DNA of 51,361 nucleotides from a virus. Positions 1-51,361 of the stretch are shown piece by piece. Position numbers and translations under genes: made by a program. The DNA is taken from positions 1-51,361 of the IMG/VR virus record IMGVR_UViG_3300032307_000952. One strand, written 5' to 3'. The notes under the pieces are model-generated. The model had not been told where the DNA came from and did no database searches. It saw only the letters and a program-made list of their open reading frames with translations. The first letter of the stretch is position 1. Each line of letters begins with the position of its first letter.

Positions 1-180
1 AAATATTCAGATAAAGTTGATTGGTATTATATTTCTTCTCGACAAAATTTATCTGAAGAATTTATAAGAAAACATATAAATAAAATTCATATTAGTTGGT
101 TGATGAATAATAATTTTATTTCTAGAAAATTAAAAAATAAAATTAAAAAAGAAATAAAAACATTGAAAGAAATTATATGA
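1..180 (+). CDS. LSEEFI-repeat protein, 5'-truncated by window edge
   Basis: This is the C-terminal 59 residues of a protein whose start lies before the window. It carries one and a half copies of a 23-residue repeat of the form YQxLSEEFIxKYxDxVxWxxI and ends in the family tail KKEIKTLKEII. The first 37 bases are identical to bases 378-414 in the next gene, so the two are recent tandem duplicates. The stop overlaps the next start (ATGA). Such short helical repeats occur in large phages and giant viruses; no function is known to me. Confidence 0.8.
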   Translation, partial: KYSDKVDWYYISSRQNLSEEFIRKHINKIHISWLMNNNFISRKLKNKIKKEIKTLKEII

Positions 181-545
181 AACATAACTTAGATTTAAAA
201 TTTGAAATATATTCTGAAAATGAATTAGAAAATAATATGCATTTATTTGATTTATATGATTGGGACTGCATTTGTAGGTATCAGATGTTATCTGAAAGAT
301 TTATAGAAAAATATTCAGATGAAGTTAGTTGGGGTTTAATTTGTTTTTATCAAAATTTATCTGAAAAATTTATAGAAAAATATTCAGATAAAGTTGATTG
401 GTATTATATTTCTTATTCTCAAAAGTTATCTGAAAATTTTATAGAGAAACACATAAATGAAATTAATATTAATAAGTTAATGCAAAACAAAAATATTTCA
501 AAACAAATAATAGAAGAACTAAAAACTTTAAAAGATATAATATAG
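177..545 (+). CDS. LSEEFI-repeat protein
   Basis: A 122-residue protein built of about three 23-residue repeats (for example NLSEKFIEKYSDKVDWYYI) followed by a diverged repeat and the lysine-rich tail IEELKTLKDII. The repeats are likely helical pairs. It overlaps the preceding paralogue by four bases (ATGA) and is followed two bases after its stop by the macro-domain gene, so the three are probably co-transcribed. Two further relatives occur at 7945 and 9349. There is no signal peptide or membrane segment. The function is unknown; a role as a protein-binding or host-interaction module would be a guess. Confidence 0.85.
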   Translation: MKHNLDLKFEIYSENELENNMHLFDLYDWDCICRYQMLSERFIEKYSDEVSWGLICFYQNLSEKFIEKYSDKVDWYYISYSQKLSENFIEKHINEININKLMQNKNISKQIIEELKTLKDII

Positions 546-547
546 AA

Positions 548-985
548 ATGATTTATACTAATGAAAATATTTTATATTCAAATTACCAATATATAGCCCA
601 TCAATGCAACTGCGTTTCGAAAAACTCTGCAGGTTTGGCCAAATCGATATTTGAAAAATATACTTACTCAAATATTTACCAAAATAGAGAAAAGAACGAT
701 TCTCCCGGAAATATAATAATTTCAGGAAATGGCGATGATCAAAGATATATAATTAATATGCTTTCTCAATTTTATCCAGGAACGCCAAAGTATGAAACAT
801 ATGAACAAAGATTAGGTTGGTTTAAATCCTGTATACTTAAAATATCCGAAAGTAAAAATATTAACCAAATAGCTTTTCCGTTTAATATTGGTTGCGGTTT
901 GGCCGGAGGAAAATGGGAAGATTATGAAAATTTAATATCTTTTCTTGATAATTATTGCGAAGTTTTCATATGCAAAATTCAATGA
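548..985 (+). CDS. Macro-domain (ADP-ribose binding/processing) protein
   Basis: A 145-residue single-domain protein with the marks of a macro domain: an N-terminal strand followed by IAHQCNCVS and GLAKSIFEKY, and the C-terminal phosphate-binding loop AFPFNIGCGLAGGKW. The fold resembles the Poa1p-like ADP-ribose-1''-phosphate phosphatase group. Members bind ADP-ribose and some remove ADP-ribose from macromolecules or process the product of tRNA 2'-phosphate removal. In a phage, plausible roles are reversing an ADP-ribosylation-based host defence or NAD-related RNA-repair chemistry; which one applies is inference. It sits between repeat-protein genes and a zinc-ribbon gene in the early region. 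Confidence 0.75.
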   Translation: MIYTNENILYSNYQYIAHQCNCVSKNSAGLAKSIFEKYTYSNIYQNREKNDSPGNIIISGNGDDQRYIINMLSQFYPGTPKYETYEQRLGWFKSCILKISESKNINQIAFPFNIGCGLAGGKWEDYENLISFLDNYCEVFICKIQ

Positions 986-998
986 TATATATCCGTTT

Positions 999-1634
999 AT
1001 GAAGTGTAGCAACTGCGGAGTTATAATTCCACCAGAATGGAAAAAAGTTATAGAAAAAAACACATGCCCAAATTGTGACAGTCCAATAATGAATGAAGCT
1101 CAACAAGAGCTTCTTCAAGAACTTAAACAAGCTCTTATAGCAATGCCGGCTGATCCAGAAGGTTTAGCTGGTTGGTTGCTTGATAATTATCAAATGACAA
1201 AAGTTGGATCTGGAAAGCCAGTCAATGAATTTTATGATCCAAATAAAAAATTAAAAGAAGAAATAAAAATTCATGATAATCCATTCTTTAAAAAGACCGG
1301 ATTGGATGTTGAAAAACTTAATTCTTTGGGTCAAGAAAAAAGAAAACAATTAGTTAGCCAAATTCAAGCGGCCGAAGATGATGAAGAAGAATTTTCTTCA
1401 GAAGAAGATGATCCAAATGACCCTTATGTAAAACTTGCGCTGTCTAATATGGAAGGTGCAAGAAATCTTACAAAAAAAGATATAAAAAAATTAAGAGCTA
1501 ATTATGAAGAGGAAGATGATGGTTCTGATGATTTGCCACCACTTTTGCAACAAGATAGATTACTTAGATTGCAAAAACAACAAGATATTGCTTCGGGAAT
1601 AAGATCTGATAAAAATGGTTTCTCTAGAGGTTAA
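999..1634 (+). CDS. Zinc-ribbon protein of unknown function
   Basis: The 211-residue product opens with a zinc ribbon: MKCSNCG near residues 1-7 and CPNCDSP about 24 residues later, forming a CxxC...CxxC pair. A conserved-looking helical part (AMPADPEGLAGWLLDNYQM) follows, then an acidic middle and a basic C-terminus. The frame is open from 945, but 999 is the first start that does not run deep into the upstream gene, and it puts the zinc ribbon at the N-terminus. The next gene starts two bases after its stop. A nucleic-acid or RNA-polymerase contact is plausible but not shown. Confidence 0.75.
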   Translation: MKCSNCGVIIPPEWKKVIEKNTCPNCDSPIMNEAQQELLQELKQALIAMPADPEGLAGWLLDNYQMTKVGSGKPVNEFYDPNKKLKEEIKIHDNPFFKKTGLDVEKLNSLGQEKRKQLVSQIQAAEDDEEEFSSEEDDPNDPYVKLALSNMEGARNLTKKDIKKLRANYEEEDDGSDDLPPLLQQDRLLRLQKQQDIASGIRSDKNGFSRG

Positions 1635-1636
1635 TC

Positions 1637-1942
1637 ATGCTTAGAATTATAGATAATAAAAGAATAGAAATGACCGATGATGAATATCAGTCTTATAATG
1701 ATATTTGTAACGCTTATGTTCAAGGCAAAGATTTATTTAAAGATCTATTCGAAACTGATGAAAATGGAATTATTATATTTATAAAAACTCCAAGTAAAAT
1801 GTTCAGTTTAGAAGCTCTTCTTTTTATACAAAATTTAATGGTTCATCAACACTTAAGAATAATATATGGTGAATTCAGAAAATCTATGGAAGAATTAAAT
1901 CAAATGAAACAAGATGTTCTTTCGATGCTCAAAAAAGAGTAA
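1637..1942 (+). CDS. Conserved-looking hypothetical protein
   Basis: A 101-residue soluble protein. The N-terminal half (MLRIIDNKRIEMTDDEYQS, then ETDENGIIIFIKTPSK) looks like a small alpha/beta unit, and the C-terminal half is helical and probably forms a coiled coil. It starts two bases after the zinc-ribbon gene and is likely in the same operon. I do not recognise the family; the position just ahead of the recombination genes suggests an early function. Confidence 0.7.
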   Translation: MLRIIDNKRIEMTDDEYQSYNDICNAYVQGKDLFKDLFETDENGIIIFIKTPSKMFSLEALLFIQNLMVHQHLRIIYGEFRKSMEELNQMKQDVLSMLKKE

Positions 1943-1985
1943 TTAGAAAAAGTTCGACATACCCTTTAATAGCAATAGTCATACT

Positions 1986-2477
1986 ATGACTTGGGAAACA
2001 GTAGAACAAAATAAAGATACAGTAGAAATTATAGAAAAAAAAGAACCAACATCATCAGATGTTGTGGAAGATTTAATATCCAAAATATCTTTCGAATTAA
2101 AGGTTGCTCATGAAACAAAGTACGATTCAGCGGAAGCAGAAAAAACCGCTGCCTTATGTTTAAGAGCTTTAACTGAACTTTCAGAATTTTTAGCCGAGGC
2201 TGACTTAATCTCCAAAGAGAAAAAGTCCGATCTTGAATCTACTTCTGGAGAACGTTATATGTTTTATAAGTTCAATTATAAATTGGACGGGAATTCTGTT
2301 AAACTCTCCGATGAAGGTGTTGGACATTTAGTTGCTCAAGATCCAAAAGTTAAGAAAGCAAAATCGGAATTATATCAAGCTGAATCCGATTCAAATAAAT
2401 GGAAAAATCTTTTTGGAATGCTCAAAGATGCTCATATATTTTTTAGAGGATTATCAAAAGGTCGTCTTGATATATGA
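1986..2477 (+). CDS. Possible UvsY-like recombination mediator
   Basis: The 163-residue protein is mostly helical. It has an acidic N-terminus, a middle part with FYKFNYKLDGNSVKLSD, and a C-terminal pair of helices ending FFRGLSKGRLDI. In T4-like phages UvsY is a small helical protein that loads the UvsX recombinase on SSB-covered DNA, and its C-terminus has a comparable helix-rich layout. Here the next phage gene is the RecA/UvsX homologue, separated only by a homing endonuclease gene. The UvsY reading is inference from size, helical character and position. The stop overlaps the endonuclease start (ATGA). Confidence 0.4.
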   Translation: MTWETVEQNKDTVEIIEKKEPTSSDVVEDLISKISFELKVAHETKYDSAEAEKTAALCLRALTELSEFLAEADLISKEKKSDLESTSGERYMFYKFNYKLDGNSVKLSDEGVGHLVAQDPKVKKAKSELYQAESDSNKWKNLFGMLKDAHIFFRGLSKGRLDI

Positions 2478-3385
2478 TTAAACCCGGAGACCAATTTGGT
2501 CGATGGACCGTTATATCTAATAAGTTTTATTTAAGAAAAAACCTAAACATACCTGCTTATAAAGATAATACACGACAAGCTTTTTACACATGCATATGTG
2601 CGTGTGGATCAAAAAAATATGTTTTTGAAACTGGATTATTAAGAGGTTCTTCCAAATCATGCGGATGCCTAAGGAAAGAGTTAAAAATTTCCAAAGATCC
2701 ATGGAAAACAGAATTTAATATTTACAAAAATCATATATTTAAACTCAAGCCAAACCTTGAATTTTCTATTAATGAATATAATTTTAAATCTTTATCTTTA
2801 AATAATTGTTTTTATTGCGGAGTTGAACCAAATATAAAAACTAAAACTGGAAACCAATACAAAAATGGAATTGATAGATTAAATAATGATATTGGTTATA
2901 ATTTGGAAAATTGCGTTTCTTGTTGCATAGAATGCAATTTTATGAAGTCATCTTTAAATGTTGATAGTTTTCTTAATTTGGTAAATAATATTTATAGTTA
3001 TTATTTCAATAATGTCAACCTGACAATAGATCCCGAGCCATTAATAATTAAAAAACCAACCTTAGTTTCTGATAAAATTTGGGAAACAGAACATAAAAGA
3101 ATGAAAAGGGATATTGAGTCAAGAAATAGAGAGTTTAATGTTGACATAAACTCATTTACCAAGTTAGTTACGGCAAGGTGTTATTATTGCGGAGCTGCCC
3201 CGTTTAAAAAAACACATGTTGGAAAGAAATTTAGAAACGGAATAGATAGAATAAATAATAATCTTGGTTATATAGATAATAATATGATTCCTTCATGTTG
3301 GAATTGTAATAAAATGAAAGGTAAATTAAATCAAGATATTTTTCTAAATAAAATACAAAAAATAATACAAAAAGGTATAAAATGA
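2474..3385 (+). CDS. Homing endonuclease with two HNH-type modules
   Basis: This 303-residue protein has three parts. Residues about 1-70 form a cysteine-containing DNA-binding module beginning GDQFGRWTVI and closing with SKSCGCL, typical of phage HNH/AP2-type homing enzymes. Two copies of an HNH-like zinc module follow: FYCG...NGIDRLNNDIGY...CCIECNFMK, then YYCG...NGIDRINNNLGY...CWNCNKMK. The gene lies between the putative mediator gene and recA with 4-base overlaps on both sides, so it was inserted without breaking translation of the operon. It is expected to act as a selfish DNA-cutting element; its target is unknown. The tandem modules are unusual. Confidence 0.85.
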   Translation: MIKPGDQFGRWTVISNKFYLRKNLNIPAYKDNTRQAFYTCICACGSKKYVFETGLLRGSSKSCGCLRKELKISKDPWKTEFNIYKNHIFKLKPNLEFSINEYNFKSLSLNNCFYCGVEPNIKTKTGNQYKNGIDRLNNDIGYNLENCVSCCIECNFMKSSLNVDSFLNLVNNIYSYYFNNVNLTIDPEPLIIKKPTLVSDKIWETEHKRMKRDIESRNREFNVDINSFTKLVTARCYYCGAAPFKKTHVGKKFRNGIDRINNNLGYIDNNMIPSCWNCNKMKGKLNQDIFLNKIQKIIQKGIK

Positions 3386-4350
3386 CAAAAACAAAAGAAA
3401 AAATAAAAGTTGATATTAACAAATTAGTTTCATCAGTAAAAAGCTCATATGGCAAAGATAAGGGAAGAGCTTCTCAAATATCTACGGGAGCAAGCATATC
3501 AAAACCAACAGAAGATAAGGATTTCGTACACTGGAAAGATTCTCCATGGGAAATGTTAACGGGTATAAAGGGATTACCTTTCGGTAAGGTCGTTCAAATT
3601 GCAGGTAGACCAGATTCAGGTAAGAGTAGTCATGCTTCTTTATTTATGAAGCAAGCTCAAGATCAAAATGTTCTTGTTATTCTTTGGGATACGGAAGGCA
3701 AGTTTTCCGCAACACGTTTTAACAAATATTTCAATGGAAACGCGGATGAATTAATTGTTGTAACTTCAAGAATGATTTTAGAGGGCGGTGATGAGGTTGA
3801 AAGAATAGTTCACGCTGCTAAAGAACAAGACCCAGATTGTAAAATATTAATCGTTTGGGATTCTGTTGGCGGAACTCTTGCAAAAAATGAAGACGAAAAC
3901 TCCCTTGACCAATCAAAACAAATGGCTTCTGCTTCCAAAGAAAATGGATCAGTTATGCGAGCATTTGTTAGATTGATGGAAAAATATAAAAACAAAGAAA
4001 CAAACGATGAAAGCATTGCTGTTCTTTTGATAAATCAATCATATGCAAATATTGGCGCTCCAGGCCAAAAAGAATCTGGCGGCCAAAAAGTTGAATATTT
4101 TTCAAGTATAATTGTTCAATTAACCAGAAAATCTGATTTAACAAAAGTTGTTAAAGGTATGAAGATGAAAATAGGTATTGTAACAAGAGCAAAGGTTAAG
4201 AAAAATCATCTATTTGATGGAGAGAGTTCGGTTGCAGAGCTTGATCTTATTGTAACGGCTGGTGGAATTAACTTATTATCAACTCAAAAAGTTAAGAAAG
4301 AAGAGACTTTTGGAGATGATGGTGATACAGAGATAGAAGGCGAAGAATAA
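3382..4350 (+). CDS. uvsX: RecA/UvsX-like recombinase
   Basis: A 322-residue strand-exchange ATPase. The Walker A loop GRPDSGKS lies at residues 75-82 and the Walker B strand ILIVWDS ends near D160. The segment VLLINQSYANIG fits the L2-side region, and a GGQKVEYFSS segment precedes the C-terminal strands. An acidic tail (DDGDTEIEGEE) ends the protein, as in several RecA proteins. It should form filaments on single-stranded DNA and drive recombination-dependent replication and repair together with the SSB and RuvC-like products downstream. Flanking homing endonuclease genes overlap both of its ends, and a strong hairpin that could terminate transcription lies just after its stop. Confidence 0.9.
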   Translation: MTKTKEKIKVDINKLVSSVKSSYGKDKGRASQISTGASISKPTEDKDFVHWKDSPWEMLTGIKGLPFGKVVQIAGRPDSGKSSHASLFMKQAQDQNVLVILWDTEGKFSATRFNKYFNGNADELIVVTSRMILEGGDEVERIVHAAKEQDPDCKILIVWDSVGGTLAKNEDENSLDQSKQMASASKENGSVMRAFVRLMEKYKNKETNDESIAVLLINQSYANIGAPGQKESGGQKVEYFSSIIVQLTRKSDLTKVVKGMKMKIGIVTRAKVKKNHLFDGESSVAELDLIVTAGGINLLSTQKVKKEETFGDDGDTEIEGEE

Positions 4351-5195
4351 TGTGGGTATTATCCAAGGTCTGTTCAAATAAATCTTGCAAATATGCTGGA
4401 AAAGAACAGACCTTGGATAATTTTATTTTTAGAAAAGATCGGTTAATTTTCGAAAAAAGATGCGTAACTTGTATTAAAGAATATAAAAAAGAATATTATA
4501 TTAAAAATAAACATAATATAAAACAAAAATCAAAATCATATTATGAATCAAATAATTCTATTATAAAAGAAAAACAATTTAATTATAATTTTAAAAACAA
4601 AAATAAAAAATCAAATTATGATAAGAAATATAGATTACTAAATTTAAATAAAAGAAAAGAATCTTATAAAAAATATAAAGAAAACAATCCTGAAAAGGTA
4701 AAGGTTTATAATAACAACTATAAAATACAAAACAAAGATAAATTAAATGAATATATGAAAAATTATATGTCATTTAAACGTAAAGATTTAAAATTTAAAT
4801 TGAAATCTAGAATTTCAAATTATATTTATTTATCTATAAAAAACAAAAAAGAAAGTATTTTTAGTTATTTACCATATTCTTTAGATGAATTAATTAAAAA
4901 TATAGAAAGTAAATTTGAGTATTGGATGAGTTGGAGTAATTGGGGAAAATATAATTCAAGCAATTGGAATGATGAAGATTCATCCACTTGGGTTTGGAAT
5001 ATAGATCACATAATACCGCACTCTACTTTTAATTATAAATCATTTGAGGATGAAGATTTTAAAAAATGTTGGTCTTTAGATAACTTAAGGCCTTATTCTG
5101 CAAAACAAAATATTTTAGATGGATCAAGTAAGGTTCGTCACAAAAAAGAAAAAGAAGATAGTTCCGAGAAGCAATACAAGCAAAATATAGCGTAG
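4350..5195 (+). CDS. HNH homing endonuclease
   Basis: A 281-residue free-standing homing endonuclease. The N-terminus has a CSNKSC...CVTC zinc-ribbon-like pair, the middle is a long, very basic lysine/asparagine-rich helical region, and the C-terminus holds the nuclease core NIDHIIPHS...CWSLDNLRPYSAKQN, which matches HNH enzymes. It is paralogous to the gene at 22394 (same WMSWSNWGKY / WMTWENWGRY and NIDHIIP cores). Its start codon shares a base with the recA stop (TAATG). An 18-bp perfect inverted repeat covers codons 3-24 and may keep expression low. Confidence 0.85.
   Translation: MWVLSKVCSNKSCKYAGKEQTLDNFIFRKDRLIFEKRCVTCIKEYKKEYYIKNKHNIKQKSKSYYESNNSIIKEKQFNYNFKNKNKKSNYDKKYRLLNLNKRKESYKKYKENNPEKVKVYNNNYKIQNKDKLNEYMKNYMSFKRKDLKFKLKSRISNYIYLSIKNKKESIFSYLPYSLDELIKNIESKFEYWMSWSNWGKYNSSNWNDEDSSTWVWNIDHIIPHSTFNYKSFEDEDFKKCWSLDNLRPYSAKQNILDGSSKVRHKKEKEDSSEKQYKQNIA
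4358..4428 (+). terminator. 18-bp perfect hairpin followed by T-rich tract, inside HNH gene start
   Basis: Bases 4358-4375 are an exact reverse complement of 4404-4421, with 28 bases between them, and the right arm runs into a T-rich stretch. It begins eight bases after the recA stop. It could be the recA-side transcription terminator, a hairpin limiting translation of the endonuclease gene in which it lies, or both. Its perfect pairing within coding sequence argues for selection on the RNA. Confidence 0.6.
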
Positions 5196-5196
5196 T

Positions 5197-5317
5197 ATAA
5201 GAGACAAACCAATTGCCACTTATCTCTTAATTCTAGAGATACTTATAACTTGCCTGGGGAGGTGATATTGGTTTTCTGTAGAGAAATATTTAATTCTACT
5301 ATTGGTTTGTCTCTTAT
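5197..5317 (+). ncRNA. Candidate structured RNA or leader closed by a 17-bp stem
   Basis: The only sizeable gap in this region folds well by eye. Arms 5197-5213 and 5301-5317 pair perfectly over 17 bp. Inside are hairpin 5221-5227/5235-5241 (7 bp, 7-base loop) and hairpin 5278-5282/5295-5299, with an unpaired G-rich segment around 5251-5265 between them. It lies between the HNH gene stop and the ribosome site of the next gene. It may be a regulatory leader, a processed small RNA or a stable spacer; no known RNA family was recognised. Strand is assumed from the neighbouring genes. Confidence 0.55.
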
Positions 5318-5333
5318 CTTTTAGAGGTTTGAA

Positions 5334-5690
5334 ATGAATAATTTAATACAAAAAGGTGATATTCAGGAAGCGAATGTTTCTGGATTAATTGATCAAAAAC
5401 TGAAGGAAAATAGCAATATTCCTGTATATATTGTAGCGGTTGATGATCCAAGAAATGAAAATAATTATAAACAATTTGTTTGTACAAGAGTAACAGAGTG
5501 TTCGAATTATTTAGAAATAATTGGTTTTTCAGCTGACACAAAAACAATAAATGCTATAAAAAGTATAAACGAAGTCAATAATATAGTCCAAAAGAAAAAT
5601 ATTAAATATGAAAATCATAAATTTTCGTGGACAAAAGTAATAGACATAAACAACATAACATATAAAAAAAGCATAGGAGATAAAAAATGA
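5334..5690 (+). CDS. Hypothetical protein upstream of SSB
   Basis: A 118-residue protein with a ribosome site (AGAGG) ahead of the start. The centre (IPVYIVAVDD, then FVCTRVTECSNYLEIIGFSA) looks like a small mixed alpha/beta domain; the C-terminus is basic. No family is recognised. It overlaps the SSB start by four bases (ATGA), so the two are translationally coupled, and it is the first gene after the structured RNA candidate, which may regulate both. Confidence 0.7.
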   Translation: MNNLIQKGDIQEANVSGLIDQKLKENSNIPVYIVAVDDPRNENNYKQFVCTRVTECSNYLEIIGFSADTKTINAIKSINEVNNIVQKKNIKYENHKFSWTKVIDINNITYKKSIGDKK

Positions 5691-6346
5691 GTCAATTTGG
5701 ATTAACAGAATGGGAAGATGTAGAAGTTGGATCACAAAACAGAGAAAAGAAAAATTTTGCAGATACTTTTCTTAAGTTACAACAAGGTTCTAACGTATTA
5801 AGAATAATTACAAAACCACACGAGTTTTTAGTTCATCAATACAAACCACATGAAAAAGACCCAGGTTTTGGGGTGAGAATACTTTCATCTCAAGCTCACG
5901 GAAAAGACCCTCTAGTTGAAATGGGTCTAAGACCAAAACGAAGATGGTATGTAGGAGTAATTGATAGAAAAACAGCATCTTATAAGGTGCTAGAGATATC
6001 ATCTGTTGTATTGAAATCAATTCAATCATTAGTAAGAGATGAAGATTGGGGAGATCCATCACAATATGACATTGATATAAAGGTTGATAAAAATGGTGGT
6101 GCTCAAGGCTATTACAGCGTTGTTGCAAAACCAAAGAAACCATTAACACAAGAGGATATTGACATTAAAGCAAGTGTAGATCTTGAGCAACTCAAGCGTT
6201 TATGCTCCCCTCCAACATATGAGCAAGTGTTGGAAAAGGTAAAGATGGCACAATCAAAATCACCAAACTTCAACAATGACTCGGTTAGCAGGCCAGCTCC
6301 AGTTGTTGATGACGAAGATGATGATACAGATTTTCCAGCAGCTTAA
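5687..6346 (+). CDS. Single-stranded DNA-binding protein (gp32-like)
   Basis: The 219-residue protein has the layout of phage gp32-type SSBs. A core begins with the strand NVLRIITKPHEFLVHQYKP, continues with RRWYVGVIDRKTASYKVLEIS, and includes the helix VLKSIQSLVRD and a YDIDIKVD strand. It ends in a strongly acidic tail, DDEDDDTDFPAA, the usual partner-binding element. It would coat single-stranded DNA during replication and recombination and work with the UvsX-like protein. A rho-independent terminator follows directly. Confidence 0.8.
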   Translation: MSQFGLTEWEDVEVGSQNREKKNFADTFLKLQQGSNVLRIITKPHEFLVHQYKPHEKDPGFGVRILSSQAHGKDPLVEMGLRPKRRWYVGVIDRKTASYKVLEISSVVLKSIQSLVRDEDWGDPSQYDIDIKVDKNGGAQGYYSVVAKPKKPLTQEDIDIKASVDLEQLKRLCSPPTYEQVLEKVKMAQSKSPNFNNDSVSRPAPVVDDEDDDTDFPAA

Positions 6347-6362
6347 ATAATTAGCTTAAAAT

Positions 6363-6398
6363 AAAAAAAGGATTGGATAAAACCGATCCTTTTTTTTT
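6363..6398 (+). terminator. Rho-independent terminator after SSB gene
   Basis: An A-run, the stem GGATTGG (one G-U pair) with CCGATCC, a short loop and a run of nine T residues. It closes the unit ending with SSB and is followed at once by the promoter-like TTGATATATAT. Confidence 0.85.
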
Positions 6399-6399
6399 G

Positions 6400-6410
6400 T
6401 TGATATATAT
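6400..6410 (+). promoter_or_regulatory. Promoter-like TTGATATATAT motif ahead of ruvC-like gene
   Basis: The motif directly follows a terminator and its first T lies 17 bases before the ATG at 6417. There is no Shine-Dalgarno sequence in between, so if this is the -10 region the transcript would be nearly leaderless. The same motif and the same 17-base spacing occur ahead of cas1 at 47702. Confidence 0.5.
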
Positions 6411-6416
6411 CCTTTT

Positions 6417-6977
6417 ATGATTCTACTTGGATTTGATATATCTTCATCTGTTATTGGTTATTCTGTAATAGAATATAAAAATAACAAAATAAAACTTTTA
6501 CATTACGATTATTATGAACCATTAAATACACAAAAACATTCTTTATATGAAAGTTTGGTTGAAGTAAAGAAATTTGTAAGACAAAAAGTAGAAGAGTTTA
6601 AGCCTGACAAAATAATTATAGAAGATATAGCTCAACATTTTTCTGGCAAAGGATCTACGGCAAATACAATTATTAAGCTTGCGGTTTATAATAGAACTAT
6701 TTGCTTGACAGTGTTTGAGGAGTATGGTATTGTGCCAGAACTAATAAATGTCAATACTGTTAGGTCTGTATTGAGACCAGAAGATCACGAAGGAAGATTG
6801 ATGAAGGAAGATGTTCCTTTTGCTATTGAAAAGATTTTAAAAATAAAATTTAATTTTATTTACAAGAAAAAAGGAAAAATTGACACAAAAACATATGATA
6901 TGGCTGATGCTGTAGCTGTATCTTTAGCTTTTATTATGAAAAACATACAGAACGTCACGAAAGGTAAGAAAAAGTGA
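6417..6977 (+). CDS. RuvC-like Holliday junction resolvase
   Basis: A 186-residue RNase-H-fold nuclease. The first catalytic aspartate is in the N-terminal strand GFDISSSVIGYSV (D7). The second acidic site is in the strand DKIIIEDIAQHF, and the paired late aspartates are in YDMADAVAVSLAF. The length is typical of RuvC. It should cleave four-way junctions from recombination-dependent replication before packaging. It starts a new transcription unit after the SSB terminator, and its stop overlaps the GTG start of the DnaJ gene. Confidence 0.85.
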   Translation: MILLGFDISSSVIGYSVIEYKNNKIKLLHYDYYEPLNTQKHSLYESLVEVKKFVRQKVEEFKPDKIIIEDIAQHFSGKGSTANTIIKLAVYNRTICLTVFEEYGIVPELINVNTVRSVLRPEDHEGRLMKEDVPFAIEKILKIKFNFIYKKKGKIDTKTYDMADAVAVSLAFIMKNIQNVTKGKKK

Positions 6978-7942
6978 ATTTAAAAGAAGCATATGCTGAA
7001 TTAGGTTTATCCGAAGGAGCTTCGGAAGAAGATGTAAAGCGTGCATTTAAAAAGATGGCCGCTAAGTATCATCCAGATGTAAATAAAACTGAAGGATCAG
7101 AAGATAAATTTAAAAGAATAAATGAAGCTAAAAGGGTTATAGATAATCCTCCAAAAGAAAACTTTAATCCATTTTCTGGGTTTGGCGGAGGTTTTGGGGT
7201 TGATTTTAACAATTTTATGGTTCGAAAAACAATGGTTCCAAAAAGAAGACCTTCGGCCAATTATAATTTATATATTACATTTGCGGAATCAGTTCTTGGT
7301 TGCAAGAAGACAATATCTTATGATAGATATATAAAATGCAACTCATGCGTTGGAAATGGTCTTATTAAAGATGACAAAAATAAATGTACCAATTGTGATG
7401 GAAGAGGTGAAACAATACGTCAATCTGGAAATACAGTGATAAGAATGACGTGCAATTCTTGTAAGGGCAAAGGTTTTATTGGCTCTGATTGTTCTACTTG
7501 TGATGGGTTTGGAACCGTAAAATCCAATGTAAAAGATGTAATGATAAACATTCCACCAGGAATTACAACAGGAACAACCGGAATGGAAAGTGCTGGGAAC
7601 TTCATTGGAACTGTTCAAATGAATGGTAATATTCATGATAACTATGATAATTTATATATAAATGTTTTTGTAGAACCTGATTCTGAAATGAGTTTAGATG
7701 AGGAAGGAAATGTTGTTTCGGAGATAAATATAAGCTTATTGGATGCTCTTAAAGGTACGGTAAAGGAAGTAAATACTGTTAAAGGTAAATTAAAATTAAA
7801 AATACCAAATAAAGTTAAAAATAATCAAAAAATTGAAGCAAAAAATTATGGTATAGGGGGAGAAGGTTCTCATTTATTTAATATAAATGTTAATTATCCG
7901 GAAGAAGTTGATAATTTAATTTCTTATTTGGAAGGTTTGTAA
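6974..7942 (+). CDS. dnaJ: DnaJ-type (class A) co-chaperone
   Basis: A 322-residue Hsp40 with full class A layout. The J domain has the KYHPDVNK motif (H33-P34-D35), then comes a short glycine/phenylalanine linker (NPFSGFGGGFG), four CxxCxGxG zinc repeats starting near C122, C138, C160 and C173, and the beta-rich substrate-binding C-terminal part. It stimulates an Hsp70 ATPase; no Hsp70 gene is visible here, so it may use the host DnaK, as lambda replication uses host DnaJ/DnaK. The GTG start at 6974 overlaps the RuvC-like stop, so it is translationally coupled. Class A DnaJ genes are uncommon in phages. Confidence 0.9.
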   Translation: MNLKEAYAELGLSEGASEEDVKRAFKKMAAKYHPDVNKTEGSEDKFKRINEAKRVIDNPPKENFNPFSGFGGGFGVDFNNFMVRKTMVPKRRPSANYNLYITFAESVLGCKKTISYDRYIKCNSCVGNGLIKDDKNKCTNCDGRGETIRQSGNTVIRMTCNSCKGKGFIGSDCSTCDGFGTVKSNVKDVMINIPPGITTGTTGMESAGNFIGTVQMNGNIHDNYDNLYINVFVEPDSEMSLDEEGNVVSEINISLLDALKGTVKEVNTVKGKLKLKIPNKVKNNQKIEAKNYGIGGEGSHLFNINVNYPEEVDNLISYLEGL

Positions 7943-7944
7943 TA

Positions 7945-8250
7945 ATGGAACAAGAACGCAAAATAGATCTTGCTGATATTATTCCAGAATCTGAATTAGA
8001 ATCTTATACTAATTATTTGGATAAAGATCATTTGGATTATATTTCTTATCACTATCATTTATCACAAGAGTTTATAGAGAAACATTCAGATAAAGTTAAT
8101 TGGTGTAATATTTCAGCTTATCAAAAATTATCTGAAGAATTTATCAAAAAACATATAAATAAAATTCATATTGATCAATTAATGAATTATAACAATAATG
8201 TTTCATACAAAATCAAAAAAGAAATAAAAACACTAAAAGAAATAATATAA
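7945..8250 (+). CDS. LSEEFI-repeat protein
   Basis: A 101-residue paralogue of the proteins at 1 and 177. After a unique N-terminus (IDLADIIPESELESYTNY) come 23-residue repeats such as HLSQEFIEKHSDKVNW and KLSEEFIKKHINKIHI, and the shared tail KKEIKTLKEII. It sits between the DnaJ and zinc-ribbon genes, two bases after the DnaJ stop. The function is unknown. Confidence 0.85.
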   Translation: MEQERKIDLADIIPESELESYTNYLDKDHLDYISYHYHLSQEFIEKHSDKVNWCNISAYQKLSEEFIKKHINKIHIDQLMNYNNNVSYKIKKEIKTLKEII

Positions 8251-8259
8251 AGGAAAACG

Positions 8260-8592
8260 ATGCCATTTTACATACAATGTTCAAATAAAGGTTGTTGTAA
8301 AAATTCTGCCGCTCTCTTAAATGAAGAGACAAATGAAGTTTTTTGCGCAGAATGCGATAGCCCAATACCAGAAGTTACTCATTTTACCAAGGTCCAATTG
8401 AAATCAATGGGCCAAACCATGAAAAAAAGAAAATCACAAACTTCTTTTTCGATTCAATGCCAATCTTGCAACAAAACAGACAGACCAACAATAAAAGATA
8501 ATAAAGCTTACTGTAAACATTGTAAACAAGAAATGTTAAATGTCTCGGGTGCATTCATTCAGATGTTAAAAACAATAGATGGAAATAGTTGA
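8260..8592 (+). CDS. Double zinc-ribbon protein adjoining primase gene
   Basis: A 110-residue protein with two zinc-ribbon units: CSNKGC...CAEC in the first 40 residues and CQSC...CKHC in the second half. A good ribosome site (AAAGGAAAA) precedes it. It overlaps the primase start by 14 bases. The primase core downstream lacks the usual N-terminal zinc-binding domain, so this small protein could supply that function separately; that is inference. Alternatively it is a transcription-factor-like zinc ribbon. Confidence 0.75.
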   Translation: MPFYIQCSNKGCCKNSAALLNEETNEVFCAECDSPIPEVTHFTKVQLKSMGQTMKKRKSQTSFSIQCQSCNKTDRPTIKDNKAYCKHCKQEMLNVSGAFIQMLKTIDGNS

Positions 8593-9352
8593 TATATCAA
8601 ATAAAATACAAAAAAATTCGCAACAATACTCGGAAGTGTTGTCTGCTACTTTTTCTTTGTTAAAATATGATACTGAAGCAAAACCATTCTTGAACTATTT
8701 AAATTTAAGAGTTCCTCAAAAAATAAAAGGATTCACATCTTTTGGTTGGTTTCCACCAAATTACAGTATAAATAAAATATTTCAATATATAAAACCAGAA
8801 ATATTACAAGAATTAGATTTAATATATAAATCTTCCTCTTTTGATTCTGGCCATGAAGAAGAAGTTTGGGTATCAAAATTTAACAATCATAATTTAATTA
8901 TGCCATATCATAACTCTTATGGTGACATTGTTGGTTTAGTTGGCAGAACTCTCCTTTCTTCTCAAGATCAAAAAAAATTACAAATATCAAAATATAAAAA
9001 TACTTCAATTTTAAAATCAGCAAATTTGTTTGGATTATATCAAGCAAAAAAATCAATTATAGAAAAAGATTTAGTTTATGTTGTTGAAGGACAATTTGAT
9101 TGCATTACATGTCATAGGTTTGGTTACACCAATGTAGTTGCTTTAGGTGGATCTTCATTTTCAATATATCATCTTCTCCTATTAAAAAGATTTACAAATA
9201 ACATATGCTTAGTTTTAGATAATGATATTGCTGGAGAAAAATCAAAATCAAAAATAATAAATAAATTTGGGTCTATGGCAAATTTTTCAATTTTTGAATT
9301 AAAAGAAGAAAATGATATAGATGAATATTTAAATAAAGGAAAGAAGTTATGA
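8579..9352 (+). CDS. DnaG-type primase catalytic core (TOPRIM)
   Basis: A 257-residue primase core. An N-terminal subdomain (PFLNYLNLRVPQKIKGF...GWFPP, residues about 36-60) and the segment LIMPYHNSYGDIVGLVGRTL match the DnaG RNA polymerase domain. The TOPRIM acidic glutamate is in VVEGQFDC (E170), and the paired aspartates are in LVLDNDIAGEKS (D214 and D216). It is shorter than host DnaG (about 580 residues): the N-terminal zinc domain and the helicase-binding C-terminus are both absent. It would make RNA primers for lagging-strand synthesis. Confidence 0.85.
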   Translation: MEIVDISNKIQKNSQQYSEVLSATFSLLKYDTEAKPFLNYLNLRVPQKIKGFTSFGWFPPNYSINKIFQYIKPEILQELDLIYKSSSFDSGHEEEVWVSKFNNHNLIMPYHNSYGDIVGLVGRTLLSSQDQKKLQISKYKNTSILKSANLFGLYQAKKSIIEKDLVYVVEGQFDCITCHRFGYTNVVALGGSSFSIYHLLLLKRFTNNICLVLDNDIAGEKSKSKIINKFGSMANFSIFELKEENDIDEYLNKGKKL

Positions 9353-9798
9353 TACTATTAAATGAATTATCAATATATGATAATGAATTATCAATAGATG
9401 ATATTAATGAATTTAATTTTGTAGATAATAAAGTTTCGCTAGAAACTATAGATAAAATTTTACCAGTAATATTTGAAAGTTTAGATGACAAGAATTATCA
9501 AAATTTAACTTTAAAACAATCTGATGAACAATTCCAAGCTTCTATGTCGGTAATTGATGATATTATACGTTACCAAGATATATATAATGAAACAATTATT
9601 AAATATATTTATTATTTTGATTCTATACAATTAAAAATTATATTACAATACCAATATCTCGAAGAAGAAACTGTTAAGTTTATAATTTCTTTATTTGAAA
9701 AAGATGAGATTTCTAAAAATTTACAGTTTTTATTTTCAAATGAAAAAATATCAGAAAGTATAAAAAATGAATTAAAATCTCTTATTGAAATTATATAA
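9349..9798 (+). CDS. Diverged repeat-family protein
   Basis: A 149-residue acidic protein. The C-terminal half resembles the LSEEFI repeats in strongly diverged form: RYQDIYNETIIKYIYYFD, then QYQYLEEETVKFI, and a tail SIKNELKSLIEII equivalent to KKEIKTLKEII in the three other members. The N-terminal half is not recognised. It overlaps the primase stop (ATGA) and is followed by a terminator, so it closes the unit that begins at the RuvC-like gene. Confidence 0.75.
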   Translation: MILLNELSIYDNELSIDDINEFNFVDNKVSLETIDKILPVIFESLDDKNYQNLTLKQSDEQFQASMSVIDDIIRYQDIYNETIIKYIYYFDSIQLKIILQYQYLEEETVKFIISLFEKDEISKNLQFLFSNEKISESIKNELKSLIEII

Positions 9799-9831
9799 GT
9801 TCACCAAAATTAATAATTTAACATAGAAATG

Positions 9832-9859
9832 GGAAAGCAAATTTTTGCTTTCCTTTTTT
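9832..9859 (+). terminator. Rho-independent terminator
   Basis: The stem GGAAAGCAA pairs with TTGCTTTCC around a four-base loop, followed by TTTTTT. It ends the RuvC-to-repeat-protein unit and is followed four bases later by TTGATATATAAT. Confidence 0.85.
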
Positions 9860-9862
9860 GTT

Positions 9863-9874
9863 TTGATATATAAT
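9863..9874 (+). promoter_or_regulatory. Promoter-like TTGATATATAAT motif
   Basis: It directly follows a terminator and lies 26 bases ahead of the ATG at 9889. A TTGGAG ribosome site lies between them, so here a short leader with an ordinary ribosome site is expected. Confidence 0.5.
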
Positions 9875-9888
9875 CAGTTGGAGAACTT

Positions 9889-10338
9889 ATGGATTACCAA
9901 AAAAAAGAGAGAACAACAAGATCAAACTCATATCAATTTGTACTTTTGGAACAAGCATTTGCACCAGAGATGCTAGCCGAGGTGGCCGATTCGGAGGGAA
10001 TATTTGCTCAATTAAATCCTTTTGGGTACAATGAAACAATCCTTGAGCTAAAAGATCAATTAAAAATTGAGTTCTGGAGATTAGTTGAAGAAAAGCTTAC
10101 ACCTAGACAAAGAGAGGTTATAAAACTTTATTGTGAAGGTTTAACCCAAATGGAGATAGCAAAAAAACTAAATGTAAACCAAAGCTCAATTACAAAATCA
10201 TTAAATGGTAATTGTGATTATAGGAACGGAAGAAGATTATATGGTGGATCTAGAAAGAAATTGCAAAAATTGGCCGAACAAGATCCTAAAATCCAAGCAA
10301 TAATTGAAAAAATACAAGAACTCAGTGATGGGTTTTGA
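9889..10338 (+). CDS. Sigma-70 region 4-like HTH protein
   Basis: A 149-residue protein with a clear helix-turn-helix of the sigma region 4 / LuxR type at about residues 70-107: LTPRQREVIKLYCEGLTQME, then IAKKLNVNQSSITKSLNGN. It lacks sigma region 2, so it is not a complete sigma factor. It may be a phage transcription regulator or partial sigma-like late factor; a small-terminase-like DNA-binding role is an alternative. It is a single-gene unit with its own promoter-like motif upstream and a terminator downstream, as expected for a regulator. Confidence 0.65.
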   Translation: MDYQKKERTTRSNSYQFVLLEQAFAPEMLAEVADSEGIFAQLNPFGYNETILELKDQLKIEFWRLVEEKLTPRQREVIKLYCEGLTQMEIAKKLNVNQSSITKSLNGNCDYRNGRRLYGGSRKKLQKLAEQDPKIQAIIEKIQELSDGF

Positions 10339-10356
10339 TATATGTCAAATCGTAAT

Positions 10357-10379
10357 TAGTAGCAACCTACTATTTTTTT
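10357..10379 (+). terminator. Rho-independent terminator after HTH gene
   Basis: The stem TAGTAG / CTACTA with loop CAAC is followed by seven T residues. The T-run merges into a TTGATATTTATT motif (10378-10389) that may start the next unit. Confidence 0.7.
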
Positions 10380-10389
10380 GATATTTATT
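10378..10389 (+). promoter_or_regulatory. Promoter-like TTGATATTTATT motif
   Basis: The motif begins inside the T-tract of the preceding terminator, 44 bases before the ATG at 10422. It is a weaker match than those at 6400, 9863, 38191 and 47702 but has the same terminator-then-motif arrangement. Another TTGATATATG occurs at 10335 across the end of the HTH gene. Confidence 0.35.
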
Positions 10390-10421
10390 TTAGTTAGAAA
10401 TATATAATTTTGGAGATTTTA

Positions 10422-10919
10422 ATGGACAAACATTTTATAGATTATTCTAGTTTAGAAAAAGACTTAAACAGACCAAAGCATTATAAATATGCTGATGTTA
10501 AAGATAAACTAGTAAAAGTAGCATTTGATATTGTTAAGTTTAATGATCCAAATGAAGATATTGATGGTTTATGGCAAATCAAAGCCACCGATGACGGAGA
10601 GGTCATTGTTGCTTTATATGAACCAGCAGAAAATGTAAAGCAATCAAATGCAGATAGTTCTGGTTTATTAAAAAATGCTTCTTTTGGTTGGCAAGTAATT
10701 GCTGGAAAAGATTCTCTTAATCTATTTTATAAAGAAGAACCTATTGCTAGATACAGTTTTGACCAGTTTGGTATCGAAAAAGATGATAGAGCAGAATTTT
10801 GCAAGCATGTTAATGAAAAGCTAAATACAGATACTAATTATGTGAAAGCTCTTTTTAATGAATTACCTATTGCTAAGAAAGCGGAAATTGCTAAAAGATT
10901 TCCAGAACTTACAAAATAA
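10422..10919 (+). CDS. Hypothetical protein
   Basis: A 165-residue soluble protein with a beta-rich middle (DGLWQIKATDDGEVIVALYE, SFGWQVIAGKDSLNLFYKEE) and a helical C-terminus. ATG 10422 is chosen over an in-frame start at 10410 because TTGGAG lies eight bases ahead of it. It is the first gene of the long structural run. I do not recognise the family. Confidence 0.75.
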   Translation: MDKHFIDYSSLEKDLNRPKHYKYADVKDKLVKVAFDIVKFNDPNEDIDGLWQIKATDDGEVIVALYEPAENVKQSNADSSGLLKNASFGWQVIAGKDSLNLFYKEEPIARYSFDQFGIEKDDRAEFCKHVNEKLNTDTNYVKALFNELPIAKKAEIAKRFPELTK

Positions 10920-10946
10920 GATCCATTTAAAATAAACAGGAAAAAT

Positions 10947-12548
10947 ATGGACCCCAAGAATATTAATGATTTTAAACAATTTGTGGATGAACTTAGCAAA
11001 AAATTTGCTGGTCAAGAAAAGTTTTTCACTTTAAAATTAGCCACAAGACTTAACAAAGCCGCAGAGCTTCACCCACATGATCAAACCATAATTCAAGTGG
11101 CATCCGTATTAAACAAAAAAGCAAATTCTGGTTCTCATTTAATTAGTAAAGAAGAATTAAATGATATTTATAGAAACTTTTATATAACAAATACAAAATG
11201 TGCTTCCTTTTTATCAGAAGAACTTGATTTAAAAGAATCTCTCCCAGAAGCAAAGAAAATGTCACGAAGAGAAGATGAAGGTCAATATGAGGATCTTTAT
11301 GCCAAATATGCAGATTCAAAATTAGTAAATGAACTTGAGTCTGCTTTTGATAAAAGTGCAAATTATAAACCATTTAGTAAAAAAGCAGCTCAATCCGCTG
11401 AAAAGATTGTAAAATCTTTAATTGGTGGTGATGTTAAAGTTCTTGATGGTAGTGATTTTGCTGTTATTTGTCAAGCTTCATTTGATACACCAAAAGGTAA
11501 GGGTCATGTAGTTGTTCCCGTAGAAGTTGTGGATGATAAGGCTTTAATACCAAATATGTTTTTAACACAAGCTGGATTTAAAGAGTTTTCTACAGAAAAT
11601 TTAGAAGATCATTTAATTTCTACAGCTGGCAAAAATTTCCAATTAAACACACAAGAACTTTTAAACGCAATCAAGGTTGCTAAATTTGGCGAAAAAGAAG
11701 AGTTAGATGAAGTAGATTTAGCAGTAATGTCTTTAAAGGCACGAGCTGGAATTTCTTCTGATTTTGACCCAAATGGTATAATTTATCAATCCATAGATTC
11801 TTTTGAACCAGAAATTTCAATGGAAACAGAAGAAGTTAAAACTTTCTCTGAACAATTAAACTCAACTGCTGGAACTGCAGAATTTATATTTGGAAAAGAA
11901 AATGTAAATATAGGTAAGAATATAATTGCTAAAGAACTTTCAAGTGCAGGAATTAAAGATTATCAAATAAAAGTTTCATCTGTACAAGATGACAGTATAA
12001 CTTATGCTGTATCAGCATCTGGATGTGGGTTTAAAGTTCCTATGAAAGTTGAATCTAAAAAAATACAATATCCAAATATTATACTAGCAAAAGGAAGCGT
12101 TTCTGAGTTTTCAACTTCTGGAATAAAAGAAGCTTTAAGTTCAAATGATAATAGTATTCACTTTGAAATGAATGGATACGGATTAATGTCAAACGCTCAA
12201 TTATTAACTTTAGTTGATGAATCATGTAATAAAGGTGATATTAATAAAGTTGCAGAACTTGTTACTTTTATAAAAGAAACTGGCGATGAATCAGCTTTCA
12301 AGTATGCGTTTGCTTCATACATGAGTTTAATGCAAGGTTCTTTTGTTAAAAAGGCAAGTCAAGAAAATAAAATTAAAACAATAAAACTTGGTGGAAGAGA
12401 AGTTTGCGCAGAAACCTTCTTACCAGTTGATAAGGTTTATGTTAATGAATTTGGAGAGATAGTTCCAAAATACAGACAAAACATGGAAAAAACTGATGAA
12501 GTAACTGCGGCTGGAATGATGAATGCAAAAATCATAATGGGGCTATAA
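10947..12548 (+). CDS. Large hypothetical, probable virion protein
   Basis: A 533-residue protein with no recognised domain. The N-terminus is helical (FFTLKLATRLNKAAELHP). The middle alternates beta-rich segments (KVLDGSDFAVICQASFDTPK, VVVPVEVVDDKALIPNMFL) with acidic stretches, and similar IPNMFL / YPNIIL phrases in two places suggest an internal duplication. The C-terminus contains EFGEIVPKYRQNME. A strong ribosome site (ACAGGAAAA) precedes it and its stop overlaps the next start. Position suggests a structural or morphogenesis role; this is inference. Confidence 0.7.
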   Translation: MDPKNINDFKQFVDELSKKFAGQEKFFTLKLATRLNKAAELHPHDQTIIQVASVLNKKANSGSHLISKEELNDIYRNFYITNTKCASFLSEELDLKESLPEAKKMSRREDEGQYEDLYAKYADSKLVNELESAFDKSANYKPFSKKAAQSAEKIVKSLIGGDVKVLDGSDFAVICQASFDTPKGKGHVVVPVEVVDDKALIPNMFLTQAGFKEFSTENLEDHLISTAGKNFQLNTQELLNAIKVAKFGEKEELDEVDLAVMSLKARAGISSDFDPNGIIYQSIDSFEPEISMETEEVKTFSEQLNSTAGTAEFIFGKENVNIGKNIIAKELSSAGIKDYQIKVSSVQDDSITYAVSASGCGFKVPMKVESKKIQYPNIILAKGSVSEFSTSGIKEALSSNDNSIHFEMNGYGLMSNAQLLTLVDESCNKGDINKVAELVTFIKETGDESAFKYAFASYMSLMQGSFVKKASQENKIKTIKLGGREVCAETFLPVDKVYVNEFGEIVPKYRQNMEKTDEVTAAGMMNAKIIMGL

Positions 12549-13276
12549 TGAAACATAAATTAATTGAAAAACTAAATGATTTAATTCAACTTTGCAGCAA
12601 TCCAGATTCTGAAGTTTGCGTTGAAGCTGAAAAAATCTGTGATGGAAAAGATTTTGTTAAATTTACAGAATTTCTCATGGAATGTTCAGAAACATTAGGA
12701 AAAGCAAAAGCTTTAATTGAAGAAAAGGCAAGCGATTTATCTGAGGATGATATTGATGAACTTGGTGAAATTGCATCAATTTTTGATGAATCTGATGATG
12801 AAGATTTAAAGAAGAAAGCTTCGGTTCTTGATGAAATATTAATAACCATTGGGGCAAATAAAGATTTTAAAGAAAACTTTAAAAAAGCAGAATCTGATGA
12901 AATAGAATCTCTTCGAGCAAAATTAAGAAGAGAAACAGGCGAAAAATTATATTCAAATTCTGAAAAAGAATATCAAGCAGAAGCTAAAAAAAAAATAGAA
13001 GAGAAAGTTAAAACTTATAGACCTTTGCAAGGATCTTTATCTACCAGATATTCTCCAGATATGCCAGGGGTTAGTTTGATGAGGGTTGGCGAAAATGTTT
13101 ATCAATGCCCTGTAACAAAGAAAATATATAATTTTGCAGAAGGATTTACAACAGCAAATGGTACAAAAATACCAGGAACCTCAGTTCAAGGCCAAACAGA
13201 TTTTAGTGAACAAGTAAGCGCTGAACATCAAATGTTTTCTACAACAAGAGATGATATTCTAAATGGCTCTCGGTAA
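12548..13276 (+). CDS. Hypothetical protein with helical module
   Basis: A 242-residue protein. The N-terminal half is helical and acidic and contains the segment IASIFDESDDEDLKKKASVL, one example of the helical-hairpin module found in several virion proteins here. The C-terminal half is distinct: YRPLQGSLSTRYSPDMPGVS, then VYQCPVTKKIYNFAEGF and GTKIPGTSV, resembling a compact beta domain with a single visible cysteine. The function is unknown. Its start overlaps the preceding stop. Confidence 0.7.
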   Translation: MKHKLIEKLNDLIQLCSNPDSEVCVEAEKICDGKDFVKFTEFLMECSETLGKAKALIEEKASDLSEDDIDELGEIASIFDESDDEDLKKKASVLDEILITIGANKDFKENFKKAESDEIESLRAKLRRETGEKLYSNSEKEYQAEAKKKIEEKVKTYRPLQGSLSTRYSPDMPGVSLMRVGENVYQCPVTKKIYNFAEGFTTANGTKIPGTSVQGQTDFSEQVSAEHQMFSTTRDDILNGSR

Positions 13277-13285
13277 GGAGGGTGA

Positions 13286-14029
13286 ATGTCGGCTGATTAC
13301 TCAAAATTATTAGAACATCCAGATAAAGAAGAAATCATTAGTAAAATAATGACAGGATCTTCTCATAAATCTATTGCTGATTGGCTTAAAATAAAATATT
13401 CATTAAAAGAACAATCTCATTTAAGATTAACTTCAAATTTTTTAAAAGAATTTTCCGATAATAATATTGATTTATTTAATCAATTAAGAAATGATTTATC
13501 AAATGTAAAATCTAGCAATGATAAAATAAATAAAAAAATATCCGAATCTTTATTAAATAATAAAACTTATAAAGAAAGATTAAATGAACTTGCCGATTCC
13601 GAGATTGATATAAAAAGAGTCATTACAGATACTATATTTTTGATACGTGGACGTGTTGAACAAATGTATGATATTGTTCAAAATAATCCAGAAAATACAA
13701 AACCTGATTATGCTTTAATAAAATGGTTTGAAACTTTATTAAATGCAACCGAAAAATATCAAAAGATATATGCTCAACCAGAGGGTTCAGTTATAAATAA
13801 CAATATAACCGTCAATATGATTGAACAACATTCTTCGGTTTTACAAGAAGCCATAAGAGATACTTTGTCGGAAATAGATCCCGAAATTGCTTTCATCTTT
13901 ATGGATAAGCTTGCTAAAAAATTAGCAAAACTAGAAGAACCAACAGATAAATTTGAATCTACCGAAAGAAGATTTGGTGAAGTTAAAGCTTTACAAGATT
14001 CTGTAAAGGAGTTTGAAGATGTTTCTTAA
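13286..14029 (+). CDS. Possible terminase small subunit or DNA-binding packaging protein
   Basis: A 247-residue protein with a strong ribosome site (AAGGAGGGTG). The N-terminus EIISKIMTGSSHKSIADWLK looks like a helix-turn-helix, a long helical middle follows, and the C-terminal half has NITVNMIEQHSSVLQEAI and SEIDPEIAFIF. This order (HTH, coiled coil, C-terminal domain) is seen in small terminase subunits, and terL lies about 6 kb downstream. The assignment is inference. The C-terminal end overlaps the next gene. Confidence 0.45.
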   Translation: MSADYSKLLEHPDKEEIISKIMTGSSHKSIADWLKIKYSLKEQSHLRLTSNFLKEFSDNNIDLFNQLRNDLSNVKSSNDKINKKISESLLNNKTYKERLNELADSEIDIKRVITDTIFLIRGRVEQMYDIVQNNPENTKPDYALIKWFETLLNATEKYQKIYAQPEGSVINNNITVNMIEQHSSVLQEAIRDTLSEIDPEIAFIFMDKLAKKLAKLEEPTDKFESTERRFGEVKALQDSVKEFEDVS

Positions 14030-15803
14030 TAAGAAATATAAAGAACAAAAAGATTTAATTTTCAAATCTGCATCGGCTCAAAATGTAGATTTTTTAGTAG
14101 ATAGACTTGATAATTTATTTGATTTAATGAAAGAAGCTAATATAAATAATGAAAAAGATTATATAAAATTTAAAAATAATTTAAAAAAAGAATCTATAAA
14201 AAAACATTTTATAAAGAAATCATACCCTCAAGCATTTGACGCTTTTCATATTCAAGCTCCTCATAATTTAAATAAATGGTTGGATACGGTAAAAAATATA
14301 TATAATTTACATTTTAAAGGTTATGATTTGGGAGAATCAACCGAGTTATTAATAAAAGATTGGGATACTATGGAAAAGAATGATTTTAAAAACTGGCTTA
14401 AATTTTACCAAACAAACCAAAATAAATCGTATAAAATTGCACAATTTACGGTTGGGGATGGTATTCCTATAGATCATTTAATTAGACGGACTCCAGATTT
14501 TCCAAGCAAAATTATGGACCCAAGAAATGAAGAATGGGAAAAGCTTCAAGAGAATTCTCAAAAGCAAAAACTTGAACGACAAAGACAAGCTTTAATTGGA
14601 AGATTAAATTCTGCCGAAAAAATCGTTTCAACAAATGCTGGCAATTTATTTAAAACTGAAGCTGAGATAAATTCTTGGCTTGAAACTCTTCATTCTTTAA
14701 AAAGAAAAATTCAAACGATAAAAAGTGCCGCAACTTTGCAAGATGTTATAATAGCTTCTGCAAATAAATTAAAATTTGATGGACTTCATAAAACGGCAAA
14801 TATAATTATGAAAATTGCTCAAGAAGTTCCTAGTGAAGCTGTTCCAGAAGATGCCGCTTCAGAAAATCCAATACCAGAAGAAAATCAAGAATTATCACAA
14901 GATCCAATGGCAAATCCAGAAATGCCAGAAGATGCAGGCTTAGATTTATCTGTACCAGAAGAAGATTCCGATGAAATGCTACCAGATGATGATTTAGATG
15001 ATCCAGATGGTGCCGTTAGAGAGTTTTTAGAAAACTTAGGTGTTTCCGCTTCAGATAACTTTGATGGAGCTATAATTGTTGTTGGTGACGATTCTTCAAT
15101 AAACAAAAAAGCTCAAGCCGTTCCTGGTACAGAACAAATACAACCTCCCCAAGAAATAAATCCAGAGTTGTCACAAGATTTACCTCCTGAACCAATATCA
15201 GAAACCTTAGATGCTCCGGGAGAAATTAATGTCGAAGAGATTGAGGAACCAGAAGAAGGCTTAACTTCTCAACAAGACGAAAAAGCAGTTCGAGAATTAA
15301 CCGATACTGATAGGGCTATTGATCAAGCATTCAGTAACGTTAATTATGACGATATAATTGTTAAGTTAGAATCTTTAGCAACTCTATTCAAGCAAAGACA
15401 AGTTATTAGAGAATTAACTATCGTTGACTTAATGTTACAAGCAGTTGGTATTGCTTCATTCTTCCCAAGCTTAGGGGAAGCCACAAAATCTGCTTTAGAT
15501 TCAAATCAATATGTGCTTACTAGAGTAGAAGATATTTTAGCTAAATTAAGAGGAGCTTCCGGTTTAACAGATGGTACTTTAGATCAAGTTAAAGATAAAC
15601 TTGAAACATCTGAAGAAAATGAATTTAAAAAGAAAGAAAACCGTGTAAGAGAAAAGATGCAACCTAATGCAGATGAACCAAATGTAATTGAAGAGTTAAG
15701 TGGTCCAACAAAAGTTGAAACTGTTACTCCCGAAAAATCACCTCCACAACCATCAGAAAAACCAACAGCCCCAGTAAACCCAGAACAACCACAGGTAATA
15801 TAA
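14019..15803 (+). CDS. Hypothetical acidic/proline-rich virion-type protein
   Basis: A 594-residue protein. ATG 14019 follows an AAAGGAG site and is preferred to a TTG six bases upstream. Residues up to about 270 are basic and helical, ending with the helical-hairpin module (ASANKLKFDGLHKTANIIMK). A long proline/glutamate/aspartate-rich region follows (about 270-430) and then a helical segment (DIIVKLESLATLFKQRQVIR) before a proline-rich tail. The low-complexity middle is probably disordered. The function is unknown; its location among head genes suggests a structural or scaffold-associated protein. Confidence 0.65.
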   Translation: MFLNKKYKEQKDLIFKSASAQNVDFLVDRLDNLFDLMKEANINNEKDYIKFKNNLKKESIKKHFIKKSYPQAFDAFHIQAPHNLNKWLDTVKNIYNLHFKGYDLGESTELLIKDWDTMEKNDFKNWLKFYQTNQNKSYKIAQFTVGDGIPIDHLIRRTPDFPSKIMDPRNEEWEKLQENSQKQKLERQRQALIGRLNSAEKIVSTNAGNLFKTEAEINSWLETLHSLKRKIQTIKSAATLQDVIIASANKLKFDGLHKTANIIMKIAQEVPSEAVPEDAASENPIPEENQELSQDPMANPEMPEDAGLDLSVPEEDSDEMLPDDDLDDPDGAVREFLENLGVSASDNFDGAIIVVGDDSSINKKAQAVPGTEQIQPPQEINPELSQDLPPEPISETLDAPGEINVEEIEEPEEGLTSQQDEKAVRELTDTDRAIDQAFSNVNYDDIIVKLESLATLFKQRQVIRELTIVDLMLQAVGIASFFPSLGEATKSALDSNQYVLTRVEDILAKLRGASGLTDGTLDQVKDKLETSEENEFKKKENRVREKMQPNADEPNVIEELSGPTKVETVTPEKSPPQPSEKPTAPVNPEQPQVI

Positions 15804-15804
15804 A

Positions 15805-16551
15805 ATGAAAATTAGAGATATTTTAAATCAGATAAATAAAATATCTCAAGATATTGGAACTTCCAAAGTTTATATTTGTGGAGGTATTCCAAGAGATAAA
15901 ATTTTAAATAAACTTGAAAAAGTTTCTGATATTGATTTAACAACTGGCGACAATACAATAAAAAATCTTGCTAAAGAATGTTCTATTAAATTTGCTGGAC
16001 CAAACACCACATATAAGACTATGGATGATGGTCACTCAAAACTTATAATTGATGGCGTAAATTTTGATTTTTCTTCAAATTATATAATACCAAATTTAAA
16101 AGAATATTTTGAATCAAAAAATGAAACAAAATCTAGTTTAGATTTAGAAATGTACAGCAGAGATTTTACTTGCAACTCTTTACTTTTAGATTTTGATTTA
16201 GAAACAATTTTGGATCCTTTAAATAGAGGAATTTCAGACATTGAAGGTAAAATGTTAAAAACCTGCTTAGATCCAAGCATAACTTTAGGTGTTGATAATA
16301 AAAGAATATCAAGAGCAATTTATCTTGCTGCCAAATTAGGTTTTAATCTTGACCCACAAGTTTTTAATTGGATAAAAGAAAATCCAGAAAAAATTGCCAC
16401 CCCAGGCAATAAATATGTTTCAAAAAGAATAAATAAAGCTTTATTTTATAATAAAGAATATACAATACAATTACTCGATGATTTGGGTTTATGGAGTTAT
16501 ATTCCAACAAACAAAGGATCTCAAGATCAAATATTAAAGGAAATAATATGA
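15805..16551 (+). CDS. CCA-adding enzyme / poly(A) polymerase-like nucleotidyltransferase
   Basis: A 248-residue class II nucleotidyltransferase. The catalytic head has YICGGIPRD (G26-G27 and R30-D31) followed by SDIDLT (D42 and D44), the template-independent polymerase signature. Then come MYSRDFTCNSLLLDF, LDPLNRGISDIEGKML and DNKRISRAIYLAAKLGF, which match the neck region of tRNA nucleotidyltransferases. At 248 residues it lacks the body and tail of bacterial CCA enzymes (about 400). It may repair or add tRNA 3' CCA ends, or extend other RNAs. Its position inside the structural cluster is odd. Confidence 0.8.
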   Translation: MKIRDILNQINKISQDIGTSKVYICGGIPRDKILNKLEKVSDIDLTTGDNTIKNLAKECSIKFAGPNTTYKTMDDGHSKLIIDGVNFDFSSNYIIPNLKEYFESKNETKSSLDLEMYSRDFTCNSLLLDFDLETILDPLNRGISDIEGKMLKTCLDPSITLGVDNKRISRAIYLAAKLGFNLDPQVFNWIKENPEKIATPGNKYVSKRINKALFYNKEYTIQLLDDLGLWSYIPTNKGSQDQILKEII

Positions 16552-16742
16552 GTAAAGAAGAATTTGGAGTAATGCCTTTTGGAGAAAAAGGTATGATTAG
16601 ACAAAATTATGATTATGGAGAAGGGCTTTATTTTGGAATACCAAGCGAAAAGTTTTTTAAAAAATTAAAGAAAAAGAAAAATAAAAAAGCTCATGATGAT
16701 ATATTATATTTGGCAGAAATGTTTTTAAAAATTTCACAATGA
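16548..16742 (+). CDS. Small hypothetical protein
   Basis: A 64-residue protein with ATG 16548 overlapping the nucleotidyltransferase stop. A glycine/tyrosine-rich N-terminal half (YDYGEGLYFGIPSEKFF) is followed by a basic stretch KKLKKKKNKKAHDD and a short helix. The frame is open further upstream, but that part overlaps the preceding gene and has no ribosome site. The function is unknown. Confidence 0.6.
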   Translation: MSKEEFGVMPFGEKGMIRQNYDYGEGLYFGIPSEKFFKKLKKKKNKKAHDDILYLAEMFLKISQ

Positions 16743-17608
16743 AAAAATTAGCTATAATCAGAAATAATGCGGAATGTCCATTTGGTTTACCAATACCTTT
16801 TGGTTGCAAAAATATTGGAGAAAAAATAGATTATTTAAGACCAACTCAATTGGCAAGAAATGATGAAGAATTAAAAGAAATTATAGAATTAAATAACCAA
16901 ATTATGATGACCGAAGTTGGTTCCGGAACATGCCCATTCGCTCAACATATTTTGGAAAAATCCGTTGAATGCAATTTTCAATCAAATGGAATTGATCCAA
17001 AAGGTTTAGTTGGCTCAAATTTTTACACAAAACTTCCTCAAGGACCTTCTTTTGATGGAATGTTTTCCTTCCCACAAGGTCCATATGGCGATGAAGGAAA
17101 TTCCGGAAGAAACAGCTATTATTCTTATTTTTCAAGTCAAGGAAGTTCAATGTTAAAATATAAAAAAGCTTCCATAGAATCCGATATAAAGGATGCAATT
17201 CAACATGCTGCTTACTCAGGAATTAATTATAACGGAAAGGTTTGTTTTAAAGTTGCATATGAAGGAGATATGCAATTGGATGAAATATTAAAATGGGACG
17301 ATGTTTCTTCTTGGGGAGAATGGAAAAGAGAAGAATTAAAAGATTTAAATGAAAATGATTTTAATAATGAAATAGAATCTTTTCGAGGAAAAGATTGGTT
17401 GAATATGGCCAAAGAATGGATAAATGGAACCTTTCCACCAATTATATTGATTTCAACCGCAGAAGGAGATTTTATTGGAGATGGAAGAGGAAGAGTTTCT
17501 CTTGCATATGGACTTGATTTAGACTTTCTTCCGGTTATTGTTTTAAATGAAGATGAGATGGGCAATATTTGTTATAACTTCTCCAATGGAGATATTATCA
17601 ACCAATAA
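16739..17608 (+). CDS. ParB-like domain protein
   Basis: A 289-residue protein. The N-terminus has several cysteines (ECPFGLPIPFGCKNIGE, then GTCPFAQHILEKSVEC). The C-terminal part has PPIILISTAEGDFIGDGRGR with D248-R252, followed by LDLDFLPVIVLNEDE. This matches the ParB/sulfiredoxin-like pattern of a DGxxR loop between two strands. Such domains bind nucleotides and occur in many phage proteins of unclear role. Its start overlaps the preceding stop (ATGA). The link to DNA partition or modification is not shown. Confidence 0.5.
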   Translation: MKKLAIIRNNAECPFGLPIPFGCKNIGEKIDYLRPTQLARNDEELKEIIELNNQIMMTEVGSGTCPFAQHILEKSVECNFQSNGIDPKGLVGSNFYTKLPQGPSFDGMFSFPQGPYGDEGNSGRNSYYSYFSSQGSSMLKYKKASIESDIKDAIQHAAYSGINYNGKVCFKVAYEGDMQLDEILKWDDVSSWGEWKREELKDLNENDFNNEIESFRGKDWLNMAKEWINGTFPPIILISTAEGDFIGDGRGRVSLAYGLDLDFLPVIVLNEDEMGNICYNFSNGDIINQ

Positions 17609-17644
17609 TTAGGAATATAATTACACAAACTTTAAGGTAAAAAC

Positions 17645-18907
17645 ATGAGTTTAATAAAAAAAGCAGATAACATTAACGCATTGGATTTAGCTACACCAGA
17701 AGAAAGAAATATTCTTGAAAGAGCTTTGGGTGGGAAATATAATGATAGAGGTCCAATTGTTGGTGGTAATTATCCCGATAAAGCATTTGATGATAGAGCT
17801 TTTGCCGATGATGCTCTTGAACAATTAGATGATATTATAAGTTCAGATTCAAATGATGAATTTGAAAAATCCGATGATTATGAATCTTGCGGAGATTGCG
17901 GTTTTGATCATGGTTATGAATATGAACAAGCTTATAAATGGCATATGGATAATCCAGGTTCTTATTTTAATTCCGGAGTTATTCCTCCAAATGAAAATGA
18001 ACTTTATGTAGAAGAAGAAGATGCCGATTTAGAAAATGAAAATGATCCTCTTGCCGATTATGGAGTTATGTCTCCAGAAATTATTCCTCAAGAATTAGAT
18101 TATGATCAAGATGATTTTTCAAGCGTAAAAGATAAATCAAAAGATTCAGATGATGACACAGAAGTTGTTATTTCCGTTACCGAAGGTGATGATGAACCTC
18201 AAATTTTCAAGTTTGATCTTCCCATGATCCCAGGCTCCGATGTTGAAGATGAAATAGAAATAGAAGAACCAGAAGAAGATGTTGTCGTTGAAGAAAGAGA
18301 TATGTGGGATTGGAACTCTCTTGGTCTCAAAAATTTCTTAAAATGGCTCCAAGGTATGTTTGATAATATTCCAAAACACTCCGGCCATGATACTTCCGGT
18401 ATCGAAAGAGTTATTGCTTTCTTATCCAGAATGGATAAAGAAATATCAAAAGCCGTTCGCTCCGATATCCGTGGCGAAATTGATGTAAATAAAGTTGAAG
18501 AAGCTCGCCACTCTATTAAAGATGGTATCAAACGCTGCGAAGAAAGATTAGATAAAATCACAGGAAAATCAAAAAAGAAAAAGAAAAAAGCAGATTCGGA
18601 TAATGCTATAGTTAAAGAAGCCGGTGCTACCCCCATTAACAATGTTACCGCTACCGTTCCTCTCTTTATATTAAGAATGGCCAAAATCTGCATCAATGGC
18701 ACCGTTTCCGCAGGTCACTCTATTGAAGATATGTTCTCAAGATTGGTCGATAAATATAAACTTGATGAAAGAGAACAAGCTGAACTTTTAGAATTAATCG
18801 AAAATATGGGATACCCAGTACCAAGAGACCGTGGATTCAATGTTGATGAAAGATTTGATCGTACAGGCGAAAATGGCTTTGATTGGCCAGCTAATTATTA
18901 CTCCTAA
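17645..18907 (+). CDS. Hypothetical acidic virion-type protein
   Basis: A 420-residue protein with an AAGGTAAAAAC ribosome site. The N-terminal half is very acidic and contains a CGDCGF pair. The middle holds DMWDWNSLGLKNFLKWLQGM and helical segments, then a lysine run KSKKKKKKAD. The C-terminal 100 residues (VPLFILRMAKICINGTVSAG...AELLELIENMGYPVPRD) look like a compact helical domain. I do not recognise the family. It lies in the run leading to terL. Confidence 0.65.
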   Translation: MSLIKKADNINALDLATPEERNILERALGGKYNDRGPIVGGNYPDKAFDDRAFADDALEQLDDIISSDSNDEFEKSDDYESCGDCGFDHGYEYEQAYKWHMDNPGSYFNSGVIPPNENELYVEEEDADLENENDPLADYGVMSPEIIPQELDYDQDDFSSVKDKSKDSDDDTEVVISVTEGDDEPQIFKFDLPMIPGSDVEDEIEIEEPEEDVVVEERDMWDWNSLGLKNFLKWLQGMFDNIPKHSGHDTSGIERVIAFLSRMDKEISKAVRSDIRGEIDVNKVEEARHSIKDGIKRCEERLDKITGKSKKKKKKADSDNAIVKEAGATPINNVTATVPLFILRMAKICINGTVSAGHSIEDMFSRLVDKYKLDEREQAELLELIENMGYPVPRDRGFNVDERFDRTGENGFDWPANYYS

Positions 18908-18924
18908 TATTTAATAAGGTATAT

Positions 18925-19572
18925 ATGCCAAGAGGTTACTCAACAATATCAAGAATTTCTGACGAAGAATCAGGTTATGAAGTAGAAAAAGCCGATAATC
19001 TTTCCCCTTGGATGAATTATCTAGCTAACAGATTAAATGGATCTAAACAAGATGTTACCACATCTGCTCCAATTAATCAACAAGTTTCTTCCTATGTTAA
19101 TTCAAAAAAACCAATCTATGCCACCGTTAATGATGCCGTGGAAGATTATAAACAAAGAACCGGTTTGGCAAAATATCTCGATTCTATTAAACAAGCCAAT
19201 AAAAAAAGTCCAAAAGAATTGGTTATGGAAATCAAAGCTTCTTGCGAAATTCCAAAAACTCTTCTTAAATTCGATTGCGCCGATGAAATTGTTTCTTTTG
19301 TTAAAAATTTGATAAAAAATAACAATGGCCTCGGTTGCTCCGTTCCCCAACTTCAATATGATATATTGTCAACTTTCTCCCCAAGCAAATGTCCAATTTC
19401 CGAACAAGATTTAAACGAATCCGATGTTATAGAGTTCCTTAACGAATGCATTGCGGAAGAAAGAAAGTCCGTTCCAAAAGATATGACCCAAATGAACTTG
19501 GGTCTCGGTCTCGGAAAGGATGTCGAAGATCAAAGACAAGAAGAATTCTTCTCTTCCGATTTGTATAAATAA
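18925..19572 (+). CDS. Hypothetical protein upstream of terL
   Basis: A 215-residue mostly helical protein with a good ribosome site (AATAAGGT). It contains LSPWMNYLANRLNG near the N-terminus, a long amphipathic middle, and an acidic end (EDQRQEEFFSSDLYK). Before the homing endonuclease insertion it would have been the direct upstream neighbour of terL. The function is unknown. Confidence 0.65.
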   Translation: MPRGYSTISRISDEESGYEVEKADNLSPWMNYLANRLNGSKQDVTTSAPINQQVSSYVNSKKPIYATVNDAVEDYKQRTGLAKYLDSIKQANKKSPKELVMEIKASCEIPKTLLKFDCADEIVSFVKNLIKNNNGLGCSVPQLQYDILSTFSPSKCPISEQDLNESDVIEFLNECIAEERKSVPKDMTQMNLGLGLGKDVEDQRQEEFFSSDLYK

Positions 19573-19588
19573 CAAGAGATGGTAAGTT

Positions 19589-20155
19589 TTGTATTTTGTA
19601 TATTGTATAAGAAATAAAATAAATAATAAATTGTATATAGGTTGGACAACCGATTATAAAGGTAGATGGAAAACTGAAATAAATAGAGCTTTTAATCTTA
19701 ATTCAAGAGAATATCACGTTTTATTATCAAGAGCTTTTAGGAAGTATGCTAAAACAAATAAAGAAGTAAAAGATTATTTTGATTTCTTTGTTTTGGAAGA
19801 GTTTGACAATAAAGAAGAATCTCTTGATGCGGAAGCATTTTGGATCGAATTTTTCCGAACCGATATAACAAGATATGGAGATGCTTATGGTTATAATCAA
19901 CACCATGGAGGTTCTTGCGGAATTCTTGGTTATAAATTCACTCCGGAACAAAAAAAGAAATTGTCTTTGAAAAGAAAAGGGGAAAATAATTCGGCCGCAA
20001 AATTGAATTGGCAAAAAGTTGATGAAATTCGACATAAATATAAAAGTGGCGAATTTTCTCTTGGAACACTATCGAAAGAGTATGAAGTAAGCAAATCTTC
20101 AATAGCAAGGGTAGTTTCAAATAAATATTGGAAAAAGGATGATTATGAGCCTTGA
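19589..20155 (+). CDS. GIY-YIG homing endonuclease
   Basis: A 188-residue enzyme. The N-terminal catalytic module reads YFVYCIRNKINNKLYIGWTT, the GIY-YIG signature in its common YVY/YIG form, and a glutamate-rich helix with AEAFWIEFFRT follows. The C-terminus (LNWQKVDEIRHKYKSGEFSL, then EYEVSKSSIARVV) is a helix-turn-helix DNA-binding module. The frame begins at a TTG preceded by AGAGATGG, so translation is probably weak. It sits just ahead of terL, which carries a mini-intein without its own nuclease, and overlaps the terL start. Confidence 0.85.
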   Translation: MYFVYCIRNKINNKLYIGWTTDYKGRWKTEINRAFNLNSREYHVLLSRAFRKYAKTNKEVKDYFDFFVLEEFDNKEESLDAEAFWIEFFRTDITRYGDAYGYNQHHGGSCGILGYKFTPEQKKKLSLKRKGENNSAAKLNWQKVDEIRHKYKSGEFSLGTLSKEYEVSKSSIARVVSNKYWKKDDYEP

Positions 20156-22397
20156 TATTTTTGAACAATTAAAAAATAATGTTTCCAATATTGATCCAAT
20201 TTTCTTTGTTGAGAAAAATTTAATGTTGGAAGGAGAACCTTTTAAATTAAATGGGAATGGCTACAAGCCGTTTGTGGAAATTTATAGAAAAATCGTGTTA
20301 TCGGCCTCAAACGAAGATTCTAAGCCATTTATATTGGTTAAAGGCCGCCAAATCGGGGGGACAGTGATGGCCGCAGCCCTAGAAGCCTACTTTATGGCAT
20401 CAGGATTATACGGATGCAACGGCAAGCCACCAATAAGAATAATACATGCGTTTCCAAATCTCATACATGTATTTACATATGCGAAGACAAAATTAAATCC
20501 AATCATAAGAGGAGCGCGACCTTATGACAAGCCAATTCGAGGAAAGAAAGTTTCAATATTGGAAGCAAAATTGGATAAGAGTTCCGAATCATCAGATTCT
20601 TTGCAATACAAGCAATTTGAGGGAGGAAACTTTTTAAGAATTGAATCAACGGGATTAGATGCGGACAGATTAAGAGGTGGTACGGTAGATGCAATATTTT
20701 ATGACGAATGTTTTCCATATGATCAATTAATAGAAACGATTGATGGAAAAATAAAAATTGGCGAAATATATGACAAATATATAAATAACGAATCAATACC
20801 TTTGGTAAAGTCTTATAATGAAAATTTAAATATTTTTGAATATAAAAATGTAACAAAAGCTTGGGACAGGGGGAAAAAGAGTTTAGTATCAGTACATTGT
20901 GATGGAATATCATTTTCATGTACAAAAGATCATAAATTTTTAACAGATTCTGGGTGGAGACCAGTATCTAGTATAAATCACAATGGGGTTATAAAAAATT
21001 CAAATAATGAATACTCTGATGTATTATCAATTATAAAATTAAATAAAGAAGAAAGAGTATATGATATAGAAGTTGAAGATAATCATAATTTTGTAATATG
21101 CAATGAAGAGATTGGATTAATAGCGCATAACTGTCAAGACACACCAAAGGTAGCAATACAGAATGCGAACAAGTTATTAACAAAAGCGAAGTATGGTTCA
21201 AGAAGAGGAGGAATTCAAGTTTATTTTGGAACTCCAAAGCAAAGGGGATCATTTTATTATGAATTATGGACAAAATCATCTCAACAATTTTATTATTTAG
21301 GATGTGAAAAGTGTGAAAAACATTTTCCATTATATACACCTGGTTCCAGTGATTGGGAAAAGATATGGCTATACGGATACATAGTTAAATGTGTACATTG
21401 TGGTCATACACAAGATAAGAGAGATGCAGCGGAGCGGGGAAAGTGGGTAGGAACACGGCCCGAAGACGAATGTGAATTGGTAGGATATCATATTAACCAG
21501 ATGTACAATCCAAGAATCACAAGGGAAGATATGGAATATGAAAAGCCGGAAAATCATCCAATCAATACGGAAAGAGCGTGGCAAAACGAAGTATTGGGAG
21601 AGTTTTTTGCTGGTGAGATGGGTCCATTAACTGCCGAGCAAATAGAAGAAAAGTGTGCCGATATAGGCAGACAAATGAGCAGTGGAATAACCTTAGATAA
21701 GGGCAAGAAAGTTTATGTAGGTTTTGACTGGGGAAAGAGAAGTGATGCGGATGCGGTAGGAGCGGCCGAGGCAAAGAAAGCTGGAGGGCAATCATATTCA
21801 ACATGTGTGGTTCTTGTTGAGAATGGACATCAATTATCTATTGAGTATGCAACAATAATAAAGAAAAACGATTTTGAATATAAAAAGAATTTCGTTGATG
21901 AAATTATGAGAAAGTACAGCGTAACGCAGGCAGTAGGAGATATAGGTTATGCAGGAGATTTAAGTGAAGTATTGCATCATAAATATGGCGATAGATTTGT
22001 TACATCAAATTTATTATCAAAAGTAAATGGTTATGCCAAATTTAATGATCAACAAGATCCAAAAGTTATATTGGTTGAAAGAGAGCATTATTTGGAAGAA
22101 TTATTTTCTGTGATGAAGAAAGGATTAATAAGATTTCCTTGGGGAGATTGGGAGAAAATATCTTGGTTAATACAACATTGTACATCAATGGAAGTTAAAA
22201 CAACATTAAATGCGGTTCATGAACCAGTTAGAAGATATGTAAAAGGAAACGGGCCAAACGATGGTTTAATGGCACTCTTAAATGCTTATATAGCTTATAA
22301 ATTTGTTTCAACGAATGGATTTAATCAAGCAAATCCATTATTATATAAAGAAAAGAAAAAGGGTCCAATGGTTGTCACAGGATATTGTCCAAGATGA
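20145..22397 (+). CDS. terL: Terminase large subunit with mini-intein
   Basis: A 750-residue precursor; about 609 residues remain after removal of the intein at residues 189-329. The ATPase part has Walker A GRQIGGT (residues 67-73) and Walker B VDAIFYDE, and the intein lies exactly after that DE so that splicing restores DECQD. A zinc-finger-like pair (CEKC...CVHC) follows, and the C-terminal nuclease domain has VYVGFDWGKRSDAD, AVGDIGYAGD and NDGLMALLNAYIAYKF. This motor cuts and pumps DNA into the prohead through the portal encoded downstream. ATG 20145 is preferred to 20139 because of its spacing from AAAGG. Confidence 0.92.
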   Translation: MSLDIFEQLKNNVSNIDPIFFVEKNLMLEGEPFKLNGNGYKPFVEIYRKIVLSASNEDSKPFILVKGRQIGGTVMAAALEAYFMASGLYGCNGKPPIRIIHAFPNLIHVFTYAKTKLNPIIRGARPYDKPIRGKKVSILEAKLDKSSESSDSLQYKQFEGGNFLRIESTGLDADRLRGGTVDAIFYDECFPYDQLIETIDGKIKIGEIYDKYINNESIPLVKSYNENLNIFEYKNVTKAWDRGKKSLVSVHCDGISFSCTKDHKFLTDSGWRPVSSINHNGVIKNSNNEYSDVLSIIKLNKEERVYDIEVEDNHNFVICNEEIGLIAHNCQDTPKVAIQNANKLLTKAKYGSRRGGIQVYFGTPKQRGSFYYELWTKSSQQFYYLGCEKCEKHFPLYTPGSSDWEKIWLYGYIVKCVHCGHTQDKRDAAERGKWVGTRPEDECELVGYHINQMYNPRITREDMEYEKPENHPINTERAWQNEVLGEFFAGEMGPLTAEQIEEKCADIGRQMSSGITLDKGKKVYVGFDWGKRSDADAVGAAEAKKAGGQSYSTCVVLVENGHQLSIEYATIIKKNDFEYKKNFVDEIMRKYSVTQAVGDIGYAGDLSEVLHHKYGDRFVTSNLLSKVNGYAKFNDQQDPKVILVEREHYLEELFSVMKKGLIRFPWGDWEKISWLIQHCTSMEVKTTLNAVHEPVRRYVKGNGPNDGLMALLNAYIAYKFVSTNGFNQANPLLYKEKKKGPMVVTGYCPR
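20709..21131 (+). mobile_element. Mini-intein in TerL (141 residues)
   Basis: The intein begins with Cys (CFPYDQLIETIDGKIKIGEI, block A), has the block B motif CTKDHKFL with its histidine, block F RVYDIEVEDNHNF and block G GLIAHN. The next extein residue is Cys. There is no room for an endonuclease domain. It interrupts the Walker B motif of the packaging ATPase, so the motor cannot work until splicing occurs. Confidence 0.92.
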
Positions 22398-23098
22398 TAT
22401 GCAGCAAATGCAAAGAAGAAAAGGATTTAAATTGTTTTTATTTAAGAAAAGATACAAATAGTTATAGAAAAACGTGCAATGATTGTAGGTTAAAATATAA
22501 CAAAAACTATTATCAAAACAATAAGGAAACAATCAATAAATCCAATAAAAATTGGAGAATTAAAAATAAGAAAAGAAAACTAAATATTAATAAATCTTAT
22601 GAAAATAAAAAATATTATTTAAATAATAAAGATAAGATAAGGGAATATAACAAGAAATATTATAAAGAAAATAAAAGAAAAATCCTGGATAATAATTTGA
22701 AATTGGCAAAAGAAAAGCCAAAAGATTCAAAATTTCGGATTAAAAGATCATTTTCTTTATTATTAAGAGGCAAGTTAAAAAATAAAAATATTGAAAAGAA
22801 AAATTCAACATTTGATATTTTGGGATATTCGGTTGAAGATTTGAAGGCTCATATTGAATCCTTATTTGAAGAGTGGATGACTTGGGAGAACTGGGGAAGA
22901 TATGAGATTGATTCTTGGAAAGAAGATGATAAATCCACATGGAAATGGAATATAGATCATATTATTCCGGAATCATTGTTTAATTATAAAGATATAAATG
23001 ATAATGAATTTAAAGAATGTTGGTCATTGAAAAACCTTCGACCTTATTCGGCAAAATTAAATGTTTTGGAAGGAACATTAAGAATAAGACACAAATAA
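22394..23098 (+). CDS. HNH homing endonuclease
   Basis: A 234-residue paralogue of the enzyme at 4350. The N-terminus has CSKC...CNDC, the middle is basic and lysine/asparagine-rich, and the C-terminus has WMTWENWGRY...NIDHIIPESLFNYK...CWSLKNLRPYSAKLN. ATG 22394 overlaps the terL stop (ATGA); an in-frame TTG nine bases upstream is less likely. Together with the GIY-YIG gene it brackets the intein-bearing terL gene. It probably spreads into intron- or gene-free alleles of the terL-portal junction. Confidence 0.85.
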   Translation: MICSKCKEEKDLNCFYLRKDTNSYRKTCNDCRLKYNKNYYQNNKETINKSNKNWRIKNKKRKLNINKSYENKKYYLNNKDKIREYNKKYYKENKRKILDNNLKLAKEKPKDSKFRIKRSFSLLLRGKLKNKNIEKKNSTFDILGYSVEDLKAHIESLFEEWMTWENWGRYEIDSWKEDDKSTWKWNIDHIIPESLFNYKDINDNEFKECWSLKNLRPYSAKLNVLEGTLRIRHK

Positions 23099-23140
23099 TT
23101 CACTATTATTTTAACATGTTATATATATTTGTGGAGAAAT

Positions 23141-26086
23141 ATGGATAAAAAAGTTATTTTAAAGAAAGGTGAAGGAATTCCAACAATTACAACTGAGACA
23201 TTGAATTCGGTATCTTCTGTAAGAAGAGAAAAGTTGGAACAAGAAATTCAAGAGGGTAAGTTTTTTCACAAGGAATTATCGGCCGAGTTTAAACAAAGAC
23301 CAACATCCGGATTTTCGGCGATGCTAATGAAGAAAGCAAATTATTCAAATGATACGGGGGGAACGGGAGCTGGATGGAGAGGTCCCGGAGGAACAACGAG
23401 GCAAATGCCGGAAGTTTATTCTCCATTATGGTTAAATTCAAATTTAAATCTCCCAAGAGACCGGGCAACGATAAACGCATGGTGCAGATCATTTTTTGCA
23501 TTAAATCCTATTGTTCAAAATGCAATTTCTTTGCATTCAACTTATCCAATTTCTAAACTAAATATAAAATGTAAAGATCCTGAAATAAATCGTTTTTTTG
23601 AAACGATGATTGAGGAGACGGATTTATTAAATGTATGTATTCAAGTTGCGCAAGAATTTTGGACTTTGGGGGAAGCATTTGTTTATGCGGAATTGGATGA
23701 AACAAATGGTAAATGGGGAAGATTGGTTATTCAAAATCCGGATTACATAAATGTTCAAAGAAGCACAATTTCTGGGGAGCCCATAATATCTTTACGACCT
23801 GATGAAAATCTTAAAAGAATTGTTAACGGAAATAAACCATCCGAGATACAACAAAGACAACAATTGGATCGAAATATAATTGAGCATGTTAGAAGGAATG
23901 AAAATATTCCTTTGAGCAATTTTTATGTATCTCATATTCCTAGAAAGATTGCACCTTATGAAATAAGAGGGACTGGATTACCTGTATCTGTATTCCGTCA
24001 GCTTATGCTCTTCGATAAGATTCGCGAGTGTTATTCGGAAGATACAGAAGTTTTAACAAATCTTGGTTATAAAAAAATAAATGAATTATTAGAATTTTGC
24101 CAATTTAAAGAAGGTGATAATTTCCAGGTTGGAACTTGGAAAGATGAGAGTGGTAATTTACATGGAGTTAAATTAAGAGAAGATATTCTTATTGCATGTA
24201 TGAATGCAAAAAATAAAAATATAGAATATCATAAACCAACAAATTTTCATATTTCTGATTATGAAGGAAATATGATGCATTTCATTGGAAAGAAAGTTGA
24301 TATACTCGTTACACCTGAACATGATATGTGGGCAGAAAAATGTGACATCAAAAATTCAAAATATGAAAAGATAAAAGCTCAAGATATGTTGAAAACAAAA
24401 AAGTTTTGGAAATTTCAAACGATGGCAAACCATATTGGGAATGATCCAGAATTTATTGAGGTTTGTGAAAAACAAATTCCAATTGATCTTTATTTAAAAG
24501 TTCTTGGGTACATTGTATCCGAGGGTTGTATTTATTCAAATTATAAAAATGGAAGATATGATTCTTTTATAAGAATAAGTCAATTAACATCTAGTGATGC
24601 CTATGATGATATGAGATCTTCATTTGAAGAGTTTGCTAAAATTTTGGATAAGAATAATAATTCTTATGTTTCTTTATCTGGTTATGGGTTTAGCGAACAT
24701 TGTCCAAAAGAAAAATGGACGGCAACAATTAATGGTAAGAGGATTTGTGAACATTTTATAAATTCAGTTGGGACTGATGTAAACACAAAATCTTTATACA
24801 AAAAACTTCCAAGATGGGTTTTTGATCTTTCGTCTTCGAGAATGGAAATTTTGTTAAATGCATTGGTTAAAGGTGATGGTAATGAATCTTTATCAAAATA
24901 CAATGGAAAATCCAAAAACTTTTATTATTCAACAATTTCTGAACAATTAGCAAATGATGTTTATGAACTTGTTTATAAAACAGGGAAAGCTCCAAATCTT
25001 GGGGTTTATGAAGCAGTTAAATCACATGGAAAACTTGTTAAAGAATTTAGAGTTCTTTGGTCAACAACAAATTATGGAAAAAATCCAACCGTTTGTTCTT
25101 TTAATAAAACTGAAAGAAACAATGGTGGTGGAGCTGTAATTAAAGAAATTCCTTATTCTGGTAAAGTTTGGTGTTTTGAAGTTCCAACTGGATTATTTAT
25201 AACAAGAAGAAATTACAAAACAACAATTCAAGGAAATTGTAAATTTGCTCAAGCTGATAGCATGATAAACCCACTAACTTTAGTTAAAGTTGGTGGCGGA
25301 GCTGACAATTTTAGACCTGGCCCAGAAGATATAAATTTATTAAAAAATACATTTGAAGAAGCATATGCGGATAAGAATTTCAAGATATTTACCCATGATG
25401 CAGTTACGGTTGAACCAATAGGTTTTGGTTCAGGAATTTATGATACATCAGGAGACATTACCCAATTAATAAAAGAAATTTATATAGGTTTGATGGTTCC
25501 TTCTGTTGTTATGGATGGAGGTGGAGATATAACATATGAAAACGGTGGTGTATCTTTGGATGTATTAAGACAAAGATATATGTCATTTAGAAACATGTTA
25601 TCTTCATGGTTAAGAAGAAAAATATTTGCTCCAATATCTAAAATTCATGATTTTTATGAAGTAAAAGATGGAAAGAAAATGCTAATAGTTCCAGAGATAG
25701 AATGGAATCACATGAGCATGTTTGATGTTGGAACTTATGTTGGCAATTTAAATACTTTATTGGGAGCAGAGCCAAGAAAGGTATCATTACATACAGTATA
25801 TAAATCTTTAGGTTTAGAGTATGAAGAAGAAATGAGAAGAATAAGGCAAGAAAATATAGATATAGTTCTTCAAAAGAGAGAGTTAGAAACATTAGATACT
25901 TTGAATTTGTCAGAGTTAAAAACACTAACGGATATATCTGAGTTAAAAGAAAGAAAACAAAAACCAATACCTGGAGAACAAGAAGCTTTACCGGGAGAGG
26001 AAGGTGGAATGCCTGGTATGGATTTAGGAATGCCATCTGGTGATATTGGTTTACCAAGCCAAGCGCCACCTGAACCGCAGCTTTAA
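23141..26086 (+). CDS. Portal protein with LAGLIDADG intein
   Basis: A 981-residue precursor; 578 residues remain after removal of the intein at residues 297-699. The extein contains NLPRDRATINAWCRSFFALN near the N-terminus, FWTLGEAFVYAELDE, and after the intein CKFAQADSMINPLTLVKVG, FGSGIYDTSGDI and VLRQRYMSFRNMLSSWLRRK, the pattern of phage portal proteins. It would form the 12-subunit ring at the head vertex and receive TerL. ATG 23141 with GTGGAG upstream is preferred to a TTG at 23129. The C-terminus is a glycine/proline-rich tail. Confidence 0.88.
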   Translation: MDKKVILKKGEGIPTITTETLNSVSSVRREKLEQEIQEGKFFHKELSAEFKQRPTSGFSAMLMKKANYSNDTGGTGAGWRGPGGTTRQMPEVYSPLWLNSNLNLPRDRATINAWCRSFFALNPIVQNAISLHSTYPISKLNIKCKDPEINRFFETMIEETDLLNVCIQVAQEFWTLGEAFVYAELDETNGKWGRLVIQNPDYINVQRSTISGEPIISLRPDENLKRIVNGNKPSEIQQRQQLDRNIIEHVRRNENIPLSNFYVSHIPRKIAPYEIRGTGLPVSVFRQLMLFDKIRECYSEDTEVLTNLGYKKINELLEFCQFKEGDNFQVGTWKDESGNLHGVKLREDILIACMNAKNKNIEYHKPTNFHISDYEGNMMHFIGKKVDILVTPEHDMWAEKCDIKNSKYEKIKAQDMLKTKKFWKFQTMANHIGNDPEFIEVCEKQIPIDLYLKVLGYIVSEGCIYSNYKNGRYDSFIRISQLTSSDAYDDMRSSFEEFAKILDKNNNSYVSLSGYGFSEHCPKEKWTATINGKRICEHFINSVGTDVNTKSLYKKLPRWVFDLSSSRMEILLNALVKGDGNESLSKYNGKSKNFYYSTISEQLANDVYELVYKTGKAPNLGVYEAVKSHGKLVKEFRVLWSTTNYGKNPTVCSFNKTERNNGGGAVIKEIPYSGKVWCFEVPTGLFITRRNYKTTIQGNCKFAQADSMINPLTLVKVGGGADNFRPGPEDINLLKNTFEEAYADKNFKIFTHDAVTVEPIGFGSGIYDTSGDITQLIKEIYIGLMVPSVVMDGGGDITYENGGVSLDVLRQRYMSFRNMLSSWLRRKIFAPISKIHDFYEVKDGKKMLIVPEIEWNHMSMFDVGTYVGNLNTLLGAEPRKVSLHTVYKSLGLEYEEEMRRIRQENIDIVLQKRELETLDTLNLSELKTLTDISELKERKQKPIPGEQEALPGEEGGMPGMDLGMPSGDIGLPSQAPPEPQL
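24029..25237 (+). mobile_element. LAGLIDADG intein in portal protein (403 residues)
   Basis: The intein starts with CYSEDTEVLTNLGYKKINEL, has block B-like ILVTPEHDMW, two LAGLIDADG-type motifs (LKVLGYIVSEG and LLNALVKGDG), a block F-like region KVWCFEVPTGLFI, and ends TIQGN followed by extein Cys. The penultimate residue is Gly rather than the usual His. The endonuclease would cut intein-free portal alleles. Confidence 0.9.
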
Positions 26087-26116
26087 TCAATAAAATGGCA
26101 TTTATCCGAGGATTGA

Positions 26117-28138
26117 ATGAATAAAAATGACCGCATAAAAGAGCTTAAAAAAATTTCTCAACAAATGTCATTTTGGAACAAAGTGCGTCCTGGTGGTTTT
26201 GTTACAAAGCTTGAGGAAAAATTATTCAAAGATTTTGCTCTTAAGATGGAAGAGTTAAGAGATATAGATTCCGTGTTAAGAGGTATTGCTCTTGGAGAAA
26301 ACAGAACAGGAAAATCTGTAAAAGATTTAGTTGGAGGAATTGATTATTATTATAAAAACAATCGTTTTGTTGATGCAATGTTTTTAATGTATCAATTCAA
26401 TGATGTTTTGGTTGAAATAATAACTGCTGGTGATAAAGAAATTCCATCTTTAAAAGATATAAAGCAATTTTATGATAAAGATTTTGAAGTTCCGGAAAAA
26501 TTAAATTATTTACCAGAAACTGATTTATCCGTATTTCCAAAAGAAGCTCAACTTGCTCAAAATTTATATAAGAAATTTTTTGGATCTCCATTAGAAAAAG
26601 CTTTTGCATCTGAAGTTGCAAAAAGAAAAGCTGGGGTTGGAAGGGCAGTTTCTGCTACAGCAAATATGCTAGCTTCTTTGCTTGGTATGTTTGATAGAAT
26701 GGGGTTATATGTTTCTGGTGGTAAAATTGATAAATGGCTTGATGAATTTAAAAAAATAAAAGCAATGCAATCAAGATATAAAAATGTACTTGATACAGTA
26801 TATATTCAATCAGTAAAAGATTTGGTTGCAAAAGCAAGAGAAATAGGAAAAAGCGAAGAACTTGGAACAAAAGAATCTTTAAATAAAGTTGAAAAAGCGG
26901 TTGGGGAAGTCTCTCAACAAACCATTTCTGAATTACCAAAAGAATATGTAAAAGAAAATATTGTTAAAAAGAAAGAATTAACAAAAGAAGAAATTGTTGA
27001 ATTAAATCCATCTGACCAAGCGACCCTTGGGAAAACAACTTCTACAACATTAGCTAATGATTTAAAGCCTGGGGATAAATTAAACGATAAAGATGGGGTT
27101 CCAGTTGCAGAAGTATCTAATGAAGGTTTATCTGTAAAACTTCAAATTGGTGAAAAGTTAATTCCTTGGGAAAAAGTTAATGATTATTATAAATATATAA
27201 ATGATATTTCAAGTAACCTTACAAAACCTTACATTGGTGAATTATCTATTGTAAAAAAAGAAGAACCAGTATCTGGGGTTGTTGAAGGCGAAGGAAAATC
27301 TAAATATAAAGATTTTTTTGATAATTTTTCAAAAATAAACAAATCAAAACAAAACCAAGTAATTTCTGTATTGAGAGAGATCTTAACTGAAGGAGAGGAA
27401 GTCACTGATGGTGACGTTATAGTTATTGAAGATGAAATTATAGCTGAGCCAAAAGGTGGAATTTTATTATTTCCCGAGATTAAAACCGAAAATGGAGAGT
27501 TAGAAATTCCTTTAAACAAAATAGAAGACATCGTTGAAAAAACAAAGATGTTACCATCTGCTCCTCAGGAAGTTCAAATTATAAATAAAGAAGATATTGA
27601 TGATAAAATTGATGAAACATCAAATATAATATTATCAAAAGATTTGGTAAATAAAATAAAAAATTCAAAACCATATGAATCTATTGGTGCGGTTCCTTTT
27701 ATAGAAGCTGATGAATTATTAATTGTATTTGCTGGAGATCAAAGAATGTTTACTGGCGAAGATCAATTAGTTGAAGCAGAAAATTACTTAGCCGAATTAT
27801 TTGGAAAACCGGTTACTTTAGTAACAGATGATAATATGTTAAGTGAAGCTGAAGATTTTGAATCTAATGATATAAAATTCTTTATGCCAACTATTTTAAT
27901 TGAAAAAGAAGATTTAAAATTTAAAGATAAAAAAGATATCGAAGTTGAAGAAGAAGTAATAGTACCAAGTCAAAAACTAAAATATGAAGAAGTTCCAAAA
28001 GTACCAACTCCATGGGATGAAGAAGATATTTCCGATGAAGATTTTGAAAAATTAATGGAAGAAGCTGGAATTTCACCAAAATCTGCAAAAGATAAAAATA
28101 TTATATTAAAAACAATCAAGGAAGTTTTTAAAGGTTAA
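26117..28138 (+). CDS. Large hypothetical virion-type protein
   Basis: A 673-residue protein following the portal gene. The N-terminal 250 residues are helical (FWNKVRPGGFVTKLEEKLFK; AVSATANMLASLLGMFDRMG). The middle is charged, and two regions repeat a similar beta-like pattern around VAEVSNEGLSVKLQIGEKLI and GVVEGEGKSKYKDFFDNF. The C-terminus is acidic. It has no signal peptide or recognised enzymatic motif. Position right after the portal suggests a head, neck or ejected internal protein, but this is inference. Confidence 0.65.
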   Translation: MNKNDRIKELKKISQQMSFWNKVRPGGFVTKLEEKLFKDFALKMEELRDIDSVLRGIALGENRTGKSVKDLVGGIDYYYKNNRFVDAMFLMYQFNDVLVEIITAGDKEIPSLKDIKQFYDKDFEVPEKLNYLPETDLSVFPKEAQLAQNLYKKFFGSPLEKAFASEVAKRKAGVGRAVSATANMLASLLGMFDRMGLYVSGGKIDKWLDEFKKIKAMQSRYKNVLDTVYIQSVKDLVAKAREIGKSEELGTKESLNKVEKAVGEVSQQTISELPKEYVKENIVKKKELTKEEIVELNPSDQATLGKTTSTTLANDLKPGDKLNDKDGVPVAEVSNEGLSVKLQIGEKLIPWEKVNDYYKYINDISSNLTKPYIGELSIVKKEEPVSGVVEGEGKSKYKDFFDNFSKINKSKQNQVISVLREILTEGEEVTDGDVIVIEDEIIAEPKGGILLFPEIKTENGELEIPLNKIEDIVEKTKMLPSAPQEVQIINKEDIDDKIDETSNIILSKDLVNKIKNSKPYESIGAVPFIEADELLIVFAGDQRMFTGEDQLVEAENYLAELFGKPVTLVTDDNMLSEAEDFESNDIKFFMPTILIEKEDLKFKDKKDIEVEEEVIVPSQKLKYEEVPKVPTPWDEEDISDEDFEKLMEEAGISPKSAKDKNIILKTIKEVFKG

Positions 28139-28140
28139 AA

Positions 28141-30003
28141 ATGGAAAAATTTGCCAAAATAACAAAATTTGCTTCCGAAGTATCAACTCTTGATAAGAAT
28201 GATATTATTAAAACGGCTAATTTTTTAAATAGATTAAAAAATTGGTATAAATCTGTTTTTGATTCTGAATATAAAGAGCAAATTCAAATGATGATGGAAA
28301 CTTCATCTGAAATAAAAATATATTCAGATAGATTACAACGTTACCTTGATTTATTTGATAAATCAATAAAAGAAAAAGATGTTGATTTATATAATTATGC
28401 AATTGAACAAATAGAATGGTCAATATTTTCTTTAGCAGACATATTGAGGAAAAATAAAGAATCTTTAAAAAAGATTCAAGTTTCCGAAAATGAATTTCAA
28501 AGATCTCAATATGAGAAACCAAAACAAGAAAGACAGAAGTTTGTATATTTTTCAGAAACTGTGAAGAAAAAAATGGTTCAATATTTAAACGATGAACTTT
28601 TAAATAAAGGAATTGATAAAAAAGAAATTTTAGATATTATTTCAAATTCACAAACTTTGAAGGATATTGAAAAAGCAATTTTGGAAGGAAATATAATTAA
28701 TGTAGAACCTGCTACGGCTCCATCAAAAAATGAAAATAGAGAAGGTGAAGAATGGATAACAATTCACACAAATCCTTTTAAATTATCTACTGGAAATGTT
28801 GTACTTCAATTTTATGCTTATTTGGTTGATTTATCAAAAAGAAAAATTGATCCAGAAAACAAACTTTCTTTAAGATATATTGACAATTTATCAATTCATA
28901 AATCTGCAAATTTAAAAAATAAAATAATAAAATCCGCTGGAACAATTGCTAACGTTCCAGGTATAAAGAATAAATCCGAAGAATTCTTAACGGAATTGGT
29001 TAGAGTTGGAAATAGATTGGGTATAGATCCAAATTGGTTAGCTGCAATTATGTCGGCAGAGTCAAATTTTCAAGCTGATGCAGTCAATAAACTTGGTGGG
29101 GCAACTGGATTAATACAGTTTGTTAATTCCACAGCAAAACAATTAGGAACATCATTGGATGAATTAAAGATGATGTCTGATGTAGAACAATTGCACTTTG
29201 TTGAAAAATTTTATAAACCTTGGTCTGGAAAAATAAAATCTCCAGGAGATTTATATATGGCAACATTTTTGCCGGTGTTTGTTGGCCACCCACCAAACAC
29301 AATTGTTGGTAAAAAAGGAAGTACAAAAAAAATAACAAAAAACTTAACTTATGGAAAAGTATATGAATTAAATTTTGGGCTAGACACTGATAAAGATGGA
29401 ATTATAAGAGCATCTGATGTTACGTCAAGAGTTGATTCTAGACTGAGATCGGCTCAAAAATTACCACCAATACCTGTAAAAGAAGAGTTAGAAAGAGACG
29501 CTTTAAGAGATGATTTATTTCCAAAAGAAAATGTAAAAGAAGACTCTGGTTTTTGGTCAAACATTTTTGATAAAGTTATGTCTTTTCTTGGGATGAAAAC
29601 GGCATCAAATGATATTGAATCTATTGTTAAAAAAGCCGTTTATAAACAAAAATTGCCAACCAATATTGTTAAAATAAAATTATCTTCGGAAAATTTTGAA
29701 GATAATGTATCTTGTGGTTTTATATTAGCAGAAGCTTTAGATAATACATTGTTGTCAGATTCTGAAATATTATCAGATGGCAAAAATATAGAAGTTATAT
29801 CATCAATGTCTGGTTCTTTAGAAAATGTAGTTTCTGCTTCAATAGGTGTTTCTAATATAGTTTTAGAATTGTTTAATAAAAAATACAATACAAAAATATC
29901 AAAGAAAATAAGTGATAATATAAACTCAAGTTTTGAAAAATTATCATATGAAGATATAGAAAAACAAAAAAGAAAGTTTTTTATCAAAACTGCAGGTAAA
30001 TAA
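28141..30003 (+). CDS. Virion-associated lytic transglycosylase (SLT-like)
   Basis: A 620-residue protein. Residues about 285-400 form a lysozyme-like transglycosylase domain: LGIDPNWLAAIMSAESNFQA with the expected catalytic glutamate at E307, then NKLGGATGLIQFVNSTAKQL and later YMATFLPVF. The N-terminus contains the helical-hairpin module (KFASEV...IIKTANFLNRL). There is no signal peptide, so it is not a host-secreted lysin; a virion-borne enzyme that opens cell wall during DNA entry fits better. The long helical flanks may anchor it in the particle. Confidence 0.8.
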   Translation: MEKFAKITKFASEVSTLDKNDIIKTANFLNRLKNWYKSVFDSEYKEQIQMMMETSSEIKIYSDRLQRYLDLFDKSIKEKDVDLYNYAIEQIEWSIFSLADILRKNKESLKKIQVSENEFQRSQYEKPKQERQKFVYFSETVKKKMVQYLNDELLNKGIDKKEILDIISNSQTLKDIEKAILEGNIINVEPATAPSKNENREGEEWITIHTNPFKLSTGNVVLQFYAYLVDLSKRKIDPENKLSLRYIDNLSIHKSANLKNKIIKSAGTIANVPGIKNKSEEFLTELVRVGNRLGIDPNWLAAIMSAESNFQADAVNKLGGATGLIQFVNSTAKQLGTSLDELKMMSDVEQLHFVEKFYKPWSGKIKSPGDLYMATFLPVFVGHPPNTIVGKKGSTKKITKNLTYGKVYELNFGLDTDKDGIIRASDVTSRVDSRLRSAQKLPPIPVKEELERDALRDDLFPKENVKEDSGFWSNIFDKVMSFLGMKTASNDIESIVKKAVYKQKLPTNIVKIKLSSENFEDNVSCGFILAEALDNTLLSDSEILSDGKNIEVISSMSGSLENVVSASIGVSNIVLELFNKKYNTKISKKISDNINSSFEKLSYEDIEKQKRKFFIKTAGK

Positions 30004-30194
30004 TGGAACTTACATATTCTTTTGTGATGAGACAATTAAATAAAAATGATAAAAAGAAGATGAAAGAATTCATGAAATCTTATAAATCAATTTTTGATAA
30101 GTGTGTTGTTAAGGAAGTTGAAAATTTTGAAGAAATATGTTTAATGCAAGCAATGAAAGATTGCAATATAAACGAAGAGGATTTAAATGATTAA
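30003..30194 (+). CDS. Small hypothetical protein
   Basis: A 63-residue charged helical protein (QLNKNDKKKMKEFMKSYKSI) with an acidic end, NEEDLND. Its start overlaps the preceding stop (TAATG) and its end overlaps the phosphatase-like gene, so it is likely translated as part of the operon. No family is recognised. Confidence 0.6.
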   Translation: MELTYSFVMRQLNKNDKKKMKEFMKSYKSIFDKCVVKEVENFEEICLMQAMKDCNINEEDLND

Positions 30195-31050
30195 TCCTTT
30201 TTTTCAAAATTATGGAATATTTACTTCGGGAAAACCAACCGATAATGATATTCTTTCAGCTTATAAACAATATAAAATTAAAAAAATAGTATCATTAGAT
30301 AATATAATTGGAAAAGAAGTTTCGGAACAATTAAAAAGATTAAAATTACCAATAAAACATGAAATATTTAATATTACACCAGGCAGTCCAGTTGGTGAAG
30401 CTTCCGAATTAAAAAACAAAATAAATTCTGTAATCAATGAATTTCCAATATTAATTCATTGTCAAAAAGGTGCTGACAGAACAGGTTTTGCTGTAGCTTC
30501 TTGGTTAATAAGAAATGGGAAAATGGACCCATGTCAAGCAAAAGAAACCGTTGAAAAAGTTTTTGGTTATGGAAACTTTATATCAAATACAGCAAAAAAT
30601 TCATTGGATAAATTATTAGGTTGCTTTGATAAAGAATTGACTCCAGAAAAAGTAAAAGAACAATTAGATAAAAATAATGTTTTTGATGGAAAAATAATTG
30701 ATAATTTTACAAATGATTACAAATCAAATATTGGAGATGGGGCAAATTATAATTGGGTTTGGAGATCTAATTTTATAGATCCGGATAAAGAAATTTACCC
30801 AACGCCAGTTGATTATTCTAATATTTCTAATGCAAATATTGAAATTAATATAATAAAAAGATCAAATATAAGAAAGAAATTTTTGAAAAAAATATTAAGA
30901 TTAAATTTCCCAAGAGTAATGCAAGGTGTTAATTCTGGTCAAGTTGATAATTATGCCGGATTTGCAAACACATTTTCAAATCCAAGCGGAGCCCCTGGTG
31001 CTCCAAATGCTGCGGCTCCAGTTGATTCGGCAGGTTACATACAAATCTAA
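30187..31050 (+). CDS. Tyrosine/dual-specificity phosphatase-like protein
   Basis: A 287-residue protein. The N-terminal 150 residues fit the cysteine-phosphatase fold: NYGIFTSGKPTDNDI, IVSLDNII and the P-loop HCQKGADRTG with Cys92 and Arg98. These agree with the HCxxGxxR signature, so the catalytic residues are present. The C-terminal part is different and ends in a glycine/alanine/proline-rich tail (NPSGAPGAPNAAAPVDSAGY), typical of virion proteins. It may dephosphorylate a host or virion protein, lipid or RNA end; the target is unknown. Confidence 0.75.
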   Translation: MINPFFQNYGIFTSGKPTDNDILSAYKQYKIKKIVSLDNIIGKEVSEQLKRLKLPIKHEIFNITPGSPVGEASELKNKINSVINEFPILIHCQKGADRTGFAVASWLIRNGKMDPCQAKETVEKVFGYGNFISNTAKNSLDKLLGCFDKELTPEKVKEQLDKNNVFDGKIIDNFTNDYKSNIGDGANYNWVWRSNFIDPDKEIYPTPVDYSNISNANIEINIIKRSNIRKKFLKKILRLNFPRVMQGVNSGQVDNYAGFANTFSNPSGAPGAPNAAAPVDSAGYIQI

Positions 31051-31076
31051 TAATTTTTTTACATATTATTATCCTC

Positions 31077-31706
31077 ATGAGTATTCTCAAATTAGCGCAA
31101 ACAATAGAACTTACAATGGATATTCCGGAGTCTGATAAAAAGATTGCGGCAAATCTAATTGTAAATTTGCAAAAATTTGTTAAAAAACTCGATTCTTTTA
31201 CAGACCATTTAGATATAATGTATGATCCATTTAAAAAATATAATGTTATATCTGAAGAATCTCTTTATGAAAATAGATCTGCTATTTGGAATTATAATAA
31301 ACAAATTTTGAAAAATTTTGAAGAATTAAAATCTTTAGCCTTTGTTTGTGTTAAAGGTCTTCAATTTTTCCATTCGGACTTAAATATAAAAGAAATGGAA
31401 AGAAGCTTTGTAGATTCTGTATCCGACATAGAATCAAATATAGAAAATCTTGGAAAAAAGATGCAAGATTATGATGTTCAAGATTATAAGTCTTCTGTCA
31501 ATTCTGTTTTTGAAAATTTAAAAATAAAATCTTCTGAATTAAAAGATTTGATTGAAGATCGCATTATAGATAATATAAACAAAAATATATTAAATAAAAG
31601 CTGGGTCGATAATATTGATGATAAAGATTTGGATGATGTTTACAAAAATAACGAACCTTTGATTTCTAAGTTATATAAGGAAAGAGAAGGAATCTTTAAT
31701 TCTTAA
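31077..31706 (+). CDS. Hypothetical helical protein
   Basis: A 209-residue, almost entirely helical protein with heptad-like stretches (DSVSDIESNIENLGKKMQ; SVFENLKIKSSELKDLIEDR). There is no clear ribosome site at the ATG. It follows the phosphatase-like gene and precedes a tiny gene and the protease/scaffold gene. The function is unknown; a coiled-coil structural role would be consistent. Confidence 0.65.
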   Translation: MSILKLAQTIELTMDIPESDKKIAANLIVNLQKFVKKLDSFTDHLDIMYDPFKKYNVISEESLYENRSAIWNYNKQILKNFEELKSLAFVCVKGLQFFHSDLNIKEMERSFVDSVSDIESNIENLGKKMQDYDVQDYKSSVNSVFENLKIKSSELKDLIEDRIIDNINKNILNKSWVDNIDDKDLDDVYKNNEPLISKLYKEREGIFNS

Positions 31707-31714
31707 GGTGCATT

Positions 31715-31879
31715 ATGATAATAAAAAGAAGTAGTAGCAAAATAAATGTAATTAAAGATCAAATCTTATTTGATAAAGATTTGCCACAAATAAAAGAAAA
31801 AAATGTTTTTGAAATATATGAGTCTTTAAACCCAAAGGCTTCTTTAAAGGATAAAAATGATAATCAAAAAAGCGAATAA
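31715..31879 (+). CDS. Small hypothetical protein (54 residues)
   Basis: A short reading frame with AAGGTG seven bases ahead of ATG 31715. It encodes a charged peptide beginning MIIKRSSSKINVIKDQ and ends inside the protease gene, overlapping it by 23 bases. It fills the only gap between the helical protein and the protease gene, and both start and stop positions look like a real coupled gene. The function is unknown. Confidence 0.5.
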   Translation: MIIKRSSSKINVIKDQILFDKDLPQIKEKNVFEIYESLNPKASLKDKNDNQKSE

Positions 31880-34800
31880 TAATATTACTTCAGATTGCAT
31901 TAAATCTACAGCAACAGATCAAGATGATCCAGAAATATTACATTATTTCAAGAAAACCGCTGCTGATTTAAAAGCTATCGCTCCAAGAGCAAAAGATTTC
32001 TTATATTTCACAACCATTATGATGCATGCTGCCGAAGCTTCTGCCCTTGATGATAATGGGGAAATTAAAAAAACGGCAAAAGGTGAACCGGTTTCGGTTG
32101 GTTGGGATGTTCTTGATAATGGTGCTTGGGTTTGGAAATCTAATGATCCAAATGTAAGACCATACAAGAATAACAATTGCATGTTAGCAGGTACATCAAT
32201 ATTAATGGGGGATGGATCTGTTAAAAATATTGAAGATATTTCTGTTGGAGATGAAGTATTTACACATAAAGGTAATGTAAAAAAAGTAACAAACACCTTT
32301 GTTCATGAAAATAATTCTTATATTTTTAATATAAAAACAAAATATCATCCACAGATATCTCTTACTTCTGAGCATCCCGTTTTTGCAATTTCTGATGAAA
32401 AAATACGAAAACAAAAACTTAAGAATATTAACCAAAATATTGATTGGGTAGAGACAAAGAATATATCAGCTGGAGATTTCCTAACATCATTTAGAAATAT
32501 CAATGTAAAAGAGGATTCTTCAATAAACCCAAATCAAGCAAGATTATTAGGTTTATTTGCTGCCGAAGGTTCTTTTTCTAAAAAATATGGCAAATTACAA
32601 TCTGCAGTATTTACTTTTGGTATCAAAGAAAAATATTTAGCAGATTTAGTAAAAAATATTGTCGAAGAAGAGTTTCCAGAATGCTCTTTATCTATTAGAG
32701 AATCGGAAATACGAAGTGTAATTTCCGTTGTTTTAACTGGCAAAGGTGTTCCAGATTGGTTTTATTATCACGTTGGAGAATATAGCCATTCTAAAAAACT
32801 AAGTAAAGAATTAGTATTTTCTTCACAAGAAACAAAAAGACAATTTATAATGGGTTGGATGGAAGGTGATGGTTGTATTACCGAAGGTAATAAGCTTGTA
32901 GGAATAACTTCTTCCAAAGATATGGCTTGGCAAATATGGTTAATGTCAAAAAATATAGGTTTAACATTAGCTATAAGAAAAGTAGAAGGTAAAGGAAAAA
33001 AAATAACAATAAATAAAAATTATAAGCCCTACAACGTTAGAGATAGTTATAGATTAGAAATCTATGGCGCTAATGCCGAATTGCTCTGCAAAAATGATAG
33101 TGTAAAATATAAATTAAAAACACTAAAGAATCATAAATCAATTGATATTACTAGAGAAGATTATACTATTCATCGTGTAAAAGAAGTAGAAATGAAACCT
33201 TATGAGGGTAAGGTTTATAACTTTGAAGTTGAAGATGACCATTCATATGTAGCAAACGGCTTAATAGTGCACAACTCAGATATATTCCCAGAATCTGAAC
33301 TTATAAAAGCTCATAAAAACTGGGTAGGTAAACCCCTTTGTTTGGACCATCAATCTCAATCCGTTGATCATGTTCGAGGTATTATTGTTGATACCGTGTA
33401 TGATCATAAAGGAAAAAGAATAATTGCTCTCTGCGCAATTGATAAAATCAATTACCCAGATTTAGCAAGAAAGGTTGCTTCAGGTTATGCAACTTCTGTG
33501 TCAATGGGTACTGCCGTTGAACGTGCTATTTGTACAGAAGCAGGTTGTCACGCTGTAGCCAGATACGAACATGAATTCTGTACCCATATGAAAACAAAAT
33601 CATGTTATGGAGAAATAAATGTTGGTTTAAATCCAATTGAATTATCAATTGTTGTAAATCCAGCAGACCCAAGAGCAAAGATTCGAAGAGTAATAGCTTC
33701 ATCAAATGCTTTAGCTGAGTATATAGATAAGAAAGCGGATACAGAAGAAGATTATAGTGAAGAAGAAGTTAGCAAATTAAAATCTGAAGTTGAAGAATTA
33801 TCAGAGGAACTTGATAAAATTAAAGAAGAAGCAAAATCTTTAGAGGAAGAAATATCCGAAATGAAAGATGAGGCGGATAAAGATATTAGTAAAGAAGATG
33901 ATAAAAATGAAGAATCCGAAGAAAAAAAAGATGAAATGAAAGCTTCGGATGGTGATAATTTATCATTAAATAAAGAAAGTGATATAAAATGGACGCATGG
34001 TTTAAATAACAAAGTCGTTTTATTGCAAGAAAAGTTAAGTTATATAAATAATTATATTTCAAAGATCGGATTACAAAAAGGACATAACGAGGAACAAAAC
34101 ATGACAAAAAAAGAAGCATATTTTCTAGGTGGCGGTGGAGTTAATGAACCAACTCCAAAACAAGCAAAATATCCTAAAGAAGATGCCGATTCAATTCGTA
34201 ATCAGGATAAACAAATGGTTGGTCAAATGAACACCGGACCTGTCGATGGTATGCACCCTGGTTATGAATCTTTCGGTGAATCTGAGGAAGCAAGAAAGAA
34301 AAGATTACAAAGAATGGCAGCTGAAAAAGAACAAAGAAAACTTCGAAGAGAAGCAGCAGTTCAATTAGCTAAAGAAGCTCTTGCAAAACGCAAAGAAGCA
34401 TATTTTCTAGGTGGTGGCGGAGTCAATGAACCAACCCCAGGAAAGCCAAAATACGAAAAAGAAGATTCTGATTCAATTCGTAACACAAAAGATAAACAAA
34501 TGGTAGGAGCAGCACCATTTCCAAATACAGGGCCAGTTGATGGTTTATTCCCTGGAGATCTTGAGAAGAAAGAAAAAGTTTCTCGTGCAGAAAATTTAAG
34601 CGGCAGATTTGTCAAAGCATCAAAAGCTGATGGTTCGGACGATCTTGGTGCATCAAGATGGGACATTTATGTTAAGCAAGCCGGATCTGATAAGAGATCA
34701 TTAGTTCTTTCAGCAACAGTTGCAGAACTTGCTGGCGATAAGGTTCAAGCTCTTTATCCAGCAATTGCTACAGAGGAATATGGTAAGAAAATAATTTCCA

Positions 34801-36533
34801 CAATCAGAACTGCTGGTTTAGAAGTTGCTAAGGGTATATTTAAAGGTGCTCAAACTGTTCCAGCAATTCCTGCCGGGCCAGTTGCTCAAGAAGATCTTAC
34901 TCAAAAAGCAGCTCCAGTTGAATTTGAGGAAAAAGTTGAAGATGTTGATTATTCCGGAGAAACCGGTGAATCTTCTGATCAATTAAAAGATCTAGTTCAT
35001 GAATTGGGTAATTTACATTCAGACTTGGAAAAAGCAGTTGATGCATTAGAAGAAGAAGGCGCAGCTGATACAGTTGAACTTCCAATGGCTACAGCAAGCG
35101 TATCTGTTGAAGATATTGGTAAAACATTAAAAGTAGCTCTTTTAAAAGAAATGAAGAAATCAATTGCTTCAATTGAAGAAGTTGTTGACGAACTTAAATT
35201 AATTAAAGAAGTTGGCGGAAGCAAACTTGATAATAAAACTGCTTCTGTATTCTCTAAGGTTGTAAAAGATTCTCTTTCTGATGCAAAAGAAGCAAAAGAA
35301 AGAGCTTATAGAAATCTTGCTTCGTTTGTTAGATATGCAAAAGGCGTTGAAGCTCTTAAAAAGAAAGCTCAAATCAGTCCTCTTGATGTAGCTCATTCGG
35401 TTGCAGAAGATGCAAGTTTTGCAAATTCAACGGTCGCTGATTGGGTAATTGATCGTGGTACTGGTAAATTCGAGCCACTTAATCAAGGTGAATTCTTACT
35501 TTTGAAGTCTGGTAAACCACTCCCTGCAGGATGGGAAGTTAAATCTGTTGGCGATTCAGCTTTTGCAGATGATAAGAAATCAGTTGGCGAAAAAGTTGTT
35601 CAAGACGTAGAAGGTGAATCCGGTTACAAAGGTGATCGAGAAAAACATCAAGAACAAGATAAAGCTAACGAAGCAAAAGATACCAAAAAATATAACAAGC
35701 CAGATTACAAAAAAGAAAAACTTGTAGATTTTGGTAATGCATATGACGAAAATGATCTTAAGATGAACGAAGACGGTTCAGTTGAAGGTTCAGCAAAAGA
35801 TATAGCTGAGGTTCTTAAGTCTGCATCCAAAGAAGAAAGAGCTGCTTTAAGAATTGCTCTTGCTCAAAAAGGCGTACAATTCTCAGATGTTCTAAAAGCT
35901 CACAAAGGTGGAGTCAAAACAAAACTTGATGTAAAAGTAACTGGTGATCTTGATAAAGTTGAGACTCTAGAAGAGCAACATGCAAAAATGTTAGAAGTTG
36001 CAGAGCAAAAAGTTCCTTCAAAAGTTAGACTTGCTGCAGAAAAGATTGAAACTCTAGTTAAGGCAGGAGAAATCAATCCAAATAAAGATTTCCCAGGTTT
36101 AATTGCTGAGGGTCTTGATGCAGCAGCAGTTGCATATTGGAAGAAATATTTTGCAGAAGCAAAAGATCCAGCATCTACCCAATTCGTTTCAGATCTTGTA
36201 AAAGATTTTAACAAGAAAAAAGCATCGGCATCAGAAGATGCTGGTAAAGTAAAAATTGCAAGAGCTTATGAAGCGGCTTATTCAATGGCAGAAAGAGGAA
36301 TAATTGGTAGAGATCCAGCCTCATTACGTCAACAAGCAGAGAAACTTTTAAGTTATTCTGATGAGAATTTTGAACACTTCACTTCAACATTATCAAGAAT
36401 TCAACCAAAGAAAGCATCAACTGTAGAGGTTGGTATTCATGATTCGGTTCTAGATTCAATCGAAGTTCCTTCAGGAAAATCAGAAAACTTAACTGAATTA
36501 TTCAGCTCTGCATTCTCTGGTCGTAAATACTAA
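31857..36533 (+). CDS. Prohead protease fused to scaffold-like region, with intein
   Basis: A 1558-residue precursor; 1192 residues remain after removal of the intein at residues 108-473. The protease domain follows the intein: GKPLCLDHQSQSVDHVRGI with His498, and GYATSVSMGTAVER with serine candidates S547/S549, like the His/Ser prohead proteases of T4 gp21 type. Next come CTEAGC...EFCTHMKTKSC, an acidic coiled coil (about 640-700), two glycine-rich direct repeats (about 752 and 846), and a long alanine/lysine/glutamate-rich helical region. This is the layout of a protease joined to a capsid core or scaffold protein. An in-frame internal start at 34101 has an excellent ribosome site. Confidence 0.8.
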   Translation: MIIKKANNNITSDCIKSTATDQDDPEILHYFKKTAADLKAIAPRAKDFLYFTTIMMHAAEASALDDNGEIKKTAKGEPVSVGWDVLDNGAWVWKSNDPNVRPYKNNNCMLAGTSILMGDGSVKNIEDISVGDEVFTHKGNVKKVTNTFVHENNSYIFNIKTKYHPQISLTSEHPVFAISDEKIRKQKLKNINQNIDWVETKNISAGDFLTSFRNINVKEDSSINPNQARLLGLFAAEGSFSKKYGKLQSAVFTFGIKEKYLADLVKNIVEEEFPECSLSIRESEIRSVISVVLTGKGVPDWFYYHVGEYSHSKKLSKELVFSSQETKRQFIMGWMEGDGCITEGNKLVGITSSKDMAWQIWLMSKNIGLTLAIRKVEGKGKKITINKNYKPYNVRDSYRLEIYGANAELLCKNDSVKYKLKTLKNHKSIDITREDYTIHRVKEVEMKPYEGKVYNFEVEDDHSYVANGLIVHNSDIFPESELIKAHKNWVGKPLCLDHQSQSVDHVRGIIVDTVYDHKGKRIIALCAIDKINYPDLARKVASGYATSVSMGTAVERAICTEAGCHAVARYEHEFCTHMKTKSCYGEINVGLNPIELSIVVNPADPRAKIRRVIASSNALAEYIDKKADTEEDYSEEEVSKLKSEVEELSEELDKIKEEAKSLEEEISEMKDEADKDISKEDDKNEESEEKKDEMKASDGDNLSLNKESDIKWTHGLNNKVVLLQEKLSYINNYISKIGLQKGHNEEQNMTKKEAYFLGGGGVNEPTPKQAKYPKEDADSIRNQDKQMVGQMNTGPVDGMHPGYESFGESEEARKKRLQRMAAEKEQRKLRREAAVQLAKEALAKRKEAYFLGGGGVNEPTPGKPKYEKEDSDSIRNTKDKQMVGAAPFPNTGPVDGLFPGDLEKKEKVSRAENLSGRFVKASKADGSDDLGASRWDIYVKQAGSDKRSLVLSATVAELAGDKVQALYPAIATEEYGKKIISTIRTAGLEVAKGIFKGAQTVPAIPAGPVAQEDLTQKAAPVEFEEKVEDVDYSGETGESSDQLKDLVHELGNLHSDLEKAVDALEEEGAADTVELPMATASVSVEDIGKTLKVALLKEMKKSIASIEEVVDELKLIKEVGGSKLDNKTASVFSKVVKDSLSDAKEAKERAYRNLASFVRYAKGVEALKKKAQISPLDVAHSVAEDASFANSTVADWVIDRGTGKFEPLNQGEFLLLKSGKPLPAGWEVKSVGDSAFADDKKSVGEKVVQDVEGESGYKGDREKHQEQDKANEAKDTKKYNKPDYKKEKLVDFGNAYDENDLKMNEDGSVEGSAKDIAEVLKSASKEERAALRIALAQKGVQFSDVLKAHKGGVKTKLDVKVTGDLDKVETLEEQHAKMLEVAEQKVPSKVRLAAEKIETLVKAGEINPNKDFPGLIAEGLDAAAVAYWKKYFAEAKDPASTQFVSDLVKDFNKKKASASEDAGKVKIARAYEAAYSMAERGIIGRDPASLRQQAEKLLSYSDENFEHFTSTLSRIQPKKASTVEVGIHDSVLDSIEVPSGKSENLTELFSSAFSGRKY
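32178..33275 (+). mobile_element. LAGLIDADG intein in prohead protease (366 residues)
   Basis: It begins CMLAGTSILMGDGSVKNIED (block A), has block B SLTSEHPVFAI, two endonuclease motifs (ARLLGLFAAEG and FIMGWMEGDG), block F KVYNFEVEDDHSYVA and block G LIVHN. The first downstream extein residue is Ser, unlike the Cys of the two other inteins. It lies before the protease catalytic residues, so protease assembly would depend on splicing. Confidence 0.92.
34089..34103 (+). promoter_or_regulatory. Internal ribosome binding site and in-frame ATG
   Basis: GAGGA at 34089-34093 stands seven bases ahead of ATG 34101, which is in frame at codon 749 of the protease/scaffold gene. Translation from here would give an 810-residue scaffold-like protein without the protease, comparable to the Nu3 start inside lambda gene C. 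The site is visible; its use is inferred. Confidence 0.6.
34110..34565 (+). repeat. In-frame direct repeat, two copies about 282 bases apart
   Basis: Copies begin at 34110 and 34392. Both encode KEAYFLGGGGVNEPTP, then a DSIRN...DKQMVG segment and NTGPVDGM/L followed by PG. The DNA is nearly identical over the first 45-50 bases. A basic helical linker separates them. They start right after the internal start codon and may be cleavage or assembly motifs of the scaffold region. Confidence 0.8.
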
Positions 36534-36543
36534 AAAATAAATA

Positions 36544-36577
36544 ATATAATTGGGGGAAGAAATTCCCCCAATTATAT
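36544..36577 (+). terminator. Strong hairpin after protease/scaffold gene
   Basis: A perfect 15-bp stem (36544-36558 with 36563-36577) has a GAAA loop and contains GGGGG/CCCCC. It lies 11 bases after the stop and is followed by AT-rich sequence without a clean T-run. It may be a weak terminator, a processing site or an mRNA 3'-end stabiliser. Confidence 0.6.
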
Positions 36578-36594
36578 ATTATATAAGGATAAAA

Positions 36595-37455
36595 ATGAAA
36601 AACTCAAAATTTGGCGATACTGTAGCTTCTGAGATGGAACAAATTCTTTCAAATGAAAATTTTAAATCAATATTTTCTTCATCAAATGTTGAAAAGGTTG
36701 ATTTAACTTCAGAATTTTCTTCAACATACAAACCTTTTGTAAGAACCGCTTCTGATAAGAAAGATAGATCTGAAATATTAAAATCAGTTATAAGCTCTTT
36801 ATCAGAAATATCTCAAGAATTAGATGATATTGGTTTGGAAAAAAGCGCTTCAGCAACTTTGTTTATTTTAGATAGAATGATTAAAGAAGCTTCCGATTGG
36901 AGCGAAGATAGCGTACCAAGACCAGGAGAAACTTTTAATTACGATTTAGATGTTTTTGATAATAACATTTATGGTGATAATGTTGATGAAGATTTTCTTT
37001 TAGAAACAATGAAAAAACTAAAGTCATCAAGTGGAGATACAAAAAGAGCATTCTTTGATTTGTTAAAAGAATATCCAGACTCTGACATACCTTCTGCAGT
37101 ACCAAAGTTCACATCTGATAAAGGTTTTGCAAAAGATAAAGATGATAAATCTAAAGAAAAAGAAGATTTAGATAAAATGTTAGATGATGTTAACAAAGAA
37201 TTACAAAAAATACAAGAAGAAGGTCCAGTAACAAAAGATGTTTTGAAAGATGAACATAAAGCTGATTCTTGTATGGTTGATGATTGTAAATCATGCGATG
37301 AACATTCTGCTTCATTTCTAGAAATGGAACCAAAACCTCCAACCCCACCAACATTCCCTGGCGGCCCAATTGGCTCACCTCCAGCGGAACCATTAATGGT
37401 TACGGATGAAAAAGTAATTGAAGCTTATAATAAAATACTTAAAATGATAAAATAA
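36595..37455 (+). CDS. Hypothetical virion-type protein with helical module
   Basis: A 286-residue acidic protein. ATG 36595 with AAGGAT upstream is chosen over an in-frame start at 36550 that lies inside the hairpin. It carries a clear helical-hairpin module (LSEISQELDDIGLEKSASAT, then LFILDRMIKEAS), a charged helical middle and a C-terminal region with two cysteine pairs (CMVDDCKSCDEH) and a proline-rich stretch (PPTPPTFPGGPIGSPP). The function is unknown. It is followed by a terminator. Confidence 0.7.
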   Translation: MKNSKFGDTVASEMEQILSNENFKSIFSSSNVEKVDLTSEFSSTYKPFVRTASDKKDRSEILKSVISSLSEISQELDDIGLEKSASATLFILDRMIKEASDWSEDSVPRPGETFNYDLDVFDNNIYGDNVDEDFLLETMKKLKSSSGDTKRAFFDLLKEYPDSDIPSAVPKFTSDKGFAKDKDDKSKEKEDLDKMLDDVNKELQKIQEEGPVTKDVLKDEHKADSCMVDDCKSCDEHSASFLEMEPKPPTPPTFPGGPIGSPPAEPLMVTDEKVIEAYNKILKMIK

Positions 37456-37456
37456 T

Positions 37457-37480
37457 AAAGGGGAGGAAACTCCCCTTTTT
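37457..37480 (+). terminator. Rho-independent terminator
   Basis: The stem AAAGGGGAG pairs with CTCCCCTTT around a GAAA tetraloop, with the T-run continuing to 37480. It begins just past the end of the gene at 36595. Confidence 0.85.
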
Positions 37481-37494
37481 AATAAGGAAAATTC

Positions 37495-38160
37495 ATGTTC
37501 AAACAAAAATCAATAGATGAATCTTTTTTTGATGAAGTCGATAAAAATCTAAAGAATATTTATATTGAAAAAGATATTAAATATAATAATGATAAAATTA
37601 ATTTAATTGATGAATTAATTTCAAAAGCTTCTTTGTGCGAAGAAAAAGGTTTAAATGCAGAGGCAGAATTTATAACAAAACTGATTGAGAAAGCTGCATC
37701 TGGCGAAGATTTTGAATTTGATGAATCTGCGGAAAAAGAAGAAGAATCATTTGAAGATGAAAATGAAGAATTTGAAGATGAGCTTTTTGATGAATTGATA
37801 AAAGATCCTGAAATTGCTGCTAAATTAAAAAACAACACAATTTCTGAATCCGAATTAGAAGATATATTAAATATCTTTGAAAAGGAAGCTTCTGTTAAAA
37901 AATCACAATTATCTGTAGGAGAATCAACTGTGACAATTGAACAAGTAAAAAATGCGGCCAACTATTTTTTAAATGATGTAACTGCTTATGATCCAAAACC
38001 AGCAGTTTTAAGAGAAGTTTTGGGAATATTAAAAGATAACGGAAGAATAACGCCCGGATATTCAGTTCCACAAAATTTCTTTGAAGAGTTTTTTTATTAT
38101 TCAGGGTTTGATCAAAATAAGTACAACATAATAATTAAAGCTTTAAAACAATTAGTTTAA
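37495..38160 (+). CDS. Hypothetical virion-type protein with helical module
   Basis: A 221-residue protein with ribosome site TAAGGAAAA. The helical-hairpin module is near residues 37-70 (LISKASLCEEKGLNAEAEFI, then TKLIEKAAS). A glutamate-rich stretch follows and a C-terminal domain (VTIEQVKNAANYFLNDVTAY; FFEEFFYYSGFDQNKYN) that looks compact and helical. No family is recognised. Confidence 0.7.
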   Translation: MFKQKSIDESFFDEVDKNLKNIYIEKDIKYNNDKINLIDELISKASLCEEKGLNAEAEFITKLIEKAASGEDFEFDESAEKEEESFEDENEEFEDELFDELIKDPEIAAKLKNNTISESELEDILNIFEKEASVKKSQLSVGESTVTIEQVKNAANYFLNDVTAYDPKPAVLREVLGILKDNGRITPGYSVPQNFFEEFFYYSGFDQNKYNIIIKALKQLV

Positions 38161-38190
38161 AGAAATAAACACATTAAAAATACTAAATCC

Positions 38191-38204
38191 TTGATATATA
38201 TTAT
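38191..38204 (+). promoter_or_regulatory. Promoter-like TTGATATATATTAT motif
   Basis: It lies in the 59-base gap ahead of the gene at 38220 and matches the motif at 6400, 9863 and 47702. The flanking AATCCT (38186-38191) and AGGATT (38209-38214) could pair and cover the GAGG ribosome site of the gene at 38220. Confidence 0.45.
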
Positions 38205-38219
38205 ATTGAGGATTTTTAT

Positions 38220-38921
38220 ATGTTTAGAATAATTTACGAAGGAAGTACAAAACCATTTAGCTTTCCAGTTGATCCATCGGCAGAATTTCAAGCTGGACAG
38301 ATTGCTCAACTAACAGTTGTTGGAAATAACGTTGTTTGTGGAGTATCTGATGGTACAGCGCCACTTGGAATTATTGATGATGATAAAACCGTAGCTTTTA
38401 CAACAAACTCAATTAATGAGATAGTTATAGCCGGACCCATAGTTGGTGTTGTAGATCCAGTTACAGGACAACTTGTTACGCCATATGATATAAAAACTGA
38501 ATTGGAAAATTCTAACGTTTCAAGAGGATCATTTGTATCTGATCCTGTTGATTGTGAATTAATACCAACAAATGGCGTTGTTAGATTTTTAGCCGGAACT
38601 CCATTAAATTGCGATTTGGATGGTGACGGAGTTCCTGATTCAATTAGAACAGTCGTTAGTTATTCTTATGCAATTCCCAATTTACCTGGACAAGATACAA
38701 CATTTGGTTCTGGTCAAGTATCCGTTTGGTTAACAAAAATAATTGGAGAAACTGACCAATATGATACAACTCAATCTTATCCAATTAATGCAAACTTATA
38801 TGTTGACTGTAATGGTAAATTTACATCTAAACGTCCATCAGAAGATCACCCTGGCGTAGCAATAGTTACTGGTAGCCCATCCTCAATTCTTGGTTCATTG
38901 CAATTTATGTGGACAGCGTAA
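38220..38921 (+). CDS. Putative beta-rich head decoration protein
   Basis: A 233-residue protein, beta-rich and poor in lysine runs compared with its neighbours. The N-terminal half (FRIIYEGSTKPFSFPVDPSA; GQIAQLTVVGNNVVCGVSDG; APLGIIDDDKTVAF) resembles small virion surface or decoration proteins. The part with LNCDLDGDGVPDSIRTV contains a DxDGDGxxD loop that could bind calcium. It has its own promoter-like motif and is expected to be abundant; the assignment rests on composition and position. Confidence 0.55.
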   Translation: MFRIIYEGSTKPFSFPVDPSAEFQAGQIAQLTVVGNNVVCGVSDGTAPLGIIDDDKTVAFTTNSINEIVIAGPIVGVVDPVTGQLVTPYDIKTELENSNVSRGSFVSDPVDCELIPTNGVVRFLAGTPLNCDLDGDGVPDSIRTVVSYSYAIPNLPGQDTTFGSGQVSVWLTKIIGETDQYDTTQSYPINANLYVDCNGKFTSKRPSEDHPGVAIVTGSPSSILGSLQFMWTA

Positions 38922-38952
38922 ATTAATAATATGATATAAAGATAAGGTTTAT

Positions 38953-39228
38953 ATGGATGAAATGACTACAAAATCTTTATATAATTCTGAGATATTTTTA
39001 GAATTAGAAAGATTAGAAATTGAAAACGAAAACAAGTTAAAAGAAAAAGAGGCATTATTAGCTGAAGCTTCTATAAAACAACTTGAGTCTATACAAGATA
39101 GATTAGATAAAGATCCAAAATTAAAAAAATCTTTAGCACATATAAAAGCTAAATTGATATTAGATAAAGAATTTAGAGAGAAAACTGATCCTGATTTTGT
39201 TCAGGGAATTATGCTTCTTGATATTTAA
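38953..39228 (+). CDS. Hypothetical coiled-coil protein
   Basis: A 91-residue highly charged helical protein (LERLEIENENKLKEKEALLA) with ribosome site TAAGG. It probably forms a coiled coil. Located between the putative decoration protein and a very large virion-type protein; its function is unknown. Confidence 0.65.
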   Translation: MDEMTTKSLYNSEIFLELERLEIENENKLKEKEALLAEASIKQLESIQDRLDKDPKLKKSLAHIKAKLILDKEFREKTDPDFVQGIMLLDI

Positions 39229-39238
39229 ACGAGGAAAT

Positions 39239-41926
39239 ATGTCTTTTAAAACAAAAAACTTTGAACAAAGTTCGGTCATGAAAGAAATGGAAAGATTATA
39301 CATTGAAAAAAATCCTTCCGAAATAAAAAAAGAAGCTTCAAAAAAAGAAATTGGTGAAGATTTCATTTCTCAAGCAATTTCTTTATCAAAAGATTTAAGA
39401 TTAAAGGGATTTTCAAAACAAGCAGATTCTTTGGATGAAAAGATTGCTTTTTATTCAATTGAAGACGTTGAATTGAAAAAAATGGCAGGAAAAGATGGTG
39501 GAGATATTCTTTTAGATTTTGCTCATGAAAATGATGATTCAGAAATAGCAGAAGCAAAAGAAAATTTTGGTAAAATTTTAGATCCTGTTGCGAAACATAA
39601 GTTAATTGTTGATACGGTTATGAAAGAAGTAAAGAAAGCTTCTAAAGAAAAAACCATATTAGATGAAGCTCATGATGGTGATGTAGAAGTTGCTCCAGCA
39701 AAGGATGGCTTGGGAGTTGTCGAAACTTTACAAAGCGCTCATAATAAAATTTTAGAAATTGCTTTAAAATCAGCAAAGGGCGATAAAAAAGCAAAAGCTC
39801 AATTAGAAGAAATTGGTGAATTATTAAAAAAAGCTGATGGTCCTTTGGCAGATTGGTTATCACCAAAGGGCCCAGATAAACCTTCGTCCGCTTTAGTAAC
39901 AAAAGAACTTATGGGTGGAGAAGAAAAAATAATTAAAGATCTTCAAGATAAAATTTCATTTTATGAAAAAAAAATAAAAGATCTTTCTGAATCAACATTA
40001 TTTATGGGTGATAAAGAAAGAGAAATTAATAACTATAAAGAAGTTATTAATAATTTAAAAAAACAATTAAATCCAATTTTAGAAAAATTAAAAAATGAAG
40101 CTATTTTGGTTTCAGTTCCATCATTAGATTTAAAGAAAATAAATCAGCCAAAAGAAGATTGGAATTGGTGGAAAAGAAATGTTGCTGGAAAAGTTCAAAG
40201 ATTATCAAAAGAGCTAAAATCTCTTGGTAAAGATAATATTATTGTAGAATTAAGTCAAATGGCAGTTGTTCTATTACAATCTGAATCATGGGAAGAAGCA
40301 AAGAAAGAATTATCAGATATAGATGCGCAATATTTAACTTTAAATTCAATTAAAGATCTTGATAATATTGTTATGCGTTGGGAAAATTGGGTTAAAAAAA
40401 ATAAAACTGCTTCATTTAAATCAAGCTTAAATAAATTTGCGCAATCTTTTTTATCTGGACCCGAAGGTGAAACAAAACCATCTGCATCATCAACAAAAAC
40501 AAATCAACCAGTTTCAAAAAATATAAATCAAACAAAAACTCAAAAAGTTAAATTTGAACAATATAGAGATTTTGTCGAAAGCATGCGAGCTAAGCCAGAA
40601 AATACAGCTTGGATGGATTCTGTATCAAAAATGCAAGAATTTCTAAGTTCATTTGGAAATTCAATAAGAAAAGATTATCCTCAAGTTGCTCAAAAACTTT
40701 ACGGAACTTCTATTGCTGGATCAAACGCAGTTCCTTTTGATGGATTATGGGGCACTTACACAAATAAAGCAATAGATGCTTTTAATGAATTTGCAAAAAA
40801 TACTGGAGTTGTTTTAGAAAAACAAAATCCATTCAATAGATTAACTTTAGATGATAATGTTAGAAAGGAAAATATATCTGCAGCAAATAATAACATTAAA
40901 AAAATACAAGAAGTTGCACAAAAATTAAATGTATCATTGTCAAAACCAAAACAAGAATCTGAAGTTAAATCTGAATATTTGCTAAATGTACCATCTGATG
41001 ATTTTACAAAATTAATAAATATTTCCGAATTTAAACAAGATTCAGCTCTTTCATCTCCAATTAAAGAATCTGATCTTAATTCATTCAAATCTTTACAGGA
41101 TTTTGTTGTAAAAAATGGAACTACTCCAAAACAATCAACTGTTGATCCTGAAAAGTCAGGTTTTTCAATTCCAGAATGGAAACAAATATTAAATAATTTT
41201 AGAGCTTTATCTTTTAAAGAAAAAAATAGAAAGCTTTTAGATAAAGTAAATGAATTAAAAGAAAAACTTAATTCTTTTTCAAAATATATAATTTCAACTC
41301 TTGATGATCAATCTTACTCAATGAAAGATATATTTCCAGGGTCTTTTATTGATTCGGCAACCATTAAATCAGAAAAAGTTGAATTGCAAGAAGAAATTCC
41401 ATTTAAAAATAATCAAAACTTAACTATATTAAAAAACCCAAATTATTTAAGAGATGCTTTCTACAGATATCAAAATAATGAAGAAGATGACTTATCTCAA
41501 GGTTCCTCTTTAAAAAGTTTAGAAAAAAGCTTTTGGTTACCTTTATCAAATCCAAGAATAATTCCAGTAAATTCATTAAATAAATTAAATGGAAGAGAAA
41601 ATTTCAATCAACAAATTATGTATAATAATCTGTTGCAATCAAGAAATGCTCCTGTATCGATAATTAGAAATATTTTAAACCCAAGATTTATAGCTCAAGT
41701 TAACTCTGGATCTATTGGCGCAAATGCAAATTTAGCACAACAAACAATAAATCATATTGAATATTTAAGAACAGCATTAACAAACCAAATAAATGAAGCA
41801 AGAAATGGAGAAACTGGCTGGTCTGAAAATGAAATAAATAGATCTGAAAATTTTGTTCAACAATGGAACAATTTATTCAATACATGTATTTTTGCACTAC
41901 AATCATATATAAAAAATAATGCTTAA
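39239..41926 (+). CDS. Very large hypothetical virion protein, possible peptidoglycan-binding motif
   Basis: An 895-residue lysine- and asparagine-rich protein. ATG 39239 with GAGGAAAT is chosen over an in-frame upstream start. The helical-hairpin module is near residues 40-75 (SLSKDLRLKGFSKQADSLDE). Around residue 501, PFDGLWGTYTNKAIDAFNEF resembles the DGxxGxxTxxA pattern of peptidoglycan-binding domains, though the match is partial. Long helical regions surround it. It could be an internal head or tail-associated protein. There is no signal peptide or membrane helix. Confidence 0.6.
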   Translation: MSFKTKNFEQSSVMKEMERLYIEKNPSEIKKEASKKEIGEDFISQAISLSKDLRLKGFSKQADSLDEKIAFYSIEDVELKKMAGKDGGDILLDFAHENDDSEIAEAKENFGKILDPVAKHKLIVDTVMKEVKKASKEKTILDEAHDGDVEVAPAKDGLGVVETLQSAHNKILEIALKSAKGDKKAKAQLEEIGELLKKADGPLADWLSPKGPDKPSSALVTKELMGGEEKIIKDLQDKISFYEKKIKDLSESTLFMGDKEREINNYKEVINNLKKQLNPILEKLKNEAILVSVPSLDLKKINQPKEDWNWWKRNVAGKVQRLSKELKSLGKDNIIVELSQMAVVLLQSESWEEAKKELSDIDAQYLTLNSIKDLDNIVMRWENWVKKNKTASFKSSLNKFAQSFLSGPEGETKPSASSTKTNQPVSKNINQTKTQKVKFEQYRDFVESMRAKPENTAWMDSVSKMQEFLSSFGNSIRKDYPQVAQKLYGTSIAGSNAVPFDGLWGTYTNKAIDAFNEFAKNTGVVLEKQNPFNRLTLDDNVRKENISAANNNIKKIQEVAQKLNVSLSKPKQESEVKSEYLLNVPSDDFTKLINISEFKQDSALSSPIKESDLNSFKSLQDFVVKNGTTPKQSTVDPEKSGFSIPEWKQILNNFRALSFKEKNRKLLDKVNELKEKLNSFSKYIISTLDDQSYSMKDIFPGSFIDSATIKSEKVELQEEIPFKNNQNLTILKNPNYLRDAFYRYQNNEEDDLSQGSSLKSLEKSFWLPLSNPRIIPVNSLNKLNGRENFNQQIMYNNLLQSRNAPVSIIRNILNPRFIAQVNSGSIGANANLAQQTINHIEYLRTALTNQINEARNGETGWSENEINRSENFVQQWNNLFNTCIFALQSYIKNNA

Positions 41927-41935
41927 GGTTTTTAA

Positions 41936-42949
41936 ATGATTAATTATTACACACAAGAACAATTTGAAGAAGACACCAGATTAATAACAAAGCTTTTATA
42001 TATAAATGCTGGATTAGATGGTTCTTTAATTAAAAAAGCTGATTTTGGTGATGATTTAATTAATTATTTAAAAGATATCGCTGGTTATATTACACAAAAT
42101 GTAAAACAAACATATGAAGATCAAGGTATTGCTGGTTTATTAAATTATATAATAACTGGCTTGTTACCTGTTAAATTAAAGTTTATTGCAATAATAATAA
42201 ACTCAACTCTTGGAATAGATCTTGGAGATTTATTAAAAGCTGTTTTTTCTACAGTACAAAAGACAATTGATACAAAAGGTGAATTTACAGAAGCTGACGC
42301 AAATCATATTTTGAATGTAGCTAAAACAGCTTCTCTTGAAGTTCTTAAGGATTTTGAAAAAAGAGGAGAGTTACATAAATTTGCAAGAAGACCCTTTGAA
42401 TCACAAAGTTCAGGTGGTACTTGGGCAGACATGATATCTAAATTTTTAATGCCAATGCCAAGACATAAAAAACAATCTTTTGGAGCTGGATTGGTTCGTT
42501 GGCTTCTTAAATTAATATTTGCCGGAATTATAGGAGCAACAGCTTTAGAAGGTTCAAAAGCATTAGTTCAAAAAACTACAGGTTATGATTCTGAATCAAA
42601 AGATAATAAGAAAGAAGTTTCTTGGTCCGGATATTTACCAGGATCAAAATCTCATTCTTTTAAACCAAGCGGATGGGGAACAAAAAAATTCCCAAATACA
42701 AAAGATGATATTTGGTTGGTTCCTCTTCAAGGAACACCAGAAAATACACTTTATCAATGGATAGTTAAAGTTTATCCTGAGTTAAAAGATAAATCAAATG
42801 AAGTTATACATTTAAATTCATTTAATAGAATGGCATCTATATTAGGTGATATGCAAGATCCACAATTTCCTAATGAAACCCAAATTCCGCCAGATTCAGG
42901 TCTTCATTCAATAAAAGATGTTGTTGATCGTGCTATATCAGATATATAA
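41936..42949 (+). CDS. Hypothetical protein with hydrophobic segments
   Basis: A 337-residue protein with two hydrophobic stretches that could enter a membrane: about residues 65-100 (GLLNYIITGLLPVKLKFIAI...) and 185-205 (LLKLIFAGIIGATALEG). The C-terminal part contains aromatic loops (SWSGYLPGSKSHSFKPSGWG) and a helical end. It could be an ejected protein that assists DNA passage, or a tail protein; this is inference. The next gene follows within eight bases. Confidence 0.6.
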   Translation: MINYYTQEQFEEDTRLITKLLYINAGLDGSLIKKADFGDDLINYLKDIAGYITQNVKQTYEDQGIAGLLNYIITGLLPVKLKFIAIIINSTLGIDLGDLLKAVFSTVQKTIDTKGEFTEADANHILNVAKTASLEVLKDFEKRGELHKFARRPFESQSSGGTWADMISKFLMPMPRHKKQSFGAGLVRWLLKLIFAGIIGATALEGSKALVQKTTGYDSESKDNKKEVSWSGYLPGSKSHSFKPSGWGTKKFPNTKDDIWLVPLQGTPENTLYQWIVKVYPELKDKSNEVIHLNSFNRMASILGDMQDPQFPNETQIPPDSGLHSIKDVVDRAISDI

Positions 42950-42956
42950 GGAATAT

Positions 42957-44195
42957 ATGAGCGATATTTTTGATGATTACTGCAAAATTATGGAAAAAAA
43001 AGGCTTTGTTAAAGAAGCTGATAAATCCGAAGGTCTTTTGAAACAAGACGAAAAATATAAAGATAAAGAATGGGTTGAAAAAATTCAAGCTCTTTATAAT
43101 ATAAACCCAAATGATACAGATAAATCAATTATAGAACAATCTCATCCTAACATGATGATTATTGCTCCTTCTTATGATAAAGTTAATGGTTTGGTTGAAA
43201 ACGAAGAGGAAAGGCATAATATAATTGTTGGTCTTGTAAATAAAATGCCAGGAGCAGGATTAACGGCAAATAAACTTGCTTCCGAAGAATTAATGAATGA
43301 ATTGGTTAAACTTGCCTTTTATTTCGAAGATATAGATGAAGATTTATCAAAAAAAGCAGATTTGTCTGCCGTTTTATTATCAAAAGAACTTAAAAAAAAA
43401 GCCTTTTGGCCAGTAGCAACTAAAGTTCTTTTTTCTCCTGTAACTTGGAAAGTTCTTGGCGGAGCACTTACATTAATTGGTTTAAAAGATATTTTTATAG
43501 GAAACATTTCTGAAGGTATATCTAAAGATCTTGATAAAGCAATTTCTGAAGTTTCTGATTTAAAATCAAAAACAGAAGGTTCTGACCTTGGTGTTGTTAA
43601 TTCTTGTTTAAGTAATTTGAATTATATGAAATCAGTTTTGCCAGATTTATTAAACTCTCTTAAAGCTGGCTATTCTCAAGAACAAATAGAAAGTATTGAT
43701 TCTCATCAAGAAGCTATTTCTGCTGTTAAATTATCAGAAGAACAACTTAAAATATTAAATAAATACGGGAATTATTTCAGCAGAATGGTTCCAAAATTGC
43801 AAGATTTTGCCAAAGTTATTAATGATATTACTTTAACAGATTCTACATTTTCTAATGAGGCTTGGAAAACAATATCTAAAGGCTGGGAATTTATTGCAGG
43901 TTCCGATAAATCAGAAGCTGTAAATTCATTAAATAGATTGGCAGAATCAATTAACAAAGAAGTTCAAAGAATATCAAAATTCAATTCTTCTTATGCTTCT
44001 ACAATTTCTTCCGGCGTAGAAACTCTACAAGAGGAACAAAATAATAAATCTAATAAAATTGAACCACTTGAATTTGAATCCGATGAACCCTCTGATTCAG
44101 AACCTTCTAATTTAGAATCCGAAGATTCAATAATTGATGGTAATGAATTGCTAAAAGAATATCAAAACAAATTTAAAGGTTTACTGAATCTATAA
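42957..44195 (+). CDS. Hypothetical protein with hydrophobic segment
   Basis: A 412-residue protein. ATG 42957 with AAGGAAT upstream is preferred to an in-frame start at 42918 inside the previous gene. The N-terminus has a short helical module (KIMEKKGFVKEADKSEG), residues about 151-182 form a hydrophobic stretch (PVTWKVLGGALTLIGLKDIF), and the rest is helical, ending in a glutamate/serine-rich tail. It shares this build with the preceding gene product, so the two may work together. The function is unknown. Confidence 0.6.
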   Translation: MSDIFDDYCKIMEKKGFVKEADKSEGLLKQDEKYKDKEWVEKIQALYNINPNDTDKSIIEQSHPNMMIIAPSYDKVNGLVENEEERHNIIVGLVNKMPGAGLTANKLASEELMNELVKLAFYFEDIDEDLSKKADLSAVLLSKELKKKAFWPVATKVLFSPVTWKVLGGALTLIGLKDIFIGNISEGISKDLDKAISEVSDLKSKTEGSDLGVVNSCLSNLNYMKSVLPDLLNSLKAGYSQEQIESIDSHQEAISAVKLSEEQLKILNKYGNYFSRMVPKLQDFAKVINDITLTDSTFSNEAWKTISKGWEFIAGSDKSEAVNSLNRLAESINKEVQRISKFNSSYASTISSGVETLQEEQNNKSNKIEPLEFESDEPSDSEPSNLESEDSIIDGNELLKEYQNKFKGLLNL

Positions 44196-44204
44196 GGATA
44201 AAAA

Positions 44205-44486
44205 ATGTCAAATTTAATTAAAGTTTCCAATTATTTAATTCATAAATATGCTTCAGAAGAAGAGAAAACATATAATCTTATATTAAATATTCTTTCCGGA
44301 AAAATTAACCCCCAAAAACATATAAAAGATAAATTGGTAGAACTTTTTATATCTTCCGGAAAAATTAATGAAGATAAAGTCAAAGATTATGTTTTTTCTC
44401 ATAAAATAATTTTAACAAAAGAAAATAAATTCAATGAAATCGGAGAAGGATTTATGACCGATTATCATATGGAAGTTAACGAATGA
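44205..44486 (+). CDS. Small hypothetical protein
   Basis: A 93-residue protein with ribosome site AAGGATAA. Two similar phrases, ILSGKINPQKHIKDKLVELF and SSGKINEDKVKDYVFS, suggest an internal repeat of a helical unit. Its stop overlaps the next start (ATGA). The function is unknown. Confidence 0.6.
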   Translation: MSNLIKVSNYLIHKYASEEEKTYNLILNILSGKINPQKHIKDKLVELFISSGKINEDKVKDYVFSHKIILTKENKFNEIGEGFMTDYHMEVNE

Positions 44487-44941
44487 TTTCCGGACCCTCT
44501 TTAGATCAAGCTACGATTTCTGGACCAGATTCAGAAACTCCTTATTATTTTGTTGAAAAACCTGACGCTCAACAATTTTCCGGATTAATAAATGATTTTC
44601 AAGGAAACTATTTAGCTAATACTTATCCTAAAATGAAAAATAACAAAATAAAAAAGTTAAAAGAAATTTTAAATAATAACCAAGATGTTCATTTTATTTT
44701 GGATAAAAAACCAAATTTAAAAGAAGATGATAATCTTGATGATAATACTTTATCCTTATTAAAAGAACTTGAAGAAAAAATGGAAGAAATTATAAAATCA
44801 AATTGCTTAAAAGGTATGATTGTAAAATCTTCCGAATCTCAATTCTTAAATTCTTTATCTATTACAGCTAATTTTAAAAAATCTATAACTAAAACTGATG
44901 ATCGTTTGTTTAATTTAACAAAAATGTTAATAAATAAATAA
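44483..44941 (+). CDS. Hypothetical protein
   Basis: A 152-residue charged protein with an N-terminal repeat-like pair ISGPSLDQATISGPDSETPY and a helical rest (DDNTLSLLKELEEKMEEIIK). It overlaps the upstream gene by four bases and is the last gene before the capsid unit. No family is recognised. Confidence 0.6.
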   Translation: MISGPSLDQATISGPDSETPYYFVEKPDAQQFSGLINDFQGNYLANTYPKMKNNKIKKLKEILNNNQDVHFILDKKPNLKEDDNLDDNTLSLLKELEEKMEEIIKSNCLKGMIVKSSESQFLNSLSITANFKKSITKTDDRLFNLTKMLINK

Positions 44942-45030
44942 TTTTTATTCAAAATATACTACTACTAATGTATTATTTTCAGAATCTTTTAAAAAGATAC
45001 AATAATGTAAGTTTAGAATAAGTTTTTTTG

Positions 45031-45038
45031 TATAAATA
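45031..45038 (+). promoter_or_regulatory. T4-late-type TATAAATA box ahead of capsid-region gene
   Basis: TATAAATA, the core of T4 late promoters, lies 19 bases ahead of the ATG at 45050 in a 108-base gap after a T-run. A GGAAAT ribosome site follows. In AT-rich DNA this octamer also arises by chance, but the position ahead of the capsid genes is apt. Confidence 0.4.
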
Positions 45039-45049
45039 AGGAAATAAAA

Positions 45050-45709
45050 ATGGCTCTTAGAATTCTCAATCCAGGTGTTCAACCTTTAGGTCAATTTGAC
45101 GGTTATGATGCTCTAACCACAACCGTATCAGGCATCAGGGGTGGCGAAGTTGCTACTCTAGTTAATTACCAATTTCTCGTAGGCCCCGATAAAGCTGCTT
45201 ATGATGCATCAGGTGCTGATGGTTATGTTGGTACATTCAACAAAGTTCGTCCAATAGTTACCACAACTCTTGTTTCAGGTACTCAATTACTCGGTCTTAC
45301 CGATGATGGTACTTCAGGTTATGGTACTTTATTTGGTCAATTAGTTGGGTCAATTGCTGGTTCAGTTACCAGTGGTGCTCAAATGGGTCCAAATACAGCT
45401 GCTGGTTCAGGCAAAATTACCTTCTGGGATAAACCTGGTCTTTATGCTGTAACTCTTGATGCAGTTGATACTACTTCAGGAACCGGTCTCGTAACAAATA
45501 ACGCAACTTTAAATGTTGGTGATGCTCTATATGCAACATCCGCAGGTCTATTAACCCCAAATGCTTCTGCAAGATTCTCGGGTTCAAATCCAGTTGGTCG
45601 ATTCGTTGAATTCTCAACAAATGGTTCACTTGTAACTACACCAAGTTACCTTGTCCAAACAGCTCCAGTTGTTATGACACAAGCAGTATTCCATTTCTTC
45701 AAAGAATAA
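45050..45709 (+). CDS. Putative capsid decoration/stabilisation protein
   Basis: A 219-residue protein rich in Gly, Thr, Ser, Ala and Val and poor in Lys (YDALTTTVSGIRGGEVATLV; GSIAGSVTSGAQMGPNTAAG), unlike the lysine-rich neighbours. Codons are also less AT-skewed, as for strongly expressed genes. Its size, beta-rich composition and location just ahead of the major capsid gene fit a capsid decoration or stabilising protein. A terminator separates it from the capsid gene, giving extra transcripts of this gene alone. Confidence 0.6.
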   Translation: MALRILNPGVQPLGQFDGYDALTTTVSGIRGGEVATLVNYQFLVGPDKAAYDASGADGYVGTFNKVRPIVTTTLVSGTQLLGLTDDGTSGYGTLFGQLVGSIAGSVTSGAQMGPNTAAGSGKITFWDKPGLYAVTLDAVDTTSGTGLVTNNATLNVGDALYATSAGLLTPNASARFSGSNPVGRFVEFSTNGSLVTTPSYLVQTAPVVMTQAVFHFFKE

Positions 45710-45719
45710 TCATAAGTTT

Positions 45720-45749
45720 GGGACGGTGGGTTTCTCACCGTCCCCTTTT
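45720..45749 (+). terminator. Rho-independent terminator between decoration and capsid genes
   Basis: The stem GGGACGGTG pairs with CACCGTCCC, loop of seven bases, then CTTTTT. The capsid gene must be reached by read-through or by a start site between 45750 and 45807. Confidence 0.9.
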
Positions 45750-45806
45750 TCAAACACAATTAATTTTAATCCTTTAATGCAAAGGATAATCGGAGTAAAT
45801 AAAAAT

Positions 45807-46802
45807 ATGTCTATATTCAATTCAAAAGGCGAACTTAACGCTTCTTCAATGCAAGATGTTCAAATTCAACTTGCTAAAATTGCTTCTTTCCTAGATAGCA
45901 ATAATCCTTCTAACATTGCTCTTGCTGGGCAATCAAGTCTCTCCGCAGAAAAAAGAGACCAACTCGTAGAAAGAGCTATAATGTCACAAGAAGGCAAAAT
46001 TGCTCTTGCTCAAGCAATGGCTAACCCAATCCGAAGAAACTTGGATTACCAAGGTATGGCACGAAGAGCTTTAGTTGTAGATCCACTTCCACAAGCCGCT
46101 CTACCAGTATACGACAGAGATATTGATGTCGCTGCTGTTGTTGTTTCTTCAAATGGTACCGGTCCAGAAAGCCGAGTTTTCGGGGATCGAGTTACTGTTC
46201 CTGAATTTGAGATTTTCTCAAATCCAACCGTAAGAATTGCTGAAGTTAAAAGACGTAGATTCAATGTAATTGACCGTGCTGTTCAAAAAGCTCGTCAAGA
46301 AATCATGGCTCAAGAAGACGCTAACGTTTTTGCTGCAATTGATACTGCTTCTACTGTTGAAAATACAGAACAAACAGTTACTGCTGGCGGAACAACTAGA
46401 GGAGATCTTCTTGCTCTTAAGAAACAAGTTGATCGTTGGGACCTTGTTACAACCAAATATTTCATGAATATCAATGAATACACCGATATCCTCGCTTGGG
46501 GTTCTGGTGGTGGTCAAGGGCCAACCGGTGGTGATTTTGATCCAGTTACAATGCGTGAAGTTCTACAAACAGGTCTTTATGCTCATATCTGGGGCGCTGA
46601 TATAATGGTAAGTAAGATTGTACCTACTGGCACCATATATGCTGCTGCTGATCCTGAGTTTGTTGGTGTAATGCCTGTAAGACAAGAAATTGAGGTACTT
46701 CCTGCTGACGAACCAAAACAACTCCGACTTGGTTGGGTGGTTTCTGAAATTATAGGTATTGGTATCGTGAACCCAAGAGGCGTTGCAAAAGGCACCAAGT
46801 AA
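45807..46802 (+). CDS. Major capsid protein (HK97-fold)
   Basis: A 331-residue protein. ATG 45807 with CGGAG 10 bases ahead is chosen over an open GTG at 45726 that lies inside the terminator stem. Typical parts are an N-terminal helical stretch, the long E-loop/P-domain region (VPEFEIFSNPTVRIAEVKRR), VIDRAVQKARQEIMAQEDAN (spine helix), DRWDLVTTKYFMNINEYTDI, and the C-terminal IWGADIMVSKIVPTGTIYAA ... VMPVRQEIEVLPAD. Codon use is less AT-rich than average, fitting heavy expression. It builds the icosahedral head on the scaffold and is probably trimmed by the protease encoded upstream. Confidence 0.88.
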   Translation: MSIFNSKGELNASSMQDVQIQLAKIASFLDSNNPSNIALAGQSSLSAEKRDQLVERAIMSQEGKIALAQAMANPIRRNLDYQGMARRALVVDPLPQAALPVYDRDIDVAAVVVSSNGTGPESRVFGDRVTVPEFEIFSNPTVRIAEVKRRRFNVIDRAVQKARQEIMAQEDANVFAAIDTASTVENTEQTVTAGGTTRGDLLALKKQVDRWDLVTTKYFMNINEYTDILAWGSGGGQGPTGGDFDPVTMREVLQTGLYAHIWGADIMVSKIVPTGTIYAAADPEFVGVMPVRQEIEVLPADEPKQLRLGWVVSEIIGIGIVNPRGVAKGTK

Positions 46803-46847
46803 CCTTCATTTTAAGTAATGTGAATAAAAAGTCGAGTTAGCAAAAAT

Positions 46848-46879
46848 AAAAAGAGATGATCGAAAGGTCATCTCTTTTT
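46848..46879 (+). terminator. Rho-independent terminator after major capsid gene
   Basis: AAAAAGAGATGATC pairs with GGTCATCTCTTTTT (one G-U pair) around a GAAA loop, ending in a T-run. It lies 45 bases past the capsid stop, and its T-run touches the GTG start of the next frame. Confidence 0.9.
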
Positions 46880-46881
46880 TC

Positions 46882-47622
46882 GTGCATATAAAATACAAAA
46901 AAAACGAATCTTATTTTGATATTATTGATGACCCAACCAAATCATATTGGTTGGGTTTTTTATTTGCTGACGGTTATAATTCAAATAAATCTATAATATT
47001 GGATTTATCAAGAAAAGACAATGATCATTTATTAAAGTTTTCAAAATTAATATTTGGATGTGATAATATAAAAAAATATGAAAGAAGAGGCATTGAATTT
47101 TCAAGATTAGAAATACATTCAAAGAAAATGTGTGAATCATTATCAAAACTTGGTTGTGTAAAAAACAAGACAAAAAAATTAGATTTTCCTAAAATTGAAA
47201 AAAAGTATATTAGAGATTTTTTAAGGGGTTACTTTGATGGAGACGGATCAATATATCAAACAAAAGCACCAACGAGATCTAATTACGCAAAATTTACATC
47301 ATCAAAATCATTTATATATGAAATAAAATCCGAATTAGAATCTAATTTAGATGATGTTTCTTATTTTATAGAAGATGAATCTGAGGAAATAAAAAGTTTA
47401 AAGATAATTGGCGATCCATCAATATTAAAGTTATACTTTTATTTATATGAAGATTCTTTATATTTTTTGGAAAGGAAAAAAGATAAATTTGAAAGTATAA
47501 TAAGTGATATTGATGAAAAAATTAAGAAAACAATAAAAGGAACAAGAGGTTATCCAAAGATATACTTAAAAAAATATGAATGGTATATTAATACAAAATA
47601 TATTTCAAATATAGAAAGATGA
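46882..47622 (+). CDS. LAGLIDADG homing endonuclease
   Basis: A 246-residue free-standing enzyme with two LAGLIDADG motifs, YWLGFLFADGYNSNKSIILD near residue 22 and FLRGYFDGDGSIY near residue 113, plus the usual second-domain strands. The first possible start is the GTG at 46882, placed at the end of the capsid terminator with no ribosome site, so expression needs read-through and is probably weak. It is neighbour to the capsid gene, a typical conserved target. Confidence 0.8.
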   Translation: MHIKYKKNESYFDIIDDPTKSYWLGFLFADGYNSNKSIILDLSRKDNDHLLKFSKLIFGCDNIKKYERRGIEFSRLEIHSKKMCESLSKLGCVKNKTKKLDFPKIEKKYIRDFLRGYFDGDGSIYQTKAPTRSNYAKFTSSKSFIYEIKSELESNLDDVSYFIEDESEEIKSLKIIGDPSILKLYFYLYEDSLYFLERKKDKFESIISDIDEKIKKTIKGTRGYPKIYLKKYEWYINTKYISNIER

Positions 47623-47624
47623 AT

Positions 47625-47705
47625 ATGAGTTTTGAAAAAATAAAAGAAATGTACGAAAATGGATTTGCTGCAAAAAGAATTTCTATTTCAGTAAAAAATA
47701 ATTGA
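47625..47705 (+). pseudogene. Small HTH-like remnant
   Basis: A 26-residue frame, MSFEKIKEMYENGFAAKRIS ... followed by six more residues. It reads like the first helices of the helix-turn-helix modules that end many homing endonucleases. It starts three bases past the endonuclease stop and ends inside the motif ahead of cas1. It could be a degraded C-terminal domain or a chance frame. Confidence 0.35.
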
Positions 47706-47712
47706 TATATTA
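47702..47712 (+). promoter_or_regulatory. Promoter-like TTGATATATTA motif ahead of cas1
   Basis: The first T is 17 bases before the cas1 ATG (47719), the same spacing as at the ruvC-like gene (6400 to 6417), and no Shine-Dalgarno sequence is present. It suggests that the cas operon uses an ordinary phage promoter and possibly a nearly leaderless transcript. Confidence 0.5.
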
Positions 47713-47718
47713 TACTTT

Positions 47719-48651
47719 ATGAATATAGAAAAGAGACCTGAATTAAAATCGATATTACATTCAAAAAGAGCCAATATATTTTATTTGCAACATTGTAAAG
47801 TTATGCAAAAAACTGGAAGAGTTCTTTATTTAACAAAGAATGATAATAAAAACTTATATTATAATATACCAATAGCAAATACAACATGTATATTGTTAGG
47901 AAACGGAACATCTATAACTCAAGCTGCAACAAAAATATTGGCTAAAGCTGGTGTAATGATAGGTTTTTGTGGTGGAGGCGGAACTCCTTTAATTTCAGCT
48001 CAAGAAGTTGAATGGATCTCCCCACAATCAGAATATAGACCAACAAAATATTTACAAAGATGGGTTAAATTTTGGTTTGATGATAACAAAAGATTTGTTG
48101 CAGCAAAAACAATACAGCAAAAAAGAATAGATTATATAAGAAAAATATATTCTTGTGATAAATTTTTATATGATAATAATATCTTTTTAAGAGATTATAT
48201 TGATGTTATAAATGAGTTTGAAAAAAACATAAATAAATCGGAAAATATAAATAAACTATTATCATACGAAGGTTTATTTACTAAAAAACTATATAGTATA
48301 ATTTCTGAAAAAACAAATATTGATTTTAAAAGAAATTATAAATGTAAAGACTCCGCTAACGAAAAACTAAATCATGGAAATTATCTTGCTTATGGTTTGG
48401 CGGCAAGTTCAACTTGGGTATTAGGTATACCTCATAGCTTAGCCGTACTGCATGGCAAAACAAGAAGAGGTGGTCTCGTTTTCGACATTGCAGATCTTGT
48501 GAAAGATGCTATAGTGCTCCCGTTGTCATTCATTTGTGCTTCTAATGAATTTACAGAATCTGACTTTAGAAAATATTGCTTACAATCATTTATTAGAAAC
48601 AAATCATTAGATTATATGTTTGACGTAATAAAAGAGATTTCAGAAATATGA
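47719..48651 (+). CDS. cas1: Type I-F CRISPR integrase Cas1
   Basis: A 310-residue Cas1 of the I-F group. Diagnostic parts are LKSILHSKRANIFYLQHCKV near the N-terminus, NIPIANTTCILLGNGTSITQ, IGFCGGGGTPLISAQEVEW and SPQSEYRPTKYLQRWVKFWF. The metal-binding catalytic residues are present: E184 in SYEGLFTKKLY, H245 in AVLHGKTRR, and D256/D259 in VFDIADLVKD. Cas1 inserts new spacers into CRISPR arrays in a complex with Cas2-3. The stop overlaps the next start by four bases. It is intact, so spacer acquisition may be active. Confidence 0.95.
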   Translation: MNIEKRPELKSILHSKRANIFYLQHCKVMQKTGRVLYLTKNDNKNLYYNIPIANTTCILLGNGTSITQAATKILAKAGVMIGFCGGGGTPLISAQEVEWISPQSEYRPTKYLQRWVKFWFDDNKRFVAAKTIQQKRIDYIRKIYSCDKFLYDNNIFLRDYIDVINEFEKNINKSENINKLLSYEGLFTKKLYSIISEKTNIDFKRNYKCKDSANEKLNHGNYLAYGLAASSTWVLGIPHSLAVLHGKTRRGGLVFDIADLVKDAIVLPLSFICASNEFTESDFRKYCLQSFIRNKSLDYMFDVIKEISEI

Positions 48652-49781
48652 TTGTAACATTCATTTCAAGATGTAACGGTAAGGCAATAAATAAAACTAG
48701 AGAAATATTGGATGCGTTTGCAATAAGAATAGGAGATTTTACTTGGCAAACGGCAATAACCCAAGAAGGTCTTGATGCGGTTTACTTATCTCTTAAAAAG
48801 AGTGCTTGTAAAAATACGGCAGTCTCTTGCCACAAAATAAAAGGAAAACAAATAACAGAAGTTATTTGGATTGTTGGATCAAAGTTAAAATTTAATTTAA
48901 ATGGAGAGTGTCCAGTAAATTACACTCAGAAAGATTTTGTTTTGGATTATTTAGATGAAAACATAAAACATATATACGCAAACTCTCATGGTCAAAACTT
49001 ATCAGAGCATTTATTTGCGGTTGGATTTCTATCATTATTGATTATTAATAACTTAGGAATTAAAGAAGAAAATATTAAAGAATGTTCATTTTTATCCGGT
49101 GCATTGCATGATATTGGAAAAGTAGATTATGCGTTTCAAAAATTTATTAAAAAAAATATTAAAAATATAGATACTCCAGTAGATTCATTAGAGGATGGAT
49201 CTCACATAGAAGATGGTTCAAAAGTTGATGGTAAGAAATTTTCTTTTGAAACACACCCTAGACATAATGAAATATCTTTAGTTTTATCTGAGTCTTATTT
49301 GAATAATACAAAAAAAGAATATGACGATCATATTTACCATTCAATTTTATATCATCATATGAAAGTTCTTAGAAAAGATCAATTTGATAAAAGAAAAGTT
49401 TTTAATGCAATAAAGAAAGAATGTGAAAGCATAGATGAACTATATTCTTTAGGTCAAAATGTAATTGGTGGAGTTCAAAGGATATGCGAATCTTACAATA
49501 AAAAAGGTTTGTTAAAAGATAATCTTTATAAAAGAATTACAAATATAAACAAAAATATAATAATACCTCCTGAAGGTAAAAATAAATCTAATTTTGACAC
49601 TTACAAAAATTATTATGAGTGCAAAGATGATATTGATAAAATAAAATCAAAAATAAAACAAAATTCAATTAACAATATATTAAGGTCAGTATTAATTTCA
49701 AGTGATAGGAAAATATCTAGAGAATCAGCTTCTGATCTTTCTGAAAGAATAAAAAACAACGAATTTGAGGATTTATTATGA
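48648..49781 (+). CDS. Cas2 fused to HD nuclease domain, without helicase
   Basis: A 377-residue protein equal to the N-terminal part of type I-F Cas2-3. Residues about 1-95 are the Cas2 domain: MIVTFISRCNGKAINKTREI, then RIGDFTWQTAITQEGLDAVY and AVSCHKIKGKQITEVIWIVG. Residues about 105-330 hold the HD nuclease: H121, GALHDIGK with H154-D155, H206 in RHNEIS, and H236/H237 in ILYHHMKV, so the metal ligands look complete. The frame ends after the HD part, where I-F Cas2-3 would continue into the helicase. The stop overlaps the next start (ATGA). It would act in adaptation and DNA degradation. Confidence 0.92.
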   Translation: MIVTFISRCNGKAINKTREILDAFAIRIGDFTWQTAITQEGLDAVYLSLKKSACKNTAVSCHKIKGKQITEVIWIVGSKLKFNLNGECPVNYTQKDFVLDYLDENIKHIYANSHGQNLSEHLFAVGFLSLLIINNLGIKEENIKECSFLSGALHDIGKVDYAFQKFIKKNIKNIDTPVDSLEDGSHIEDGSKVDGKKFSFETHPRHNEISLVLSESYLNNTKKEYDDHIYHSILYHHMKVLRKDQFDKRKVFNAIKKECESIDELYSLGQNVIGGVQRICESYNKKGLLKDNLYKRITNINKNIIIPPEGKNKSNFDTYKNYYECKDDIDKIKSKIKQNSINNILRSVLISSDRKISRESASDLSERIKNNEFEDLL

Positions 49782-51361
49782 ATAATCTAAAACAAGATAT
49801 AAAAAAATGTATTGATAATTTTAAATTAAAATATGGGGATTCTGAAAGGAATGCAAAGCAATCTATTGCTGCTGAAAATTTATTTAATGTAAAAAACAAC
49901 CAAAATTCTGATAATGACATTTGTGTTCTACAAGGTCCAGCCGGATGCGGTAAGACAAAAATATCATTAGAGTGGGCATTAAACTCAGATGCAAATAAAA
50001 TAATATGGGTATGCCCTAGAGTACAAGTTTGTATGAGTATATTTATGGAATTATCTAGCTCTGATTATCTTAATTATTCTAAGATAGAAATATTTACTGG
50101 TGATGATAAAAGAATATTTGAATCTGGCGAAATACATGAAACTCAGGAAGATGAGAAATTTTCTGGTGATATTGTAATTACCACAATAGACCAAATTGTA
50201 AATAAAATTACAACGCACAGGGATGTAGATTCTCTAGTTGAGTTTATGGAATCCCATGTTATATTTGATGAATTTCATGAATTAATAAATGTTAATCCTC
50301 ATAATATATTATTTATGGAACTTATTGAAAGTAAGAAACGCTTGGGGAGAAACAGCAATACCTTGTTACTATCAGCAACTCCAAATTATTTATTTTGTAA
50401 AAAGTTTTTAGATATTGATGACAGAAATATTATTAAAGTTGAAACTTTCAATCAATCAAAATATAAAATAAATATCATAGAATATGATGATGATAAAATA
50501 AACCCAATGATTACTTCTACAATAGAAGGAAATTCAATTGTAATATTTAATACTGCAACTGACTCTCAATTTTCTTTTATAAAAAATATGAAAAAAGAGA
50601 ATTCAATTCTGTTTCATTCAAAATTTTCTCTAAAAGATAGAATTGATATTTTCAATAAAACATATTCATCTTTTAAAAAAAATGGAAGTAGAGAGTTTGA
50701 AGTATTAAGATCTGGACCTTTAGTTGAGGCAAGTTTAAACATAACTTGCGATAAAATGTATACACAAATACATTCAGCTGAGCATATATTGCAAAGAATT
50801 GGACGCTTAGACAGGTTTGGGGAAAATAATTTTATAAATGAAATGAATATATATATTCCATTATCATTAACTGAAAACAAACAAAAAACAGGAGATGCAA
50901 AATTTCTAAATTCTTTAAATGAAAAAAATTCCGCTTATGCTTTTTATAAATTTTTAAAATTAAAAAGCATAGATGGTAAAGAAATATATTTAAAAGATTT
51001 GTATCAAATATACGAAGGTTTGTATAATGATTCTGCAAGCATTGAATTAATTAAAAAAGATATAATAAATTCTTTAAATAAGTCAATAGATAAAGCTGAT
51101 GAATTACTTGATTCGCCTATTGGTTTTCCAATTAAAAATAAAAAACAAAATAAATCAAAAAAGATAAGTAAAAAATCATTAAGAGGCGAAAATTATTTCA
51201 TTAATATGTCCGTACGTATTTGTGATGAAAACTTTAATTTAACAGATAGTGGAAAATATTGCGTTCCATTACCAGAATATTGTGATGATTTTTATGAAGA
51301 AGAGGAATTCAATATGGATTGTTTAACTGGAAATCCAAACGATGATGAGATAAATCAAATG
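49778..51361 (+). CDS. Cas3 helicase as a separate protein, 3'-truncated by window edge
   Basis: An open frame of 528 codons that runs off the window. Superfamily 2 helicase motifs are in order: Walker A GPAGCGKT (residues 53-60), DEFH box (D164-H167), SAT motif LLLSATPNY (S199-T201), and motif VI QRIGRLDR (339-346). There is no HD domain; that part is encoded by the upstream gene, whose stop overlaps this ATG. It would unwind target DNA marked by the Csy complex and pass it to the HD nuclease. csy1-csy4 and CRISPR arrays are expected downstream, outside the window. Confidence 0.9.
   Translation, partial: MNNLKQDIKKCIDNFKLKYGDSERNAKQSIAAENLFNVKNNQNSDNDICVLQGPAGCGKTKISLEWALNSDANKIIWVCPRVQVCMSIFMELSSSDYLNYSKIEIFTGDDKRIFESGEIHETQEDEKFSGDIVITTIDQIVNKITTHRDVDSLVEFMESHVIFDEFHELINVNPHNILFMELIESKKRLGRNSNTLLLSATPNYLFCKKFLDIDDRNIIKVETFNQSKYKINIIEYDDDKINPMITSTIEGNSIVIFNTATDSQFSFIKNMKKENSILFHSKFSLKDRIDIFNKTYSSFKKNGSREFEVLRSGPLVEASLNITCDKMYTQIHSAEHILQRIGRLDRFGENNFINEMNIYIPLSLTENKQKTGDAKFLNSLNEKNSAYAFYKFLKLKSIDGKEIYLKDLYQIYEGLYNDSASIELIKKDIINSLNKSIDKADELLDSPIGFPIKNKKQNKSKKISKKSLRGENYFINMSVRICDENFNLTDSGKYCVPLPEYCDDFYEEEEFNMDCLTGNPNDDEINQM

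Follow-up and report, generated by a model that had tools for sequence, protein, structure and literature searches.

Three cas genes close a 51,361-bp linear viral record in IMG/VR (IMGVR_UViG_3300032307_000952, a fragment; the whole stretch is called the window below), raising the question of whether they belong to the phage whose capsid gene they follow, and whether they form part of a system capable of adaptation; most phage CRISPR systems lack Cas1 and Cas2 (PMC7162821, PMC12676247, PMC11656645). The + strand holds all major ORFs of the window, whose hallmark genes encode a UvsX-like recombinase, a primase, a single-strand binding protein, a terminase, a portal, a baseplate-type lytic protein, a head protease and an HK97-fold major capsid protein. 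IMG/VR contains 362 relatives of the capsid protein, which are at best 75-82% identical and lie on contigs of up to 481 kb; the protein also shares 53% identity with gp27, the capsid protein of Bacillus phage G. The capsid flank is assignable by homology to a huge-phage lineage, and the window probably represents about a tenth of a huge-phage genome.

Several further features were seen elsewhere in the window. Genes for the terminase (20139-22397) and head protease (31857-36533) carry inteins, as indicated by Intein_splicing matches, and the portal gene (23129-26086) is unusually long. The fold of a 138-nt intergenic stretch (5196-5333) has inner hairpins closed by a terminal stem of 17 bp (z-score -3.75, with no shuffle equally stable); an Rfam search returned no match for this fold or for anything else in the window. 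Diverged direct repeats are common to two distant parts of the phage (1-545 and 8011-8258), with a 69-bp tandem repeat at 279-449. These repeats are not CRISPR arrays, none of which was found within the window.

The sequence-only reading had placed cas1, a Cas2-HD gene and a Cas3 helicase gene after the capsid region on the coding strand, and all three ORFs are present there, with cas1 starting 917 bp downstream of the capsid stop (Table 1). Neighbouring cas ORFs overlap by 4 bp and the three genes form one operon, which the contig end at 51361 interrupts inside cas3.

Table 1. Features between the capsid gene and the contig end, with positions in the window.
Feature	Position	Strand	Evidence
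Major capsid protein (HK97 fold)	45726..46802	+	NCBIfam NF042927 1.4e-59; PHROG 2522 1.5e-77
Intrinsic terminator 3' of capsid gene	46848..46879		Stem-loop and T run
LAGLIDADG homing endonuclease	46882..47622	+	PF14528 7.7e-06; PHROG 4645 endonuclease 2.8e-47
28-codon remnant of another phage endonuclease in this family (N-terminal part)	47619..47705	+	MSFEKIKEMYENGFAAKRIS
TTGATATAT, putative phage promoter motif, 8 bp 5' of cas1 start codon	47702..47710	+	
cas1, I-F2 type, 310 aa	47719..48651	+	PADLOC Cas1fv 8.1e-145 vs Cas1f 6.1e-128
cas2-HD, 377 aa	48648..49781	+	PF21384 1.1e-31; TIGR01596 1.1e-13; PADLOC Cas3fv positions 1-359
GAGG, Shine-Dalgarno-like site, 7 nt 5' of helicase ATG	49767..49770	+	Direct sequence
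cas3 helicase, separate gene, 528 aa up to contig end	49778..51361	+	PADLOC Cas3fv positions 367-844 of 951, 4e-179

Cas1 scored 479.9 bits with the Cas1fv model versus 424.6 with Cas1f (Pfam 9e-17; NCBIfam cas1_YPEST 2e-127), the Cas2-HD protein comprises an I-F Cas2 domain (aa 1-98) and a Cas3 HD nuclease domain (aa ~112-360), and the helicase ORF matched cas3_core at 6e-35. As had been claimed, the catalytic residues of Cas1 and HD and the helicase motifs are intact: the Cas1 metal ligands E184, H245, D256 and D259 (assigned by homology), the HD motifs H121, H154/D155 and H236/H237, and the helicase motifs GPAGCGKT, DEFHE, SATP and QRIGRLDR are all present. Judged against invariance among 17 cellular I-F2 proteins, 126 of 152 invariant columns are kept in Cas1 and 163 of 196 in Cas2-3, those lost falling outside the catalytic motifs. 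The intact cas1 and Cas2 domain agree with the adaptation capacity proposed earlier, which the system would be predicted to have.

Because Cas1fv and Cas3fv are the best models, with Cas3fv spanning both ORFs in order, the subtype is assigned as I-F2 (I-Fv) and not the Csy1-4 type. The helicase is 42-50% identical to I-F2 Cas3 proteins of plasmids and chromosomes, and the closest complete I-F2 operons read cas1-cas2/3-cas7fv-cas5fv-cas6f. In a tblastn search, the helicase matched neither the I-F1 loci that Cas1 had led to nor any of 50,697 phage records, ICP1 included. The full-length cas3_yersinia model matched the Cas2 part only, and an I-F1 (Csy) assignment was dropped on finding that the window helicase is not an I-F1-type Cas3 helicase domain. 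The type I-F call of the sequence-only reading therefore stands at the level of type, while its expectation of csy1-csy4 gives way to cas7fv, cas5fv and cas6f, as I-F2 predicts, so that a missing csy1 downstream would not count against the system. I-F2 is uncommon: within one proteobacterial class its helicase was found in 4 of 369 genomes, and within one order in 37 of 301.

The trees against ICP1 and chromosomal I-F systems that had been proposed agree with this placement. The window Cas1 falls, on a long branch, within a set that holds all 20 I-F2 Cas1 proteins as well as five I-F1 proteins; its highest identity in the tree is 61%, and the Cas1 of ICP1 lies far away. In the helicase tree, the window forms the deepest branch beside all cellular I-F2 proteins and that of one phage contig, L139 (support 96/79, midpoint root). 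Used as a single query, Cas1 found no relative in IMG/VR. The long branches, together with codon usage like that of the phage, suggest that the cas operon has resided in phages for a long time.

Relatives have Cas2, HD and helicase joined in a single chain of ~970-1006 aa, and the three are fused in all complete cellular I-F2 loci examined. In the window, Cas2 and HD domains share one gene and the helicase occupies another, although all three domains are best matched by Cas3fv. The earlier reading had recognised both genes and passed over the split. A single-base sequencing or assembly error in a normal fused Cas2-3 gene could produce such an arrangement, given that a one-base change just 5' of the ATGA in which the cas2-HD stop and helicase start overlap would join the frames, and that frameshifted I-F2 cas3 genes occur in draft genomes (G515 and G671, for example). 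However, only about 10 bp out of some 2,700 would allow such an error, those from the in-frame stop at 49766, which closes the helicase frame 12 nt 5' of its ATG, to that ATG at 49778, and the error would have to break the protein exactly at the HD/helicase linker, most of which is itself gone, while providing a start codon with GAGG 7 nt upstream. We therefore consider this explanation very unlikely, and the ATGA overlap, the GAGG site, the in-frame stop and the position of the break argue that the split is real, a chance sequencing error being unlikely. In the open-access literature searched, of which coverage was incomplete, we found no report of a split Cas2-HD/Cas3.

Among 35 relatives, the site 3' of the capsid gene varies: some have nothing there, others have LAGLIDADG endonucleases, a CCA-adding-like gene or different genes, and the same conserved gene comes after it in 32 of the 35 loci. 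This lineage has a cargo site behind its capsid gene. In the window it holds a LAGLIDADG endonuclease whose relatives are endonucleases sited behind the capsid gene in related phages, and which lacks their N-terminal DNA-binding part (the alignment begins at about residue 55-130 of theirs). Behind it, MSFEKIKEMYENGFAAKRIS matches the endonuclease N-termini in L009, L022, L025 and L007 (30.8 bits versus a best of 25.2 in 200 shuffles), and this remnant stops 14 bp 5' of cas1.

The motif TTGATATAT before cas1 occurs 10 times in the window versus 2.2 expected, and in upstream regions across the lineage it was found 11 times on the gene strand and never on the opposite strand; these statistics make it a candidate phage promoter element. 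Intergenic copies lie immediately 5' of genes at window positions 6400, 9863, 38191 and 47702. A sigma-70 promoter scan gave no clear excess over shuffles. From the codon usage described below, the variable site with its endonuclease remnant, and TTGATATAT ahead of cas1, it is most likely that the cas operon came into the cargo site and took the place of most of an endonuclease gene.

Host DNA joined to the phage contig, or an assembly chimera, could also place cas genes at the end of a viral record. Several IMG/VR contigs with I-F cas genes do have host-type loci, such as a Mu-like prophage between cas1 and cas2-3, and the insertion is unique to this contig: Cas1 was absent from 48 related records and Cas3fv from 16, many of these records being fragments. 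In contrast, ordering by how far codon usage departs from the phage mean puts the cas genes at ranks 15, 16 and 5 among 32 phage genes; their GC3 is 0.16 versus 0.17 for the phage, while Legionella and Acinetobacter I-F2 genes are far off phage codon usage. The coding strand runs unbroken into the cas genes, which share it with the terminase, portal, primase and UvsX genes, and no bacterial housekeeping gene appeared among the window proteins searched. Codon usage, the endonuclease gene and the fragment of a second one preceding cas1, and the same-strand hallmarks thus place the cas genes inside the phage genome and not on a host flank. The chimeric join that the sequence-only reading had allowed for is very unlikely, given the codon usage, the conserved surroundings of the capsid gene and how close to cas1 the phage endonuclease sequence reaches, and the reading's proposal of phage-borne I-F-type cas genes is borne out.

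Whether the phage carries a complete system bears on the part past the contig end, where we predict cas7fv, cas5fv, cas6f and an array of 28-nt I-F repeats; because these would lie beyond the window, expression, activity, function and targets are what we infer. An exact IMG/VR search with the last 43 bases of the window found no overlapping contig. The phage might instead keep only cas1, cas2-HD and the helicase, either using a host effector and arrays or carrying a decaying locus. Most phage CRISPR systems are incomplete (PMC7162821, PMC12676247), and the downstream half is just the part that the contig lacks, but partial phage systems are usually without adaptation genes, as in L139 and L140, whereas here these genes are intact, the three frames stay open amid stop-rich DNA and the motifs are kept. 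A partial or defective locus is accordingly improbable in our judgement.

Taken as a whole, the window likely ends in the 5' half of a genuine, intact I-F2 CRISPR-Cas operon in a huge tailed phage genome, where it occupies a cargo site flanked by the capsid gene and the conserved genes usually found next. The nearest cellular counterparts are the I-F2 systems of Legionella longbeachae plasmid pB1445CHC_73K and Acinetobacter plasmid pANC7924.1, whose Cas1 is about 56%, Cas2-HD 42% and helicase 41-47% identical and whose gene order is the same as far as visible; their Cas2-3 is fused in one gene, whereas in the window it is divided over two genes, which lie near the capsid gene of a huge phage. 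Vibrio phage ICP1 likewise carries a phage-borne I-F system with cas1 and cas2 among structural genes. However, the ICP1 system is I-F1, with csy1-4 and a fused Cas2-3, its Cas1 is about 40% identical and its genome is unrelated to the window, in keeping with the earlier remark that the gene set looked different.

L139 (a 363-kb viral contig, IMGVR_UViG_3300021514_000002) has a terminase gene and, at 9179-14947, a complete effector operon of the window's I-F2 subtype, cas3, cas7fv, cas5fv and cas6f, with an array of nine 28-nt repeats; unlike the window, it lacks cas1 and a Cas2 domain, keeps HD and helicase fused, does not match the capsid model and forms a separate branch in the Cas3 tree. 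Its array yielded no convincing protospacer in phage records. A 149-kb viral contig, L140, carries at 9230-15702 a divergent cas3, a cas7-like gene, two genes at the expected cas5/cas6 places and an array of >20 repeats, with no cas1 detected. In scans for Cas7fv, Cas2-HD and I-F repeats, L139 gave the only clear I-F2 effector, most other contigs looked at bearing I-F1-type genes or locus ends, and none of 56 viral stretches with I-F repeats carried the searched capsid-region genes of the window's lineage. The 732 I-F spacers of the fetched loci gave only partial matches of 16-18 nt to the window and its relatives, which we took as chance.

Two other kinds of record came up in these comparisons. 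In L141 and L199 (IMGVR_UViG_3300021518_000048), a bacterial type I-F locus appears to have a Mu-like prophage between its cas1 and cas2-3 and is probably disrupted by it. The best phage match, 'Acinetobacter phage MD-2021a' (L134, CAKLQH020000006.1), was rejected, its flanks being bacterial housekeeping genes; the stretch read shows an I-F1 CRISPR locus among bacterial chromosomal genes, and the phage label looks wrong.

As in the window, CRISPR-Cas systems have been described in very large phage genomes, where almost all lack Cas1, Cas2 and Cas4 and where type I-F goes unmentioned in the main text (PMC7162821); a later survey found 250 of 299 phage systems without Cas1, Cas2 and Cas4, and I-F among the commonest phage subtypes (PMC12676247). 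A phage-borne I-F system is not new as such. Two things are unusual here: a huge phage has adaptation genes, and its Cas2-3 is split exactly at the HD/helicase linker, the helicase having a ribosome-binding site of its own. The open-access literature searched, with incomplete coverage, held no report of I-F2 in a huge phage.

During infection, the operon would be transcribed on the phage coding strand, probably from the candidate phage promoter TTGATATAT directly 5' of cas1. Cas1 and the Cas2 domain would act as an integrase adding spacers to the phage-borne array, and Cas6f would make crRNA for loading into a Cas7fv/Cas5fv complex, which would recruit the HD nuclease on the Cas2-HD protein and the helicase as a separate subunit. 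Rival DNA would then be destroyed, for example that of a satellite, co-infecting phage, plasmid or host defence island. With Cas2 and HD on one chain and the helicase on another, nuclease and integrase would remain linked while the helicase could assemble separately. An adapting I-F2 system used against competitors is the most likely role.

In ICP1, the CRISPR locus alternates with the nuclease gene Odn (PMC11656645), and a homing endonuclease of another jumbo phage harms a co-infecting rival (PMC11620839). The site behind the capsid gene, where the window has cas genes and many relatives have endonucleases, would fit this pattern. We tentatively suggest, with some doubt, a complete self-adapting I-F2 system in a huge phage, its Cas2-3 re-cut into Cas2-HD and a free helicase so that spacer capture and DNA unwinding would no longer share a chain, at a site where relatives have homing endonucleases, perhaps swapping one DNA-cutting weapon against rivals for a programmable one.

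The phage whose adapting CRISPR system has been studied experimentally is ICP1. If our interpretation is true, the window would be a second, unrelated case, of a different subtype and in a huge phage, and viruses would have acquired full adaptive immunity on more than one occasion. The split between Cas2-HD and helicase would offer a natural test of why type I-F fuses Cas2 and Cas3, the cargo site predicts where more such systems may sit, and the array, once obtained, would show the phage's enemies directly. The presence of cas1 means that the virus may be able to record and attack new rivals.
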